Source of the DNA: Vreelandella songnenensis
GTDB taxonomy: Bacteria > Pseudomonadota > Gammaproteobacteria > Pseudomonadales > Halomonadaceae
NCBI RefSeq assembly: GCF_003002925.1
Contig: NZ_PVTK01000001.1
Coordinates: forward strand, 310,001 to 374,000
Length of the DNA stretch: 64,000 bases
Direction of reading: 5' to 3'
The position numbers were made by a program, and so were the translations under genes. The notes under the pieces were generated by a model, which worked only from the letters and a program-made list of their open reading frames with translations, had not been told where the DNA came from and searched no databases. This document shows, in pieces, positions 1-64,000 of this stretch; positions within the stretch are counted from its first letter, which is position 1; every line of letters starts with the position of its first letter.

Positions 1-596
1 TTCCCTTGGGCATCGATCAGTTGCACGTTGACCAGCTCACCATCCGCATAAAGCGGCACCATTAACTGGCCTTTGGGTGTTTGGCGCAGTCGGTAAGGGC
101 TAATCCCTTTGCTCACCAAATACGTATGGCCAGGGCAAGCAGGCTGGCCATTGAGCCAAAGTTGCTTGGCCAGTTGGGCGGCTTTTTGTTGGGCCGCTAG
201 GCGTTGCGCTTCCGCCTGCTGGCGTAGCTGGCTTTTGGTGGGGGTAACTGCAATGGGGGGTGAGGTTTGCGCCTCACCGTTACGATGAAAAATGCCCAGC
301 CCCAACCGTTGATCGATCATCATGGCGGCGTCTACCTGCCGACAGCTGCGCAGGTAACTAAGCAGCGACACAAGGTCGCCGCCGTGGGCGTCGGGATCAG
401 CAAAATCGTTCCACTTGCCGCTGGCCAGTGACACACCAAACGAGCCTTTCCCCTGGTCGTCGCGGGCCGTGTTGCGTGCTACCCATTCGCTGCCCTGGCG
501 CGCACCATCTGGCAGCCATTCAGCCACTAGCGTTTCGGCGTCATTAAGCGCGGCAATAGCCACTTGCTGGATTTTTTGAACGGTCGTCTTAGGCAT
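1..596 (-). CDS. Phage/satellite-type primase, N-terminal part (cut by window start)
   Basis: The first 198 codons of a gene that runs off the left edge. The visible part reads like the N-terminal region of P4-type primase or primase-helicase proteins: a region rich in short conserved aromatic and glycine motifs (SGKWNDFA, HGGDLVSLL), an Ala/Gln-rich helical stretch at about residues 110-140, and then HTYLVSKGI and a VPLYADGELVNVQ segment, which in these proteins leads into the Toprim domain. The ATG at 596-594 overlaps the stop of the preceding gene by eight bases (ATGCCTAA), so translation is probably coupled. It is the last visible gene of the leftward satellite operon and would serve replication of the element. 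The catalytic domains lie outside the window, so the exact subfamily is inferred. Confidence 0.72.
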   Translation of the reverse strand, partial: MPKTTVQKIQQVAIAALNDAETLVAEWLPDGARQGSEWVARNTARDDQGKGSFGVSLASGKWNDFADPDAHGGDLVSLLSYLRSCRQVDAAMMIDQRLGLGIFHRNGEAQTSPPIAVTPTKSQLRQQAEAQRLAAQQKAAQLAKQLWLNGQPACPGHTYLVSKGISPYRLRQTPKGQLMVPLYADGELVNVQLIDAQG

Positions 597-906
597 GAGC
601 GCCCCCCTTCCTGGCAGGCGCTTGTTGGCGTTTTTCGGCTACGCGGGCGGCCATGAGCAAATCAAGCGAGTCGGCTAACAGTAAGCGGCAAGACAACGCC
701 ACGTTAGCTAGATCACGTACATCAGCGCAGGCCCCAGGCGCATCTAGCGTGCTTAGTGTCATCATGAGATTGCTAGCTGCTTCCAGGCGGGTTTCGCACT
801 GGTCGAAAAGATCCTCTGATCTGGCGCGGGGGTCGATCAAAAGACACTCGGCCTCGGTAAGGCAAACCGCATCTTCAAGGCGTGGGGGGATGGGTGAATT
901 AAGCAT
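589..906 (-). CDS. Small satellite-operon protein, unknown function (105 aa)
   Basis: A 105-residue, mostly helical, Leu/Ala-rich protein with no motif I recognise. I chose the ATG at 906 because it overlaps the end of the upstream 79-residue gene by eight bases (ATGCTTAA). The same arrangement links this gene to the primase, so three consecutive genes are stitched together by eight-base overlaps. An upstream in-frame start at 936 would lie inside the previous gene. Position just before the primase in a P4-like operon suggests a role in replication control or helicase loading, but this is context only. Confidence 0.6.
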   Translation of the reverse strand: MLNSPIPPRLEDAVCLTEAECLLIDPRARSEDLFDQCETRLEAASNLMMTLSTLDAPGACADVRDLANVALSCRLLLADSLDLLMAARVAEKRQQAPARKGGAHA

Positions 907-1138
907 TACCCACCTCCTCGACGCATAGGCGCTCAAGCTCGATGAGTAGTTGGTCGTGTTCTTGATAAGAGAGGGCGTTTAGCGCGGTGGCCATACGTGC
1001 CATACCCAACAGCTGCTGAAGCTGTTCAGGCTTACGGTTCACACGATAGGCAATCAGTTTTGCACCGATTAGCGCGGTAGCGATATGCGAGGGGGAAATT
1101 TGGGTGTGCGTGTACGCACCTTGGCTGTGATTGGCCAT
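899..1138 (-). CDS. Small satellite-operon protein, unknown function (79 aa)
   Basis: A 79-residue protein starting MANHSQGAYTHTQ. The ATG at 1138 is preceded by a good ribosome-binding site (TAGGAGT, about seven bases away). The same frame stays open upstream to 1453, and that extension reads like the Ash/Icd-like leader peptides of P4-type satellites (AKSTAGRENPSS, followed by AFFPPEVRRYGGCAW). This could therefore be an internal start nested in a longer frame. P4 itself has overlapping, nested reading frames in the same immunity-leader position. The body is helical, with a repeated L-x-x-L pattern. The product is unknown. I am fairly sure of the short form and unsure of the long one. Confidence 0.55.
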   Translation of the reverse strand: MANHSQGAYTHTQISPSHIATALIGAKLIAYRVNRKPEQLQQLLGMARMATALNALSYQEHDQLLIELERLCVEEVGNA

Positions 1139-1590
1139 GGGTAAGACTCCTATTTGATCTTTGGAGTCACCAACAACCGTTCTCACACGATTGGAGGCGA
1201 CTGTACGCAGGGTGAGAAACCGGTCAAATAGGAAACCGGCCACGCCGAAGCGTGCCCACGCACAGCCGCCATAACGACGCACTTCAGGCGGAAAAAAAGC
1301 GCCTGCAGTGATAGGGGCGCTGTAGCGCCTATTTGAACTCGGGTTCTCACGCCCGGCTGTAGATTTTGCTACAGCACTATCATGATAAGCATTCCCCAGT
1401 GTTCCTCGCAAGCTTTTGAGGCAGCAAATTACGCACAATTTGATAGGCTTCATGTCTTCCCTTTGATGTAACTTCGCTTGGCCCCAGTGCTCCCCGCTCT
1501 GGGGCCTTTTTTGCGATCTTTGGGCAAAACTTCCCCATACCCACTGGGCTTGGCCCAGCAGCGTTATGCCTATTTGGTAGGGTTAGGGGG
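1139..1590 (-). other. Structured leader/immunity-like region of the satellite
   Basis: About 450 bases without a confident gene between two small satellite genes. On the minus strand it could encode an Ash/Icd-like leader peptide in frame with the 79-residue gene (codons up to 1453). It holds two adjacent hairpins: CAGGCG/CGCCTG arms at 1285-1290 and 1300-1305, and GGCGC/GCGCC arms at 1316-1320 and 1325-1329. P4-type elements have an immunity region here with a leader RNA, short translated frames and terminators. That parallel is inference; a terminator and a small regulatory RNA are both possible. Confidence 0.35.
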
Positions 1591-1818
1591 TTAGCAGTCG
1601 GTAAGGATCTCGGCAGGTGGCTGGTGACGGTTGAAGCGCTCCAAGCCATCGCCCTGGCCATCTAACCATTGAGCGCTGATATCACCGGTCGAACCTTTAC
1701 GGAATGCCTTTCTGCTGGGCGATTTGGTGGCGTCTACCATGGCGGCTTCAAGCTTGACCACATCGCCAGCGGTGAGCTTTAGCGTGGTGCCGTTGATAGT
1801 GAATTCAAATTGGCTCAT
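1591..1818 (-). CDS. Small satellite-operon protein, unknown function (75 aa)
   Basis: A 75-residue protein beginning MSQFEFTINGTTLKL, with two short strands followed by an alpha-helical segment (AGDVVKLEAAMVDATK) and a basic C-terminal half. The ATG at 1818 overlaps the stop of the alpA-like gene by four bases (ATGA), showing translational coupling. I do not recognise a family. The strand-rich start and the place directly after the regulator suggest a small regulatory or accessory protein of the element. Confidence 0.55.
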   Translation of the reverse strand: MSQFEFTINGTTLKLTAGDVVKLEAAMVDATKSPSRKAFRKGSTGDISAQWLDGQGDGLERFNRHQPPAEILTDC

Positions 1819-2120
1819 GCGTGGCGCTCCGGCTGGTGTGTGGTCATGCGTAACGGGGTGGGGATGCCTTCTAGCCGCTGGCGTTTGCGCTCTTCCAAAC
1901 AGTTGGCTATCCAGCTATCCACCTCCTCCTCTAGCCAAGCAACGCTTTTGCCGCCAATCGGCACCGGGGCCGGGAAAGTGCCCTGGCGAATACCGTCATA
2001 AATGGCCGAACGGCTTTTACCGGTTTTCTGCTCGACTTCCTTGCGACGCAGCAGGCGATTACCTAGCTGGATCTTGTTCACCGTTCTGAAAGGCGGTGTG
2101 TGAGTGGTGAGTTCAGGCAT
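1815..2120 (-). CDS. alpA: AlpA-family phage/satellite transcriptional regulator
   Basis: A 101-residue protein with the AlpA/MerR-like winged helix seen in P4-type satellites: LLRRKEVEQKTGKSRSAIY (helix-turn-helix), then the typical GTFPAPVPIGGKSVAWLEEEV and DSWI, in which the wing and the W-x-x-x-E-V segment are hallmarks of the family. AlpA proteins act as activators or excisionase-like factors that control excision and the satellite operon. I chose the start MPELTTH at 2120 (AGGAC upstream); an alternative in-frame start lies at 2153. The gene is followed by a four-base overlap with the 75-residue gene. Targets are unknown; the inverted repeats upstream at 2418-2448 and 2612-2642 are candidates. 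Confidence 0.82.
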   Translation of the reverse strand: MPELTTHTPPFRTVNKIQLGNRLLRRKEVEQKTGKSRSAIYDGIRQGTFPAPVPIGGKSVAWLEEEVDSWIANCLEERKRQRLEGIPTPLRMTTHQPERHA

Positions 2121-2183
2121 TGATTTGTGTCCTCGCTGTGTCATTCCAGGCAAGTGCCCTAGTGGCCCTATGAAGCTTGACGG

Positions 2184-2324
2184 TTATGAGAATGACGCGC
2201 CATCGGTGCGCGTTGTGCCACGATTCCCGCCCAACGGGATGGAACGCGAACGATTTTGGACAGCTAGCCGGGCATCCAAAGCGGCTTTGGATGACAAAGG
2301 AAAGATTGGTTTTTGATGAGCCAT
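2184..2324 (-). CDS. Possible small protein (46 aa), doubtful
   Basis: A short reading frame starting MAHQKPIFPLSSK with an AAAGGAA sequence nine bases before the ATG at 2324. It is basic and Ser/Arg-rich with no recognised domain. It would be the first gene after the repeat-bearing control region, upstream of alpA. The ribosome-binding site and direction agree with the operon, but the frame is too short for confidence. Confidence 0.3.
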   Translation of the reverse strand: MAHQKPIFPLSSKAALDARLAVQNRSRSIPLGGNRGTTRTDGASFS

Positions 2325-2417
2325 ATGATGGGTTCCTTTAGCTAGTGGCGACGCTGCAAGCCTTACGCTTGAGACACCACTAGCTTGACGAGGAACGAGG
2401 AGGACTACCAGAAAGCG

Positions 2418-2448
2418 CTGTTGTAAGAACTGTATGGATATACAACAG
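2418..2448. repeat. Long-spaced palindrome, copy 1
   Basis: CTGTTGTA at 2418-2425 and its exact reverse complement TACAACAG at 2441-2448, separated by 15 bases. The spacer contains a second inverted pair (TGTAT...ATACA, 2431-2444). The same arms with the same 15-base spacing recur at 2612-2642. Probably a protein-binding site (regulator or replication initiator). Confidence 0.55.
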
Positions 2449-2611
2449 AAAGTCACTAAGAAAGGTTGACACGCTGCTATAGCTTCAATATCGAAGCGAT
2501 ATCAAGTGACTCTGGCAGCTAACCAACAGCAAAAATGCACGTCATGCAAATTATTATATTAAAAATCATATACTTATAATAACTTCATTAAACGTTAATC
2601 ACCTGCATGCG

Positions 2612-2642
2612 CTGTTGTATGAAATGCCAAATCCTACAACAA
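2612..2642. repeat. Long-spaced palindrome, copy 2
   Basis: CTGTTGTA at 2612-2619 and TACAACA(A) at 2635-2642. The arms match copy 1 except for the final base, and the spacer is again 15 bases, though of different sequence. Conserved arms with a conserved spacing but an unrelated spacer point to a binding site rather than a duplicated segment. Confidence 0.55.
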
Positions 2643-2685
2643 GAAGTCTCATTCTTTCGCGTGTTGACTGATTTCAAGGCTAGCG

Positions 2686-3483
2686 TTAGTGACGAACTGC
2701 GCCTTTCCCACCGACGCTTACACCCGCCTCAATCGCCATGAGCACCATGGAAGTATCTACGACGGTCGATTGCCCTTGATGGAGGTTTGTCATGGCAATG
2801 ATATGTGCAAATTCTGCCGGAATATGCGAACTATCATAGCCATACTTTGAGAACGTATAACAAGCATCATCAGGCACCCAAACAGTAAACCCCAAATTAC
2901 CCGCCGTTCTTACCGTTCCTTCAATTGATTGATCACTAGTCGCGCCACAGATAACCAACTGCTCTATACCGCGCTTCCTCAACCAAGGCTCTAACTCTGT
3001 ACTCAAAAAAGCATCGGGTATGCTTTTATCAACAATGTGCTCATTGGGTAATGGCTCGAAGTCCGGTTGAAAATTAGAGCCTGGACTACCTGGAGAGAAA
3101 GGCGAATCTGAATTCTTTGATATATGACGCACGTGGATGACGGTAAGGGAATGCTCTCTCCAAGCATTAAGCAACCTAAGCATATGTGATTCTGCTTTAG
3201 GGTTATTGCGCTTTTGAGTGTAAGAGAAATATGCGTTTGCATCTTGCTGATCAATAATTATCAGCGCGCATTGGCTTATTTCTAAACTATCAAGCCTGAA
3301 ACTCTTGAGATGCTCATCGTCAGTGAAGTCAGAGAACGTTTCGTCAAATTTAAAGCGCGCGCCACAAGCCTTATTCTTACACTCTCGGTAAGTGACATAG
3401 TAACCATTCGTCATTTTCCGACTTGAGCGGATCCTTGTCTCAGTGTTACAGCTTGGGCAATGAACAGGGATTTTGAGCCTCAT
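2686..3483 (-). CDS. Ogr/Delta zinc finger fused to isochorismatase-like domain, catalytic Cys replaced by Ser
   Basis: A 265-residue protein in two parts. Residues 1-53 match the Ogr/Delta late-gene activator zinc finger of P2/P4-type phages: Cys9-P-S-Cys12, the R-S-S-R-K segment, then Cys35 and Cys40 (C-x2-C-x22-C-x4-C). Residues 70-265 are an isochorismatase-like alpha/beta hydrolase: Asp78 in LIIIDQQ, Lys153 in VDKSIPDAF, and the CGATSDQSIEGTVR loop. In that loop the usual nucleophilic Cys is Ser186. The ATG at 3483 overlaps the integrase stop (ATGA), so the gene is translationally coupled to int; a longer frame from 3522 would run inside int. Ogr domains bind DNA and RNA polymerase; isochorismatase-fold enzymes hydrolyse C-N or ester bonds (nicotinamide, isochorismate, others). 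The combination is new to me. The place beside the integrase is where P4-like satellites carry accessory and defence cargo, so a phage-sensing or defence role is plausible but unproven. Confidence 0.85.
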   Translation of the reverse strand: MRLKIPVHCPSCNTETRIRSSRKMTNGYYVTYRECKNKACGARFKFDETFSDFTDDEHLKSFRLDSLEISQCALIIIDQQDANAYFSYTQKRNNPKAESHMLRLLNAWREHSLTVIHVRHISKNSDSPFSPGSPGSNFQPDFEPLPNEHIVDKSIPDAFLSTELEPWLRKRGIEQLVICGATSDQSIEGTVRTAGNLGFTVWVPDDACYTFSKYGYDSSHIPAEFAHIIAMTNLHQGQSTVVDTSMVLMAIEAGVSVGGKGAVRH

Positions 3484-4676
3484 TCTAACCTCGTTCCAAT
3501 TTTCTCTAAGTAATCCGCCCAAAACTGCATCATGGCGGGCCGCTGATCCGGTGCCATGTGCTGGGCATGGGTGTAAACGCCTTCAATGCCAGGCAGCTTG
3601 TGCGATAGCTGTAGCTCTATCCATTCTCTGGGGTAGCCCAACTCTTTTAAGCCGGTGGCCACCACATGTCGGGTGCCGTGGGGTACGTGACGCCCTTCAT
3701 AGCCCATACGCTTTAGAGCCATGCCAAAGGCCGCATCTGATAGCGGCTTTCTGGGATCGTTGCGACCAGGAAAAAGTAGCTTGAACGGGCCTGTTAGCGT
3801 GTGCAGGTAGCGCAGCGCATCAATGGCTTGTGTAGGTAGGGGCACTTGGTGTGCTTTGCCCATTTTCATTCTCTCAGCTGGGATCTTCCACACGGCGGCT
3901 TTCAGGTCGAACTCTGCCCACGCAGCTTTGCGCAGTTCCCCAGGGCGCACGGCGGTCAGCAATAGCAGCTTTAGACCAACACGCACCATGGGGCTTTTAT
4001 CGTACGCCTCAATATTGCGCACAAGCTCCGGCAGCTCCTCTTGGGGTATGTGGTCAAAGCTACTCTTCTTGTACGGTTTAAGCGCCGTATTTAGGTCGGT
4101 AAGAGGATTGTAGCTAGCCCTACCCGTAATGATGGCAAAGCGGTAAATATCCCGGCAAAAAGCGTGTAGACGTCGTCTCTGCTCGAATTTGCCCGCATCC
4201 TCAAGGCCGCGAAGCATTTCCAGCCATTCCAGGGGCAAGATAGTTTCTATCGCACGATCTCCCACTTTGGGGAAAACATACATTTCAAGCACGCGCTTGC
4301 TGTCATTGGCACGTTTAGAGCTTTTTTTCCAGCGCGGCACCATCGCGGCATGCCACTCCATGGCCAGCACTTTAAACGTGTTTTGCGTGGTGTACTGCTG
4401 CTGGCGTTTGTCGCTCTGCTTCTGCTCTACGGGGTCAATGCCCTGGGATAGCTGCCGCCTTATGTCTGCCCGCTTCTCTCGCGCTTCAGCAAGGCTTACC
4501 TCAGGGTAAATACCCAGGCTGGTCATGTTGCGCTTGCCGTTGGGTCGCGTGTACCGCAAACGCCATCCACGGCGGCCATCAGGCCAGATCCTGAGTTCTA
4601 ATCCCAAGCCATCAGAGAGGCTAATAATTTTCGTGCTTGGCTTGGTTGTGTTTATTTGTCGGATAGTTAGCGCCAT
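3480..4676 (-). CDS. int: P4-type tyrosine integrase
   Basis: A 398-residue site-specific recombinase that inserts and excises the element at tRNA-Arg. The N-terminal DUF4102 arm-binding domain (residues about 1-95: LSDGLGLELRIWPDGRRGWRLRY, broken here as LELRI...GWRLRY) is followed by a core-binding domain and the catalytic domain. Active-site residues visible are Arg244 (TAVRPGELR), His334 and Arg336 (HGTRH), a later LSH motif, and the nucleophile Tyr368 (GVYTHA). Length and order are normal for P4 integrases. It lies 167 bases from the tRNA 3' end, the usual geometry. The stop overlaps the start of the zinc finger-isochorismatase gene. Three GGTATACC-like palindromes just upstream of the start may control it. 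Confidence 0.95.
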   Translation of the reverse strand: MALTIRQINTTKPSTKIISLSDGLGLELRIWPDGRRGWRLRYTRPNGKRNMTSLGIYPEVSLAEAREKRADIRRQLSQGIDPVEQKQSDKRQQQYTTQNTFKVLAMEWHAAMVPRWKKSSKRANDSKRVLEMYVFPKVGDRAIETILPLEWLEMLRGLEDAGKFEQRRRLHAFCRDIYRFAIITGRASYNPLTDLNTALKPYKKSSFDHIPQEELPELVRNIEAYDKSPMVRVGLKLLLLTAVRPGELRKAAWAEFDLKAAVWKIPAERMKMGKAHQVPLPTQAIDALRYLHTLTGPFKLLFPGRNDPRKPLSDAAFGMALKRMGYEGRHVPHGTRHVVATGLKELGYPREWIELQLSHKLPGIEGVYTHAQHMAPDQRPAMMQFWADYLEKIGTRLE

Positions 4677-4679
4677 GTT

Positions 4680-4726
4680 GGTATACCGAGCAACTTCGAA
4701 TGGAGGTATATACCAACAGGTATACC
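4680..4726. promoter_or_regulatory. Cluster of three GGTATACC-like palindromes before int
   Basis: GGTATACC at 4680-4687, GGTATATACC at 4705-4714 and GGTATACC at 4719-4726, directly upstream of the integrase ATG (4676-4674) and between it and the tRNA attachment site. They are likely binding sites for an int repressor, AlpA, or the arm-binding domain of the integrase. The first is close enough to the start codon to block translation or transcription when occupied. Confidence 0.5.
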
Positions 4727-4792
4727 ACTTAGCACCGAGATTGGGAAGGAACAGCGAGGAACGATGAGGAGCTAAAAAACCATGTATTTCAG

Positions 4793-4811
4793 AGTATTGT
4801 ACTCTTTTTTA
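4793..4811 (+). terminator. Hairpin with T-run near the element end
   Basis: AGAGTA and TACTCT arms with a three-base loop, followed by TTTTTT on the plus strand. It would stop plus-strand transcription entering from inside the element and lies just before the tRNA 3' end. The stem is only six base pairs, so this is tentative. Confidence 0.35.
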
Positions 4812-4842
4812 GGCCTTCCCAGGACTTCTAAAGAACCCCAGT

Positions 4843-4919
4843 TGGCGTCCCTGGCAGGAGTCGAACCTGCGACCTGCCGCTTAGGAGGCGGCTGCTCTAT
4901 CCTACTGAGCTACAGGGAC
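4843..4919 (-). tRNA. tRNA-Arg (anticodon CCT), integration target
   Basis: Read on the minus strand, it begins GTCCCTG at 4919. The D-loop region is AGCTCAGTAGGATAGAG, the anticodon stem GCCGC/GCGGC encloses the loop CTCCTAA (anticodon CCT, Arg), the T-arm has GGTTCGA, and the acceptor strand is CAGGGAC followed by G and an encoded CCA (to 4843). The integrase gene follows its 3' end, so the 3' part of this tRNA should be the attachment site; the other copy would lie left of the window. Confidence 0.95.
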
Positions 4920-4985
4920 TTGGCTTACAGAAGGGGCGCGTAGTATAGCGTGTTCGGTAAAACACTCCAACCCGCGCGCACGTTA

Positions 4986-5933
4986 TTACACCCAGCCGAG
5001 CAGGCGCAGGGCAAAAATGCCCAGGGTGATGCTGATACTGGCCATCAGGGTGGTGATGGCGATGATGTTGGCGGCCAGGGCGGCGTTGCCGCCCATGGCT
5101 TTTACCATCACGAAACTGGCCGCGGCCGTGGGGCTTGCGAAAAACAGAAACAGCAAGCCAAGGCGCTCGCCGTCAAACCCCGCAAGCCAGGCCGCGGCGG
5201 TGGAAAGCACCGGCAGCACGGCCATCTTCATCAGGCTGGAACTCAGTGCCACATCGCTTTTATCGCGAATGCTGGACATGGAGAGCGTGGCGCCAATGCA
5301 GATCAGCGCCAGCGGCAGCGTGAGCGAGGCGAAGTAGTCACCGGAGGTCATCACCCAGCTGGGCAGGGAGATGGAGAGCGCGGTAAACGGCAGCGCCACC
5401 ACCACGGAAATGATCAGCGGGTTGGTGGCAATATGCTTGAGAATGCTCTTCCAGTTGGTGGCCTGCCCCGGCTGGTAGGTAGCCAGCACGACGACCGAAA
5501 GCGCGTTGTACATCACGATCACCACGCCTACCAGCAGGCTACCGGCGGAAAGCCCGTAGTTGCCGTACATGCCCGCGGCAAGCGCCAGCCCCACTACCCC
5601 GCAGTTGCCACGAAAGGCGCCTTGCACGTAGATGCCCCGCTCGGCGTAGGGAATGCGGTAACACGCCCATAGCCAGCTCAGCACGAACTGGCAGAAGGTG
5701 GCCAGGGCGAAAAACAGCATCATCGGGATATCCAGCGCCACGCCTATATCGGCCTTGATCAGGCTGAGAAAGATCAGCGTGGGCAGCGTGGCCTTGAATA
5801 CCAGCGCCGAGGCGGTCGATACAAAGGCCCGATCGATCCAGCCAAGGCGCTTCAGGCCGATTCCCAGAAACACCATGGCAAATACCGGCAGGGTGATATC
5901 CAGCGTCTGGGTAAACAGGTCAAGTAGGTTCAC
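4986..5933 (-). CDS. AEC (auxin efflux carrier) family transporter
   Basis: A 315-residue integral membrane protein with about ten hydrophobic segments arranged as two five-helix halves, starting MNLLDLFTQTLDITLPVFAMVFLGIG (broken as LDITLPVFAMV). The N-terminal PVFAMVFLGIGLKRLGWID and the glycine-rich FRGNCGVVGLALAAGMYG segment are typical of AEC/membrane transport family proteins. The C-terminal half has SPTAAASFVMVKAMGGN, matching the conserved PxxxxxxVxAxxxGG pattern. Such carriers export small organic acids such as malate or malonate in bacteria; the substrate here cannot be told. It is a single gene between the tRNA and the cyclase gene, and its ATG at 5933 sits well away from the next gene. 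Confidence 0.88.
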   Translation of the reverse strand: MNLLDLFTQTLDITLPVFAMVFLGIGLKRLGWIDRAFVSTASALVFKATLPTLIFLSLIKADIGVALDIPMMLFFALATFCQFVLSWLWACYRIPYAERGIYVQGAFRGNCGVVGLALAAGMYGNYGLSAGSLLVGVVIVMYNALSVVVLATYQPGQATNWKSILKHIATNPLIISVVVALPFTALSISLPSWVMTSGDYFASLTLPLALICIGATLSMSSIRDKSDVALSSSLMKMAVLPVLSTAAAWLAGFDGERLGLLFLFFASPTAAASFVMVKAMGGNAALAANIIAITTLMASISITLGIFALRLLGWV

Positions 5934-5989
5934 AGAGGTCGCTCTACCAAATCAGTACACTCACATTGATGTATCAGGGCGCCATGGTC

Positions 5990-8005
5990 TCAGTCGAAGA
6001 TCGTCATGGGGTCTATTTCATCGGGTACGTTGACCACGACGCTATCCCGGCCCAGGCTCTTGGCGTCGTAGCTTGCCGCATCGGCGCGAGAAAGCGCATC
6101 GTCAATGCCGCTATCGTTATCGTTGAAGCTGGTTACGCCCATGCTCAGCGTGACCCGGTACTCCTTGCCTTCGTTGGTTACCGAAACTTCACTGACCGCC
6201 TGACGCAACGATTCGGCGATCAGCTGGGCCTGGGAAAGCGTACAGCTGGGCAGCAGCACGCCAAACTCGTCACCGCCCTGGCGCGCCACGTGGTCGCTGC
6301 GGCGTACTTCCCAGGCGATGATCTGGGCGATCCGGCGCAGCATTTCATCGCCCAGGGCGTGACCGCCTTCATCATTGATCGGTTTGAAGTGATCAAGATC
6401 AAACATCAGCAGCGCCGAAGGCGTACTGGTTTTCTGGAAATCGGCAAAGGCCTCTTCCAGGCGGCGCTCGAACCCGCGGCGGTTCAAGAGCCCGGTCAGC
6501 GGGTCGTGCTCGGCTTCCCAGCGCTGCAGCGCCTCCTGCTGGCGGCGCTCGGTAACATCTTTCACCACGCCTACCAGGCCAAGCGAGTGGCCGCCTTGGG
6601 TAAGCAGCACTACGCGGGCGTGAATATCCAGCCACAGCACTTCCTGGTCCAGCCGGGTAAATCTCAGCTGGCGCACAAAGTCGCTGCCGCTGCTCAGGCT
6701 GTACTGCCACATGTCGCGCGCGCCGTTACGGTCATCGTCATGAATCTGATCAAGCAGCGCTCCCATGGTCCAGTCAGAGGAGATGCCCAGCATACCCAAC
6801 AGCGCCGGGTTCATGTAGGTAATGGCGCCATCGAAATCGGCAACGAACATGCCCTGGGGTACGGCACTCAGCACCGTGTCCAGAAAGGCCTGGCGTTCGT
6901 GAAGGTGCTCGACCAGCGATTGCCGTTCACCCTCCACGCGATTGAAGGTAGAGGCCACTTGCTGCAATTCCTGCATGGAGGTGGCCAGGTCAACACTTTG
7001 TCGCTTGCCCAGGCCTACTTCACCTATCTGGGTCTCCAGGTGATTGAGCGGGGTCAGGATACGCGCCAGAATCCACCACAAAAGCGGCATGATCAAAATG
7101 GCGAGCAGCAGCCACATCCATGCAAGCTGGCGAATAAAACCTGCCAGAGGAAGCTGTGCCTGATGATTGGGCAAGAAAAGCCCGATAACCCAATTGGCCG
7201 GCCATACCTGGGCGTAGGATTGCAGTCCAACCTGACCGTTGACCAGTTCCCCCACCCCGTCGCCCTGCCAACCGTCCAGCGCCTGATGAAGCAACGGGTT
7301 GTCCACCTCGCTTGAAACACGCGTATTGATAAGCGAGGAGATCGGATGATACAGAATATTGCCCGAAGCGGTGGCAACCCCCGCATAACCCTCTTCACCC
7401 AGGCGGACTTTTGCCAGGCGATTGAAAAGCCCTCCGGAATCCAGGCTGAGTACGCCGCCGATCATGCCAGCAAACTCACCGCGATCATCCAGGCGCGGTA
7501 CGCTGACCACCACCATGGGCATCTTGCTCGCCCGGCCTATAAAGGGCTCGCTCATATGCGGCTGACGAGTACCACGCACCATCTTGAAAAACTCGCTTTC
7601 CGAGGTATCAAGCCCCACGCGGCCTACCACGCTTGGCCAATCGGCAACGACATAACCGTTACGGTCCATGACCACGATGCCATCGAACCAGGACATCAGC
7701 GTACCGTTATGACGTAACTCATAGCTCAGCCACTCCGGGTCGTCGCTGTAGCCGACTATCTCGCTCAAGCGTTGCAGAGCCTGAAAGCGCAGCTCTACCT
7801 GCTGAGTGACTTCATCGGCAAGCAAGCGGGCTTCATAACGCAGATGCGTCATATTGGTTTCAAGCACCATGGTTTTACCCACCTGCCATGCCAAACCCAA
7901 TAGAAACGCCACCAGCGTCAGCAGGGTCACCAAAAGCCCTAACAGCAGCCGACCTTTTAGCGTTCGAAAAAAAGGCAGTTTTTTAAACAGAAAAGACAAA
8001 GACAC
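5990..8005 (-). CDS. Membrane diguanylate cyclase (Cache-HAMP-like-PAS-GGDEF)
   Basis: A 671-residue sensor making cyclic di-GMP. A transmembrane helix lies at about residues 20-42, followed by a periplasmic double-Cache-like domain (about 45-290, with VMDRNGYVVAD and SEPFIGRASKMP), a second transmembrane helix near 300-320, a HAMP-like linker, a PAS domain (about 385-500), and a GGDEF domain with an intact GGDEF at 577-581 and an inhibitory-site RxxD (RRSD) just before it. There is no EAL domain. Translation appears to start with GTG at 8005 after AAGGAT; the nearby ATG at 8009 is out of frame. Sitting directly upstream of a divergent capsule-lipid operon, it may link a periplasmic signal to surface polysaccharide, though c-di-GMP acts diffusely and this is only inference. 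Confidence 0.92.
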   Translation of the reverse strand: MSLSFLFKKLPFFRTLKGRLLLGLLVTLLTLVAFLLGLAWQVGKTMVLETNMTHLRYEARLLADEVTQQVELRFQALQRLSEIVGYSDDPEWLSYELRHNGTLMSWFDGIVVMDRNGYVVADWPSVVGRVGLDTSESEFFKMVRGTRQPHMSEPFIGRASKMPMVVVSVPRLDDRGEFAGMIGGVLSLDSGGLFNRLAKVRLGEEGYAGVATASGNILYHPISSLINTRVSSEVDNPLLHQALDGWQGDGVGELVNGQVGLQSYAQVWPANWVIGLFLPNHQAQLPLAGFIRQLAWMWLLLAILIMPLLWWILARILTPLNHLETQIGEVGLGKRQSVDLATSMQELQQVASTFNRVEGERQSLVEHLHERQAFLDTVLSAVPQGMFVADFDGAITYMNPALLGMLGISSDWTMGALLDQIHDDDRNGARDMWQYSLSSGSDFVRQLRFTRLDQEVLWLDIHARVVLLTQGGHSLGLVGVVKDVTERRQQEALQRWEAEHDPLTGLLNRRGFERRLEEAFADFQKTSTPSALLMFDLDHFKPINDEGGHALGDEMLRRIAQIIAWEVRRSDHVARQGGDEFGVLLPSCTLSQAQLIAESLRQAVSEVSVTNEGKEYRVTLSMGVTSFNDNDSGIDDALSRADAASYDAKSLGRDSVVVNVPDEIDPMTIFD

Positions 8006-8253
8006 CCATTATCCTTTTTTGCAGTACGTCCTTTTACTTACGCGGCATCAGCTATTTTTTTAAGAGGCCAAGTCACGAAAATAGAGTCATTGTGCGCGCA
8101 GATGAAAATAATAAAAGTAAATTTTTAAATCCATGTAGTTACTTGATTGAAAGAGCTAGATAAGTAAGCACTTACTGCGCCTAATTGATAAGCGCGGCTA
8201 TTTCACGTATGTTCGCCCGCTGATCTCCGTTTTTAGACTAACGACGTACACCC

Positions 8254-10257
8254 ATGGCGAAATACACGGCAGGCTACACCTCCGCAGGTATTGGCAGAAT
8301 CGATACCCTTCATGCCCTGCTGCCTGAATTTAGCCAATTCTCCCGGCTGCGGCCACTGCAAAAGAGCCCCGACGCCGTGCTTGGCTGGGGGCTGAAGCCT
8401 ACCAGCCTTCGCGCCAGGCGCTACGCCAAGCGCCATGGGCTACCTTATATAGCGCTGGAAGATGGTTTTTTGCGCTCGCTCGGGCTCGGCGTCAGCGGGT
8501 ATCAGGCGCATAGCCTGGTGGTCGATCACACCGGCATTTACTACGATGCCTCGCGACCCTCGGATCTGGAAAACTGGCTCAATAGCGCCACCTTTACCGA
8601 CGATGAGCTCGCTCACGCCCAGCGCTGCATGAAACAGCTCATCCACTATCGGCTTTCCAAATACAACCACGCCCCGGACCGCCCGGTTACCGCCCCGGCC
8701 TCGGCCCGCGTGCTGGTGGTGGATCAAACCGCGGGCGATGCCTCGATCGAGTATGGCGGGGCCGGTGCGCAAAGCTTTACCGAGATGCTCGAAGCAGCGC
8801 TTTTGAACCACCCGGACGCGGAGATTCTGGTCAAGGTGCACCCGGACGTGATTGCCGGCAAGAAGCAGGGCCATCTGCTCAAGGCGCAATCTAACCCGCG
8901 CTGTCATGTGGTGAGTGAAGACATCAACCCCTGGGCGCTGTTCGATCAGGTGGATACGGTTTACGTCGTCACCAGCCAGTTGGGGTTTGAAGCCTTGCTA
9001 GCCGGCAAACAAGTGCACTGCTTTGGCCTGCCCTTCTATGCCGGCTGGGGGCTTACTCAGGATAGGCTGCCCTGCACACGCCGGCGTGTCCGGCGCACGC
9101 TTACCGAGGTATTCGCCGCAGCCTACCTGCGCTACACGCGCTACGTTAACCCTTATACTCAGGAACCCGCCACGCTTGAAGAGACCATCGCGCTGATTGC
9201 TGACCAGAAGCGCCAGCAGGAGCGCCTGCGCGGGCAGTGGCTGGCCTGCGGTTTTTCTTCCTGGAAACGCGGTTTTATTCATCGCTTTACGGGCAGCGCT
9301 GCCCACGTTACCTATCAGGCGGCGCTGCCTGCCACGCCGCCCGAACAGAGGCTTCTGGTCTGGTCCAGCCGTATCGATGCCGCGTTTGAGCAGCAGCACA
9401 AGGCGCTGATGCCGCACCTGTGGCGCATAGAGGATGGTTTTATCCGCTCGGTGGGGCTGGGGGTGGATCTTGCCCAGCCGCTGTCGCTGGTGATCGACGC
9501 GCGCGGCATCTATTACGACCCCACCCGGCCAAGCGACCTGGAAACTCTGCTCGAGCACACGCCGTTCAGCGATGACCTGCTCGAACGCGCCGCTGCCCTT
9601 CGCGAGCGTCTGGTGGCGCTCAAGCTATCCAAGTACAACGTGCGCGGCACAAGCCACGTCGAGCTGCCAAGGGACAAGCGCCTCATTTTAGTGCCCGGCC
9701 AGGTGGAAAGCGACGCGTCCATCGCCACAGGCTCGCCTGACGTGCGCACCAACAGCGCCCTGCTGCGAGCAGTGCGCCAGGCCAATCCGGAGGCGTTCAT
9801 TCTCTACAAGGCGCATCCGGACGTCATCAGCGGCGCGCGCATAGGCGCACTCGAACCCGATGCCAAACGCCTGTATGATCTGGATGCCAGCCACATGGAT
9901 ATCGCGACCTTGCTGGAACGTGTCGATGCGGTTCACACCATGAGTTCGTTGACAGGTTTCGAGGCACTTTTGCGCCACCGTCAGGTGGTTACCTACGGCA
10001 TGCCGTTCTACGCTGGCTGGGGGCTGACTCAGGATGCCATGCACTGCGAGCGCCGATCTCGCCGCCTGTCGCTTGATGCGCTGGTCGCGGGCACGCTGAT
10101 TCTCTACCCAAGCTATGTAGACCCGCAAAGCCGAAAGCTCTGTAATGCAGAAACCGTCGTCAGTCTGCTGGAACAGGCCAGAGCACAGCAACCGGCGCTG
10201 ACATGGAAGCAGCGTCTTTACCGGCTATACCGCAATTTATTGATTGGAAGACATTAA
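8254..10257 (+). CDS. kpsC: KpsC-type capsule linker Kdo transferase
   Basis: A 667-residue KpsC homologue (E. coli KpsC is about 675). It is a tandem of two related glycosyltransferase modules. Module 1 has EDGFLRSLGLG, SRPSDLENWL, KVHPDV and PFYAGWGLTQD; module 2 repeats the set as EDGFIRSVGLG, TRPSDLE, YKAHPDV and PFYAGWGLTQD. KpsC adds the alternating beta-Kdo residues of the linker that joins group 2 capsules to their lipid, at the cytoplasmic face of the inner membrane. It is the first gene of a seven-gene operon; kpsS follows directly. The 248 bases upstream are AT-rich and hold no convincing promoter or ops element. It belongs to the same family as WcbA of the Burkholderia capsule. 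Confidence 0.95.
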   Translation: MAKYTAGYTSAGIGRIDTLHALLPEFSQFSRLRPLQKSPDAVLGWGLKPTSLRARRYAKRHGLPYIALEDGFLRSLGLGVSGYQAHSLVVDHTGIYYDASRPSDLENWLNSATFTDDELAHAQRCMKQLIHYRLSKYNHAPDRPVTAPASARVLVVDQTAGDASIEYGGAGAQSFTEMLEAALLNHPDAEILVKVHPDVIAGKKQGHLLKAQSNPRCHVVSEDINPWALFDQVDTVYVVTSQLGFEALLAGKQVHCFGLPFYAGWGLTQDRLPCTRRRVRRTLTEVFAAAYLRYTRYVNPYTQEPATLEETIALIADQKRQQERLRGQWLACGFSSWKRGFIHRFTGSAAHVTYQAALPATPPEQRLLVWSSRIDAAFEQQHKALMPHLWRIEDGFIRSVGLGVDLAQPLSLVIDARGIYYDPTRPSDLETLLEHTPFSDDLLERAAALRERLVALKLSKYNVRGTSHVELPRDKRLILVPGQVESDASIATGSPDVRTNSALLRAVRQANPEAFILYKAHPDVISGARIGALEPDAKRLYDLDASHMDIATLLERVDAVHTMSSLTGFEALLRHRQVVTYGMPFYAGWGLTQDAMHCERRSRRLSLDALVAGTLILYPSYVDPQSRKLCNAETVVSLLEQARAQQPALTWKQRLYRLYRNLLIGRH

Positions 10258-10258
10258 G

Positions 10259-11494
10259 TTGAAGCAAAAGCGCGCATTCTTATTTTTACAGGGGGTCTGC
10301 TCGCCCTTTTATCAACGTTTGGCGCGTAGGCTTACCGACGACGGACACCGCGTGGTAAAGGTCAACTTCAACGCCGGCGATATTGCCTACTGGCAGCGCA
10401 CCCACAGTGAAACCCACCTGTTCCGCGAGCCGCTAAGCGAGCTGCCGGCTTATATACAGTCGCTCTGGCAGCGCTACGCCATCACCGATCAGGTGATGTT
10501 TGGCGACCGGCGTCCGATCCACCGCCCTGCCGTGGAAAATGCCCCCGCAGCCGGGGTACGTACCCACGTGTTCGAAGAGGGCTATTTTCGCCCCTTCTGG
10601 ATCACGCTGGAACGCGACGGCGTGAACGGTCATTCGCTGCTGCCCCGGGACCCCAACTGGTTTTACGATACCGGCAAGGCCTTGCCCGAACTGCCCGCGC
10701 CGGTGCGCTTTCGCTCATCGTTCAAGATCCGTGCGCTGCACGATGTGGCCTATCACCTGGCCGGGCTTGCCAACCCGCTGGTGGCACCGCGCTACCGCAA
10801 CCACGCGCCGATCAGCGCGCCGGTGGAATACGCAGGCTATATCAAGCGCTTCACGCTGCTGAAGAAGTGGAAACCCCGGGACGCCGAGCGCATCCAGGGG
10901 TTGATCGAGAGCCAAAAGCCCTACTTCATTCTGCCGCTGCAGCTCAATACCGATGCCCAGATCCGAGACCATTCGCCCTACGCCAACATGCAGGAGGTGA
11001 TGGATCACGTGATGGGCTCGTTTGCCGAACACGCTCCGAGTGACGCGCTGCTGTGCATCAAGAACCACCCGCTGGACATGGGCCTGGTGAACTACCCGGA
11101 TATCATCGAGCAACTATCCAGATTCTATGGGCTGGAAGGACGTATCGTGTACCTTGAATCCGGCAATCTGGACGTGCTGATCAAACATGCTGAAGGCGTG
11201 GTCACGGTGAACAGCACCGTCGGGTTCGTATCACTCGAAAAGCAGTGCCCTACCTTTGCGCTAAGCGACCCGATCTATAACCTGGCCGGTCTTACCTGCC
11301 AGGAGAGCCTGGATGAGTTCTGGCACCAGCCGCCTCCGCCCAGCCAGCAGCTGTTTGACTACTTTCGCAAGACGGTGATGCACACCGTACAGGTCAACGG
11401 CGGCTTCTACTGCCAGCCAAGCATGGACCTGGCGGTCAACAACGCCGCCCATATACTGGAAGCCTGCCCATCGCCGCTGGAGAAACTGCTTTGA
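10259..11494 (+). CDS. kpsS: KpsS-type capsule linker Kdo transferase
   Basis: A roughly 411-residue KpsS homologue (E. coli about 390). Recognisable segments are FLFLQGVCSPFYQRLA, VNFNAGD, FGDRRPIH, FEEGYFRPFWITLE and IKNHPLDMG, then VVTVNSTVGFVSL, which closely track KpsS. KpsS adds the first beta-Kdo to phosphatidylglycerol, and KpsC extends it. No ATG is available at the start. I prefer the TTG at 10259, two bases after the kpsC stop, with GGAAG eight bases upstream; an in-frame TTG at 10244, overlapping kpsC, is the alternative. The gene ends in a TTGA overlap with the SDR gene. It corresponds to WcbO in the Burkholderia locus. Confidence 0.93.
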   Translation: MKQKRAFLFLQGVCSPFYQRLARRLTDDGHRVVKVNFNAGDIAYWQRTHSETHLFREPLSELPAYIQSLWQRYAITDQVMFGDRRPIHRPAVENAPAAGVRTHVFEEGYFRPFWITLERDGVNGHSLLPRDPNWFYDTGKALPELPAPVRFRSSFKIRALHDVAYHLAGLANPLVAPRYRNHAPISAPVEYAGYIKRFTLLKKWKPRDAERIQGLIESQKPYFILPLQLNTDAQIRDHSPYANMQEVMDHVMGSFAEHAPSDALLCIKNHPLDMGLVNYPDIIEQLSRFYGLEGRIVYLESGNLDVLIKHAEGVVTVNSTVGFVSLEKQCPTFALSDPIYNLAGLTCQESLDEFWHQPPPPSQQLFDYFRKTVMHTVQVNGGFYCQPSMDLAVNNAAHILEACPSPLEKLL

Positions 11495-12300
11495 GCACTG
11501 CTGAACATCATGCCCTGCACCAACGCTGCGTACTGATTACCGGCGCGACCGGCGCCATTGGCGGGGCGCTTGCCAAGGCCTACGCGGGCAAGCATACGCA
11601 TCTGATTCTTCACGGGCGCCAGCAGGCCGCACTCGCTACCCTGGCCGATGCCTGCCGCACGCTGGGCGCGCGAGTCACCACCTCCTCGGTCAATCTGACC
11701 GATGAAGCGGCGCTGACGCAGTGGCTGCAAGCGCTTTGCGCCACGCACACGCCAGATATCGTGATTGCCAACGCGGGGAAAAACACCCACCCCGAAGCGC
11801 CTGGGCAGCTGGAACCCTGGGCAGACGTGCAGGCGCTTCTGGATATCAACCTGAAGACGCCCATCGCCATGGCCCAGCACTTGGTACCCGCCATGCAGGC
11901 CCGCGGCAGCGGCCAACTGGTGTTCATCAGCTCACTGGCGGGATGGCACGGCCTGCCGACTACCCCCACCTACAGCGCCAGCAAGGCGGGCATCAAGGCC
12001 TACGGCGAGGGCCTGCGCGGCCTGCTGGGGCCATCCGGCATTGGCGTTACCGTGGTAATGCCGGGCTACGTCACATCACCCATGTGCAACGCCATGCCGG
12101 GTCCGAAGCCCTTTGAGTGGCCGCCTGAGCGCGCCGCCAGGGTCATCAAGCGCGGCATCGATGCCAACAAGGCGCGCATCAGCTTTCCGTTCCCCCTGAA
12201 TTTCGGCACCTGGTGGCTGGCGGTATTGCCAGCCTCTATCTCCCAGTGGTTGATCAAGCGTCTGGGGTTCGACCATACCGATGATCTGGGAGGCGCCTGA
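11491..12300 (+). CDS. Short-chain dehydrogenase/reductase (WcbP-like)
   Basis: A 269-residue classical SDR. The nucleotide-binding TGATGAIGG is at the N-terminus, NAGKN follows near residue 90, the catalytic Ser lies in FISSLAG, and YSASK supplies Tyr and Lys. Its only usable start is TTG at 11491, overlapping the kpsS stop (TTGA). In the PKS operon its likely job is to reduce a keto group. The 3-keto group left by the alpha-oxoamine synthase is the obvious candidate, giving an amino alcohol as 3-ketosphinganine reductase does. It could instead act on the nascent lipid in another way; the context argument is strong, the substrate unproven. The C-terminus is hydrophobic and amphipathic, consistent with membrane association. 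Confidence 0.88.
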   Translation: MSTAEHHALHQRCVLITGATGAIGGALAKAYAGKHTHLILHGRQQAALATLADACRTLGARVTTSSVNLTDEAALTQWLQALCATHTPDIVIANAGKNTHPEAPGQLEPWADVQALLDINLKTPIAMAQHLVPAMQARGSGQLVFISSLAGWHGLPTTPTYSASKAGIKAYGEGLRGLLGPSGIGVTVVMPGYVTSPMCNAMPGPKPFEWPPERAARVIKRGIDANKARISFPFPLNFGTWWLAVLPASISQWLIKRLGFDHTDDLGGA

Positions 12301-12301
12301 C

Positions 12302-13978
12302 ATGACCGCCTCGTTAGTAACACAGCTGTTCTGGCCGCTGCTGGTCGGGCTTTTGGCAACGCTTGCCGGTGAAGCGCTGCTCAGCCCGCGCCCGCAGCCC
12401 TTGTGGCGGCGCGGGCTGGCGGCCAATAGCGTGCACCTGGGCAGCTGGCTTTTGCTGTTTGGCCTGTTCGTTCTGGTGCTCACGCGCCCCTGGTTTGCGG
12501 TCATCTTCATTCTTTCGCTGCAGCTGGTAGTCGTGCAGTCCAGCAACACCAAATCGAGCACTCTGAACGAGCCCTTCATCTGCCACGATTTCGAGTACTT
12601 CTGGGACGCCATTCTGCACCCGCGCCTGTATGTGCCCTTTTTCGGCACGGGCCTGGCCATTGCCGCCATCGCCGCCGGGGCAGCCGCCATCGGCGGTTTT
12701 CTGTATTGGGAGCCTTCGCTGGTGAGCCAGTGGGGCGGGCCTGCCTTCCTGCTGCATGCGGGCCTGCTTGCCCTATTGGGCGCGGTACTGGTAGCGCTTG
12801 GCTGGCGGGCACTGGCACCGATTACGCTGAACCCGGCAGATGACATGGACCGGCTGGGTCTGTATGCAAGCCTCTGGGCCTACGGCGTGGCGCTGATGCG
12901 CTCCGCCCCGCCAGCGCCGGAGCAGTCGCCTTTTCATCAGCTGTCCGAGAAGCTTGCGGCCCGCGGCCAGCGGCCTTCTGATGAGGCGCTGGCCAACGTG
13001 GTGCTGGTGCAGAGCGAGTCGTTCTTCGACCCGCGCCCCTGGTATCCGGATATCGCCGGCGGCCTGCTTGCGAATTTTGACGCCACGCGCGCCGAGGCCC
13101 TTCAGCACGGCGAGCTAAGCGTGCCCGCCTGGGGTGCCAACACCGTGCGTACCGAATGCGCGGTGCTGACAGGCCTTGCGCCCAGCGCCTGGGGCCCGCG
13201 TCAGTTCAACCCCTACCGCACGCTGTCGCGCCACCCGCTGCCAAGCCTTGCCAGCACCTTCAAGGCCGCTGGCTACCGCACGGTGTGCATTCACCCCTAC
13301 CCCGCCAGCTTCTATATGCGCCACAAGGTGATCCCGCAGCTTGGGTTCGAGACGTTTATCGATATCGAAAGCTTCGAGAGCAGCGACCGGGAGGGGCAGT
13401 ATATCGGCGACATGGCCGTGGCAAGAAAAGTTGGACGCCTGCTCGAGGATAGTGATAATAGGCCGCTTTTCGTGTTCGTGATCACCATGGAGAATCACGG
13501 GCCGTTGCATCTTGAAGCGCCGGTTCAGGAAAGCCTCGCGGCAGCGCTGCCCACGGCCCCCTGGCCGCTGCCCACACATTTACGTGATTTGGCCGTATAC
13601 TTGCGCCACCTGGGCGAGGCCGACAAGATGCTCGAAAACCTCAAAAGTGCCTTGAAAGAGGCAAAACGGCCGGGGCTGCTGGGCTGGTACGGTGATCACG
13701 TGCCCATACTGCCCGCAGCGTACCAGTATTTTTCACCGCCTGCCGGCACTACTCCCTACATGTTATGGTCAACACATACTCGCCAGCGCGTGCAGGGACA
13801 AGCCGAAGGCCAGGTAGCGGCACACACGCCACCGGACGACCTATCGTCCGGAAAGGTGCCGCTGCGTGCCCTGGCCGCGAGCGACCTTGGCGTCCAGCTA
13901 TTTGAACAAGCATTTGGACACGATATAAGTAGCGATGTGATCAAGGCAGAACCAGAACTCAGGAGCAAGAATGACTAA
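12302..13978 (+). CDS. Membrane-bound LTA synthase/sulfatase-fold protein (WcbQ-like)
   Basis: A 558-residue protein. Four to five transmembrane helices lie within about residues 1-180, followed by an extracytoplasmic alkaline-phosphatase-fold domain of the LTA synthase/phosphoethanolamine transferase superfamily. Family signs are QSESFFDPR (metal ligand E), NTVRTECAVLTG with the Thr nucleophile, ITMENHGP, and WYGDHVP. These enzymes transfer phosphoglycerol or phosphoethanolamine headgroups from phospholipids. Here it may place a phosphate-linked headgroup on the lipid made by the PKS, or on the linker. The start at 12302 has GGGAGG eight bases upstream; an in-frame ATG at 12281 would overlap the SDR gene. 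It overlaps the PKS gene by eight bases. Confidence 0.85.
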   Translation: MTASLVTQLFWPLLVGLLATLAGEALLSPRPQPLWRRGLAANSVHLGSWLLLFGLFVLVLTRPWFAVIFILSLQLVVVQSSNTKSSTLNEPFICHDFEYFWDAILHPRLYVPFFGTGLAIAAIAAGAAAIGGFLYWEPSLVSQWGGPAFLLHAGLLALLGAVLVALGWRALAPITLNPADDMDRLGLYASLWAYGVALMRSAPPAPEQSPFHQLSEKLAARGQRPSDEALANVVLVQSESFFDPRPWYPDIAGGLLANFDATRAEALQHGELSVPAWGANTVRTECAVLTGLAPSAWGPRQFNPYRTLSRHPLPSLASTFKAAGYRTVCIHPYPASFYMRHKVIPQLGFETFIDIESFESSDREGQYIGDMAVARKVGRLLEDSDNRPLFVFVITMENHGPLHLEAPVQESLAAALPTAPWPLPTHLRDLAVYLRHLGEADKMLENLKSALKEAKRPGLLGWYGDHVPILPAAYQYFSPPAGTTPYMLWSTHTRQRVQGQAEGQVAAHTPPDDLSSGKVPLRALAASDLGVQLFEQAFGHDISSDVIKAEPELRSKND

Positions 13979-16900
13979 ACGCGTTGCCATTATCGGCGCC
14001 GCCCATCGTTTTCCAGGAACAACCCCTGAAACGTTCTGGCAGGACCTGCAAGCCGAAAAGGATTTAGTCACCCAAGTGGCCCCCGACCGCTGGAGCCATG
14101 ACGCTTTCTGGCACCCGGACAAACGTCACCCCGGCACCAGCGTGACCTTTGCCGCCGGTAGCCTGGGTGATATCAGCGGCTTTGATGCCGAGTTCTTTGG
14201 TATTTCCCCTCGTGAGGCAGCCAACATGGACCCCCAGCAGCGCATGCTGCTGGAACTTGCCTGGGAAACCATGGAGAGCGCGGGCATCAAGCCCGCCAGC
14301 CTGCGTGGCAGCCAGTGCGGCGTCTTCCTGGGCGTGGCAAGCCTTGATTACTCCTATCGCATGGCCGACGACATGGCGGCCATCGACGCCTCGACCGCTA
14401 CCGGCAACACCTCGAGCATCGCGTCGAACCGCCTCTCCTACGTATTTGATCTTCACGGCCCCAGCATGTCGCTGGATACCGCCTGCTCCTCTTCCATGGT
14501 GGCGTTTCACCAGGCCTGTCAGTCGATCCGCAGCGGCGAAACCAGCATGGCGCTGGCCGGCGGCATCAGCCTGCACCTGCACCCTTATGGGTTCATCATC
14601 TTCTCCAAGGCCAGCATGCTCTCGCCCACCGGCCGCTGCCAGGTGTTCGATGAAGCGGGCAACGGCTACGTGCGCTCTGAAGGGGCCGGGCTGTTCCTGC
14701 TCAAGGATTACGACCAGGCAGTAGCCGATGGCGACAATATTCTGGCCGTCGTGGCAGGCTCGGCCGTCAATACCGACGGGCACAAATCCGGCCTGACGGT
14801 GCCCAACCCCACCGCGCAGATCGACCTGATGCGCCGCGCCTACGAACAGGCCGGCATCACGCCGGACGAAATCGACTACCTGGAAGCCCACGGCACCGGC
14901 ACCGCGGTCGGCGACCCGATTGAAACCCGCGCCATCGGTGAAGCGCTGGGCAAGTACCGTCACTCGCCGCTGCTGATTGGCTCGGTCAAGAGCAACGTGG
15001 GCCACCTGGAAACCGCCTCCGGCGTGGCCGGGCTTGCCAAGGCGCTGTACAGCCTGCAGCACCGTGAAGTGCCCGCCACCATCGGTATCCGCAAGCTGAA
15101 CCCGCGCATCAAGTTCGATGAGTGGAACCTTGAGGTAGTCACCAAGGCGCAGCCGCTGAAAAAGCAGGGCCGCCTGGTCATCGGTATCAACTCCTTCGGC
15201 TTTGGTGGAGCCAACGCGCACGTCATTCTGGAAAGCGCGCCGGAAAAAACCGCACAGCCCGCTGTCACACCGGCTCATGCCCTGCCGGTACGCCTGAGTG
15301 CCAAGAGCCCGGAGGCTCTGGCCGCAAGCGCTCGCACCTTGGCCGCGTTCCTGAACGAGAGCGATAGCGCCTACTACGATATCGCCCACACGCTTTATCA
15401 TCGCCGCGAGCAGCACGGTTTCGGCGCGCTCTGCTTTGCCGAAACCCCGCAGGAAGCCGCCACGGTGCTTGCGCAGTTTGCCGAAGGCGAAAGCCCGGCA
15501 GGCGTGGTGACGCTCGAGCGGCTGAACAACGCCCGCGGGCCGGTGTTCGTATACGACGGCAACGGCTGCCAATGGGAAACCATGGGCCACGACCTGCTCG
15601 ACACCGCCCCGGTATTCAGCGATGCCATCGACCGCGTGGATCGCTTGTTTCAGCAGTATGGCGACTTTTCACTGCGCGACGAACTGGCTGGCCGAAACGG
15701 CGAACACCGCTTCGAGCTGACCGAAATCGCCCAGCCGGCGCTGTTTGCCCTGCAGGTAGCGCTCACCGAGTGGTTGAAAGCCCAGGGCATTACGCCCTCG
15801 GCGGTATTTGGCCACAGCGTGGGTGAAGTGGCTGCCGCCTGGGCGGCGGGCAGCCTAAGCCTGGAAGACGCGGTGAAGGTGATCTACTACCGCAGCTACT
15901 ATCAGGGCAAGACCCGCGGCCTGGGTGAGATGGCCGCCGTGGCCATGAGCGCCGAGGACATCGAACCCTGGCTTGCCCGGCCCGAATTTGCCAAGGTGTG
16001 TCTGGCGGGCGTCAACAGCCCCAAAGGCATTACCCTGGCCGGCGAACGCGAACAGCTGGCCGCTCTTGAAGCAGCCTTGAGCGACCAGAGCATTTTCGCC
16101 AAGCGACTGCCGCTGGATTACGCCTTCCACAGCCCGGCCATGGACAGCATCCAGGCCGGCGTCATCGAAGCGCTGGCAGGCATTACCCCTCGCCCGACCC
16201 AGCTACCCTACTACTCGACGGTTACCGGTCAGATCAGCCAGGGCACCGAGCTTGGCGCCACCTACTGGTGGAAGAACATTCGCGAACCGGTATTGTTCGA
16301 CCACGCCGCCACGGCACTGATCGAGCAGGGCTACAACGTGTTTGTCGAGGTCGGTGCGCACCCCATTCTGCGCCGCTACCTCAACGAGTCGCTGCGCCAG
16401 CAGGAGCGCACGGGGCTCGTCATCGGCACGCTAGAGCGCCACAAGCCGGGCCTTGAATACCTGAACAAGAGCGTCAGCCAACTGCTGCTGAGCGGGCTTG
16501 CGCTGAATGTGCAGCATCTTTTCCCCGTGGAAGGCCAGCACGTGCTGCTGCCGCGCTACGCCTGGCAGCATACTCACCACTGGGTCAACAGCACTCAGGA
16601 CAGCCAGGGCCTGCTTTCGCGCTACTACCAGCACCCGCTGCTGGGCTACCCGCTTGCCCAGCAGGAACACACCTGGGAAAGCCAGCTGGATACCAAGCGC
16701 GAGCCCTGGCTTGCCGACCACGTGGTGGGCGAAGGCGCCGTATTCCCGGGCGCCGGGTTTGTCGAGCTCACGCTGGCCGCCGCACTTGCCCAGCACGATA
16801 CCCCGCTTCTGGATATCGAAGAGCTGGAAATTCGCGCGCCGCTGTTGCTGGACGGCCCCAACGGCCGCGCCATGCGCCTGACCCTCGACCCGGATGACGG

Positions 16901-19900
16901 GCGCATGGACATCCACTCCCGCGAGCCGGCCAACGGCAGTGAGTGGCAGCTCAACGCCGTGGCCCGCACCATGCGCGAAAGCCGGGGCTTTTTGCTCGAA
17001 CGCCAGGCGCCGACACTGCCCAAGCGGGTACCGGACTACACCCTCGAAGACCATCTGCAGATGGCCGAGCGGATCGGCCTGCACTACGGCCCGGCCTTCC
17101 AGGCGATCAGCCACGGCTGGATCGAGGAAGACGCCGTCATCGGCGAGATCAAGCTTTCCAGCGACGTCGAGGCCCAGCTTGCTTCTCTGCACGTGCACCC
17201 CGGCATTCTGGACAGCGCCTTCCAGATGTTCATTCCGCTGCTGGCCCAGCACAGCGAGTTCGCCGCCCAGTTGGCGTTCGTACCCGTACGCGTAGGCCGT
17301 ATTCAGGTGAACACTCAGGCCGGCACGCCCGTGCTGGCCCGCGCGGTCATGGGCAAGCGGGCACCGCACTCCTTCACCGCCGACTTTGAGCTGTTCGACG
17401 CCGAAGGCCGCGCCGTGGCCGTGCTCAGCCAGACCCGCTTCAAGGCGATTCGCCTGAACCGCGCCCATCACCAGCAGTTCAGCTACCTGGATGTCGAGCT
17501 TACCCCGGCACCGCTGACCGCCGCGGCCATGACATTGCCTGCCGAGTCGTTGACTCACCTGGCAGGCCTCGGTGAACGCTACGCGGCTCACACCGGCCAG
17601 CGCTACGCCCAGGAAATTGCCCCGCTGCTGGATAGCCTGAGCGAAGCGTTCAGCCAGCAGGGCCTGGCGGTGGAGGGCAGCGACGACCAGTTGGCACCGG
17701 AAACCATCTGGCAGCTGCTGGTGCAGGATTATCCGGACTACTTTGTCCCCATTCACCTGGTCGGGCGCCTGGGTATGCACCGCCAGGCGCTGCAGGGCGG
17801 CACCACGCCCCTCGATGAGCTGGGCATTTCCGCCGAGCATCTCGCCCGGCTGAACCGCGTGCTGATCGGCGAACCCGGCTGGCAACTGCTGGCGGGCGAA
17901 CTCGGCGAGCTTGCACGCGCAGCCCTTGGGGAGCTTGCAAGTGGCGAGCGCCTTGCGCTGCTCGAGGCCGGCCCGTGTGCGCCGGCATTGGGCCAGCGTT
18001 TGCTTGAAGAGCTGGCACACTCCGCGCCAAACGCGCCTTACCACTACCGGGCGATGACCACCCACGACAGCGCCCGCTACCAGGCCGAGCAGCTTCAGGA
18101 GCGCTTCCCGCTCATGGACGTGCAGCCGCTGGACGGTGCGCCTCAAGCACTGGCGGGCACTGAAAAGGCCCAGCTGGCGTTCGTGAGTGCGGACGTTACC
18201 CAGCCGGCCCTGACGCGTCAGCTGATCGAGGCCCTGCCCGGCCAGCTCGCCCCCGGCGCGCAGGTCATGGTGGTCGCCATTGCCCCCAGCCGCTGGCTGG
18301 ACGATGTGCTGGCCACCCCGGGTATCGACCAAACCGCCCTGGAGCCCGCCATTTTAAGCGAGTGGCTAAGCGCTCAGGGCCTGATGGTGTCTGCCCCCAT
18401 CGAGCTTGAAGAGGGCATGACCGGTGCCTACCTGCTGCACGCACAGATGCCTGCCGCCACGGGCGCTGCCGAGCATGGCCCGGCGCCGTATCAGCTGATC
18501 GTCACAGACGCGGCTACCGATGCGCTGGCCCAGCGCCTGGCAAACGCGCTTATCCAGCGCCAGGCCAAGGTGGTCATCGAGCAGGGCGAACAGGCGCCGG
18601 CAACACTCCTGGACAGGGCGCTGGCTGAATTTGGCGATACCGCCGACGTACTTAACGTGATCGACCTGCGCGGCCTGAGTGGCGACAGTATCGAGGCACA
18701 GACGCAGCGCTGTCACCGCGCCCAGCAGTGGAGCCTGGCCCTTGAAGCCAAGGGGCTGAATGCCGCCACGCTCTGGCTGACCACCCAGGGAGTCAGCCCG
18801 GTATGGCAAACCGGCGAGACACCGCTGGCGCAATTCGACGATGCCGCCTTCTGGGGCTTCGGTCGCTCGCTTGCCAACGAGGCCGTCGGCCATACCGCAA
18901 GCCTGCTGGATATTCCTGGTGACGTAAGCGACGCCGCGCTCAACGCCTGGGCGGATTCGCTGACCTTCGCGGATCGCGAGAACGAAATAGTGATAACCGC
19001 AACCGGCGAGCGCTACGCCACGCGCCTGCGCACGCTTCCCGCCCCGGCACCGGCGAAAACTGCCCAGGCTCCGGCGCGCCAGGCGATGACGCTCGGCTTT
19101 GCTCTGCCCGGCCAGCTGCGCCAGCTGCAGTGGCGCCCGCGCGAGCTTGCCGACCTGAAAGCCGACGACGTGGAAATTCGCGTCAAGGCTACCGGGCTCA
19201 ACTTCCGCGACGTGATGTACACCCTCGGCCTGCTTTCCGATGAAGCCATCGAGAACGGCTTTGCCGGGCCGACGCTGGGCCTCGAGTTCTCCGGCGAAGT
19301 CGTCGCCGTGGGCGAGAACGTGACCCACGTTGCGCCCGGCCAGGCGGTAGTCGGGTTTGGCCCGGCCAGCTTCAGCGACCGCCTGATGGCCAGCCAGCAC
19401 GCGGTGGCCCCGCTGCCGAACGGCGTCAGCTACGCCGCGGCCGCCACCATCCCGACTACCTTCTTCACCGTGTACTACGCGCTGAAACACCTGGCGCGCC
19501 TGGAACCCGGCGAGAAAGTGCTGATTCACGGCGCGGCTGGCGGTGTGGGTATTGCCGCCCTGCAGATCGCCAAGTGGATGGGCGCCGAGATCTACGCCAC
19601 GGTGGGCTCTGAAGAGAAGCGCGACTTCCTGCGCCTGATGGGCATCGAGCGGCTTTACGACTCCCGCTCGCTCACCTTCGCCGAAGAGATTCTGGAAGAT
19701 ACCCAGGGCGAAGGGGTGGATGTCGTGCTCAACTCGCTGGCCGGTGAAGCCATCAACCAGAACCTGCGCGCGCTGCGGCCGTTCGGGCGCTTCCTGGAGC
19801 TTGGCAAGCGCGACTTCTATGAAAATACCCATATCGGCCTGCGCCCGTTCCGTAACAACCTGAGCTACTTCGGCATCGACTCCGACCAGCTGATGAAGGT

Positions 19901-21308
19901 GCAGCCTGCCCTGACCCAGCGCCTGTTCGGCGAGATGATGGCGCTGTTCAACGACGGCACGCTCAGCCCGCTGCCGTTCACCGCCTTCAGCCACAGCCAG
20001 GTGATCGACGCCTTCCGCTACATGCAGCAGGCGCGTCAGATCGGCAAGGTGGTAGTGACCTATGAGCAGCCCATTGCCCCGCCCAAGAACGATGCGTTGG
20101 GTAGTGAAACGCTGACGCTGGACAGCAGAGCAAGCTATCTGGTCACCGGTGGCCTGGGGGGCTTCGGCCTCAAGACGGCCCAGTGGCTGGTGAGCAAAGG
20201 CGCCCGCCAGCTGGTGCTGCTCAGCCGCAGCGGCCCGTCAAGCGACGAAGCCCAGGCGGCCATGGCGGAATTCGAGGCGCAAGGCGTCGAGGTACTCGCC
20301 GCGGCCTGCGATATTACCGACCGCCCCGCACTTGCCGATGTGCTGGCTCGGGTCAAGAGCGAGCTTGGCCCACTGCGCGGTATCGTGCACGCCGCCACGG
20401 TGATCGACGACGGCCTGATTCGCAACCTGGACGCTGAGCGTATCCAAAAGGTGCTGGCCCCCAAGATCGAGGGCGCTCGCCACCTGGACGCCCTGACGCG
20501 CGACGGGCAGCTGGACTTCTTTGTCCTCTACTCGTCGGCTACCACGCTGTTCGGCAATCCCGGCCAGGCCAACTATGTAGCCGCCAACCACTGGCTGGAA
20601 GCGTTTGCCGCCAGCCGGCGCGCTGCAGGGCTTGCCGCTACCTGCGTACGCTGGGGTGCCATCGAGGATGTCGGCTTCCTGGCCCGCAACACCCGCACCC
20701 GCGATGCCCTGCAGGAGCGCCTGGGCGGTTCGGCGCTGCGCTCGGATGACGCGCTCAAGGTGCTCGAGCAGATGCTGGTCACCTCTGGCCCGAGCCTGGG
20801 TGTGCTGGAGCTTGAGTGGGGCGCGCTTGCGCGCTTTTTGCCCACCGCCGAGGCGCCGCGCTTCAACGAGATTGCCCGGGCAAGCGACGACGACGGCAGC
20901 GCCGATTCCGACGACGATATCAGCGCCTTGCTGGCGGATCTTTCGCCAGAGGAGCTGCACACCACGGTGACCGAGCTGCTGCGCGCCGAACTTGCCAGCA
21001 TCCTGCTGATCGAAGAGGAGAAGATCGACGTCAATCGCTCGGTCTACGACATGGGCTTTGATTCGCTGATGGGCGTCGAGCTGATGACGGCGATCGAAAA
21101 CCGTCTGGGCGTTCAAGTGCCGGTCATGGTGCTGAGCGAAGCCTCGACGCTGAACAAGCTTGCCGGGGTGCTGATTCAGAAGCTTCACCAGCATGACGAT
21201 GATGTTGATGAAGCTCCGCAGGATGCGTTAGCCTCCCTGGCCGCGCGCCACGGCGCGGACGCCCTTACTGAAACAGCCGTCACTTCATCGACCACCGAGA
21301 CGCCATGA
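13971..21308 (+). CDS. Fully reducing type I polyketide synthase (WcbR-like)
   Basis: A 2445-residue single-module synthase. Domains in order: ketosynthase (about 1-425; Cys172 in DTACSSS, His307 in EAHGTGT, His345 in NVGHLE); acyltransferase (about 520-830; Ser616 in GHSVGE, and YAFHS, which suggests malonyl-CoA); dehydratase (about 885-1170; His917 in DHVVGEGAVFPG); a 500-residue region where a methyltransferase would sit but with a degraded SAM motif (LLEAGPCAP); enoylreductase (about 1700-2020; GAAGGVG); ketoreductase (about 2050-2290; TGGLGGFG, Tyr2202); and carrier protein (Ser2365 in GFDSLMG). There is no thioesterase. A complete reducing set acting iteratively should make a saturated acyl chain, and release by the adjoining alpha-oxoamine synthase is the natural reading. 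The ATG at 13971 has AGGAG five bases upstream. It overlaps both neighbours. Confidence 0.95.
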   Translation: MTKRVAIIGAAHRFPGTTPETFWQDLQAEKDLVTQVAPDRWSHDAFWHPDKRHPGTSVTFAAGSLGDISGFDAEFFGISPREAANMDPQQRMLLELAWETMESAGIKPASLRGSQCGVFLGVASLDYSYRMADDMAAIDASTATGNTSSIASNRLSYVFDLHGPSMSLDTACSSSMVAFHQACQSIRSGETSMALAGGISLHLHPYGFIIFSKASMLSPTGRCQVFDEAGNGYVRSEGAGLFLLKDYDQAVADGDNILAVVAGSAVNTDGHKSGLTVPNPTAQIDLMRRAYEQAGITPDEIDYLEAHGTGTAVGDPIETRAIGEALGKYRHSPLLIGSVKSNVGHLETASGVAGLAKALYSLQHREVPATIGIRKLNPRIKFDEWNLEVVTKAQPLKKQGRLVIGINSFGFGGANAHVILESAPEKTAQPAVTPAHALPVRLSAKSPEALAASARTLAAFLNESDSAYYDIAHTLYHRREQHGFGALCFAETPQEAATVLAQFAEGESPAGVVTLERLNNARGPVFVYDGNGCQWETMGHDLLDTAPVFSDAIDRVDRLFQQYGDFSLRDELAGRNGEHRFELTEIAQPALFALQVALTEWLKAQGITPSAVFGHSVGEVAAAWAAGSLSLEDAVKVIYYRSYYQGKTRGLGEMAAVAMSAEDIEPWLARPEFAKVCLAGVNSPKGITLAGEREQLAALEAALSDQSIFAKRLPLDYAFHSPAMDSIQAGVIEALAGITPRPTQLPYYSTVTGQISQGTELGATYWWKNIREPVLFDHAATALIEQGYNVFVEVGAHPILRRYLNESLRQQERTGLVIGTLERHKPGLEYLNKSVSQLLLSGLALNVQHLFPVEGQHVLLPRYAWQHTHHWVNSTQDSQGLLSRYYQHPLLGYPLAQQEHTWESQLDTKREPWLADHVVGEGAVFPGAGFVELTLAAALAQHDTPLLDIEELEIRAPLLLDGPNGRAMRLTLDPDDGRMDIHSREPANGSEWQLNAVARTMRESRGFLLERQAPTLPKRVPDYTLEDHLQMAERIGLHYGPAFQAISHGWIEEDAVIGEIKLSSDVEAQLASLHVHPGILDSAFQMFIPLLAQHSEFAAQLAFVPVRVGRIQVNTQAGTPVLARAVMGKRAPHSFTADFELFDAEGRAVAVLSQTRFKAIRLNRAHHQQFSYLDVELTPAPLTAAAMTLPAESLTHLAGLGERYAAHTGQRYAQEIAPLLDSLSEAFSQQGLAVEGSDDQLAPETIWQLLVQDYPDYFVPIHLVGRLGMHRQALQGGTTPLDELGISAEHLARLNRVLIGEPGWQLLAGELGELARAALGELASGERLALLEAGPCAPALGQRLLEELAHSAPNAPYHYRAMTTHDSARYQAEQLQERFPLMDVQPLDGAPQALAGTEKAQLAFVSADVTQPALTRQLIEALPGQLAPGAQVMVVAIAPSRWLDDVLATPGIDQTALEPAILSEWLSAQGLMVSAPIELEEGMTGAYLLHAQMPAATGAAEHGPAPYQLIVTDAATDALAQRLANALIQRQAKVVIEQGEQAPATLLDRALAEFGDTADVLNVIDLRGLSGDSIEAQTQRCHRAQQWSLALEAKGLNAATLWLTTQGVSPVWQTGETPLAQFDDAAFWGFGRSLANEAVGHTASLLDIPGDVSDAALNAWADSLTFADRENEIVITATGERYATRLRTLPAPAPAKTAQAPARQAMTLGFALPGQLRQLQWRPRELADLKADDVEIRVKATGLNFRDVMYTLGLLSDEAIENGFAGPTLGLEFSGEVVAVGENVTHVAPGQAVVGFGPASFSDRLMASQHAVAPLPNGVSYAAAATIPTTFFTVYYALKHLARLEPGEKVLIHGAAGGVGIAALQIAKWMGAEIYATVGSEEKRDFLRLMGIERLYDSRSLTFAEEILEDTQGEGVDVVLNSLAGEAINQNLRALRPFGRFLELGKRDFYENTHIGLRPFRNNLSYFGIDSDQLMKVQPALTQRLFGEMMALFNDGTLSPLPFTAFSHSQVIDAFRYMQQARQIGKVVVTYEQPIAPPKNDALGSETLTLDSRASYLVTGGLGGFGLKTAQWLVSKGARQLVLLSRSGPSSDEAQAAMAEFEAQGVEVLAAACDITDRPALADVLARVKSELGPLRGIVHAATVIDDGLIRNLDAERIQKVLAPKIEGARHLDALTRDGQLDFFVLYSSATTLFGNPGQANYVAANHWLEAFAASRRAAGLAATCVRWGAIEDVGFLARNTRTRDALQERLGGSALRSDDALKVLEQMLVTSGPSLGVLELEWGALARFLPTAEAPRFNEIARASDDDGSADSDDDISALLADLSPEELHTTVTELLRAELASILLIEEEKIDVNRSVYDMGFDSLMGVELMTAIENRLGVQVPVMVLSEASTLNKLAGVLIQKLHQHDDDVDEAPQDALASLAARHGADALTETAVTSSTTETP

Positions 21309-22642
21309 CTGCCCATCGCTCTGATCTAAAACGGCAGTTGCTGGAGCAGGCACGCAAGCGCACCGCGCCGCGTGCCGCTTCTCCCAACGGCAGCGCCAGC
21401 GCTGCCCATGCAACTGCAACGCCTGTAGCCGAGCGCTTTACACGCTTCGACGCCCACCCGGGCTATCAGCAGCTGGCCATGCTGCGCCAGGGCGCCGAGC
21501 AGTTGGGGCTCAAGGACCCCTTCTTCAAGGTACACGAAGGCATCGCCGGCGCTACCAGCGTGATTCAGGGAACCTCCTGTATCAACTTTGCAAGCTACAA
21601 CTACCTGGGTTACTCCGGTGACCCCCGGGTGACCCAGGCCGCCGCTGATGCATTGACCCGCTACGGTACGTCGGTCTCGGCCAGCCGGGTGGTTTCCGGC
21701 GAGCGGCCGATTCACCATGAGCTGGAGCAGGCCATTGCCAAGGCGTACCAGGCCGATGACGCCGTGGCGTTTGTCAGTGGCCATGCCACCAACGTCTCTA
21801 CCCTGGGTTACCTGTTAGGCCCCAAGGATCTGGTGCTGCACGACGAGTACATTCACAACAGCTCCCTGGTAGGCGCACAGCTTTCCGGCGCCAAGCGCAT
21901 GTCGTTTACCCATAACGACCCGGAAGCGCTGGATGCCCTGCTGAGCCGCCATCGTCACCAGTTCGAGCGCGTGATCGTGGTGATCGAAGGGCTCTACAGC
22001 ATGGATGGCGACATCCCGGACCTGCCGCGCTTCATCGAGCTCAAGAAGCGCCATCAGGTATGGCTGATGGTGGATGAGGCGCACTCTTTCGGCGTCATGG
22101 GCGCCACGGGCCTGGGCCTGCACGAGCACTTTGCCATCGACCCGACAGAGGTGGATATCTGGATGGGCACCATGAGCAAGACGCTCTCCGGGTGCGGCGG
22201 CTATATTGCCGGCAACAAGGCGCTGGTCGAGACCCTGCGCTACTTTGCGCCAGGCTTTCTCTATAGTGTGGGCATGCCTGCCCAGGTAGCGGCGCCGTCC
22301 ATCAAGGTGCTCGAGCTGATGCAGCAGGAACCCGAGCGGGTGGAAAACCTCCACACCATTTCGCGTTACTTCCTGCAGCAGGCCAAGGCCCACGGCATGG
22401 ATACCGGGCACAGCATCGGGGCCGCCGTCGTGCCCATCATCGTGGGCAGTTCGCCGCTGGCCGCCCACCTCTCGCATACGCTGCTTGAGCAGTACCATAT
22501 CAACGTGCAGCCCATTCTCCACCCGGCGGTGCCTGAAAAAAGTGCCCGGCTGCGCTTTTTCCTCGCCCATGATCACACTCAGGCCCATATCGACCAGACG
22601 CTGGATGCGCTTGCCACGCTGCTTGCCCAAGCGCAAACCTGA
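21305..22642 (+). CDS. Alpha-oxoamine synthase (serine palmitoyltransferase/KBL/AONS family)
   Basis: A 445-residue fold-type I PLP enzyme. Visible are the SYNYLGYSG segment, SGHATNV, HDEYIHNSS, the DEAHSFGVMG motif with the cofactor-binding Asp and His, and TMSKTLSGCGGY, where Lys292 forms the aldimine. A 50-residue Ala/Arg-rich N-terminal extension precedes the usual start and may dock with the PKS carrier domain. Family members join an amino acid to an acyl thioester with loss of CO2 (AONS, KBL, serine palmitoyltransferase, CqsA). Next to a PKS lacking a thioesterase, it should off-load the polyketide as a long-chain alpha-amino ketone, a sphingoid-like base. The ATG overlaps the PKS stop (ATGA). 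It corresponds to WcbT. Confidence 0.92.
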   Translation: MTAHRSDLKRQLLEQARKRTAPRAASPNGSASAAHATATPVAERFTRFDAHPGYQQLAMLRQGAEQLGLKDPFFKVHEGIAGATSVIQGTSCINFASYNYLGYSGDPRVTQAAADALTRYGTSVSASRVVSGERPIHHELEQAIAKAYQADDAVAFVSGHATNVSTLGYLLGPKDLVLHDEYIHNSSLVGAQLSGAKRMSFTHNDPEALDALLSRHRHQFERVIVVIEGLYSMDGDIPDLPRFIELKKRHQVWLMVDEAHSFGVMGATGLGLHEHFAIDPTEVDIWMGTMSKTLSGCGGYIAGNKALVETLRYFAPGFLYSVGMPAQVAAPSIKVLELMQQEPERVENLHTISRYFLQQAKAHGMDTGHSIGAAVVPIIVGSSPLAAHLSHTLLEQYHINVQPILHPAVPEKSARLRFFLAHDHTQAHIDQTLDALATLLAQAQT

Positions 22643-22646
22643 CACC

Positions 22647-23225
22647 ATGCAGCAACGTCGCTCCCCTCTTGACGGTTCCGCCCTGAACGACTCGGCATCC
22701 GGTGATGCCGAGGAAGACGCTCAGGGCGCTCTGCCTAACTGGTACGTTATCCAGTGCAAGGGGGGCGAATCGTTTCGCGCCGCGGAGCACCTGACCAACC
22801 AGGGCTACGAAGTGTTTCACCCGGTGCTGGATGTCAAACGCCGCCGCCAGGGTAAACCGGTCATGGTGACCGAGCCGCTGTTTCCCTACTACCTGTTTAT
22901 TCGCCTTGATCAGATCGTCAGCAACTGGCGGCCTATCCGCTCTACCCGCGGCGTCCTGCGCCTGCTCACCTTTGGCAACACGCCCATCGCCGTGCCCAGT
23001 GCCCTGGTGGAAGCCCTGCGCGCTCAGCCCCATCGCCAGGAAGGCATACACACCTACTTCAGCGCCGGGGAAAAGGTCACCATCACCGGCGGCCCTTTCA
23101 AGGACCTGGAAGCCATCTTCCAGCGCTGCAAGGGCGAAGAGCGCGCCATCGTGCTGCTGAACGTGCTGCAGCGGCCACAGCACTTAAACATGCCATTGGA
23201 TCAGTTGCGCAAAGGCGACGCGTAA
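22647..23225 (+). CDS. rfaH: RfaH-type NusG paralogue, transcription antiterminator
   Basis: A 192-residue protein: a 30-residue acidic leader, then the NGN domain (NWYVIQCKGGESFRAAEHL, PLFPYYLFIRLD) and a C-terminal KOW region (FSAGEKVTITGGPFKDLEAIF). RfaH binds the ops element in the paused complex and makes RNA polymerase pass over terminators and polar signals in long operons, often for capsule and LPS. It starts at 22647, four bases after the alpha-oxoamine synthase stop, as the last gene of the operon. Being encoded inside a surface-lipid operon is unusual for RfaH. Its likely target is the capsule export operon, whose leader carries a perfect ops sequence (56480-56469). I see no ops upstream of its own operon. 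Confidence 0.92.
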   Translation: MQQRRSPLDGSALNDSASGDAEEDAQGALPNWYVIQCKGGESFRAAEHLTNQGYEVFHPVLDVKRRRQGKPVMVTEPLFPYYLFIRLDQIVSNWRPIRSTRGVLRLLTFGNTPIAVPSALVEALRAQPHRQEGIHTYFSAGEKVTITGGPFKDLEAIFQRCKGEERAIVLLNVLQRPQHLNMPLDQLRKGDA

Positions 23226-23366
23226 GGCACGGCTTCTTGAAGCGCTTGCTGGCTGTTCGCACGCCCTCTTCAGAAAGATTAACTCAGTAAAATTAACGAT
23301 GCCGTTTTACGAGGCGTTTGCGCCTATGTAAAAGATTAATCAGCGCTTTTCATCCTACCTTCGCTA

Positions 23367-23396
23367 TTGACGTCGCTTTCTTCCTTCACCTATAGT
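23367..23396 (+). promoter_or_regulatory. Sigma-70 promoter of the tctCBA-type operon
   Basis: TTGACG at 23367-23372, an 18-base spacer, and TATAGT at 23391-23396. Both boxes differ from consensus by one base. It would give a 5' leader of about 180 bases before the start at 23583. Confidence 0.7.
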
Positions 23397-23408
23397 CTAA
23401 CTTCGTTG

Positions 23409-23422
23409 AAAAATCGATTTTT
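23409..23422. promoter_or_regulatory. Palindrome just after the promoter, candidate operator
   Basis: AAAAATCGATTTTT, a perfect 14-base palindrome beginning 12 bases after the -10 box, where a repressor would block initiation or early elongation. No regulator gene is adjacent, so its partner is unknown. Confidence 0.4.
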
Positions 23423-23582
23423 TGAAAAATAAACGATAAGTAAATAAACCGTTTCGACCGCAGCGTCTCCGGCCTGCCATTTTTCGCTCTACTGCCTTCA
23501 AGGCTGCTCTCTCGGCGTGCCCGTCGATGCGAGCATTTGAATTTATCGCCTCATTTATAACAACCTGCAAAAGGAAAAAACG

Positions 23583-24533
23583 ATGACGTTCAAAACGCTG
23601 TTCACCGTGTCTGCTCTTTCAGCGGCACTCGCCCTTCCCACCTTCGCCATGGCGGCCAACGAGTATCCCGAACGCCCGATCGAATTCATCGTGCCCTGGG
23701 GCCCGGGCGGCGCCAGCGACCTGATGATGCGCCTGGTCGGCCGGCATATGGAAAAGGAGCTGGGCCAGCCGGTGCCCATCATCAACATGCCCGGTGCCAG
23801 CGGTACCGTTGGGCTGCGTGAGGCTTCCCGCCGCGCGCCGGATGGCTACACCATCAGCCAGATCCACGAAGGGCTGCTGATTGCCCACCACTCTGGTGTG
23901 ACCGAGCTCAACTGGGACTCTTTTGAGCCCATTGCCATGATGACCAGCGACAACTCCGTCATCATGGTCAGCGCCGACAGCGGCTGGGAAACGCTCGACG
24001 ACATGCTCGAAGCCGTACAGAGCGAGCCAGGCAAGTACCGCATGGGCGTCACGCTGGGCGGCATTCCGCACCTGTGGGCCGTACAGTTCGAACAGGCCAC
24101 CGATACTCAGTTCGGCTACGTGGGCTATGAAGGTACCGGCGAGCGCTTGCGTGCCCTGGCCGGTGGGCATATCACCATGACCATCGAGGACTACCAGTCG
24201 GCCAAGGCGTTTGTGGAAAACGGTGACGTCAACGTACTCGCCGCCGCCACCGAAGAGCGCCTGGATGAGATGCCCGATGTGCCTACCCTGCACGAGCTGG
24301 GCTATGACCTCGAGTTTCTGGTTACCCGCGGCATCGTCGTACCCAAGGACACACCCGAGGCCGTCATCGAGCGCCTGGAAAGTGCGCTGGAAAGCGTGGC
24401 ACAAAGCGAAGACTTCCAGTCGGAAATCGTCAATATCGGCGGTACCGCACGTTTCATGAACCGGGCCGATTACATCGACTACCTGGAGCGTAACGATCAG
24501 TTCATCGAAGAGAACGCTCACCTGCTCGATTAA
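23583..24533 (+). CDS. tctC: TctC/Bug-family periplasmic solute-binding protein
   Basis: A 316-residue protein with a cleavable signal peptide (hydrophobic residues 8-24, cleavage near AMAA). The mature part starts NEYPERPIEFIVPWGPGG, the usual Bug-family opening, and continues with GASGTVGLREASRRAPDGYT. Bug proteins enclose carboxylates between two lobes and deliver them to the TctAB membrane pair; known ligands include citrate, tricarboxylates, glutamate, aspartate and nicotinate. The start at 23583 has AAGGAAAAAA upstream, and a strong promoter lies at 23367-23396. With tctB, tctA and a gamma-glutamyltransferase downstream, a glutamate-like or gamma-glutamyl-derived substrate is a reasonable guess. 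Confidence 0.92.
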   Translation: MTFKTLFTVSALSAALALPTFAMAANEYPERPIEFIVPWGPGGASDLMMRLVGRHMEKELGQPVPIINMPGASGTVGLREASRRAPDGYTISQIHEGLLIAHHSGVTELNWDSFEPIAMMTSDNSVIMVSADSGWETLDDMLEAVQSEPGKYRMGVTLGGIPHLWAVQFEQATDTQFGYVGYEGTGERLRALAGGHITMTIEDYQSAKAFVENGDVNVLAAATEERLDEMPDVPTLHELGYDLEFLVTRGIVVPKDTPEAVIERLESALESVAQSEDFQSEIVNIGGTARFMNRADYIDYLERNDQFIEENAHLLD

Positions 24534-24557
24534 TTACCGCGCTTACAGGAGGTCCTC

Positions 24558-25055
24558 ATGGAGCGTAAGAGCCCAGACGCCGCGCTAGTGCCCACGCTGC
24601 AGCTAGCCTCGTATGTGGTGCTTGCGACAGGTGCGATATTCATGGCCTCCAGGGCCGGCTCACTGCCGGCCTCCCGCTGGGAGCCCATGGGTGCCGGTAC
24701 CTTTCCGCAGCTCATCTTTTCATCCATTGCCGTCTTGTGCGTGGCGGCGTTCATCATGGAACTGGCCAAGCGGGGCATTCCCAGAACCACCCTGCACAGC
24801 GCCTGGCGGCGCCTTGTCGCGCTGAAGAGCGTGCTGGTGAACCTGGGCCTGTTCATTGCCTACATGATCAGTATGCCGTTTGCCGGCTTCATTCTCGGTA
24901 CGTTCTGCTATCTATTGCTCGCCCAGCTGTTCCTGGCACCCAGGCGCCCGGTAACCCTGCTGATAGTGGTGGGAGTAGCGCTGCTGTTTTCAATCGGCCC
25001 GTACTATCTCTTCGCTGACGTGTTCAGCATCTACCTGCCCCGTGCCAAGTGGTAA
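24558..25055 (+). CDS. tctB: TctB-family small membrane subunit
   Basis: A 165-residue protein with four hydrophobic helices and the MGAGTFPQLIFSSIAVL segment typical of TctB small subunits. It works with TctA as the inner-membrane part of a tripartite tricarboxylate transporter. ATG at 24558 follows AGGAGGTCCTC, a very strong ribosome-binding site. It is placed between tctC and tctA, with gaps of 24 and 12 bases, in the normal order. Confidence 0.9.
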   Translation: MERKSPDAALVPTLQLASYVVLATGAIFMASRAGSLPASRWEPMGAGTFPQLIFSSIAVLCVAAFIMELAKRGIPRTTLHSAWRRLVALKSVLVNLGLFIAYMISMPFAGFILGTFCYLLLAQLFLAPRRPVTLLIVVGVALLFSIGPYYLFADVFSIYLPRAKW

Positions 25056-25067
25056 ACAGGTGACTTT

Positions 25068-26624
25068 ATGATGGATGCATTTCTACTCGCCCTCGGCGGT
25101 GTCACCGAGCCCTATACGCTGATGCTGATGGCGGTGGCTACCTTTGCCGGTATTGTGGCCGCCGCCATTCCGGGCTTCACCATTACCATGGCCATCGTGC
25201 TGACGCTGCCGCTCACCTTCGCCATGCCGCCCATGCAGGGTATTGCGGTCATGCTTTCGGTCTACGTAGGCGGCCTGAGCGGCGGCCTGTTCAGCGCCGC
25301 GCTGCTCGGCATTCCGGGTACGCCTTCGGCGGTGGCCACTACCTTCGATGCCTTTCCCATGGCGCGCAGCGGCCAGCCCGGCCGCGCGCTGTCGCTGGGA
25401 CTGTTTGCATCTTTCGTGGGTTCGCTGATCTCTATCGTGGTGCTGATCGTGGCTGCTCCGCCCCTGGCGCTGCTGGCCGTCAAGCTCGGCCCCTGGGAGT
25501 ACTTTGCGCTGATCGTCTTTGCCCTCACGATCATTGCAAGCCTGGTGGGGGATTCGCTCCTGCGCGGGTTGATTGCCGGGCTGATCGGCATCGGCATTGC
25601 CACCATCGGCCCGGACCCGCTAATGGCCCGCGAACGCTTCACCTTCGGTTACGAGCTGCTCACGGCGGGCATTCCCTTTCTGGTGGTACTGATCGGCATG
25701 TACGCCATGAGCCAGCTGCTTTCCGAACTCGAGCCTACTTCGGCAAGCCAGCAGGCGTCCTCCTCCTCGCTGGTCAGCGGCGATATGCGCCCGCACCTCT
25801 GGGACGTGGTCATGAGCACCCTGCGTAAACCGTTCAACATCGTGCGCTCGTCGCTTCTAGGCGTGTTTATCGGCGCCGTGCCAGGGGCAGGCAGCTCGAT
25901 CTCCAACCTGGTGGCCTACGACCAGGCCAAGCGCGCTTCCAAGCATCCGGAAACCTTCGGCAAGGGCGAGCCGGAAGGCGTGGTCGCCTCGGAAGCCGGC
26001 AACTCCTCTACCGTGGGTGGCAGCCTGATTCCGCTGATTTCACTGGGCATTCCCGGGTCGCCGGCGGACGCCGTGCTCATGGCGGCGATCATGGTGCACG
26101 GTATCAGCATCGGACCACGCCTGATTCTGGACCACCCGGATCTGGTGTACAGCATGTTCATCGCCATGGCGGTGGCGTCGTTCTTCATGCTGTTTATCGG
26201 CATATTGATGATGCGCGCCTTCATGCGGCTTTTGAACGTGCCCAAGTACATTGTGGTACCGGTGGTGCTGGCCTGCTGTGCGATCGGCACCTATACGCTC
26301 AACAACCGCCTTTCCGATCTGTATCTGCTGGCCGCCATCGGCACCATCGGCTACCTGATGAAGAAGCTGGATTACCCGCTGGCCCCGCTGGTGCTGGGCG
26401 TGGTGCTTGGGCCCATCGCGGAAACCAACCTGCGCCGCGCCTTCCAGACCAGTGCCGACTGGACGCTGTTCTTCACCCGGCCGATCTCGGCGCTGCTGCT
26501 GACCCTGGCCGTGGTGTCCGTGGCCTACAGTATCTACAGCTATATTCGTCAGCGCCGCTTGCTGGCGCAGCGCGCTGAAGCGGCACAGAATAGCGCCTAC
26601 CAAGATGGCGTCTCTCAAGAATAA
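25068..26624 (+). CDS. tctA: TctA-family large membrane subunit
   Basis: A 518-residue integral membrane protein, the usual length for TctA, with about ten to twelve helices. Two repeated signatures are visible: GLFSAALLGIPGTPSAVATTFDAFPMA in the first half (shown broken: LGIPGTPSA, TTFDAFPMA) and EAGNSSTVGGSLIPLISLGIPGSPADAV in the second (broken: SLIPLISLGIPGSPADAV). These G-I-P-G-x-x-x-A loops form the inverted-repeat transport core. A second ATG follows directly at 25071. Sodium- or proton-driven uptake of the ligand bound by TctC is the expected role. Confidence 0.93.
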   Translation: MMDAFLLALGGVTEPYTLMLMAVATFAGIVAAAIPGFTITMAIVLTLPLTFAMPPMQGIAVMLSVYVGGLSGGLFSAALLGIPGTPSAVATTFDAFPMARSGQPGRALSLGLFASFVGSLISIVVLIVAAPPLALLAVKLGPWEYFALIVFALTIIASLVGDSLLRGLIAGLIGIGIATIGPDPLMARERFTFGYELLTAGIPFLVVLIGMYAMSQLLSELEPTSASQQASSSSLVSGDMRPHLWDVVMSTLRKPFNIVRSSLLGVFIGAVPGAGSSISNLVAYDQAKRASKHPETFGKGEPEGVVASEAGNSSTVGGSLIPLISLGIPGSPADAVLMAAIMVHGISIGPRLILDHPDLVYSMFIAMAVASFFMLFIGILMMRAFMRLLNVPKYIVVPVVLACCAIGTYTLNNRLSDLYLLAAIGTIGYLMKKLDYPLAPLVLGVVLGPIAETNLRRAFQTSADWTLFFTRPISALLLTLAVVSVAYSIYSYIRQRRLLAQRAEAAQNSAYQDGVSQE

Positions 26625-26634
26625 GGAATTGACC

Positions 26635-28242
26635 ATGAATCTCGACCCCCACTACTACCCGGCGGCCTCCAAGCGCACCGTCACGTTCGGCAAGCGCGGC
26701 ATGGTAGCTACCTCCCAGTCGCTTGCGGCCCAGGTAGGCGCCAACATTCTGCGTCAAGGCGGTAACGCTATCGACGCGGCGATTGCCACCGCCGCCGCCC
26801 TCACCGTGGTCGAGCCGACCTCCAACGGTATCGGCAGCGACGCCTTCGCCCTGGTGTGGGTCAAGGGCAAGCTGCATGGCCTGAACGCCAGCGGCCGCGC
26901 GCCCAAGGGCATCTCCTGTGAAGGCGTGCGTGACAAAGGCCACACGGAAATGCCCGCCCATGGCCTGGTGCCGGTGACCGTCCCCGGTGCACCGGGTGCC
27001 TGGGCCGCGCTTTCCGAGCGTTTCGGCAAGCTGCCGTTCGAAACGCTGATGGCCCCGGCCGCCGAACTTGCCGACGAGGGCTACGCGGTACTGCCCACCG
27101 CGAGCCGCCTCTGGGCCCAGGCGCATACGCGCTACGGCCAGTACGATAGCCCGGAATTCGCGCCCTGGTTCGAACACTTCGCCCCGGAAGGCCACGCCCC
27201 CAAACCCGGCGACGTGTGGCGCTCGCCGGAAATGGCCAAGACCCTGCGCGCCATCGGCGAAACCCGCGCGAAAGCGTTTTATGAAGGCGAACTGGCCGAC
27301 GCCATGGACGCCTTCTCACAAAAGCACGGTGGTTTTCTGCGCAAGGAAGACCTCGCCGCCTTCACGCCGGAATGGGTCGACCCGATCAGCGTGCGCTACC
27401 GCGGCCACGATATCTGGGAAATTCCGCCCAACGGCAGCGGCCTGATCGCCCTGCAGGCGCTGGGCATTCTGGACGCCATGGGCGACGAACCACGCGACCC
27501 GGTGGAGTCGGTGCACCGCCGCATCGAAGCCACCAAGCTTGGTTACGTCGACGGCCTGCGTTATATCACCGAGCGCGAGCACATGACGCCCAGTGTCGAG
27601 CAGATGCTTTCGCCTGGGTATCTCAAGCAGCGCAGCGAGCTGATTGGCCATGACGCCATCGACCCGCTGCACGGCAACCCCCTGATGGGCGGCACGGTGT
27701 ATCTCTCCACCGCCGATGATGAAGGCAACATGGTGTCGTTCATCCAGAGCAACTTCGAAGGCTTCGGCTCGGGCATCGTGGTCCCCGGCACCGGCATCAG
27801 CCTGCAGAACCGCGGCTGGTCGTTCTCGCTGGATGAAGAGCATGCCAACGTGCTGCGCCCGGGCAAGCGCACCTACCACACCATCATCCCGGGCTTCATC
27901 ACCAAGGATGATCAGGCGGTCGGCCCGTTTGGCGTGATGGGTGGCTACATGCAGCCCCAGGGGCACGTGCAGGTCGTCGCCAACATGCTCGAAGACCACC
28001 TCAACCCCCAGGCGGCCTTGGATCTCCCGCGCTGGAAGTGGGTAGAAGGCAAGACCGTCGAAGTGGAACCCGGCTTCCCCGACCACCTCGCCCAGGCGCT
28101 CGAACGGCGCGGCCACCGCATCGTCCGCTGCACCGACGGCCTCACCTTCGGCCGCGGCCAGATCATCCTGCGCAACCCGGAAAACGGCATCCTCCAAGGC
28201 GGCACCGAACCCCGCGCCGACGGCGCCGTGCTTCCCGTTTGA
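26635..28242 (+). CDS. ggt: Gamma-glutamyltransferase family protein
   Basis: A 535-residue Ntn-hydrolase of the gamma-glutamyltransferase family. The N-terminal half has GMVATSQSLAAQVG, RQGGNAIDAAIA and VVEPTSNGIGSDAF. The autocleavage site is GGTVYLS with Thr354 as nucleophile. The small-subunit part has SFIQSNFEGFGSGIVVPGTGI (broken: NFEGFGSGIVVPGTG) and GVMGGYMQPQGHVQ. I see no signal peptide, so unlike the periplasmic GGT of E. coli it may be cytoplasmic and act on imported gamma-glutamyl compounds; related acylases in this family are alternatives. The start at 26635 has AAGGAATTG upstream; it follows tctA after ten bases and is surely in the same operon. Confidence 0.9.
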   Translation: MNLDPHYYPAASKRTVTFGKRGMVATSQSLAAQVGANILRQGGNAIDAAIATAAALTVVEPTSNGIGSDAFALVWVKGKLHGLNASGRAPKGISCEGVRDKGHTEMPAHGLVPVTVPGAPGAWAALSERFGKLPFETLMAPAAELADEGYAVLPTASRLWAQAHTRYGQYDSPEFAPWFEHFAPEGHAPKPGDVWRSPEMAKTLRAIGETRAKAFYEGELADAMDAFSQKHGGFLRKEDLAAFTPEWVDPISVRYRGHDIWEIPPNGSGLIALQALGILDAMGDEPRDPVESVHRRIEATKLGYVDGLRYITEREHMTPSVEQMLSPGYLKQRSELIGHDAIDPLHGNPLMGGTVYLSTADDEGNMVSFIQSNFEGFGSGIVVPGTGISLQNRGWSFSLDEEHANVLRPGKRTYHTIIPGFITKDDQAVGPFGVMGGYMQPQGHVQVVANMLEDHLNPQAALDLPRWKWVEGKTVEVEPGFPDHLAQALERRGHRIVRCTDGLTFGRGQIILRNPENGILQGGTEPRADGAVLPV

Positions 28243-28293
28243 TTAATTGCCACGCGCTACGGTGTTGCGTCACATCCGATTGAGGCAACCAAC

Positions 28294-28488
28294 CCGTAAC
28301 GCGTGGTAACGAATCTTGCTAGGCACAAGCATATGAGGCACCCGCAGCGGCGGCCCGGCGCGGATGGCGGCTGGCAAGACGCCCCGATAGCGGCACCCAA
28401 TCCGGCTTTTGCGACCTACCACCCAACCCCGGCAGCGCTCTCCGCGCTGCTCCCACGGGTGCGCCTGGCGGCTTACCACGCGCTACGG
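28294..28488 (+). repeat. REP/MITE-like 195-bp element, copy A
   Basis: Begins CCGTAACGCGTGGTAA and ends TTACCACGCGCTACGG, which is an inverted terminal repeat of about 16 bases with one mismatch. Internal hairpins include the GCAGCGC...GCGCTGC type. Joined to copy B by a 31-base linker that is also conserved between other copies. Confidence 0.8.
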
Positions 28489-28519
28489 TGTTGCACCACA
28501 TCAAACGTTGGCAATGAAC

Positions 28520-28715
28520 CCGTAGCGCGTGGTAACGAATCTTGCGAGGCACGAGCAAATGAGGCACCCGCGGGTGGGCGGCTGACAAGACGCCCCGATG
28601 GCGGCACCCAACTCTGCTTTTGTGCCTCATTATCCAACCCCGGCAGCGCTCTCCGCGCTGCATCCGCGCCGGGCCGCCGCTGCGGGTGCGCCTGGCGGCT
28701 TACCACGCGCTACGG
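28520..28715 (+). repeat. REP/MITE-like 195-bp element, copy B
   Basis: Begins CCGTAGCGCGTGGTAA and ends TTACCACGCGCTACGG (perfect inverted termini). The interior differs from copy A mainly near the left third (CGGGTGGGCGGCTGACAAG) and by an extra GC-rich segment near the right end. Confidence 0.8.
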
Positions 28716-28912
28716 GGTGCGGGGGCCTCAAAAGCCTTGTATGCACCATTTTTGGTCGCTCGCTCATGCTCAAATCGTTTAAATATCGTGAAACACGTTT
28801 CCGTATTTTCGGCATTTCCTTACAAAAATCTACCACTTTCGTCTAACTTGCTGGCGTTTTTGACCTATTACAAACCGGCATAGGGTATGCAAGAAAACGC
28901 TTCGGAAGTTAA

Positions 28913-30325
<1,413 letters not shown>

Positions 30326-30365
30326 TCGCCTTCCCCTGATAGATCGCTTACACTGGCGATGGCGA

Positions 30366-30397
30366 ACAGTCCTCCCTTTTCGGGGAGGGCTGTTTTT
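30366..30397 (+). terminator. Rho-independent terminator of gdhA
   Basis: ACAGTCCTCCC and GGGAGGGCTGT arms around a short loop (one G-T pair), followed by TTTTT, about 40 bases after the gdhA stop. Confidence 0.85.
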
Positions 30398-30476
30398 ATT
30401 GGTAGCTACAAAAATCGTTTATTTATCATTTAATTAATGTATACGATTGATTTTATTGCTTTCTAAGGAGAGTAAA

Positions 30477-30890
30477 ATGGAGCAGCGTCCTCCAATCATC
30501 ATCAACCGGCTAGATGCCGAGCGTCTGCAGCGGCTGATCGATAGCGCCACAGGCAAGGAGCTGGCCGTGGCCGAACTGCTCGAAGAGGAGCTGATGCGGG
30601 GCGAAGTGATTGACCCGGAGCTGATTCCGGATAATGTCGTCAGCATGAACAGCCAGATCCGCTTTACCGAGCTCACCCGCGGGCGCCAGATGATTCGCAC
30701 GTTGGTCTACCCGCATGCGCTGGACTCCGTGGAAGACGCCATTTCTGTCATGGCGCCGATTGGCGCGGGTCTGATCGGCCTCAAGGTGGGCGATGTGATC
30801 CACTGGCCGATTCCCAACAACGCCACCGTGCAGCTACGCGTGGATGCCATCCTCTGGCAGCCCGAGCGCGAAAAGCAGTTCCACCGCTGA
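30477..30890 (+). CDS. rnk: Rnk, regulator of nucleoside diphosphate kinase
   Basis: A 137-residue protein of the GreA/GreB-related Rnk family. A short N-terminal coiled-coil (LDAERLQRLIDSATG) is followed by the FKBP-like C-terminal domain (SQIRFTELTRGR, RTLVYPHALD, SVMAPIGAGLIGLKVGD). Rnk binds RNA polymerase near the secondary channel and influences NDK and alginate output in Pseudomonas. AAGGAGAGTAAA before the ATG at 30477 fixes the start; the upstream frame start at 30447 has no such site. It is a single gene between the gdhA terminator and the RAYT gene. Confidence 0.93.
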   Translation: MEQRPPIIINRLDAERLQRLIDSATGKELAVAELLEEELMRGEVIDPELIPDNVVSMNSQIRFTELTRGRQMIRTLVYPHALDSVEDAISVMAPIGAGLIGLKVGDVIHWPIPNNATVQLRVDAILWQPEREKQFHR

Positions 30891-31014
30891 TCCCCAACGC
30901 CGCCTGGAAACCTGGGCGGCCTTATTGAACCGTCCTTCCACTTGGGTGAAGTACCCTTCGCAAACCATTATGCTTACTGCTCCTACTCAACAGCATGGAT
31001 GGCAGGAGGCCATG

Positions 31015-31524
31015 ATGGCGACCCATCGACGCGCGCACGTACCTGGCGGCACCTACTTCTTCACCGTAGTGACCTATGCTCGCCAACCGCTACTGGCGGA
31101 TCACTTGAACATCAATGCACTTGGTCGAGCGCTGCGTCGCGTGCGGGAAGAGCGCCCGTTCGTCATGGACGCCTTTGTACTGCTGCCCGATCACCTGCAC
31201 TGCCTCTGGACGCTGCCTGAGGGCGATACGGACTACTCCTCCCGCTGGCGGGATATCAAGAAATACGCCTCGAAAGAGTTTCTGCTCCCACCAGGCACCC
31301 AAACCGCCTGGCAGCGCGGGTTCTGGGAGCACGTCATTCGCGATGAAAACGACTGGCAGCAGCATATGGATTACATTCACTACAACCCGGTCAAACACGG
31401 CTGGGCCAAAGCCCCCAGTGATTGGCAGTGGTCAAGCTTTCATCAGTGCGTAGAAAAGGGATGGTACGACAAGGAGTGGGGCCGACAGGAAATACCGGGC
31501 GTGGCGCATAGGGAGTGGGAGTAG
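31015..31524 (+). CDS. REP-associated tyrosine transposase (RAYT, Y1_Tnp family)
   Basis: A 169-residue HUH-type single-Tyr nuclease of the IS200-like RAYT group. It has RAHVPGGTYFFTVVTY at the start, the metal-binding His-x-His in LLPDHLHCLWTLP, FWEHVIRDENDW, and the nucleophile region YIHYNPVKHG. RAYTs cut and join single-stranded REP sequences and are held responsible for spreading them. AGGAGG lies five bases before the ATG at 31015; the ATG at 31012 is too close to it. Element copy C begins ten bases after the stop, and five further copies lie within 4.5 kb, so these repeats are very probably its substrates. Confidence 0.92.
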   Translation: MATHRRAHVPGGTYFFTVVTYARQPLLADHLNINALGRALRRVREERPFVMDAFVLLPDHLHCLWTLPEGDTDYSSRWRDIKKYASKEFLLPPGTQTAWQRGFWEHVIRDENDWQQHMDYIHYNPVKHGWAKAPSDWQWSSFHQCVEKGWYDKEWGRQEIPGVAHREWE

Positions 31525-31533
31525 CGCCAAACC

Positions 31534-31728
31534 TTGTAGCGCGTGGTAACGAATCTTGCGAGGTACGAGCAAATGAGGCACCCGCAGCGGCGGCCCGGCG
31601 CGGATAGGCGGCGGTTAGCCGCCCCGATGGCGGCACCCAGGCGTGCGCTTGTGCCCAATCACCCAACCCCGGCAGCGCTTTCCGCGCTGCATCCGCGGGT
31701 GCGCCTGGCGGCTTACCACGCGCTACGG
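31534..31728 (+). repeat. REP/MITE-like 195-bp element, copy C (next to RAYT)
   Basis: Starts TTGTAGCGCGTGGTAA ten bases after the RAYT stop codon and ends TTACCACGCGCTACGG. Almost identical to copy D over its whole length, including the GGCGGCGGTTAGCCGCC hairpin. Confidence 0.85.
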
Positions 31729-31791
31729 TAGGTGGCCTTTTTGAGTAACAAGAGGCGCCATCGGTCGTGGCGTCTCAAACGTTTGGCAAAC

Positions 31792-31986
31792 CCGTAGCGC
31801 GTGGTAACGAATCTTGCGAGGCACGAGCAAATGAGGCACCCGCAGCGGCGGCCCGGCGCGGATAGGCGGCGGTTAGCCGCCCCGATGGCGGCACCCAGGC
31901 GTGCGCTTGTGCCCAATCACCCAACCCCGGCAGCGCTCTCCGCGCTGCATTCGCGGGTGCGCCTGGCGGCTTACCACGCGCTACGG
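31792..31986 (+). repeat. REP/MITE-like 195-bp element, copy D
   Basis: Perfect inverted termini (CCGTAGCGCGTGGTAA and its reverse complement). Only a few differences from copy C. Separated from it by a 63-base stretch containing an inverted pair (GAGGCGCCA...TGGCGTCTC). Confidence 0.85.
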
Positions 31987-32017
31987 TTTTCGCATTACAT
32001 TGGGCATTGTCGATAAC

Positions 32018-32150
32018 CCGTAGCGCGTGGTAACGAATCTTGCGAGGCACGAGCAAATGAGGCACCCGCGGATGGCGGCTGACAAGCCGCCCCGATTGAG
32101 GCACCCAGGCATGCGCTTGTGCCAAATCAACTACCCTGGCAGCGCTACGT
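32018..32150 (+). repeat. REP/MITE-like element, copy E, right end missing
   Basis: Begins CCGTAGCGCGTGGTAA, keeps the left and middle parts, then diverges after GGCAGCGCTACG and lacks the closing terminal repeat. It lies just before the end of the cysQ-like gene. The linker between D and E resembles the A-B and F-G linkers. Confidence 0.75.
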
Positions 32151-32179
32151 AAGCATCCCTTCAAAGGGCATTGCCGGTA

Positions 32180-32938
32180 TCAATGCCCCCACACCACAAA
32201 GCTTGGGTTGAGGGTTTCGGTGGGGGTGGCGTAACTCAAGGGCGCGCCTTCGAGGGTGACGACGCGGCCGCCGGCCTGTTCGATCACGCCCTGGGCGGCG
32301 GCGGTGTCCCATAGGCTGGTGGGCCCAAGGCGCGGGTATGCGTCGGCGCTGCCTTCGGCGATGATGCCAAACTTGAGCGAGCTGCCCATGGGCAGGATGT
32401 CATATGGGCCTAGCTGCTCGAGCCAGCGCTCGAGATGCGGGTGGGCGTGGGAGCGGCTGCCCATTACCCGCCATTTGGCGCCCTCGGCAGGCTTTCCGGC
32501 AACGCGAATGGGGTATCGGCCGCTTTCATCCACCTTGAACGCCCCTACCCCGCTGGCGGCGATATACGCCACGTTGAACACCGGCGCCAGCACTACACCC
32601 AGCACCGGCTTGCCGTGCTCGATCAGCGCGATATTGACGGTAAACTCATCGTTACGCTTGACGAACTCTTTCGTGCCGTCTAGCGGATCGACGAGCCAGT
32701 AGCGCCCGGTGCCATCCGGCCCGGTAAATTTCTCCCCGCCCTCTTCGGAAAGAATGGGAATGGAGGCATCAAGCGCGTTGAGCCCCTGCAGAATGACTCG
32801 GTTGGCTGCGTTGTCCGCCGCGGTGACCGGGCTGTTATCGGCCTTGATATCTACCTCGAAATCCTCGGCATAGATGCGCAGGATGGCCTCGCCCGCCTCA
32901 CGAGCAATCTCCAGTACCTGATTCAGCAAGTGATCCAT
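32180..32938 (-). CDS. cysQ: CysQ-like 3'(2'),5'-bisphosphate nucleotidase
   Basis: A 252-residue member of the inositol monophosphatase superfamily. The metal-binding motifs are visible: ILSEEGGE (Glu), DPLDGTKEF (both Asp and the Thr) and LWDTAAAQGVIEQAGG (third metal Asp), in the order and spacing of CysQ. It removes the 3' phosphate of PAP made in sulfate assimilation and needs magnesium, lithium and sodium being inhibitory in this family. I chose ATG 32938 with GTGAGGAG upstream; the in-frame GTG at 32950 is less likely. It is downstream of galU but separated by a terminator. Confidence 0.93.
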   Translation of the reverse strand: MDHLLNQVLEIAREAGEAILRIYAEDFEVDIKADNSPVTAADNAANRVILQGLNALDASIPILSEEGGEKFTGPDGTGRYWLVDPLDGTKEFVKRNDEFTVNIALIEHGKPVLGVVLAPVFNVAYIAASGVGAFKVDESGRYPIRVAGKPAEGAKWRVMGSRSHAHPHLERWLEQLGPYDILPMGSSLKFGIIAEGSADAYPRLGPTSLWDTAAAQGVIEQAGGRVVTLEGAPLSYATPTETLNPSFVVWGH

Positions 32939-32970
32939 AAAACTCCTCACCTTATGCGATGGTGAAAACG

Positions 32971-33000
32971 CAAGAAGCCGCCATCGGGGGCGGCTTCTTG
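32971..33000 (-). terminator. Rho-independent terminator of galU
   Basis: A 12-base perfect stem (CAAGAAGCCGCC / GGCGGCTTCTTG) with a six-base loop, about 20 bases after the galU stop on the minus strand. It separates galU from the cysQ-like gene. Confidence 0.8.
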
Positions 33001-33020
33001 CTTACACGAACGGGCAGTGC

Positions 33021-33875
33021 TTAGAGGTCGTAACCGGCTTCGCGCGCCAGGGTGGTGTTCGCCTGCAGCCAGCCTTCGATATGCCCGCAATCGAAGGTGC
33101 GGCCCTGCATGCGAAACGCCTGAACCTGCTTGCCTTCCTGCATCAGGCGGTCGATGGCGTCGGTGAGCTGGATTTCGTTACCCGCGCCCGGGGGTTGGTC
33201 GCGCAGCAGCTCCATGATGCGGTACGGCAGAATATAGCGGCCAATCACCGAAAGACGCGAAGGCGCATCTTCGGGTTTGGGCTTTTCCACCACGCCGCGC
33301 ATGTCGGCGCTTTCGCCAGCGCTGGGTTCGTCGCAATCCACGATGCCGTAACGGTAAACGTCTTCCTGGGGCACCGCTTCCACCATGATCTGGGCGGCAT
33401 TGCTGGCATCCCACAGCTCGACCATACGCCCCAGATCACAGGCAGTGCTGTTTGCCTGGGGCTTGACCAATACGTCCGGCAGAATGACCGCAAACGGCTC
33501 GTCCTGGCCCAGTAAATGCGCGGCGCAGTAGACTGCATGGCCCAGGCCCTGGGCATTGGGCTGACGAACACTGGTGATTTTCAGCTCTGGCGGAGCAATG
33601 GCCGCCAGGGTAGCCAGCAGTTCATCCTTGCCTTTGCTGGCCAGGGCATCTTCAAGCTCGGCATGCGCGTCGAAGTGATCTTCAATGGATGACTTGCCCG
33701 AGCGGGTAACCAGGACGATTTCGTTGATACCGGCGGCCAGCGCCTCTTCCACCACGTGCTGAATCAGCGGGCGGTCCACTACCGGCACCATCTCCTTGGG
33801 AATGGCCTTGCTGATGGGCAACAATCGCGTACCAAAACCGGCTACTGGAATAATCGCTTTGCGCACCTGGGTCAT
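33021..33875 (-). CDS. galU: UTP-glucose-1-phosphate uridylyltransferase
   Basis: A 284-residue nucleotidyltransferase with the N-terminal signature AGFGTRLLPISKAIPKEM, VDRPLIQHVVEEA, the Asp of VILPDVL, and VEKPKPEDAPSRLSVIGRYIL toward the C-terminus. It makes UDP-glucose from glucose-1-phosphate and UTP. It is placed between pgi and a terminator and on the same strand as pgm and pgi, giving a precursor set. Its product is used by the Ugd encoded at 56741. Confidence 0.96.
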   Translation of the reverse strand: MTQVRKAIIPVAGFGTRLLPISKAIPKEMVPVVDRPLIQHVVEEALAAGINEIVLVTRSGKSSIEDHFDAHAELEDALASKGKDELLATLAAIAPPELKITSVRQPNAQGLGHAVYCAAHLLGQDEPFAVILPDVLVKPQANSTACDLGRMVELWDASNAAQIMVEAVPQEDVYRYGIVDCDEPSAGESADMRGVVEKPKPEDAPSRLSVIGRYILPYRIMELLRDQPPGAGNEIQLTDAIDRLMQEGKQVQAFRMQGRTFDCGHIEGWLQANTTLAREAGYDL

Positions 33876-33899
33876 TACTAATTTCCTTATCGGGTTACG

Positions 33900-35573
33900 T
33901 TACTGGCGCCACTCGTTGATTTTACTCAGCAGCTGCTCTGTACTCGGGTCTTTCACGTTCTTGTGGGCCGCCGCTTCACCGGCAAGCAATTCATAAAGGC
34001 TGGTGGCCAGCTGCTTGCCAAGCTCTACCCCGGGCTGGTCAAAGGGGTTCAGGTTCCACAGCACCGATTGCACGAACACCTTGTGCTCGTAAAGTGCCAG
34101 CAATGCGCCAATGCTCCAGGCACTCAGCTCCTTGAGCAATAATAGCGAATTAGGGTGGTTTCCTCGATACCCCTGCGCCATATGCCCCCTAAGCGCTGGC
34201 GGAATGGCGTCATCACCCAGTGCGAAAAGCTGCGACTGCGCCAGGCAGTTGGCAAGCGTCAGCTGCTCCTGAGCAGCGAGTGCTTCGCTGACTTCCTCGG
34301 GAGCGTCTACATCACGACTAGCCACGGCCACAAAATCCGCGCTGACGGTATGCACGCCCTGATGCAGCAGCTGGTAGAACGCGTGCTGGGCATTGGGGCC
34401 TACATCGCCCCAGATGATCGGGCAGGTAGCGTGCGCCACCGAACGGCCATCAAGCCCCACACTTTTCCCGTTAGATTCCATCTCCAGCTGCTGCAAGTAG
34501 GCCGAAAGGCTTTTCAGTCGGCCATCGTAAGGCAGCACCGCGTGGGTCGGGATATTCAGAAACTGGCAGTTCCAGGCGCCGACCAGTGCCATCAAGGCAG
34601 GCAGGTTCTCTTCAAGCGGCGCATCTAAAAAGTGCTTGTCCATGGCATGGGCGCCGGCCAGCAGCTCGTCGAATGCTTTCATGCCTAGCTGCATGGCAAC
34701 GCTGACGCCAATGGGCGACCAGATAGAGAAGCGCCCGCCAATCCAGTCCTTGAACACCAGTTGATGAACATGCGGAACGCCGAATTCGGTCATCTTTTCG
34801 GGTTTGGAAGACACCCCTACCAGCTGGTAGCGGCAAACGGTGGGGATATCCACTTCCAGCGCATCGCTCAACCAGGCCAGCGCCGTACGCACGTTGAACT
34901 GGGTGTCCGCCGTGGTAAATGATTTGGAAGCCAGCACCAGCAGTGTGGTCGCCGGGTTCAGGTGCTCCATCAACGGCAGTAGCTGGGCGCCGTCCATGGT
35001 GGATACGTAGTGAACGCCTACCTTGGCATGGCTTGGCCGGTCGGCCAGTGCTTCGCTGATCAGTTTTGGCCCCAAATCAGAGCCGCCAACGCCAATATGC
35101 ACCACATCAGTGATGGACTGGCCCGTAGCACCAAACCACTGCCCTTCATGCACACGGGAAACCATATCCGCCAGACGGGCCCGCTGCTGCTGACAAAAAA
35201 GCGCAGCGGTTTCCATGCCCCGTGGCGGCATCTTGCCCTTCGGCCAGCGCGCCGCCATATGCAGGGCCGCCCGCCCTTCCGAGGTATTCACCTTTTCGCC
35301 CGCAAACAGCGCCGCCCGTTTGGGCTCTACGCCGCAGCTGCGCGCCCAATCAATCAACAGCTTGAGGGTATGCGGGGTAACCCGCTGCTTGCTGAAATCC
35401 ACATGCAGCGTGCCGAAGGTAAACGCCAGGCTACTGGCGCGCTTTTGAGCGGAGGCTGAATCGCTATTGAGCAGGTCGCTCAGCGGCTGCGCCTGCAACT
35501 GCTCTGCATGGGCATGCAGCTCGCTCACGGGGGTATAGGCACGCGCGGTACGTGATAGTGCAGATATGTTCAT
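33900..35573 (-). CDS. pgi: Glucose-6-phosphate isomerase
   Basis: A 557-residue phosphoglucose isomerase with the family landmarks IGVGGSDLGPKLISEAL, LASKSFTTADT, WIGGRFSIWSPIGVS (N-terminal half of PROSITE pattern 1) and the C-terminal NLNPFDQPGVELGK. It converts glucose-6-phosphate and fructose-6-phosphate. The length is normal. AAGGAAGAAGTC directly before ATG 35573 sets the start; the frame continues 20 codons upstream without a site. Only 24 bases separate it from galU, so the two are likely co-transcribed. Confidence 0.96.
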   Translation of the reverse strand: MNISALSRTARAYTPVSELHAHAEQLQAQPLSDLLNSDSASAQKRASSLAFTFGTLHVDFSKQRVTPHTLKLLIDWARSCGVEPKRAALFAGEKVNTSEGRAALHMAARWPKGKMPPRGMETAALFCQQQRARLADMVSRVHEGQWFGATGQSITDVVHIGVGGSDLGPKLISEALADRPSHAKVGVHYVSTMDGAQLLPLMEHLNPATTLLVLASKSFTTADTQFNVRTALAWLSDALEVDIPTVCRYQLVGVSSKPEKMTEFGVPHVHQLVFKDWIGGRFSIWSPIGVSVAMQLGMKAFDELLAGAHAMDKHFLDAPLEENLPALMALVGAWNCQFLNIPTHAVLPYDGRLKSLSAYLQQLEMESNGKSVGLDGRSVAHATCPIIWGDVGPNAQHAFYQLLHQGVHTVSADFVAVASRDVDAPEEVSEALAAQEQLTLANCLAQSQLFALGDDAIPPALRGHMAQGYRGNHPNSLLLLKELSAWSIGALLALYEHKVFVQSVLWNLNPFDQPGVELGKQLATSLYELLAGEAAAHKNVKDPSTEQLLSKINEWRQ

Positions 35574-35735
35574 GACTTCTTCCTTGAACGTAAAACCTGT
35601 TGGCACATCCATTTTGAATAAAGCAATCTTCAAGCCAACTTCACGGTTCCTACAACCGGTAGTTTACCATATGACGAATTTGCGGATTTTGCGTAGTGCA
35701 ACAATGTTAAAAATGCATCTTCTCATGTTAAAGCC

Positions 35736-35802
35736 TCAACCCCGGCAGCGCTCTCCGCGCTGCTCCCGCGGGTGCGCCTGGCGGCTTACCACGCGCTACA
35801 GG
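35736..35802 (+). repeat. REP/MITE-like element, copy F, right half only
   Basis: Carries the CAACCCCGGCAGCGCTCTCC to TTACCACGCGCTACAGG portion of the unit, ending with the terminal repeat; the left half is absent. A conserved 30-base linker joins it to copy G. Confidence 0.75.
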
Positions 35803-35832
35803 TTTCGCACCACATTATGCATCGGCAATAAC

Positions 35833-35972
35833 CCGTAGCGCGTGGTAACGAATCTTGCGAGGCACGAGCAAATGAGGCACCAGCAGCGGCGGCCCGGCGC
35901 GGATGGGCGGCGGTTAGCCGCCCCGATGGTGGCATCCAAGCATACTATTTGACCCCATCACCCAACCCTGGC
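35833..35972 (+). repeat. REP/MITE-like element, copy G, right end missing
   Basis: Begins CCGTAGCGCGTGGTAA and includes the GGCGGCGGTTAGCCGCC hairpin, then fades at the pgm stop codon. Together F-linker-G look like the junction of two tandem units whose outer parts were lost. Confidence 0.75.
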
Positions 35973-35973
35973 G

Positions 35974-37569
35974 CTAGCCTTTCAATACATCCGCAAGCAA
36001 GGCGGTGGCGCTTTCGATCAGCTCGTCCAGGTGCTCGGGGCCTTTGAAGCTTTCGGCGTACACCTTGTAGAGCGATTCCGTGCCGCTGGGGCGGGCGGCG
36101 AACCAGCCGTTTTCGGTGGTGACCTTGATACCACCAATGCTGGCACCATTACCCGGCGCGGCCACCAATACGGCGGTGATCGCATCGCCTGCAAGCGCCT
36201 GGGCGGTCACGCTCTCACTATCCAGCTTCTTGAAGGCGGCTTTCTCTTCTGGAGTGCAGGCGGTATCCACGCGTTTGTAGAAGGGCTCACCAAAGCGCTC
36301 GGTCAGCGTGCGGTAATACTCGCTGGGCGTCTTGCCGGTGACAGCCAGGATTTCCGCGGCCAGCAGGCAGAGCGCGATGCCGTCCTTGTCGGTGGACCAC
36401 GGTTTACCGTCCAGCGTCAGCAAGCTTGCGCCCGCGCTTTCTTCGCCGCCAAAGGCCAGCCAGCCTTCGTGCAGGCCATCTACAAACCACTTGAAGCCTA
36501 CCGGCACTTCATAAAGCTCACGCTGATGGGACGCCACCACGCGGTCGATCATCGAAGAGGACACCAGCGTCTTGCCGATCTTGAGTGACGCTGACCATTC
36601 CGGGCGGTGGGTAATCAAATAATCGATACACACGGCCAGAAAATGGTTGGGGTTCATCAGGCCATTGACATCCACGATGCCATGGCGGTCGGCATCCGGG
36701 TCGTTGCCAAAGGCCACGTTGAAGCGGTCTTTTATATTGAGCAGGTTCGCCATGGCCGCAGCGCTCGAACAATCCATGCGGATCTTGCCATCGTGATCCG
36801 GCGGCATGAAGCTGAAGCCTGCATCCACCTGGGTGTTGACCACGTCAAGGTTCAAGCCGTAGTGGCTGGCCACCGCCTGCCATACCGGCAAGGCCGTGCC
36901 GCCCATGGGGTCCGCTCCCAACGTCAGGTTGGCTTTCTGGATAGCGGCAATATCCACCACCTTGCCAAGCTGCGCCACGTAGTGCGCGGTGAAGTCGTAC
37001 TCCTCGGCGTGGCCCTGGGCCTCTTCCAGCGAGACCAGCGGCACTTCCCGAAGCCCACGCAGCAGGTAGGCATTGGCGCGCTGTTCGATCCAGGTAGTAG
37101 CTTCGGTATCCGCCGGGCCGCCGTGGTGGGGATTATATTTGATTCCACCATCTTCGGGCGGGTTGTGCGAAGGAGTAATGATCAAGCCATCGGCCAACGC
37201 CGCAGTGGGCAGCGGCTGCCCTTCGGGGCAGTTATGCTGCAAGATGGCGTGGCTGACAAGCGGCGTGGCGGTATACCCATAATCTCTTTCCACCAGCACC
37301 GGCACCTTGTTGGCGGCCAGCACCTGCAACGCGCACTCCCAGGCGGGGCGGGAAAGCGCGTGGGTATCGAACCCCAGAAACAGCGGCCCCTGGTAGCCGG
37401 CATCCAGCCGGTAGTCCACTACCGCCTGGGTAATGGCGTAGATGTGGGACGCGTTGAACGTGCGCTCGGTGGCGCGGCCGCGGTGGCCGGATGTGCCAAA
37501 GGCCACCTGCTCTTTCGCTACGCTGGCGTCGGGTTTTTCTGCATAAAATGCCTGTAATATTGCTTTCAT
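35974..37569 (-). CDS. pgm: Phosphoglucomutase (alpha-D-glucose specific)
   Basis: A 531-residue phosphohexomutase. FGTSGHRGRATERTFN near the start, the phospho-Ser loop TPSHNPPEDGGIKYN, the metal loop with DPDADRHGIVD, the GGEESAG sugar-recognition loop, and the C-terminal phosphate-binding RPSGTESLYKVYAESF are all present. It interconverts glucose-6-phosphate and glucose-1-phosphate and so connects pgi to galU and rmlA. I chose ATG 37569: GGAGG lies five bases upstream, while the ATG at 37572 is too close; the frame is open to 37596. Confidence 0.96.
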   Translation of the reverse strand: MKAILQAFYAEKPDASVAKEQVAFGTSGHRGRATERTFNASHIYAITQAVVDYRLDAGYQGPLFLGFDTHALSRPAWECALQVLAANKVPVLVERDYGYTATPLVSHAILQHNCPEGQPLPTAALADGLIITPSHNPPEDGGIKYNPHHGGPADTEATTWIEQRANAYLLRGLREVPLVSLEEAQGHAEEYDFTAHYVAQLGKVVDIAAIQKANLTLGADPMGGTALPVWQAVASHYGLNLDVVNTQVDAGFSFMPPDHDGKIRMDCSSAAAMANLLNIKDRFNVAFGNDPDADRHGIVDVNGLMNPNHFLAVCIDYLITHRPEWSASLKIGKTLVSSSMIDRVVASHQRELYEVPVGFKWFVDGLHEGWLAFGGEESAGASLLTLDGKPWSTDKDGIALCLLAAEILAVTGKTPSEYYRTLTERFGEPFYKRVDTACTPEEKAAFKKLDSESVTAQALAGDAITAVLVAAPGNGASIGGIKVTTENGWFAARPSGTESLYKVYAESFKGPEHLDELIESATALLADVLKG

Positions 37570-37759
37570 CATTGCCTCCATGCTTAAACTATTCATATGT
37601 ATATAACAATTAATAAAACAATTGCGTTGGAAATAGTGAACAAATTATCGCATTAAAAAATTTTTAAATCTTGATACTAAACAGAACTCTGACCTTTCCC
37701 CTGGATTAGTACCGCTGACTCAATGAGATTTTCCACATTACGCCGCCCTGTGAGCATAT

Positions 37760-38557
37760 TCAACGGGGGGGCAGATAATTGAGTGAGCTGTGAGGGCGAA
37801 CATGATTGTAATGGTTTCGCCACGCGTCTATCTCTGCTCTTGCTTCATGCAACGTCCTAAACCAGTGACGGTTGAGACATTCGTTTCGGAACTTACCATT
37901 TAAGCTTTCCACAAACGCATTCTGAGTAGGCTTACCCGGTTGAATAAAACCCAGCGACACCATCGCTTAATTGCTCCAGAAGAACATCGCTTTGCTGGTA
38001 AATTCGGTACCGTTATCGCAAATAATCCTGTGAGGCTTACCTCTTGCTTCGCACAACTGCTCTAAAAACCGAGCCACCTGAAGTCCACTAATCGATACGG
38101 AGACCAGTTGGCCCACTATTTCGCGTGAAAAGTCGTCGACAACATTCAGTATCCGAAAACGTCGCCCATTCGCCAGTTGATCAGCAACGAAGTCCATTGA
38201 CCAACGCTCATTGACGCTTGTGGGCATCTTTAGGGGCTGCCGTGGGCGATGGAGTTTTTTACGCCGTTTAGTACGTACTTGCAGGCATTCTTCGGTATAA
38301 ATTCTATACGTGCGCTTTCGATTAATGACCAGGCCTTCCGCTTTTAAAAGCGCGTGCAACAGCAGGTAACCATAAGCAGACTGCTGTGTAGCCAGTTCTT
38401 TAAGGCGTGCTCTAAGCACGCCGTTCTGGTTACCCTGAGCTGGGTACCGGTACGCCGTTCGGAAAATGCCTACACGTTGGCAGGCGGAACGCTCGCTGAT
38501 CTGGTGGTAATCAACCAGATGTCGAGCAGCCGCTTTACGGGCTGTCGGCGTTACCAC
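37760..38557 (-). pseudogene. IS3-family transposase OrfB, interrupted by an in-frame TAA
   Basis: The DDE integrase part of the IS3 transposase. The frame from 38557 shows WSMDFVAD (first Asp) and CDNGTEF (second Asp), stops at TAA (37969-37967) after KAMFFWSN, and then resumes in the same frame with SLGFIQPGKPTQNAFVESLNGKFRNECL (broken: SLGFIQPGKPTQ, AFVESLNGKF; catalytic Glu). One base change, for example GAA to TAA, explains it. The stop separates the second Asp from the Glu, so no active enzyme can form without readthrough. The start overlaps orfA in the -1 frame at the AAAAAAG slippery run. Confidence 0.88.
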
Positions 38558-38817
38558 TTTTTTGACAGGACCTCCTTCATGGCCTCCACTTCCAAGAGCT
38601 TGTCAGCGAGAAGCTTTTTCAGCTTATTGTTTTCCGTTTCAAGCTCCCGTAGGCGTTTCGCTTCATTCACTTCCAGGCCAGCATACTTGCTGCGCCAGTT
38701 GTAGAAGGTGCCACTGGAGATGCCTAATTTTCGGCACAGGTCGTCCACATTGGCACCTGCCTCATGTTCCTTGACAGCACCAATGATTTGCTCTTCGGTA
38801 TAGCGTGTCTTTTTCAT
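38551..38817 (-). CDS. IS3-family transposase OrfA
   Basis: An 88-residue DNA-binding protein: helix-turn-helix (YTEEQIIGAVKEHEAG, DLCRKLGISSGTFYNWRSKYAG) and a C-terminal leucine-zipper-like coiled coil (LRELETENNKLKKLLADKLL, an exact heptad pattern). ATG 38817 has GGAGAT six bases upstream. Near the end, TCAAAAAAGTGG provides the slippery AAAAAAG used by this family to make the OrfAB fusion by -1 frameshifting. OrfA is intact even though OrfB is not. Confidence 0.9.
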   Translation of the reverse strand: MKKTRYTEEQIIGAVKEHEAGANVDDLCRKLGISSGTFYNWRSKYAGLEVNEAKRLRELETENNKLKKLLADKLLEVEAMKEVLSKKW

Positions 38818-38960
38818 AGTGAGATCTCCATTAACCAAGATTAGCGGTAAATCTCATCGAGCTCATGGTGTTAATTTAGGCGGAAAGGTCAATTTTAAAA
38901 AATTATTTCAATATTTAGTGCAAAGCATTAATGATGAAAAATTCATTATTTACAAATAAA

Positions 38961-38984
38961 AAAGCCAACCGAATGGTTGGCTTT
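38961..38984 (-). terminator. Rho-independent terminator of the capsule operon (after kpsF)
   Basis: AAAGCCAACC/GGTTGGCTTT, a ten-base perfect stem with a GAAT/ATTC loop. On the minus strand the T-run TTTTTATTTG follows. It closes the long leftward capsule operon 24 bases after the kpsF stop. Confidence 0.88.
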
Positions 38985-39007
38985 CACGAGTTATCGATTA
39001 AGTAAGC

Positions 39008-39955
39008 TCAGCTTAATTTTCCAGCATCTTGAAGCTTAAGAACTCCAGACAATGCGCTATCATCACTAACCACAAGCAACGATGTCACATTAGCTTTAAA
39101 CATGATGTTTTCTGCATCTGCGAACATCTCGCTTTCATTCACGGTTAACGGGTTTGGCGTCATGATATTCGCAGCCGTCAATCCATCGAAACTATTATGG
39201 TTGAAAAGAGCGCGGCGCAAATCGCCATCGGTAATGACGCCTTTAATGGTACCCCGATCGACCACGACGGCAATGCCCAAACCTACTTGGGTAATGGTCA
39301 TGATAACTTCTTTCATATTGTCGTTGGGCGCACAGATTGGCAGCTCTGAATGCATTACATCCTTGACTCGCGTCAAGAGGCGTTTGCCAAGGCTACCGCC
39401 AGGATGGAACACAGCGAAATCCTGGGGCTTGAAATCACGGCGTTCAATCAAAGCTACGGCCAACGCATCTCCCATCGCCAACGTTACAGTGGTCGAAGTG
39501 GTGGGCGCCAAGTTGTTAGGACACGCTTCACGTTCAACGGAAACGTCCAACACCAGATCGCAATTGCGGCCGAGGGTGGAATCAGGATTACCTACCATGG
39601 CAATCGTTTTTACACCAAAATGACGAAGCGAAGGAATCAAACGGATGACTTCTTCCGTTTCACCACTGTATGAAATCAGAATAACGACATCTGTCGCCGT
39701 AAACATACCCAAATCGCCATGGTATGCCTCAGCAGGATGAACGGAAAAACTGGGCGTACCGGTAGAGGCAAGCGTGGCCGCTATTTTGTTACCAATAATG
39801 CCCGATTTCCCCATGCCTGAAACAACTACGCGTCCTGTTGTTTCAAGAATCATGTTCACAGCGTTATCGAAAGCACCATCCAGTCGGTTGCCCGTTGCTT
39901 CCAATGCCTGAGCCTGAACTTTAAAAACCTCTTTCCCGACACTGATACTCGACAT
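39008..39955 (-). CDS. kpsF: Arabinose-5-phosphate isomerase (KpsF/KdsD)
   Basis: A 315-residue protein with an N-terminal SIS sugar-isomerase domain (VVVSGMGKSGIIGNKIAAT, TGTPSFSVHPAEAYHGDLG, ISYSGETEEV, all broken landmarks of KpsF) and a C-terminal pair of CBS domains (DVMHSELPI, GVITDGDLRRAL, NIMTPNPLTV). It makes D-arabinose 5-phosphate, the first committed substrate of Kdo. AAGGAAT seven bases before ATG 39955 sets the start. Last gene of the capsule operon, after the kdsB-kdsC fusion. Confidence 0.95.
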   Translation of the reverse strand: MSSISVGKEVFKVQAQALEATGNRLDGAFDNAVNMILETTGRVVVSGMGKSGIIGNKIAATLASTGTPSFSVHPAEAYHGDLGMFTATDVVILISYSGETEEVIRLIPSLRHFGVKTIAMVGNPDSTLGRNCDLVLDVSVEREACPNNLAPTTSTTVTLAMGDALAVALIERRDFKPQDFAVFHPGGSLGKRLLTRVKDVMHSELPICAPNDNMKEVIMTITQVGLGIAVVVDRGTIKGVITDGDLRRALFNHNSFDGLTAANIMTPNPLTVNESEMFADAENIMFKANVTSLLVVSDDSALSGVLKLQDAGKLS

Positions 39956-39980
39956 GCGATTACATTCCTTTTCTTTCACG

Positions 39981-41273
39981 TTACTGGGCCGCTCCGCTTG
40001 AAACCGCGTGAAACCCTTCTGCTGAATTAAAAACATCGGCTTTGCCGTGTGCCGTCAGTATGACATCCGCCAGCTCACGAAGTGCCCCTTGCCCCCCTGC
40101 CAAGGTCAAAACACCGGTCGCCTTTTGCTTCACGTAACTTGGTGCATCCGCTACGGCATAGGAAAACCCGCAGGCAGCAAAGGCAGGTAAATCAATAGAG
40201 TCATCGCCTATGCATGCCGTTTGCGCCGGGCTGGCGCCGGCTTGCTGCATCAAATCCAGGCAGGCGGCATATTTATCTTTTACGCCAAACGCACAAAGCT
40301 CAATACCAAGGTCCGCCACACGTTTACGTAGTGTTGCTGAATCACGCCCTGATAGCACAGCCACGCGAATGCCACTCTCTTCGAGTAGCCGCATGCCCAG
40401 CCCATCACGCACGTGAAAACGCTTCAAGCACTCGCCTGTGGCATCGTAATAAATCCCACCATCGGTAAGTACGCCGTCTACATCCGTAATCAGCAGCTTG
40501 ACGTTGGCTAAGGGCAATACCGGCGAATACGCCTTACCCTCCAATAACGCACGCACCTTTTCCAGGCACTCAGGAGTATCTACTCCCGGCCCTGTCGGGG
40601 CTACTTCAAAAGCGCGAATGCGTAAACCGGCAGCCAGTAAGCGAAGTTGCTCCAGCTGTTCTGTCTGCTCTAACGCTGATGCTGGCAAATGCGCATACTG
40701 TTCCAGAATACGCTTACGGTAGGCATACACACCCACATGCTTCTTGAAACCGGGGTGCTTATCTTTCTCACGAGGATAAGGAATGGGCGAGCGACTAAAA
40801 TAGAGCGCGTTGCCCTCATGGCCCAGCACTACCTTGACGGCGTTAGGGTTCAGGGCCTCCTCATCATCAATGGCATGATACAGCGTGCCTACATCCACGG
40901 AAGTATCCGCCAGCATGCCTTGCGCAAGCTGTTCCACGTCTTCAGGGCGAACAAGAGGTTCATCACCTTGAAGGTTGATGTAGATATCGGCCTCTACCTG
41001 CGCCATTACCTCTACTAACCGATCAGTGCCGGATGGATGGTTCGGGGAGGTGAGTACGACATTACCGCCAAAGGCTTTTACAGCATCAGCGATGCGTTGA
41101 TCATCAGTGGCCACGACAACGGTATCCGCTGAAGGAACCTGCTGGGCCTTCTCGAACACCCATTGAACCATTGGCTTACCTAACAGATCGGCCAATGGCT
41201 TACCCGGCAGACGGCTGGAGCCATAACGCGCAGGAATTACTAATGCCACACGGCGTGATTCAGACACAGCCAA
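39981..41273 (-). CDS. kdsB: Fused CMP-Kdo synthetase and Kdo-8-phosphate phosphatase (KdsB-KdsC)
   Basis: A 430-residue fusion. Residues 1 to about 250 are a KdsB/KpsU cytidylyltransferase (ALVIPARYGSSRLPGKPLAD, shown only in part, ATDDQRIADAV, NLQGDEPLV, SRSPIPYPRE, KHVGVYAYR). Residues about 255-425 are a KdsC HAD phosphatase (LLITDVDGVLTDGGIYYD, SGRDSATLRKRVADLGI, ACIGDDSIDLPAF). The first domain activates Kdo with CTP and the second removes the phosphate from Kdo-8-P, so one chain carries the last two steps of CMP-Kdo supply, with kdsA and kpsF on either side. These are normally separate genes. Both active sites look intact. Confidence 0.94.
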   Translation of the reverse strand: MAVSESRRVALVIPARYGSSRLPGKPLADLLGKPMVQWVFEKAQQVPSADTVVVATDDQRIADAVKAFGGNVVLTSPNHPSGTDRLVEVMAQVEADIYINLQGDEPLVRPEDVEQLAQGMLADTSVDVGTLYHAIDDEEALNPNAVKVVLGHEGNALYFSRSPIPYPREKDKHPGFKKHVGVYAYRKRILEQYAHLPASALEQTEQLEQLRLLAAGLRIRAFEVAPTGPGVDTPECLEKVRALLEGKAYSPVLPLANVKLLITDVDGVLTDGGIYYDATGECLKRFHVRDGLGMRLLEESGIRVAVLSGRDSATLRKRVADLGIELCAFGVKDKYAACLDLMQQAGASPAQTACIGDDSIDLPAFAACGFSYAVADAPSYVKQKATGVLTLAGGQGALRELADVILTAHGKADVFNSAEGFHAVSSGAAQ

Positions 41274-41277
41274 CTCC

Positions 41278-42887
<1,610 letters not shown>

Positions 42888-42898
42888 AATAAATACAC

Positions 42899-44122
42899 CT
42901 ATTTCTTGACATAATAATCTCCGATAAGGGCTAAGTCCTTTAAATCCTTATCTCTTAGAGAAAACATCTTACGTTTACGCACAACATCAATATCCGCAAA
43001 CTTCAAACCCCGAACATAAACGAACATAGATCGATCATAAATCAAAGAATCATCAGAAACACTATAACCGATTGTCCTAAAGTAATCCTTAGCGACGATA
43101 TCAACATTATCGCCAATGCACTCAGCACTATCTGAAAACTTTTCTTTTCTTATTTTTTTTGTCACTGCAACATCTAAGTCATCCGCTTTTTTTAAACCAT
43201 AAATATTGAGCACTGCCCCACCTACCGCACACACATCTGAAGAAGATAAGCTTAATTTTTCAAGAATTAGCTTCAGTTCTTTAATCCATCTAGCAATATC
43301 ATCAGTAAGAGCCACAGACCTATTTTGTAAAAAAATAGAATTTTCGTAATGAAAAAGCATGCTATTCATATGATACATTTCGTCTACTGTGTCAGAAACA
43401 TGTATGATAAAAAGAGGGTCATACGCAAACAGATGACAATACTTTTCTCTTATATAATTTTTCACCACCCCACAGAAACCATTTTTATTATCTAAAAGCA
43501 AAACTTTCACAGCACAACCACAATTGACCAAAACTTCAGCTTTATTCGTAATTTTTACACTAAAGTCTGCTGGCTGCTCAAAACTATAAACATCTTTAAT
43601 AAACTCTTGCAAACCAACGGAGTCAAAGCTCATTGTTTTTGAAAACACAATATCAACTTTGCCGCTAATATCAGAAACTATTTGCTCCCAATGATCATAT
43701 ACTGTCTGCCAAAGGATCGCTATATATGGTTTACAAAATGAGCTTAACACCCAATTATAAATCAGCTCATGAATCTCATGGCTATTAAAGCCACGATTTA
43801 TAAACCAGTTAATATCCCGATCAACACCTCGCTCTTCTTTAGAAAGAACCACAGGGATTTTTTTCAACCCAAGAGCCATTGCTGCAGATATTCTATGCGC
43901 TCCGTTCAATATCCCACCATCTTTTGATAGTGGAATTGATTTATACGGGTCAAAACCATTCTCTTTAATATTAAACAATAGAGACGAAAAAAAATCATTG
44001 TAGTCTAGCAAGCTATGCTTTAAGGAGTTACCTGGCTCTTTCGCCTTGTTTCTGAGATAAATATGACGCAAGTATAAATCATGCCAATTAATACCAGAAT
44101 TCCCTGTAAAACCATTTATCAA
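42899..44122 (-). CDS. ParB-like domain plus nucleotidyltransferase-like domain, unknown function
   Basis: A 407-residue protein of AT-rich DNA. Around residues 60-100 it has SIPLSKDGGILNGAHRISAAMALGLKKIPVV (key part GILNGAHRISAA), the D/N-G-x-H-R motif of ParB/sulfiredoxin-like nucleotide-binding domains, some of which are ADP-dependent kinases. Near residue 300 comes CAVGGAVLNIYGLKKADDLDVAVT, resembling the G-G-x-N...D-x-D core of minimal nucleotidyltransferases. The middle shows no motif I know. There is no ATG or GTG; I use TTG at 44122, which has no good ribosome-binding site, so the true start is uncertain. Lying among acetyltransferases and the polymerase, it may add a phosphate-linked group to the capsule; this is inference. 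Confidence 0.65.
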   Translation of the reverse strand: MINGFTGNSGINWHDLYLRHIYLRNKAKEPGNSLKHSLLDYNDFFSSLLFNIKENGFDPYKSIPLSKDGGILNGAHRISAAMALGLKKIPVVLSKEERGVDRDINWFINRGFNSHEIHELIYNWVLSSFCKPYIAILWQTVYDHWEQIVSDISGKVDIVFSKTMSFDSVGLQEFIKDVYSFEQPADFSVKITNKAEVLVNCGCAVKVLLLDNKNGFCGVVKNYIREKYCHLFAYDPLFIIHVSDTVDEMYHMNSMLFHYENSIFLQNRSVALTDDIARWIKELKLILEKLSLSSSDVCAVGGAVLNIYGLKKADDLDVAVTKKIRKEKFSDSAECIGDNVDIVAKDYFRTIGYSVSDDSLIYDRSMFVYVRGLKFADIDVVRKRKMFSLRDKDLKDLALIGDYYVKK

Positions 44123-44142
44123 AGTTTTGGCATAACATGTCT

Positions 44143-45078
44143 TTAAAACAAGATCAAACGTTTAAATGTAAACAAATGACCAAGTTGCATTTCAAAACGA
44201 TTGCTTTCATCAAAACTTAAAAGCTCATGCTGCGCAATAGCACTCCCTAGAGCAGATGACTGTTCATAAAACTCTCTAGCCTGATCAGCACTTCCTTTCA
44301 ATGAAAACAACCTGGCCATTTCTAGATGGAAGTTAGCATTTTCCTTATCCAACTCTAAAGCTTTAGATATAGCTGCCTCAGCCAAATCCAGCTCACTATT
44401 TTTCACAAAACACAAATAAGACTTAAACAAACACTTAGACTTAGAGCTATCCATCTCAAAAAGAATTTTGAAATATTTAGACGCTTTAGAATAATTTAAC
44501 AAATTTCACAAACTATCTGCATAGCAATAAACCCACTGGGGTCTGAAAGATTCAATACTAAAGCGTTCAAATAACTCCTCAAAGACTTTAGCGCAAGCCG
44601 ACCAATTCTTCTGTTTATAATGCACAGATGCTAATTGTGCATTTATAAGAAGACTCTGGCTCAACGAGGATGCCTGTTCAATACAAATCAGAGCAGACTT
44701 ATAGTCTCTCAGTTTTTCGTGGCACTGAGAAAGTCTATAAAAAATTGTTTTTTTATTTTGATAAGATGCCAAAGCTTTTTCATAACAATCAATTGCTTGA
44801 CTATACTCACCTAAGCTTTGCTTGCACTCGCCTGAATGAAACAACCAAAGGCCAATAGAGCTTGTATTATTCATGCTCAAAAACAATGAGATTAGCCTCA
44901 ATGCAGAGCTGTAATCCTGTATTTTTTTGAGGGAAATAACCCATTGGACTTTGTTTTTTTCAGGGAGTTGACACCCTTTTTGGCTAAGCTCATCATACAA
45001 CGGCGCCACTACAGCCCATTCCCTATTAATGTATGCCTCTTGAGCGTTGCTAATTATAATTTTATTTAATTTTTTCAT
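44143..45078 (-). pseudogene. TPR-repeat protein split by an in-frame TGA
   Basis: A tetratricopeptide protein of about 311 codons. From ATG 45078 the frame runs 190 codons with recognisable TPR units (GEYSQAIDCYEKALASY, RDYKSALICIEQASSL, KNWSACAKVFEELFERF), stops at TGA (44508-44506) after YADSL, and continues in the same frame (NLLNYSKASKYFKILFEMD, then SELDLAEAAISKALELD and GSADQAREFYEQSSAL) to 44143. The second part has only a TTG start at 44502 with no ribosome-binding site. The TPR periodicity runs straight through the stop. Either a nonsense mutation or a sequencing error. ATG 45078 overlaps the stop of the SGNH-like gene (ATGA). A protein-interaction role in the capsule machinery is likely for the intact form. 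Confidence 0.8.
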
Positions 45079-45860
45079 AAAATTTTATTTTTTAAAGCCA
45101 TTTTAAAATTAATATTTTCCAAAATGCGTCCAGCAACATAAGAATAAAATGCGGCTTTAAAATGCTGTTTCTGATGTGTTTGCAGTTGCTTAGGAACCAT
45201 TAGTGATGGTAAAACCAGATCAGAACCCAAACCTACAGAAAGCTTCTCAAACTCTTTAGTTATTTTAACTCTAGTAGGATTTTCAAAATACGTGTTAAAG
45301 GGGAAATTTAGAAACACAACAAATGCATTCGGGTTCTTTCTCTTCACATAATTAACAATTAAGTTAAAATTTTTGAAAGAAGCATTTGCAGTTAAGAGCT
45401 CAGTAACATGATCAAGACTTACATGGCCTGGCTCTATTAAATAACTCTTGACCAGTGGATCACGTGAATTAAAGAAAACAACGTTATCATTATTTGCAAA
45501 CAATTTCGCAGAGACATCCATGTAGTTGTCAATAATAATGAGGTCTGTGTTTTCAATACACTGAAAAAAATTTTTACCCGAAGATAGTCTATGCGCACCA
45601 GAGCTATGAGATGTCTGATTTTTTATTATGTTAACTACACTAGAGTCTGGATCAATTTTGCGGGATTCATCTGACGAATCACTTAAAAGCTGTATTAATT
45701 GATCATAAAAATCATCCGTATACTTGTTATTGAAATACTTATCAACGAAAAAATCACTCCTATTGTGGTATGTGCAACTTACAAGCCTACTATTAGTAAG
45801 CATAGCAAAATGATTTGCTACGTATCTTGCATAACAAGATCCGAAAGTAGTAATTTGCAT
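45075..45860 (-). CDS. SGNH/GSCFA-like hydrolase, possible capsule esterase or acyltransferase
   Basis: A 261-residue protein opening QITTFGSCYARYVANHF. The G-S-C at residues 7-9 resembles the GDS/GSC nucleophile block of GSCFA and related SGNH proteins, which place Ser after Gly at the end of the first strand. LIIIDNYMD, FVVFLNFPFN and a late His-containing helix (HQKQHFKAAFYSYVAG) fit the same fold. Such proteins often remove or add O-acetyl groups on polysaccharides, which would agree with two hexapeptide acetyltransferases in the same operon. No signal peptide, so cytoplasmic. The family assignment rests on a short motif and fold-like spacing. Confidence 0.6.
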   Translation of the reverse strand: MQITTFGSCYARYVANHFAMLTNSRLVSCTYHNRSDFFVDKYFNNKYTDDFYDQLIQLLSDSSDESRKIDPDSSVVNIIKNQTSHSSGAHRLSSGKNFFQCIENTDLIIIDNYMDVSAKLFANNDNVVFFNSRDPLVKSYLIEPGHVSLDHVTELLTANASFKNFNLIVNYVKRKNPNAFVVFLNFPFNTYFENPTRVKITKEFEKLSVGLGSDLVLPSLMVPKQLQTHQKQHFKAAFYSYVAGRILENINFKMALKNKIL

Positions 45861-45869
45861 AAATACACC

Positions 45870-46550
45870 CTATTTTACTTTAATAGAATTCTGAGCTGTA
45901 AGTTGATAAACTGACGGCGAAAGAACTTCTATTCGACCATCTTTCAGATAGCTTCTGATCTCATCAATGCAGCTAAGAACATCATTTACATCTAATTTTA
46001 TTTTTCCTGAAGACAAATCGTATTGCCACCACTTAAGCGTACAGAGACTTTTTATCGTTTCTTCACAAAATCTATATCTTATTAATTTGGCTGGAACGCC
46101 ACCAAATATTGCGTAAGGTGGAATATCAGTGACAACGACAGCACCGGCAGCCACCACTGCACCATCGCCAACTACCACTCCCCTCTTAATAGTTACATTC
46201 CTACCAATCCAAACATCGTTGCCAATAGTGGTTTCAGAATGATTTTCTTGAAAAATATTCCCCCTCTTCCATCCCTGAAATTCTTGAGAATTTTTAAAGG
46301 GGCCATTATTTGAAAAAGCAAATAAGTGTGTCGAAAGCCGATCTAATGGATGATTCGTAGGTGCAATAACAACATTGGCCGCAATTGAGCAGAAACGGCC
46401 AATTTGTGTACCTCCATATAGCTCTGATTGTGATCCTATGTATGACATATAGCCAATCGCACACTTTCCTTTTACGACAGCAGCAATGCTACTGGGCGAT
46501 TCCGCCATTAATTCACCACGAATATGAGCTGGCTTATATTTTATATCCAT
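45870..46550 (-). CDS. Hexapeptide-repeat acetyltransferase (CatB/Vat-like)
   Basis: A 226-residue left-handed beta-helix acetyltransferase of the xenobiotic/CatB type. [37 protein letters not shown] (key: [14 protein letters not shown] with catalytic His) is followed by [53 protein letters not shown] (key: [18 protein letters not shown]). These hallmarks are strong. The start ATG overlaps the polymerase stop (TAATG). The likely role is O-acetylation of a capsule sugar. The C-terminal 60 residues are helical and family-typical. Confidence 0.92.
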
Positions 46551-49500
46551 TATTTTCCTTTCATATTGGCGATATAGTTCACTAGATCTTCAAGTTCGCA
46601 AACGCTTTGACTCACTGGATCGTAATATTTGCTGAGGTATAGGTAAGAAAAGTAAAAAATCTCTTCCAATGAACGAGAATTGTCACGTCTAGAAACAGTA
46701 GTTTTATCTTCTGTAATGCCCCAACCAGAATAAAAAGGAACTCCATAGCAGGTAACTTTTTTTCCAGCCAAAAGAGCTTCAAAGCCCATTCCGGAAGTCC
46801 CCACATAAACTTCATCAACAATATCAAACAGTGCGTATGGGTTTATATCGTAGTTGACACAAAAGATATTATCTACATGTTGCGAAAAGGCCAACTTCTC
46901 ATCGCTAAAGTAGCTTGACTTACCACCTTTTATTGCATCAGGGTGTTGCTTAATAATTATATCTGCTTTCGGATGTTTTATAATTGCATCTTTAAGCATT
47001 TTATCAAACGACTGCTCACTAGCCAGTCCAGACTCTACAGACTGATCACCGAATCGTTGATCCAATAATAATATTTTATAATTCCCCGGCTTTCCAATAT
47101 TCAGTGGAATATCTGGGGCATGATTGTATTTAGAAACTCTCGCATTAACTATTTGTTGAATTGCACTCTTGGCTCTGTGCAACTCTTCTTGGTTTAAAAC
47201 AATGTTGGAATTTAACAACTTCTCTAACCTTGACGGCTTTGTAGCATCATAGTAAGAAGTTAGATCATCTATAATTATAGATAAAGCAGGCTCTCCAGAA
47301 AGTCCAATATCAAGAGAGCGGATAAAACCATCTTCCAGGATTATAATTGGTTTACCCAATGCTCTAGCAAGCATTCTCTGGCTTGATTTACCTTCATTAT
47401 TGCCAATACCCCATTGGAAATATGCTTCAGTAGACGAAAGCTCATTTGCTGATTCTAGACCAGCGCTACTATTGATTTTCAACCGAGCATTCAGCATTTC
47501 GAGCACGTGCTTTTGAACACCACTCCAAACTTTTAGGTTGCTTGGAATAGCCATAATATCAATTCTCTGATTACTTAGTATCTTAGCAAAAGGAGATGCT
47601 ATTGGTTTGACAACAGTCTCTTTAGATGCAAGCTTGCTAAGTTGATTAGTTATACGGCTTGCAGCTAAGCCATCAAACTCGCCAACACCAAACATGTCAG
47701 ATGCCCAATTAAAACCTTTTTCAGGTATCAAATATGAGCCATTATCTATACTAACAACCTGGTCTTCGATAGACTTTATATCTGTGGCAAAGGGGATACC
47801 TACCTTTTTCCATATCTGGTCAAAATCCACATATTTAATCGAAAAAGAGGGAGTTTTTGCTAAAACCGCTTCAAATAGCATTGTACTGTTTACTGAAGTA
47901 ACTATATCTACATGATGAATTGTTTCTTCTGCATTTACAAAATAGCAATCAGCATCATCAATCGCAGCATCCTCTGACCTCGTTAACTTTTCCACTAAAT
48001 CTTCACCAAGAATATTATCTTTGGAAGGTGGTAAACGTACCAAAAGCTGGTGGTTATGCTTTATACATATTTCGAACAAATCTTCGACAGCCTTCCTTTG
48101 TGAATCACGTGCTTTATTGACATCAAACTGTGAATCTAATGGCTGAGATGCAAACAAAGCAATTTTTCTATTCGGGTCAAGCCCAAATAACTGGCAATAT
48201 TGCTCTCTTGATAACATCGGAAGATAGTTTTTATAAGCATCAAACTTTGGCGCTCCTACTTTTATAAATCTATCTTCTGGATACCCTCTTTCAATAAAAA
48301 TGTCCTTTTGCAGCTGCCCCCAACCTAGAATAAGATCCACAGATGGAAGCATAGCATGTGTTTTAGGACACCAATAGTACTTATTTCTATCAGCAAAGAC
48401 CGATTCATGTGGAATTAAGATTGTTCTTATGTCCAATTCTTTACAGACAGAAACGATAATCCTCATGACAGGTGACCAGTCAAATGTAAATATAAATGCT
48501 GAAACCTTTCCCTTTAGAGGTATTAGCTTTTTCGCAACCATTTTTCGATAAAGAATAGGATTATTCAGTGCAAATCTTAGAATATCCCTTCTATATTCTC
48601 CGGGCTCGCTCCCCCTTACAAGATCGAATGGAACTATATCATAAGCTTCATCATTCTTTATTTTACTAATCAGCGTGTTTCCATGTTCAGGAATCCATGG
48701 CATATACAAAAATATAGGTTTTTTTATTAGCCCACTTTCAGTAAACTCATGACTGATAGGATTATACCAAGCTGGCACCTCTACTTTCTTGCTATTTTTA
48801 AGCGACGGCTTTTTAGGAACAACATCACTTACTTCTTTTTTGGAAGCTTGTTTTTTATCTACCAACTGTTTTACTGGCTTTGCGAGCAATCTAACTACGT
48901 CTTTAAACTCTAAAACGCGACCATCTTCTATGCCATAATAAGAAGGGTAAATGAGATATGATACAGCAAAAATCTCTTCTAATTTTAAAGTTCGTTTTCG
49001 ACGCGTATTAGATTGTCTGTCATCAGTTAGCCCCCACCCCGAATAGAAAGGGCAACCTAAAGTTGTAACTTTAATACCCCGCAATAAAGCCTCGAACCCA
49101 CCCAACGATGTAATAGTGTAGACATGATCTACAGTTTCAAAAGAGTTTGCTAAAGGAATATCTTTAGTCAGAACTAAAGAAACATCTTCAACGTCTGATG
49201 GATCTGACTGATAAGGCCGGTGACCGTTCATTACATCGGGATGCGGTTTGTAGATCACTTGAGCATCTGGATTCTCTTTTACCGCTAACCGTACCATATC
49301 GTTATTGGTAAGCTTTTTCTCACACCCATACTGAATAGAAGCATCGTCTTCTACTTGTCCTAAAACCAGAATACGCTTTTTGGTCTTGGGCCCATATATT
49401 TTTTCGATATTGACGGATTGACTATTATTGTACTTGCTTACTCCTGTTTCGAGTAGCAGTTTGATGCCTTCTTTGGCCTGATCTAATAACTCCGCCTTAC

Positions 49501-49960
49501 TTGTAAAATCGAAATTATTAAGCAAGTCTTCAAGATCTGAGGGACGCGTTGCGTCAAAATAAGGTGTTTTACTGTCCAAGCACAACGACATGGGCGGTGC
49601 TTTGGTGGCGCCTAGTTGTACGGAGCGCACGAACCCATCTTCTACAAACTTTGTTGATACTTTTTCTTCTCTCAAAAATTCCAATATATATTCCGGCGCT
49701 TTGAAGCCCCATATAAATACTTGGCATGACTCTTTTAGCGAGAGAATTTTCTTGCGGTACTGTGAGTTGAATTGGCTTTTCTTAATATCTTTAGGTAGAA
49801 AGATCAAATCATATTCTGAAAAGTACATGCGTAGGTAGGTTTTCCACGTACTGAAACCTACTACAAAAATCTTGGGCTTTCCTTCTTTCATTTTTTTATT
49901 CTTGGCAGCATCTTCAAAAAACATGACGGGATGTTTAAAAAACTTTGTCAGCTTACTCAA
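46550..49960 (-). CDS. Three-module capsule polymerase with two KpsC-like Kdo-transferase modules
   Basis: An 1136-residue protein with three glycosyltransferase-like units. Unit 1 (about 30-365) is KpsC-like: [56 protein letters not shown]. Unit 2 (about 405-770) is different and resembles CDP-glycerol transferase/capsule synthase folds: [60 protein letters not shown]. Unit 3 (about 800-1130) is again KpsC-like: [58 protein letters not shown]. KpsC-type modules are beta-Kdo transferases, so the capsule repeat probably contains beta-Kdo, with unit 2 adding the partner sugar or glycerol phosphate. AT-rich DNA. It is the first gene of the variable segment after kpsT. Confidence 0.88.
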
Positions 49961-49977
49961 TTTTCCACCTACTATAT

Positions 49978-50787
49978 TTAATCAAAATATGAATCACGAA
50001 GGGCTGCGTACTGGTCACGCAGCTTCTGATATTCTGTTCGTGCTAGTTCCATTTCTTTTTTCGCCGCTAACACATCTTGTTCGTTAGCATTGTCACTCGC
50101 TCCTTGAGTATCTTTCGTTTCTTGATCTGCCAAGCTGTCATGGTATTCCTTAATCGCATCATCAACATTGTCGTACCAGACCGCATTGCCGTGATCGATC
50201 CATATGCCTGCATCACATAGCTCGCGGAGTATGCCTTCGCTATGCGACACGATAATAATGCTAGCCTTGCCTACCTTCTCTTTGAAAGCAGACGTAGCTT
50301 TTTTACGAAAGCGCAGATCACCTACCGAAGTTGCTTCATCGGAAATATAGACATCAAAATCAAAGGCCAGAGATAAACCAAAGGATAGCCGCGAACGCAT
50401 GCCCGATGAATAGGTACGCACGGGCTCGTCAAAGGCACTGCCTATTTCCGCAAAATCCTGTACGAACCGAATGACTCGCTGAACCTCTTCGATATCACTT
50501 CCTTGCGCCCTTGCCACAAATTTGACGTTCTGCCGCCCCGTCATATTGTTTTGCATGCCGCCCGATAGTCCCACCGGCCAAGATACACGGCTGTGGCGTA
50601 TTACCTCTCCCCTATCGGGCGTGTCCATGCCAGCGATAAGGCGCAACAGGGTGGATTTACCTGCGCCGTTGGGGCCAATCAATCCTACGCTTACCCCGGT
50701 GGGAATCGTCAGGTTGATGTCCTTGAGTACCCAGTCGCTGCCGTGGTGGTTGTGGTAGCGCTTGTAGAGGTGCTTGATTTCGATCAT
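49978..50787 (-). CDS. kpsT: Capsule ABC exporter ATPase
   Basis: A 269-residue ABC ATPase: MIEIKHLYKRYHNHHG start, Walker A GPNGAGKST, signature YSSGMRSRL, Walker B VYISDEATSVGD, and VSHSEGILRELCD (switch His). These match KpsT and other group 2/3 capsule exporters. Residues about 225-269 form an extra charged helix (KKEMELARTEYQKLRDQY) absent from short KpsT proteins, which may bind a partner. ATG 50787 matches the family; the frame extends 11 codons further up. Pairs with KpsM encoded at 53381. Unusually, kpsM and kpsT are separated by kpsE and the beta-CASP gene. Confidence 0.95.
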   Translation of the reverse strand: MIEIKHLYKRYHNHHGSDWVLKDINLTIPTGVSVGLIGPNGAGKSTLLRLIAGMDTPDRGEVIRHSRVSWPVGLSGGMQNNMTGRQNVKFVARAQGSDIEEVQRVIRFVQDFAEIGSAFDEPVRTYSSGMRSRLSFGLSLAFDFDVYISDEATSVGDLRFRKKATSAFKEKVGKASIIIVSHSEGILRELCDAGIWIDHGNAVWYDNVDDAIKEYHDSLADQETKDTQGASDNANEQDVLAAKKEMELARTEYQKLRDQYAALRDSYFD

Positions 50788-50820
50788 TGGTTTTTTCGAT
50801 GACGGGTAAAGGATAAGCAC

Positions 50821-52209
50821 TTAACTTTTTACCGTCACGCTCCTGCCTTTGCGCTTATAGAGGTTTTCAAGCTCATGCTTTAACGTTTCTCGGGCGGTTT
50901 GGTCACCGTGCACCAGGCGGATGATGCTGGGCCAATGGCGCATGCGTTTTACGAAGTTGAGCAGGTCTTTTTGATCCGCGTGGGCGGAGTAACCGCTGAT
51001 GCTGGTAACCCCGGCCTTGATATCGATACGCTGGCCGTCCAGTTCTACCCAACCGCCCTGCGGGCCGTATTGCTGTATAGCGCGGCCTGGTGTTCCGGCG
51101 CCTTGGTAGCCTACGAACAATACCTGGTGGCGGGCATCATTCAGCATGGCTTTCAGGTAGTTCATGATGCGCCCGCCGGCACACATGCCGCTGGCGGCAA
51201 TGACTACGGCGGGCCTGCCGTTGTTGGCCAGGTACTCGACGGTTTGCTCGTGTTCGGTGTGGCTTTCCACGGTGTGGAGGCTGGCAAAATTCAGTGGGTG
51301 GCGGCCTTTTTTCAGGCGGCTTTGGGCTTCTTTATCCCAGTAGGGTTTTAGCTCGCGGTATACCTTGGTGAAGCGGGCCGCCAACGGTGAATCGACGATG
51401 ATTTCAAGCTTTTTCCACTGGCTGCCTTTGGCATCGTGAATGATGCCTTCCAGCTCATAGAGCAGTTCCTGGGTGCGGCCGATGCTGAAGGCCGGCACCA
51501 TTACCGTGCCGCCGTTCGTCAGCGCTTGTTCGATGGCTCGCTTGAGTACGGCACGGCGCTGGCGGCGGTCCGGGTGGGTGCGGTTGCCGTAGGTGCTTTC
51601 GAGTACCAACTGGTGGCAGCCGCTGGACGATTTGGGCGCGGGTAGCAATGGCGCGTGCGGTGCCCCCAAGTCGCCCGAGAATACAATGCGCTGTTTTTCG
51701 CCGCCATCAGCGCTCTGGTAGGCTACCTCTACGTAGCTTGAGCCTAAAATGTGCCCTGCCCGCTTAAGTTTTATGCGTGCGGTGCCGATAGTGTTATAAG
51801 CAACGCGGTGCCACTTGCCGTAAGGCACGCTGACGATCTGCTGTTTTAGCTGTTCCTGAAAGCGTTCGATCAATTGGGCGTTGCGGGTAAAGCCGATCTT
51901 GAGCGCGTCTTCGATCACCAGTGGCAGCAGCTTGACGGAGGGCTCCGAGCAGATGATAGGGCCTTTGAAGCCTGCGGCCAGCAGGTACGGTAACCGCCCT
52001 ACGTGATCAAGATGCACGTGGGTGATAACGAGTGCCTGAACGGTGCTGATATCGAACTCGATTTTCAGCTGTTCAAACGTGTCTTCAGGGGCGTCTTCGC
52101 CCTGGAATAAACCGCAATCAATCAGTAACGAGTGCTCGTTGTTCAATATCAATTGGTGGCAGCTGCCGGTTACCCCGGTGGCACCGCCGTGGTGAATGAT
52201 ATCGAGCAT
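50821..52209 (-). CDS. Beta-CASP metallo-beta-lactamase protein (RNase/exonuclease-like)
   Basis: A 462-residue MBL-fold hydrolase of the beta-CASP group. It shows GSCHQLIL, THVHLDHVGRLPYL (the H-x-H-x-D-H zinc motif), FSGDLGAPHAPLL, VLESTYGNRTH, the beta-CASP region (GGTVMVPAFSIGRTQELLYELE and VIAASGMCAGGRIMNYL, landmarks), and SGYSAHADQKDLLNFV, the RMMBL domain with the last His. Relatives act on RNA (CPSF-73-like, YsgF-type), and the set of metal ligands is intact. It lies between kpsE and kpsT in the export operon, where such a protein is not expected. It might process the long capsule mRNA or act on a phosphodiester in the polymer; neither is shown. Confidence 0.92.
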   Translation of the reverse strand: MLDIIHHGGATGVTGSCHQLILNNEHSLLIDCGLFQGEDAPEDTFEQLKIEFDISTVQALVITHVHLDHVGRLPYLLAAGFKGPIICSEPSVKLLPLVIEDALKIGFTRNAQLIERFQEQLKQQIVSVPYGKWHRVAYNTIGTARIKLKRAGHILGSSYVEVAYQSADGGEKQRIVFSGDLGAPHAPLLPAPKSSSGCHQLVLESTYGNRTHPDRRQRRAVLKRAIEQALTNGGTVMVPAFSIGRTQELLYELEGIIHDAKGSQWKKLEIIVDSPLAARFTKVYRELKPYWDKEAQSRLKKGRHPLNFASLHTVESHTEHEQTVEYLANNGRPAVVIAASGMCAGGRIMNYLKAMLNDARHQVLFVGYQGAGTPGRAIQQYGPQGGWVELDGQRIDIKAGVTSISGYSAHADQKDLLNFVKRMRHWPSIIRLVHGDQTARETLKHELENLYKRKGRSVTVKS

Positions 52210-52279
52210 ACCGCTCTCCGGTTTTAGTTCGTTTGAATGTCTTCAGTCGGGTGGCGAATTAGCCCTTACCATTTTCCGA

Positions 52280-53377
52280 TCAATCGCGGTGATCCTTAAT
52301 GATCATGATGATCATGCTGAGGATAAAAGCCAGAAAGATGGTGATAATGGCGAAAACCGTGCTGTTATAGAGCCGGTTGGGTTCGGTTGGGTATTCCGGC
52401 ATCAGCGGGCTTTGCAGCACGCTTACCTGCTTGAGCTGGCGAGCCGCTTCCAGGCGGGTATTTTCAAGGGCGGCAAGCGCGCTTGAGTAGGTTTCCTGAG
52501 CAAACTGCGCTTGCAATTCCAATGTTTCGTATTCAGCGGAAACGCTATTGAGTGAATCCCCAGATGCTTGCGCGATGCGGTCTCGCTGCTCAACGATCTG
52601 GTCCCGCAGTGCTGATATATTGCGCTCTACCTGACGCAGTTCTGGCGATTGCTGGCTTTGGAAGCTGGAAAGCGCGCTTCGTTGGGCCTGCAGGCGGGCC
52701 AGGTCAGCTTCAAGCGTTGCTACTACCTGATTGATGCTGGCGACTGTATCAGTAGGCGATACCAGCCCGTACTCATTCTGGTACTCCAGAAGTGCTTGAC
52801 GGGTTTCCGTGAAGCGCTCGTCCAGGCGCACCATCTGCCGTTCCAGAAAATGTACCTGCTCATCCGCCAGGCGGTGGCCCATTTCGTTCATGTGGTTTTC
52901 GCCCGCTTGCAGCAGTAGCGAGGTCATTTCATGGGCAAACTCGGGCGTATAGGCTTGCACCTGGATATTCAGTACGCCTGCGTACTCATCAAGCTCGACC
53001 TCTACACGGCGCAGGTAGTATTTGTGCAACTCTTCGATGGGCACATTAGCGTTACGCAGCTTGGCAAAAAAATCGCCGTGTTCATTGTAGTGCTGGCGAA
53101 GACCCAACTGCTTATCCAGAAGCCGCAGCATATCAACCGACAAAAGGTGTTCGCGAAGCAAAAGCAAATCCGCTGTATTGCCAGCACCCCCTCCCATTAG
53201 TGACGATAGGCTCAACTCGGGGGTAGCTACTTGCGGGCTTTCGAGTACAACGGTTGCTCGTGAGACATAGCGCTCCTGCGCCCATACGAACCAATAAAAA
53301 CTCACAAGCAGGATGGCGATCAAGGCGACTGCCCATTGGGGCGATCTTTTAACAAACCGGGTGATTGAGCCTTGCAT
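52280..53377 (-). CDS. kpsE: Capsule export inner-membrane PCP-3 protein
   Basis: A 365-residue polysaccharide copolymerase (KpsE; E. coli 382). Transmembrane helices lie at about residues 16-34 and 335-357, with a long periplasmic coiled-coil domain between them (MVRLDERFTETRQALLEYQNEYGLVSP and SALSSFQSQQSPELRQVERNISALRDQI as landmarks). The segment LQSPLMPEYPTEPNRLYN before the second helix is the usual PCP motif. It connects KpsMT to the KpsD outer-membrane channel. Only three bases separate it from kpsM, so they are co-translated. Confidence 0.94.
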   Translation of the reverse strand: MQGSITRFVKRSPQWAVALIAILLVSFYWFVWAQERYVSRATVVLESPQVATPELSLSSLMGGGAGNTADLLLLREHLLSVDMLRLLDKQLGLRQHYNEHGDFFAKLRNANVPIEELHKYYLRRVEVELDEYAGVLNIQVQAYTPEFAHEMTSLLLQAGENHMNEMGHRLADEQVHFLERQMVRLDERFTETRQALLEYQNEYGLVSPTDTVASINQVVATLEADLARLQAQRSALSSFQSQQSPELRQVERNISALRDQIVEQRDRIAQASGDSLNSVSAEYETLELQAQFAQETYSSALAALENTRLEAARQLKQVSVLQSPLMPEYPTEPNRLYNSTVFAIITIFLAFILSMIIMIIKDHRD

Positions 53378-53380
53378 GGA

Positions 53381-54190
53381 TTATTTAGCCTTTAATCGAT
53401 CAACAAAACGTAAGTGCATCAGTAACCCCAGAGCATTCAGCGAAAGCGTAACCAGCCAGAAATAGAGCATGCTGGTACCGTGGATGACCTTATAGTTTTC
53501 GAAAAAACCAAGGCGTAGAGTTTCCAATGCGTGGGGAATGGGATTGAGCATTAAATACTCTAAAAGCCAGTGAGGCATTTGATTAAGCGGAAAAATCACA
53601 CCGGAGATAATCAGCAGGGGCAGCGAAAGCATACGGATTACGCGGCCTATTTCAGGCACTAGCGTTGCAGCAACCGAGGTAAACAGCCCAAGCCCTAGCC
53701 CCAGGCTCCACAGCGAAAGCCACGCCGCCATGGCGCGTATGGCGTTATCCGGGTACATCTCGAGCCCTAGCATCAAGCCGCCGGCGATGAACAGCAGGAA
53801 AACGAACGTACGCAGCATGCCTTCCAGAAAGTTGCGCACCAGCACCGGGTCTACCGGCTGTACCTGGCGATAGGCAAACAGCGCACTATTACCTTCTATC
53901 GCCCCCATGCCACGCAGCATGCCTTCACGAACGAGGAAAAATCCCATTAACCCCGTAATCATCCAAGGGATAAAGGGAGCATTGATAATGAGCCTGTCAC
54001 CGCTAATAAAGCTGCGAATGGCAACCATGATGCCAACCATTGCTACCGGTTCAAAAATCATCCAGAACCAACCCATGCGGTCGCTCATTGTGCGTGAGAT
54101 GGCTTCACGCATGAACATGGCGTACCACACGCTGCGAGTGACCTGCCAAGGGGAGCGGGCGCCGCGGGGTGCCGTTGGGTTATCGGCCAT
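53381..54190 (-). CDS. kpsM: Capsule ABC exporter permease
   Basis: A 269-residue ABC-2 type permease with six transmembrane helices and the KpsM start SPWQVTRSVWYAMFMREAISRTMSDRMGWFW (key: MREAISR, GWFW). ISGVIFPLNQMPHWLLEYLMLNPIPHALETLR (key: PLNQMPHWL, LNPIPHALE) near residue 200 is characteristic. It moves the lipid-linked polymer across the inner membrane with KpsT. ATG 54190 is the clear start. A partial repeat element (copy H) lies in the 124-base gap between it and kpsD. Confidence 0.95.
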   Translation of the reverse strand: MADNPTAPRGARSPWQVTRSVWYAMFMREAISRTMSDRMGWFWMIFEPVAMVGIMVAIRSFISGDRLIINAPFIPWMITGLMGFFLVREGMLRGMGAIEGNSALFAYRQVQPVDPVLVRNFLEGMLRTFVFLLFIAGGLMLGLEMYPDNAIRAMAAWLSLWSLGLGLGLFTSVAATLVPEIGRVIRMLSLPLLIISGVIFPLNQMPHWLLEYLMLNPIPHALETLRLGFFENYKVIHGTSMLYFWLVTLSLNALGLLMHLRFVDRLKAK

Positions 54191-54222
54191 TGGGGTTATC
54201 CTACGGTTTTGCTGCTGCAGAC

Positions 54223-54284
54223 TTGGGGCGGCTTACGCCGCCCACTCGCGGGTGCCTCGCTTTGCTCGTTACCACGCGCTACGG
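54223..54284 (-). repeat. REP/MITE-like element, copy H, short and inverted
   Basis: Read on the minus strand it starts CCGTAGCGCGTGGTAA and keeps only the left arm (GAGGCACCCGCG) and the GGCGGCGTAAGCCGCC hairpin. It is inserted in the kpsD-kpsM gap of the capsule operon, where the hairpin could affect mRNA decay or act as a weak terminator. Confidence 0.75.
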
Positions 54285-54314
54285 GGCACCGCGCTTACCA
54301 TTGACTATTCACGA

Positions 54315-56036
54315 TTACAGATCAACCGCAACGCGAGTGGCGACGGCTACCTGGTAGAGGATCTGTGTGAGCGTGGCGGCCAGCTGCAGGTTGTGCGTGG
54401 GTGCGGCGGGCATGACGAGGATTTCATCACCCGGGCGCAGGTTCACCTTGCGGGCGTTTTCGACCGCGCCGTTCTGGCGAACGATCAGGATGTGGTCGTC
54501 GTCGGCGCGGTTGGTAAAGCCACCAGCGCTTTCGATGTAATCGATCACGTTCATGCCCGGGCGGTAAACGGCGGCCTGGGGTACCAGCACTTCACCACTG
54601 ATCAGCATGGAATCGCTGATTTCAGGAATGGTGATGACATCGCCATCCTGCAAACGGATATCGGAAATGCGGCCATCGTAGGCCACGACCATGCGGCCAC
54701 TGGGCTCGAGCTCGCGGGCGCGTTCTACAAAGTTCTGAATCAGCTCGGCTTCCTGGGCGCGCACCTGGGCTTCTTCGTTGGTGCTTGAAGAGGCGCTCAG
54801 GTAGGTGGTTTCCAGGCGGCGCAGGCTGTCTTCCATGGATTGGCGCTGCTGCTCTTTTACGCTTTCGCGCTGGAGTGAGATGCTTTCTACGGCGGTCATG
54901 CTCTCGGGCACGGCGATGGCGTCCAGCAGCTCGCTCAGGCGGGCATTGCGGGGTAGCGCATAGCGCGAAGGGCCGTAATAGCTGCCCTCCACTTCCACCA
55001 CGATGGTTTCACTGCGCTTGTCGGCGCTGAAAAGCACCTCATCGCCGCTGCGAATGGTCTGGCCGTTGAACATGTCCAGGGGGTAGTACTGAGCGATGGG
55101 GCCGTCTTCACGGTTGCCGCGCAGCAGCACGTGGGAAACGCCGCTTTTCAGGCGCGCCAGGTTGACCAGTTCGGCACCGCTTAGCTGGTTGCCCAGCAGC
55201 TCGTAGCGGTGTTCCCGCTGTACATCGCCACCCACGGCAATCGCCGGGCCGCGCTCTTCCACCACGATGGTGTCGCCATCCTGGAATTGCGGGCGGGCGA
55301 TGCTGCCGTTGATCAGGAAGTCGTAAAGATCCACCGTGGCAACGGTGCGGTCATCGCGCAGCACGCGGATCTGGCGGTAGCTACCTAAATCCTGGTCGAT
55401 GCCGCCGGCCTGATCGAGAAAGTAGAGCAGCGAATCGTTGGGTGTACCGGCGTAGCGGCCGGGGTTTTCCACATAGCCGGTCACGAACACGGCTACGGGC
55501 TGCACCCCCTGCAGGTTGGTGTAGACCTCTACGTTATCCGGGTACACCGAGGTAATGGCGCCGCGCACGCTGTTGTCTACCTGCTGGCTGTTCTGGCCTT
55601 CGATATTGAGCGGGCCTGAACCGGGGATGAAGATATTGCCCTGGGCATCGACCGGCAGTACGCGGTCGAAATCGAAGGCGCCCCAGGCACGAACAGTGAC
55701 CTGGTCGCCGGGTTTTACCTGGTAGTCGGAATTCAGGCCATCACCCATGGCGCCGCGAAAGCCGCCGGTGAACAGGTTGGCGCCAAACGGGGGCAGCATA
55801 TCCGGGTCGCGCGGGGGCTGGCTGACGGGGCCGTAAGTGCCGCTGCGCCAGTCAGCGCGGGGGGTATCATTTACTTCTTCCTGCTGTTGACCCTGCTGCT
55901 GGCTTTGTTGCTGAGCAGGTAAAATGCTGTTGGGCAGGCTGATGCTTTGCGCCCATACCGCGCTTGCGGCGCTACTGCCGACGACGGCCAGGGCGACTAC
56001 CGCAAGCGGGCGTTTGAGTATGCGGAAAACGTTCAT
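54315..56036 (-). CDS. kpsD: Capsule outer-membrane export protein (OPX family)
   Basis: A 573-residue OPX protein (E. coli KpsD 558). Signal peptide at residues 1-30 ending SAVWAQ, without a lipobox. A poly-export domain follows (SDYQVKPGDQVTVRAWGAFDFDRVLPVDAQGNIFIPGSGPL; key: KPGDQVTVRAWG, FIPGSGPL), then two to three SLBB domains (VFVTGYVENPGRYAG, VVVEVEGSYYGPSRYALP, ISGEVLVPQAAVYRPGMNVIDYI) and a C-terminal helix. It forms the periplasmic and outer-membrane channel. ATG 56036 overlaps the stop of the lipoprotein gene (TAATG). Confidence 0.94.
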   Translation of the reverse strand: MNVFRILKRPLAVVALAVVGSSAASAVWAQSISLPNSILPAQQQSQQQGQQQEEVNDTPRADWRSGTYGPVSQPPRDPDMLPPFGANLFTGGFRGAMGDGLNSDYQVKPGDQVTVRAWGAFDFDRVLPVDAQGNIFIPGSGPLNIEGQNSQQVDNSVRGAITSVYPDNVEVYTNLQGVQPVAVFVTGYVENPGRYAGTPNDSLLYFLDQAGGIDQDLGSYRQIRVLRDDRTVATVDLYDFLINGSIARPQFQDGDTIVVEERGPAIAVGGDVQREHRYELLGNQLSGAELVNLARLKSGVSHVLLRGNREDGPIAQYYPLDMFNGQTIRSGDEVLFSADKRSETIVVEVEGSYYGPSRYALPRNARLSELLDAIAVPESMTAVESISLQRESVKEQQRQSMEDSLRRLETTYLSASSSTNEEAQVRAQEAELIQNFVERARELEPSGRMVVAYDGRISDIRLQDGDVITIPEISDSMLISGEVLVPQAAVYRPGMNVIDYIESAGGFTNRADDDHILIVRQNGAVENARKVNLRPGDEILVMPAAPTHNLQLAATLTQILYQVAVATRVAVDL

Positions 56037-56449
56037 TAGTAGCGCCCTTGCGTTGCGGTTGAATCCATTTGGGTAACGACGCGCTGATTTACCCAACCGT
56101 TAGGCGTTTGGCATACCAGGGCGGTGCGCGCATTGTTGCCCATTTCCACGACGCGCAGTTTGCGGCATTCGCGCCCACTGGCCGCCAGGTACGGTGCATC
56201 AGCCACTACTTCAACGTTATGGCCCCAGGGGCTACGGGCTACGTTAAGCACCGCCCCTGCTGGCGACTTGGAAAGAAAGTCGTTGAGGCTTTCATCCTGA
56301 AGCAGCGTGGCGGGGTCGTTGTTGAGTACATACTGGGCTTCCTGGGCATTGCTCTTCGGGTAGGAGGAGCAGCCGGTTACCAAGGCCACGCTTAACGCAG
56401 CCAGCAGCATGCGAGCCGGCCGCGCTATTAGAAAAGGGGTATTTGACAT
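56036..56449 (-). CDS. Small capsule-operon lipoprotein
   Basis: A 137-residue predicted lipoprotein: hydrophobic residues 12-24 and the lipobox LVTGC at the cleavage site, then SSYPKSNAQEAQYVLNN. The mature part contains GHNVEVVADAPYLAASGRECRKLRVV and VCQTPNGWVNQRVV (key: GRECRKL, CQTPNGWV), a pattern of conserved Cys and Trp seen in small envelope lipoproteins encoded beside OPX genes; I recall a DVU3141-like family but am not certain. The start at 56449 is 20 bases after the ops element, so it is the first gene of the RfaH-controlled operon; the longer frame to 56566 would run across ops. It probably assists KpsD at the outer membrane. Confidence 0.78.
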   Translation of the reverse strand: MSNTPFLIARPARMLLAALSVALVTGCSSYPKSNAQEAQYVLNNDPATLLQDESLNDFLSKSPAGAVLNVARSPWGHNVEVVADAPYLAASGRECRKLRVVEMGNNARTALVCQTPNGWVNQRVVTQMDSTATQGRY

Positions 56450-56468
56450 AAGGATTTCCAAAAAAAGG

Positions 56469-56480
56469 CACGCTACCGCC
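56469..56480 (-). promoter_or_regulatory. ops element, RfaH recruitment site
   Basis: The minus strand reads GGCGGTAGCGTG, a perfect copy of the 12-base E. coli ops core, 20 bases before the first gene of the kps operon. RfaH binds ops in the non-template strand of a paused polymerase. It matches the RfaH-type gene at 22647. A candidate -10 (TACAAT, minus strand 56570-56565) lies upstream but its -35 is poor. Confidence 0.88.
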
Positions 56481-56542
56481 CAGGGATTGTAACGGGCGTA
56501 TTCCCTTGCCCTACGCTGTGCGGATGAAATTTCATAACCTGT

Positions 56543-56550
56543 GCTACCAG
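56543..56550 (-). promoter_or_regulatory. Possible upstream part of a split JUMPStart sequence
   Basis: CTGGTAGC on the minus strand, matching the 5' portion of the enterobacterial JUMPStart consensus, 62 bases upstream of the ops core rather than the usual 15 or so. Eight bases alone are weak evidence. Confidence 0.3.
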
Positions 56551-56740
56551 AAATTGCACGCGCCATTGTAAGGGATTACTCGCTAACCCTCTACACTGCT
56601 TGCCTATACGCGAAGCATACCTATTTTCGGGGGGTCTTGGCCGAATTCGGCGCTTGTCTCTACGCGGTGTCATAAACGCTTAACAATCACTACCCTATGG
56701 TAAGCTCCTGCTAACGTTCGGCTAAGCGAGATACAGGATT

Positions 56741-58078
56741 ATGAACATTACCGTCTTTGGAACCGGCTATGTGGGCCTGGTGGCTGGTGCTTGCTTGGCC
56801 GAGGTGGGCCATCAGGTAACCTGCATGGACATCAATCCGGAGAGAATCCAGCAGCTGGAGCGCGGTGAAAACCCTATCTTCGAGCCAGGCTTGAGCGCCA
56901 TTCTGCAACAGAATAGAGCGGCTGGCCGGCTACGTTTTACCACCCATACCGCCGAGGCGGTCGCCAGTGGCGATATACTCTTCATTGCCGTTGGTACCCC
57001 GCCGGATGAAGACGGTACCGCCGACTTGCGCTATGTACTCAATGTTGCACGCAGCATCGGCGAGCACATGCAGGGCTACAAGCTAATTGTCGATAAGTCG
57101 ACCGTGCCGGTGGGTACCGCTGAAAAAGTGACGGCGACGGTTACCGAGGCATTGCGCCTGCGCGGCGTTGAGCACCCTTTTGATGTCTGCTCCAATCCTG
57201 AATTCATGAAAGAAGGTGCGGCCATCGAGGATTTCACCCGCGGCGCCCGCATTATCGTCGGCACAGAAAACGAGCAGGTGAAGTCCTTGATGCGGGAGTG
57301 CTATGCCCCCTATAACCGCAATCATGACAAGCTGATGTTCATGAGTGTGAGGGCCGCCGAGCTTACCAAGTACGCAGCTAATGCCATGCTGGCCACTAAA
57401 ATAAGTTTCATGAATGAAATTGCCTGCCTGGCTGAGCGCCTGGAGGTTGATATCGAAGATGTCAGGCGTGGCATAGGAAGTGACCCCCGCATCGGCTACC
57501 ACTTCATTTACCCTGGCTGTGGGTATGGCGGCTCCTGCTTTCCTAAAGATGTCAAAGCGCTGGAGCAAACGGCTCGTCAACTGGGCTATGAGCCAGCGCT
57601 ACTGGGCGCGGTTGAAGCGGTAAATACGCGTCAGAAGCAGACGCTGTTCACCAAGCTCAGCGAGCAGTTGGGCGACCTGCACGGCAAGACGATTGCCGTA
57701 TGGGGACTGGCGTTCAAACCTGACACTGATGATATGCGTGAAGCACCTAGCCGCACACTGATGGAAGCGCTTTGGCAAGCAGGTGCCCGCGTTCAGGCAT
57801 TCGACCCGGAAGCCATGAGTGAGTGCCGCCGCCTTTATGGTGAGCGCGATGACCTGATGCTTGCCGGAGACCGGATCCAGGCGGTTAAGGGCGCCGATGC
57901 ACTGGTTATTTGTACCGAGTGGAAGATGTTTCGCAGCGTGGATTTTAACTGGCTGGCAGGACAGCTAACCGACAAACTGGTGGTAGACGGGCGTAACCTT
58001 TACCGCCCCGAGGCATTAAGTAACGCAGGCTTGAGGTATGTGGGGGTTGGACGCAGTAATCTTGCAATGGCACAGTAA
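56741..58078 (+). CDS. ugd: UDP-glucose 6-dehydrogenase
   Basis: A 445-residue UDP-glucose/GDP-mannose dehydrogenase family protein: GTGYVGLVAGACLAEVGH Rossmann start, VGTPPDEDGTADL, STVPVGTAEKV, SNPEFMKEGAAIEDF, the catalytic Cys266 in GYGGSCFPKD, and AFKPDTDDMREAPS. It oxidises UDP-glucose to UDP-glucuronate, for capsule or other polysaccharides, using the product of galU. It is a single gene read divergently from the kps operon; the 291-base gap holds both promoters and the ops site. A bidirectional terminator follows. Confidence 0.96.
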   Translation: MNITVFGTGYVGLVAGACLAEVGHQVTCMDINPERIQQLERGENPIFEPGLSAILQQNRAAGRLRFTTHTAEAVASGDILFIAVGTPPDEDGTADLRYVLNVARSIGEHMQGYKLIVDKSTVPVGTAEKVTATVTEALRLRGVEHPFDVCSNPEFMKEGAAIEDFTRGARIIVGTENEQVKSLMRECYAPYNRNHDKLMFMSVRAAELTKYAANAMLATKISFMNEIACLAERLEVDIEDVRRGIGSDPRIGYHFIYPGCGYGGSCFPKDVKALEQTARQLGYEPALLGAVEAVNTRQKQTLFTKLSEQLGDLHGKTIAVWGLAFKPDTDDMREAPSRTLMEALWQAGARVQAFDPEAMSECRRLYGERDDLMLAGDRIQAVKGADALVICTEWKMFRSVDFNWLAGQLTDKLVVDGRNLYRPEALSNAGLRYVGVGRSNLAMAQ

Positions 58079-58116
58079 CGTGTTGCCTTTCCATCAGGCC
58101 TAGCCCGTAAAAGCAG

Positions 58117-58149
58117 ACCCCGAATAGCCAGGCTATCCGGGGTTTTATT
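58117..58149. terminator. Bidirectional terminator between ugd and rmlC
   Basis: ACCCCGAATAG and CTATCCGGGGT arms (one G-T pair) with a short loop and TTTTATTT after it on the plus strand. It lies 39 bases after the ugd stop and 32 bases beyond the rmlC stop, so it could serve both. Confidence 0.78.
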
Positions 58150-58180
58150 TCATACGCTTTCTGCTCAGCCCATGATCGCT

Positions 58181-58735
58181 TTAAGCGTGTTCATAGACTT
58201 CTGCTGCCGAGAAGGCGCTACCCGCCTGGTCTTTCTCGGAGAGGGCAAACGGCACCGGCAGCTGTGGCCATTCGATACCCAGGTCCGGGTCATCGAAACG
58301 GATACAGCGCTCGGATTCCGGGTGATAGAAATCGGTTGTCTTGTACAGGAAGTCAGCCGTTTCTGAAAGCACCACGAAGGCATGGCCGAAACCTTCGGGC
58401 ACCCATAGCTGGCGATTGTTTTCAGCGGAAAGCTCAACGCCTACCCACTGGCCGAACTGCGCGGAATCACGACGCAGATCGACGGCTACATCCCATACGC
58501 TGCCCTGCACTACACGTACCAACTTGCCCTGGGCCTGCTCAAGCTGATAGTGAATGCCGCGCAGTACACCCTGGCGCGAGCGTGAGTGGTTGTCCTGCAC
58601 GAAGTTGCGCTTGCAGCCGGTGGCTTCTTCAAAGGCCTGCTGATTGAAGCTTTCCATGAAGAAACCGCGTTCGTCGCCAAATACCTTGGGGATTAGAATC
58701 ACCACCTCGGGCAGGGAGGTTTTTTCGACCTGCAT
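58181..58735 (-). CDS. rmlC: dTDP-4-dehydrorhamnose 3,5-epimerase
   Basis: A 184-residue cupin epimerase: VILIPKVFGDERGFFMESFN, FVQDNHSRSRQGVLRGIHYQ with the catalytic His, GSVWDVAVDLRRDS, and PEGFGHAFVVLSETADFLYKTTDFY. Length and motifs match RmlC/RfbC. It performs the third step of dTDP-L-rhamnose synthesis. ATG 58735 overlaps the last base of the rmlA stop (TGATG), so rmlA and rmlC are coupled. Last gene of the leftward rml operon. Confidence 0.96.
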   Translation of the reverse strand: MQVEKTSLPEVVILIPKVFGDERGFFMESFNQQAFEEATGCKRNFVQDNHSRSRQGVLRGIHYQLEQAQGKLVRVVQGSVWDVAVDLRRDSAQFGQWVGVELSAENNRQLWVPEGFGHAFVVLSETADFLYKTTDFYHPESERCIRFDDPDLGIEWPQLPVPFALSEKDQAGSAFSAAEVYEHA

Positions 58736-59619
58736 CACTGGCCTCCTTTGGCATCTAAACGGTGCAGCAGATATTGACCGTAACCTGTTTTGGCGAGGGC
58801 CGTTGCGCTTTCACGCAGTGCTTCATCGCTCAACCAGCCATGCTGCCAGGCAATTTCTTCCAGGCAGGCCACTTTCAGGCCTTGGCGGTGTTCAATGGTC
58901 TGCACGTACTGGCTGGCTTCCAGCAGGCTGTCGTGGGTGCCGGTATCCAGCCACGCAAAGCCACGCCCTAACCGCTCAACGCGCAGGTCGCCGCGCTCCA
59001 GGTAGGCGTTGTTGATGCTGGTGATTTCCAGCTCGCCACGCTCTGAAGGCTTCACCTGGCGGGCAATCTCTACTACGTCGTTATCGTAGAAGTAAAGACC
59101 GGTCACGGCGTAAGGTGATTTAGGCTTTTCTGGCTTCTCTTCGATGGAAACCGCTGTGCCGTCCTGATCGAACTCTACCACGCCAAAGCGCTCGGGATCT
59201 TTTACCAGATACCCGAAAACAGTAGCGCCGCTGGCCTGGTCGGAGGCACGCTTGAGCTGCTCGGAGAAGTGTTGGCCGTGGAAGATATTGTCGCCCAGCA
59301 CCAGGCAAACCGGAGCATCACCGATAAACTCTTCACCGATGAGGAACGCCTGAGCAAGGCCATCCGGGCTTGGCTGAACCGCGTATTCAAAACGCACACC
59401 AAACGCGCTGCCATCCCCCAGCAGGTTTTCATATTGGGGAAGGTCATCAGGCGTGGAGATAATCAAAATTTCACGGATGCCCGCCAACATGAGTACCGAG
59501 ATGGGGTAATAAATCATCGGCTTGTCGTAGATGGGCAGCAGCTGCTTGGAAACGCCCCGGGTAATGGGGTGCAGGCGGGTTCCGCTGCCGCCCGCCAGAA
59601 TTATGCCTTTGCGTTGCAT
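58735..59619 (-). CDS. rmlA: Glucose-1-phosphate thymidylyltransferase
   Basis: A 294-residue nucleotidyltransferase: [35 protein letters not shown] (key: [21 protein letters not shown]), [48 protein letters not shown] and [18 protein letters not shown]. It makes dTDP-glucose from dTTP and glucose-1-phosphate, drawing on pgm. It is between rmlD and rmlC in the operon; ATG 59619 follows GGAGCAAC. Confidence 0.97.
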
Positions 59620-59649
59620 CGTTGTTGCTCCTTGCTTGTTGCTCGGCGA

Positions 59650-60543
59650 CTAACGCGAGCTTGCTATTTCTTCCACGGTAAGCGCCAGCTGGCTCTGCCA
59701 ACTGGGCATCTTAATCGCCAGCGCCTTCTCTAGCTTGTCGACTGCCAGCCGTGAATTCAATGGGCGCGCAGCCGGTGTAGGATATTCGGTAGTCGGGATG
59801 GCTGAAACACCTTCGGGAGCAATTGCCAACGGTAGCCCAGCCTTTTTCGCTGACTTGAAGATCTCGTTGGCAAAGCCGTGCCAGCTGGTTTCTCCACGCG
59901 GGGCCAGGTGATAGACACCGCTCTTCAGGCCTACGCCATCACTGCTCAATCTAGTTAACGCTTGCTGGGCCACCAACGCAATCAGGCGGGCAGGCGTTGG
60001 CGCACCAATCTGATCACTGATGATGCTTAATGCCGAGCGCTCGGCACCCAGGCGCAGCATGGTGGCCAGGAAGCTCTTGCCGAAGGCACTATATACCCAA
60101 CTGGTGCGGAAAATCAGATGCTGGCAGTGGCTGTCAGCGACTGCTTCATCCCCTGCCAGCTTGGTCGCGCCGTAAACGTTGCACGGCCCGGTGGCATCGT
60201 CCTCCTGCCAGGGTGTATTGCCTTCCCCGGTGTACACATAATCCGAGGAGTAGTGAATCAACCAGATTGAATGCTGCTGGCAATACTGAGCCAGCTGTGC
60301 GGGTAACTCAGCGTTTAGCCGTGCAGCCATGGCCTGGTCGGACTCGGCGTTATCAACCGCTGTATAGGCCGCCGCATTCACGATCACATCGGGCTGTTGC
60401 TTCGTTAGATACGCGTTGACGGCATCGGCATCGGAAAGGTCCAGCTCTGCCCTGCCAGGCGCCAATACGGCGCCTAGCGTTGCCAGCTGCCGCTTGAGTT
60501 CAAATCCCACTTGGCCATTGCCGCCAGTAACGAAAATCTTCAT
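59650..60543 (-). CDS. rmlD: dTDP-4-dehydrorhamnose reductase
   Basis: A 297-residue SDR-type reductase: KIFVTGGNGQVGFELKR, NAAAYTAVDNAESD, SSDYVYTGEGNTPWQEDDATGPCNVYGATKLAGDEAV (key: SSDYVYTG, YGATKLAGDE with Tyr and Lys), FRTSWVYS and GVYHLAPRGETSWHGFA. Final step to dTDP-L-rhamnose. AAGGAA six bases upstream of ATG 60543 sets the start. Encoded 30 bases before rmlA. Confidence 0.96.
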   Translation of the reverse strand: MKIFVTGGNGQVGFELKRQLATLGAVLAPGRAELDLSDADAVNAYLTKQQPDVIVNAAAYTAVDNAESDQAMAARLNAELPAQLAQYCQQHSIWLIHYSSDYVYTGEGNTPWQEDDATGPCNVYGATKLAGDEAVADSHCQHLIFRTSWVYSAFGKSFLATMLRLGAERSALSIISDQIGAPTPARLIALVAQQALTRLSSDGVGLKSGVYHLAPRGETSWHGFANEIFKSAKKAGLPLAIAPEGVSAIPTTEYPTPAARPLNSRLAVDKLEKALAIKMPSWQSQLALTVEEIASSR

Positions 60544-60581
60544 AACCAATTCCTTTAGGTCACAGTGGTCAGTCGGCGGGA

Positions 60582-61643
60582 TTACAAGCTACCCAGACGC
60601 TCGCCTTGATAGCTTCCATCCTGCACACGCTGCCACCAGCTACGGTTATCAAGGTACCATTGAACGGTTTTACGCAGCCCGGTTTCAAACGTTTCTTCAG
60701 GACGCCAGCCAAGCTCGCGTTCGATCTTGTCGGCATCAATGGCGTAGCGCAGGTCGTGGCCGGGGCGATCCTGTACGAACGTGATCAGGTCACGGTAACT
60801 GCGTTCAGCCGGCACCAGCTCCTGCAGCAGGTCGCACAGCGTTTCGACCACTTCAAGGTTGGCCTTTTCGTTATGCCCGCCAATGTTGTAGGTTTCCCCC
60901 ACGACACCTTCGGTTACTACCTTGACCAGCGCACGGGCGTGGTCTTCTACATATAGCCAATCGCGTACCTGTTGGCCATCGCCATAAACCGGCAGCGCTT
61001 TCCCCGCCAGCGCATTCAAGATCATCAGCGGGATGAGTTTCTCCGGAAAGTGATACGGCCCATAGTTATTGGAGCAGTTGGTCACCAATACCGGCAGACC
61101 GTAGGTACGGTGCCAAGCGCGTACCAGATGATCCGAACTCGCCTTGCTGGCCGAGTAAGGCGAGCTGGGCGCATAGGGCGTTTCTTCGGTGAAAAGATCT
61201 TCCGGACCTTCCAGGTCGCCATACACTTCATCGGTAGAAATATGATGAAAGCGGAATGCATCGGCCTTTTCCGGCGCGCTTGCCTGCAGGGCTTTCCAGT
61301 AATGGCGAGCCGCTTCCAACAGGGTGTAGGTGCCTACAATATTGGTCTGAATAAACGCTGCCGGGCCATCAATGGAGCGGTCGACATGGGACTCGGCCGC
61401 CAGGTGCATTACAGCATCTGGCTGGTAGCGATCAAAGATGGCCGCCATGATGCCTGCATCCGTAATATCGGCCTGCTCGAAGGCGTAACGCTCGCTGTCT
61501 TCAATCGCTGTCAGTGATTCAAGATTACCGGCGTAGGTCAGCGCATCCACGTTGACGACTTCATGATCGGTATGTTCGATCAGGTAGCGAATGACCGCTG
61601 AACCGATAAAGCCTGCGCCGCCTGTTACTAAAATATTCATCAT
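60582..61643 (-). CDS. rmlB: dTDP-glucose 4,6-dehydratase
   Basis: A 353-residue extended [56 protein letters not shown] (Asp-Glu pair), [22 protein letters not shown] (Tyr and Lys) and [20 protein letters not shown] (key: [13 protein letters not shown]). It makes dTDP-4-keto-6-deoxyglucose, the first branch step to rhamnose. ATG 61643 and ATG 61640 are equally possible starts. The rml gene order here is B-D-A-C in transcription. Confidence 0.97.
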
Positions 61644-61761
61644 CAATCACCACTCTTGCGGATCTTTCTAGCATCGATCCTTGATTAATCTTGCCGTTCC
61701 TGCATGTGGCACATATACAAAATACGCTATCGTTAAACGGTTCTACCTGAAAGCCACGTAC

Positions 61762-62649
61762 TTAATGCTTGCCTGCCTTTCCCATGATGCCGTGAAGCAA
61801 TCCCTGGGTCATTTTCATGAAATGCTGTCGGCGAGGCTTGGCATATAGCGTGTAGAAACCATACTTCAACAGAAGACGCCATGCATCCACGCACTTCCAC
61901 TGGAATGGCACCCAGCCTGTGCGATAAAGCAGCACGGCATTGCGGAAGTGATAATAATGGCGTAGCGGGCTGTGCAGAGGAATCTTTCGCCCGCGGAACT
62001 CAATCGGCGCTTCGCCCAGACTATGTTCCATATGTGCGCTGCATACGCCATAGCTTTGGAATCCATGGTGCCCTGCCCGTAGCCCCCACTCTATATCCAC
62101 ATAGTCGATGAATAGATCATCTCGCATATCGCCTACCTGCTCTAGCACCGGCATTGGAATAAGGCACCCGGAAGCAATCAGGTAATCAACGGGTAAAACA
62201 TCGCAGCCCGTTTCACAGCGATGTCGGAACAATCGCCAGTTACGAATTTGCAGAAACGGCGGTGGGTTCTTCTGGCGGCTATCCATGTACCTTGGGCCAG
62301 CGGAGGCCGCCGCTGGCTTATCGATCAGCGCAGCGTGCAGTTCGGCCACCATATCATGGGCGGGCAGGCTATCTTGATCCATCAACAGCACATGGCTTGC
62401 ACCTTGCTGTTTCGCCCATTCAATACCTGCGTTTTGGGCTGCAGCAATGCCTACATTTTCATTCAAGGCGATAACGTGATCGGCGGCAAGTCCCTGGGCT
62501 TTATTCCAGGCGGCAATGTCTTCATCCGAACCATTATCGACAATGAGTATAGCTTTTACCTGGTTTTTAAGCCGGCCAACTAGCTGACCCAGCACGTCTA
62601 GTGCCGGGTGATAGGTAACGATGATGGCAGTCGTTTCTGGATTAGCCAT
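61762..62649 (-). CDS. Family 2 glycosyltransferase, probable rhamnosyltransferase
   Basis: A 295-residue GT-A enzyme: TTAIIVTYHPALDVLGQLV, AILIVDNGSDEDI, LNENVGIAAAQNAGIEWA, VLLMDQDSLPA (the D-x-D metal site) and YLIASGCLIPMPVLEQVGDMRDDLFIDYVDIEWGLR (key: SGCLIP, DYVDIEWGLRA). This matches the WbbL/RfbF rhamnosyltransferase group, which agrees with the adjacent rml genes. I chose ATG 62649, directly after the preceding stop (TGACATG); in-frame starts at 62667 and 62679 would overlap that gene. Likely part of an O-antigen or rhamnan region continuing to the right. Confidence 0.9.
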   Translation of the reverse strand: MANPETTAIIVTYHPALDVLGQLVGRLKNQVKAILIVDNGSDEDIAAWNKAQGLAADHVIALNENVGIAAAQNAGIEWAKQQGASHVLLMDQDSLPAHDMVAELHAALIDKPAAASAGPRYMDSRQKNPPPFLQIRNWRLFRHRCETGCDVLPVDYLIASGCLIPMPVLEQVGDMRDDLFIDYVDIEWGLRAGHHGFQSYGVCSAHMEHSLGEAPIEFRGRKIPLHSPLRHYYHFRNAVLLYRTGWVPFQWKCVDAWRLLLKYGFYTLYAKPRRQHFMKMTQGLLHGIMGKAGKH

Positions 62650-62650
62650 G

Positions 62651-64000
62651 TCAGCTTGGGTTGGCATGCCGATACTCACTGGTTTGGATGATGCTACCCT
62701 CCGATGAGTAAAGACCGCTGTCTACATTGACAAGCATATCTGCAAGCTCTGCTGCCTGATCCTCGAAATACGTAAGCTGGCCTTTTTCCAGAATAATTTC
62801 ATCGCCGGGCTGGTAGTTCTTGAATACGCGAATGGACTCCAGCACCGCTTTCTTCAACTCCACCCCTTCATCGGTGAAGGGTATGACGATACCATTTTCA
62901 CCGGGAATGATGTCTTCGACGACGCCACCGGCGTCCGTTGCGATGACCCAGACATTGCGGGCAAGCGCCTCTCTGACGGTAAGACCAAAGCTCTCTTTCC
63001 ACTGCGTCGGGAACAGAAGTACATCGATACTGGCAAAGAAACTATCGATCGTCTCCTGGGTGTAGGCCGGTACGATTTCTACCTTTTCAATGTTCTTGAA
63101 TGTGCCGGAATCGTAGGTTGAAAATCCGAGATTCATGGCATTATCAACGATCACAAGCTCTGCATCTTCACCGTTGAGCTCGGTGAAGACTTTTCTGACA
63201 AGGTGCACGCCCTTGATTTCAGTATTGCCGCCGACGTAGCCAAACCGCACGGGGCCATCGTGCTGCAGCTTGGGCATGGGGCTTGGCCTGCGGACACCGT
63301 TCTTGTTGACCAGCACCTTCTTGTCTGAATAGCCGTTGGCAATAAAGAAATCGGCAAAGAAGCGGCTGGGTGCCAGCAGTGCTGATGCACCTCTAAGCGC
63401 GTCGTCCATCTTGTCTAGACGCTCGTTGTTAAGACTTGCGTTGTTTACGCAAACGGCACATACCCCTCTATCAATCACGTACTGCCCGCAGAACTTGCCA
63501 TGCCGGTCAATCATGAATTGGCGGCCACACAGCCACCAGGCATCGTGAAGGGTAATGACGTACTTGATACCTTTTTCTTTGCAGAGATCAACAATCGGCA
63601 GGCCTATCCCCTGAATGCTGTGCAGATGCACGATATCTGGCTTGACCACATCCAGCACATCGCTCAACGCCTGTACGACGTTCGGATTGTCGAATTGCGC
63701 CCTGTCATCCAGACCATCAGGCAAACCCATGCCGTAAACATTGATGCCATCCGCTTCGTAGCGCCGAACCTGATAGGCCTCAGCGACATTGGTAGGCACT
63801 GCGGTAAACATGTGCATGTCGAAATCATCGCGCTGGTTGAGGCGCGTATTCATCTCTGCCGCTACCACCGTTGCTCCACCGAAAGCTCGGGGCTTGTAGT
63901 AGCAATTAACCCCCAAAACCCTGAGCTTTTTAGGCTCTGCCTCGTTGATTACGAGTTGGGAGAAGTCATGCAACAAGGGCTTTAATTGCTGGGTGGCGAT
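62651..64000 (-). CDS. Family 4 glycosyltransferase, 5' end beyond the window
   Basis: 449 residues are visible and the frame stays open to base 64000, so the true start lies outside; the TTG at 63976 is not a convincing start. The protein has a GT-B fold: LRVLGVNCYYKPRAFGGATVVAAEM (N-terminal Gly-rich loop, key FGGATVVA), HLHSIQGIG, TLHDAWWLCGRQFM, LLAPSRFFADFF, FGYVGGNTEIKGVHLV and FPTQWKESFGLTVREALARNVWVIATDAGG (key: E-S-F-G-L-T-x-R-E-A and TDAGG). A Cys-rich insertion (CGQYVIDRGVCAVC) follows the WWLCG segment, as in mannosyl- and related transferases. It precedes the GT2 gene by one base, so the two probably build the same rhamnose-containing polymer. Confidence 0.88.
   Translation of the reverse strand: MATQQLKPLLHDFSQLVINEAEPKKLRVLGVNCYYKPRAFGGATVVAAEMNTRLNQRDDFDMHMFTAVPTNVAEAYQVRRYEADGINVYGMGLPDGLDDRAQFDNPNVVQALSDVLDVVKPDIVHLHSIQGIGLPIVDLCKEKGIKYVITLHDAWWLCGRQFMIDRHGKFCGQYVIDRGVCAVCVNNASLNNERLDKMDDALRGASALLAPSRFFADFFIANGYSDKKVLVNKNGVRRPSPMPKLQHDGPVRFGYVGGNTEIKGVHLVRKVFTELNGEDAELVIVDNAMNLGFSTYDSGTFKNIEKVEIVPAYTQETIDSFFASIDVLLFPTQWKESFGLTVREALARNVWVIATDAGGVVEDIIPGENGIVIPFTDEGVELKKAVLESIRVFKNYQPGDEIILEKGQLTYFEDQAAELADMLVNVDSGLYSSEGSIIQTSEYRHANPS

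Follow-up and report, generated by a model that had tools for sequence, protein, structure and literature searches.

A capsule operon of Vreelandella songnenensis with a proposed pathway to a sphingoid lipid anchor

The window analysed here, a stretch of 64,000 nucleotides from Vreelandella songnenensis, carries on its forward strand six capsule-lipid genes (Table 1), which encode the Kdo transferases KpsC and KpsS, an SDR, an LtaS/GacH-like protein, a PKS and an alpha-oxoamine synthase (AOS). Each of these frames, whose start codons were assigned mechanically, overlaps its neighbour by 4-20 bases, hence the genes from KpsC to AOS likely constitute a single operon. They are followed by an antiterminator gene, for which the first ATG past the AOS stop was taken as the putative start; a search of the window for the RfaH ops site gave five matches at up to one mismatch versus 4.9 expected, the single exact match being located at 56469-56480. 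Together with the genes on the reverse strand, the window holds the set of an ABC-transporter (group 2/3) capsule, namely KpsC, KpsS, Kdo genes, KpsMT, KpsD and KpsE, the latter assigned by position and homologues only. The KdsB-KdsC-like gene is a cytidylyltransferase-phosphatase fusion.

Table 1. Capsule-related features of the window
Feature	Position	Strand	Basis
KpsC-type Kdo transferase, 667 aa, two Capsule_synth stretches	8254..10257	+	Pfam PF05159, 315 bits
KpsS-type Kdo transferase, 416 aa	10244..11494	+	Pfam PF05159, 279 bits; placed by trees in the sphingoid-associated KpsS group
SDR, proposed 3-ketosphinganine reductase (SgaC/WcbP/RkpH place)	11491..12300	+	Pfam adh_short
LtaS/GacH-like phosphoglycerol transferase (WcbQ/RkpI place), Pfam 'Sulfatase'	12281..13978	+	Sequence matches, predicted fold
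Iterative fully reducing type I PKS (SgaA/WcbR/RkpA place)	13971..21308	+	Pfam domains
Degenerate methyltransferase-like stretch within the PKS	17919..18155	+	Weak match to DisA 6cca, E 0.009
AOS, proposed serine-using and chain-releasing (SgaB/WcbT/RkpG place)	21305..22642	+	Nearest structures SPTs
RfaH/NusG-type antiterminator	about 22647..23225	+	NCBIfam RfaH, 166 bits, above cut-off
CMP-Kdo supply: SIS/CBS isomerase (KdsD/KpsF-like), KdsB-KdsC-like fusion, KdsA-like	39008..42156	-	Pfam
KpsT-like ABC ATPase	49978..50820	-	Pfam ABC_tran
KpsE-like protein	52280..53377	-	No Pfam match; position, homologues adjoining kpsM/kpsT elsewhere
KpsM-like permease	53381..54190	-	Pfam ABC2_membrane
KpsD-like export protein	54315..56096	-	Pfam Poly_export, SLBB

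The PKS exhibits the Pfam domain order KS-AT-DH-ER-KR-ACP, and no thioesterase domain was detected in the Pfam scan; the stretch behind the ACP serine measures 66-106 residues in the 72 full PKS frames from related loci. The checked KS, AT, DH, ER, KR (Ser, Tyr) and ACP residues are kept in all 69 aligned PKSs. An earlier note on this DNA had described a PKS with every reducing domain but without thioesterase, an AOS gene directly behind it with an overlap of four bases, as well as SDR and LTA-synthase-like genes ahead of it, all of which agrees with the domain scan and the coordinates. The degenerate methyltransferase-like stretch is situated between DH and ER; an active C-methyltransferase was rejected, since the SAM-binding motif varies over the 69 PKSs and the match to DisA is weak.

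The nearest solved structures to the AOS are the serine palmitoyltransferases (SPTs) 3a2b/8guh, and the enzyme is 58% identical to a Pseudomonas homologue (locus L056). H184, D257, K292 and R417 are kept in 80/80 rows, comprising the window and 79 of 80 named AOS loci; this and the other residue alignments consist of rows above a score and length cut. The AOS stays below the canonical SPT cut-offs of NCBIfam (278, 265 and 195 bits versus 640, 500 and 670), and its best model, bioF, reaches 320 bits, below the cut-off of 426. A role as AONS (biotin), KBL or ALAS was rejected, because the AOS is below every cut-off shown and its best solved relatives are SPTs. The PKS-AOS pairing exceeds chance: in all 80 named loci the AOS strand also bears a PKS match, which is never more than 829 bases away from the AOS frame, although in L051 it is just a 73-bit fragment at a contig end. 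An iterative PKS of this architecture, devoid of a thioesterase and followed by an AOS, corresponds to the Sga type.

In the SDR, S147, S148, Y161 and K165 are kept in 42/42 aligned rows. The predicted structure of the LtaS-like protein (pLDDT 88.2) features the LtaS-type arrangement of five membrane helices and a catalytic domain with a Thr nucleophile and Glu, Asp and His metal ligands; E246, T288, R347, H406, D472 and H473 are kept in 48/48 rows (window plus 47). Its sequence matches in the PDB are GacH, LtaP and LtaS only (four distinct sequences, E up to 0.1), and the best fold matches are GacH (Z 27.8), LtaP (23.8) and LtaS (23.5; LtaP/LtaS range 23.8-22.5), followed by sulfatases from Z 21.6 and EptA/MCR from 20.2. 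A plain sulfatase or phosphoethanolamine transferase was set aside on account of these sequence matches and the clearly leading GacH fold; the LtaS fold score is nearly level with that of the sulfatases, and the donor is therefore not settled by the fold. With 20 bits against an NCBIfam equivalog cut-off of 970, the protein is, judged by sequence, an LtaS relative rather than an LtaS equivalog. It has the fold, the Thr nucleophile position and the metal residues in common with LtaS, LtaP and GacH, whereas their acceptors are glycolipid, lipoteichoic acid and rhamnan and its proposed acceptor is sphinganine. The full-length fold match to EptA lets a periplasmic location be expected; loop charges give no clear verdict on the topology.

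In Pseudomonas, the PKS-AOS pair SgaAB generates C24-C28 sphinganines, as evidenced by genes, enzyme assays with acyl-CoA surrogates and labelling, PfSgaB being nearly serine-exclusive (PMC12134224). Phosphoglycerol sphingolipids, assigned by mass, were also found in the extracts; sgaA/sgaB were published as a secondary-metabolite cluster, and 'capsul' is absent from the main text (PMC12134224). The sgaA, sgaB and sgaC products of Pseudomonas fluorescens MYb115 have PKS, AOS and SDR homologues in the window. Orthologues of sgaA were recognised through the published primers: of 22 start-primer positions, L056 shows no mismatch, L053 and L086 two, L081 and L088 four (next locus six), while the end primer gives 2-4 mismatches of 23 in the same five Pseudomonas loci (next locus seven). 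The sgaB end primer matched none of the loci checked (at least six mismatches), hence SgaB orthology rests on the place beside SgaA. In L056 and L081, KpsC, LtaS-like, SDR and KpsS genes lie beside PKS-AOS. Pseudomonas sp. TMW 2.1634, used for annotated gene order only, carries the AOS, then a dioxygenase, KpsC, a GNAT protein and an LTA synthase family protein, then SDR and KpsS, in agreement with the published tags (PKS RS19805, AOS RS19800, SDR RS19775); none of the three sga primers matches its plasmid well (7-9 mismatches).

Cobetia marina is a member of the Halomonadaceae. Its wcb operon (wcbPQRT with KpsS) comprises the same gene kinds as the window, named genes of capsular polysaccharide lipid biosynthesis in the passages of PMC11766843 concerned. 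The likeness to the Burkholderia wcb genes drawn by the earlier note is borne out by the B. pseudomallei annotation for BPSL2787 (AOS) and BPSL2789-2792 (PKS, sulfatase, SDR, KpsS), although an LpxC-type deacetylase annotation between PKS and AOS, BPSL2788, is absent from the window; the corresponding passages call wcb function little known and hold no sphingolipid assignment (PMC4275268). In Sinorhizobium meliloti Ak57, PKS-AOS-SDR-LtaS-KpsS-KpsF genes stand in a row, so that the rkp-1 order (rkpA, G, H, I, J) differs from that of the window, with diverged SDR and LtaS (97 and 193 bits). Like the wcb and rkp-1 modules, the window unites PKS, AOS, SDR, a sulfatase-fold protein and KpsS within one capsule locus. 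The module itself is thus already known under these names as a 'capsule lipid carrier' system and is not new: the proposal of a lipid carrier dates back, in the parts of the literature covered, to papers of 1993 and 1997, and rkp-1 has long been regarded as the putative source of a lipid carrier or anchor, whose identity the relevant passages do not give (PMC4881576, PMC3557214). The title of a paper on S. meliloti poly-Kdo speaks of a 'phospholipid anchor', which counts against a sphingoid one.

The phylogeny of KpsS provides a link between capsule and sphingoid supply. A quick tree without bootstrap comprised 93 rows, namely all 58 KpsS genomes of a phylum sample, all ten of a class sample (two are shared), 25 named loci, S. 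meliloti Ak57 and Pseudomonas TMW 2.1634, leaving aside L174 (a repeat of the G562 copy), second paralogues per genome and E. coli; in the class sample, PKS coupling was not credited to G004 and G092 nor, provisionally, to G075. A single group of 47 takes in all 44 PKS-AOS rows (SH-aLRT 96 under midpoint rooting; 3 changes, versus 31 after shuffling). The remaining three rows are genomes with an SPT above the cut-off of the single NCBIfam model used, NF047599 (595-608 bits, cut-off 500), in which an LtaS-like gene adjoins KpsS or sits one gene away. Within the phylum sample, sphingoid-base capability occurs in 17/17 group genomes versus 1/41 other KpsS genomes; an LtaS-like gene occurs in 14/17 versus 1/41. 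An SPT is also present in G365, which does not belong to the group. The KpsS of the window meets the Capsule_synth gathering score and reaches 273 bits with NCBIfam KpsS (NF050054), below the cut-off of 600. No acceptor signature was found in KpsS, as two positions only separate the group from the rest.

Co-occurrence points in the same direction. KpsS was found in 14/19 AOS genomes versus 44/379 others of the phylum sample, with the AOS family set at 350 bits after the lists had been seen; at E 1e-60 the family comprises 47 genomes, 17 with KpsS. Fisher values overstate independence here, since the sampled rows are related. Among the 80 named AOS loci, 68 of 76 genomes tested have KpsS, no match was obtained in 8/50 named genomes, and Kps or LtaS-like matches flank 66 loci; the fetched flanks of the other 14, some on short contigs, hold none, L086 and L088 being among them with KpsS elsewhere in their genomes. 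Five of the 19 sampled AOS genomes (G583, G282, G430, G581, G307) gave no KpsS match, G583 retaining SDR-LtaS-PKS-AOS, and the sphingoid lipid may therefore serve other uses. In G428, G522 and G525, which have PKS-AOS and KpsS, an LtaS-like match is absent genome-wide; ten ORFs scanned for a replacement headgroup enzyme, eight of them from group loci without an LtaS-like gene, yielded nothing convincing.

Support for the reading that we consider probable comes from gene content, conserved active sites, KpsS grouping, co-occurrence and the fold predicted for the headgroup enzyme. In this reading, the products of the operon would synthesise and prime a sphingoid lipid on which an ABC-transporter capsule of the group 2/3 type is anchored. 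On its own ACP, the iterative PKS would assemble a long, saturated acyl chain; as the PKS is devoid of a thioesterase, release would fall to the PLP-dependent AOS by decarboxylative condensation with serine, yielding 3-ketosphinganine. By homology, the SDR would reduce the latter to sphinganine, onto whose hydroxyl the LtaS/GacH-like enzyme may transfer glycerol phosphate from phosphatidylglycerol (PG), and the resulting phosphoglycerol sphingoid would resemble single-chain lyso-PG. KpsS would then place the first beta-Kdo on the glycerol of phosphoglycerol-sphinganine, KpsC would lengthen the Kdo linker, and the polymer would be built on it and exported through KpsMTED. A flip from the periplasmic to the cytoplasmic leaflet would be required before KpsS acts, given that the headgroup enzyme is expected in the periplasm and KpsS in the cytoplasm. 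Chain formation and release have been demonstrated for the Pseudomonas homologues and are transferred here by analogy; the sphinganine-lipid chemistry is well supported, and we infer the covalent capsule anchor. The interpretation of the earlier note is, overall, partly supported: its sequence of saturated chain, AOS release, ketone reduction and phosphate headgroup gains strong support from SgaAB homology and conserved active sites, the headgroup being refined to a probable glycerol phosphate, and its tie to the capsule is supported by KpsS phylogeny and co-occurrence as far as a link is concerned.

To our knowledge, E. coli lacks the PKS-AOS module. Priming by KpsS/KpsC, Kdo supply and KpsMTED-type export are common to E. 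coli K5 and the window, whereas in E. coli Kdo is primed on the glycerol of (lyso-)PG, according to the passages of PMC7694667 concerned, and the acceptor proposed here is phosphoglycerol-sphinganine. Alternatively, ordinary (lyso-)PG might be the capsule anchor, and the lipid from PKS-AOS a separate envelope sphingolipid co-inherited with the capsule genes; the acceptor used in E. coli, the AOS genomes without KpsS, the missing acceptor signature and the free sphinganines and phosphoglycerol sphingolipids of Pseudomonas extracts (PMC12134224) speak for this. We deem it unlikely, as one group of KpsS goes together with sphingoid supply, also in genomes with an SPT in place of PKS-AOS, and as a S. 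fredii exoA rkpH double mutant produces neither EPS nor KPS in the passages of PMC8227245 concerned.

Rather unlikely, too, is that the LtaS/GacH-like enzyme adds glycerol phosphate to the capsule chain during export, with KpsS priming the sphingoid base directly or via another headgroup. Such decoration would suit a periplasmic site and the three group genomes without an LtaS-like match; GacH adds GroP to a streptococcal polysaccharide (work cited by PMC11766843), and Cobetia marina combines its wcb operon with a capsule repeat containing Man-6-P-glycerol, a transfer of this kind being credited to WcbQ by the authors with reference to the GacH work. On the contrary, the LtaS-like gene tracks the KpsS group and recurs beside SDR and KpsS across many lineages, Sinorhizobium possesses it though its K-antigens are strain-specific in the sources as far as covered, and phosphoglycerol sphingolipids are reported from a Pseudomonas producer (PMC12134224). 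That the AOS works on a short acyl-CoA or with an amino acid other than serine, the cluster product being an unrelated secondary metabolite, is very improbable: its family does include AONS, KBL and ALAS, with bioF as best model, but its solved relatives, the serine preference of PfSgaB (PMC12134224) and the flanking Kps or LtaS-like matches argue otherwise.

Neither the joining of the wcb/rkp-1 module to the sphingolipid work nor the KpsS split was found in print. Sphingoid anchoring would answer an old question on like genes in rhizobia, pseudomonads and Burkholderia, and joining rkp-1/wcb genes to SgaAB chemistry gives the capsule end a specific structure that can be tested. We give an even chance to the broader reading that KpsS lineages mark two classes of ABC-transporter capsules, the known one anchored on (lyso-)PG and a widespread one anchored on sphingolipid, with the KpsS acceptor being a phosphoglycerol-sphinganine from PKS-AOS-SDR-LtaS or, in sphingolipid makers, a sphingoid provided by SPT; in that case, the Pseudomonas sphingolipids, held to be secondary metabolites, would be capsule-anchor precursors. 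If sphingoid anchoring is true, PKS-made bacterial sphingolipids would gain a role and a named candidate headgroup enzyme, and many bacteria, including plant symbionts and pathogens, would attach their capsules through a lipid resembling those of eukaryotes.

The probable capsule-lipid operon of the window comprises the genes for KpsC, KpsS, an SDR, an LtaS/GacH-like phosphoglycerol transferase (LtaS-like protein), a type I PKS of 2445 aa and an alpha-oxoamine synthase (AOS), in this order, every one of the six overlapping its successor. This arrangement bears out the gene set described in the earlier note; the four-base overlap of PKS and AOS claimed there is confirmed by the gene coordinates, and the lack of a thioesterase in the PKS is confirmed as well. 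The surrounding genome amounts to 3.69 Mb, and the AOS shares 96% identity with that of Vreelandella aquamarina MB598.

A second capsule block, located on the opposite strand between 39 and 56 kb, combines Kdo-supply genes with KpsD/M/E/T-like export genes and encompasses a region of low G+C content (34-38% at 42-50 kb), which includes a 1136-aa protein with Capsule_synth stretches. An RfaH-like gene directly follows the six genes and closes the first block, while the single exact match to the RfaH ops consensus lies near the start of the second; with one mismatch allowed, ops matches in the window are not above chance.

Features of the second capsule block and its vicinity (window coordinates)
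Feature	Position	Strand	Remark
KdsB-KdsC-like fusion	39981-41273	-	single protein with a cytidylyltransferase and a HAD phosphatase domain
Capsule_synth protein	46550-49960	-	
Beta-CASP/RMMBL metallo-hydrolase	50821-52209	-	RNA-processing type; between kpsT-like and kpsE-like genes
Exact match to the RfaH ops consensus	56469-56480	-	

The active sites of the lipid module are conserved throughout the alignments. No variation occurs among 69 aligned PKSs at the KS Cys/His/His, AT Ser, DH His/Asp, ER glycines, KR Ser/Tyr or ACP Ser; a degenerate methyltransferase-like stretch separates DH and ER, and the 72 full frames end 66-106 residues after the ACP serine. Likewise, the PLP lysine, stacking His and Asp of AOS are kept in 80 of 80 aligned rows, Ser-Tyr-Lys of the SDR in 42 of 42, and Glu246, Thr288, Arg347, His406, Asp472 and His473 of the LtaS-like protein in 48 of 48. 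The AlphaFold model of the latter (pLDDT 88.2) ranks GacH first (Z 27.8), followed by LtaP and LtaS (23.8-22.5), sulfatases (from 21.6) and EptA and MCR (from 20.2). Because GacH is the best fold match, and GacH, LtaP and LtaS are the sole sequence matches among solved structures, glycerol phosphate is the likeliest headgroup.

Related gene sets occur in other bacteria. Sinorhizobium meliloti Ak57 carries PKS, AOS, SDR, LtaS-like, KpsS and KpsF genes in this order, and according to two papers (PMC4881576, PMC3557214) K-antigen has a specific lipid carrier or anchor that rkp-1 produces. The annotations of Burkholderia pseudomallei BPSL2787-2792 read, in order, AOS, LpxC-like, PKS, sulfatase, SDR and KpsS in PMC4275268; in Burkholderia-type clusters, an LpxC-like deacetylase gene separates PKS from AOS (BPSL2788; 9442-10380 in the AOS locus L198, whose source genome G583 has the lipid module and no KpsS match). 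Cobetia wcbPQRT is termed a lipid-carrier operon, the lipids being "probably fatty acids", in PMC11766843. The lipid module, the lipid-carrier idea and PKS-made sphingolipids are already in print; among the open-access PMC papers examined, none was found to join the module with PKS-made sphingolipids. For another system, a Porphyromonas gingivalis study offers the speculation that sphingolipids may anchor surface polysaccharide (PMC5126122).

According to PMC12134224, SgaA (PKS) and SgaB (AOS) of Pseudomonas fluorescens MYb115 yield C24, C26 and C28 sphinganines, SgaB is almost exclusive for serine, and further species, with an added mass of 154 Da, most likely represent phosphoglycerol sphingolipids; no headgroup enzyme is named in the sections consulted, and the word stem "capsul" is absent from the main text. 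The published sgaA start primer shows 0-4 mismatches of 22 in five Pseudomonas loci. Two of them (L056, L081) encode KpsC, LtaS-like, SDR and KpsS proteins besides PKS-AOS, the AOS and PKS of L056 sharing 58% and 51% identity with those of the window. Another two (L086, L088) have no KpsC, LtaS-like, SDR or KpsS match in the flanks examined, and KpsS is present in both genomes. The fifth, L053 from Pseudomonas paraversuta, carries PKS-AOS, KpsC and a short LtaS-like match, with no KpsS match in the genome, and looks like a decayed capsule locus. In the annotation of a Pseudomonas sp. TMW 2.1634 plasmid, a PKS-AOS homologue pair precedes genes for a dioxygenase, KpsC, GNAT, a member of the LTA synthase family, SDR, KpsS and KpsC, and the MYb115 locus tags imply the same spacing of four genes between AOS and SDR. 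By its position beside the SDR, RS19780 is the predicted LtaS-like gene of MYb115, for which sgaA and sgaB deletion strains exist. From these loci and this plasmid order, we infer that the sga cluster belongs to a capsule locus. A Pseudomonas plasmid typed as mobilizable (L282) combines the lipid module with genes for KpsC, KpsS and Kdo supply, and also bears phytanoyl-CoA dioxygenase-family and GNAT genes, which could modify the lipid.

Among the best 80 AOS loci of a longer list from named genomes, about a third of them Halomonadaceae, a PKS match adjoins AOS in all 80, a Kps or LtaS-like match occurs in the flanks examined of 66, and an LtaS-like gene passes the score and length cut in 47. 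KpsS turned up in the flanks of 26 loci, and 42 of 50 additional genomes possess it, giving 68 of the 76 examined among the 80. In a phylum sample of 398 genomes, KpsS occurs in 58 and AOS of at least 350 bits in 19, 14 of which possess KpsS (Fisher 3e-9, a value that ignores relatedness); in G282, one of the remaining five, KpsE/M/T-like genes adjoin PKS-AOS. In a class sample (n=274), KpsS is present in 10 genomes overall and in four of five with PKS-coupled AOS, a count that leaves out the AOS genomes G004, G075 and G092. Two AOS relatives (L012, L016) are devoid of an adjacent PKS in the short loci examined; in L012, AOS is fused in one frame to a part judged by eye to be AMP-ligase/ACP-like.

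In Escherichia coli, KpsS attaches Kdo to the (lyso-)PG glycerol, with subsequent extension by KpsC (PMC7694667). Phosphoglycerol-sphinganine would substitute for (lyso-)PG as the Kdo acceptor of KpsS, and would do so naturally because it combines a free glycerol-phosphate end, as in (lyso-)PG, with one long chain. This anchor mechanism has several weak points: the LtaS fold is periplasmic in relatives, and the loop charges of the LtaS-like protein are ambiguous on topology; some PKS-AOS genomes lack KpsS; the KpsS-group genomes G428, G522 and G525 show no LtaS-like match; and an acceptor signature sought in KpsS was not found. Poly-Kdo is the capsule of the laboratory strain S. meliloti Rm1021. 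The "phospholipid anchor" in the title of an S. meliloti poly-Kdo paper may agree or conflict with a sphingoid anchor; a phosphoglycerol sphingoid formally counts as a phospholipid.

Three KpsS-group loci (L186, L196, L047), in which no LtaS-like gene was detected, harbor two KpsS paralogues side by side. The group itself emerged from a KpsS tree of 93 rows, where the 44 rows that stem from PKS-AOS loci or genomes all fall into one group of 47 (SH-aLRT 96), which is a clade if the root lies outside it; three label changes were observed versus about 31 in shuffles, and a preceding 65-row tree agreed with this picture. In the group rows without PKS-AOS (G562, G586, G576), an LtaS-like gene adjoins KpsS or lies one gene off, and all three genomes encode serine palmitoyltransferase (SPT) over the curated cut-off; with SPT in 35 of 398 sampled genomes, the chance of three in three is about 0.0007, two of the three sharing one family. 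Within the phylum sample, a sphingoid base is obtainable by PKS-AOS or SPT in 17 of 17 group genomes, whereas this applies to only one of 41 other KpsS genomes (G365); LtaS-like genes occur in 14 of 17 and one of 41, respectively. This co-occurrence constitutes new evidence that the KpsS lineage of the group works with sphingoid lipids.
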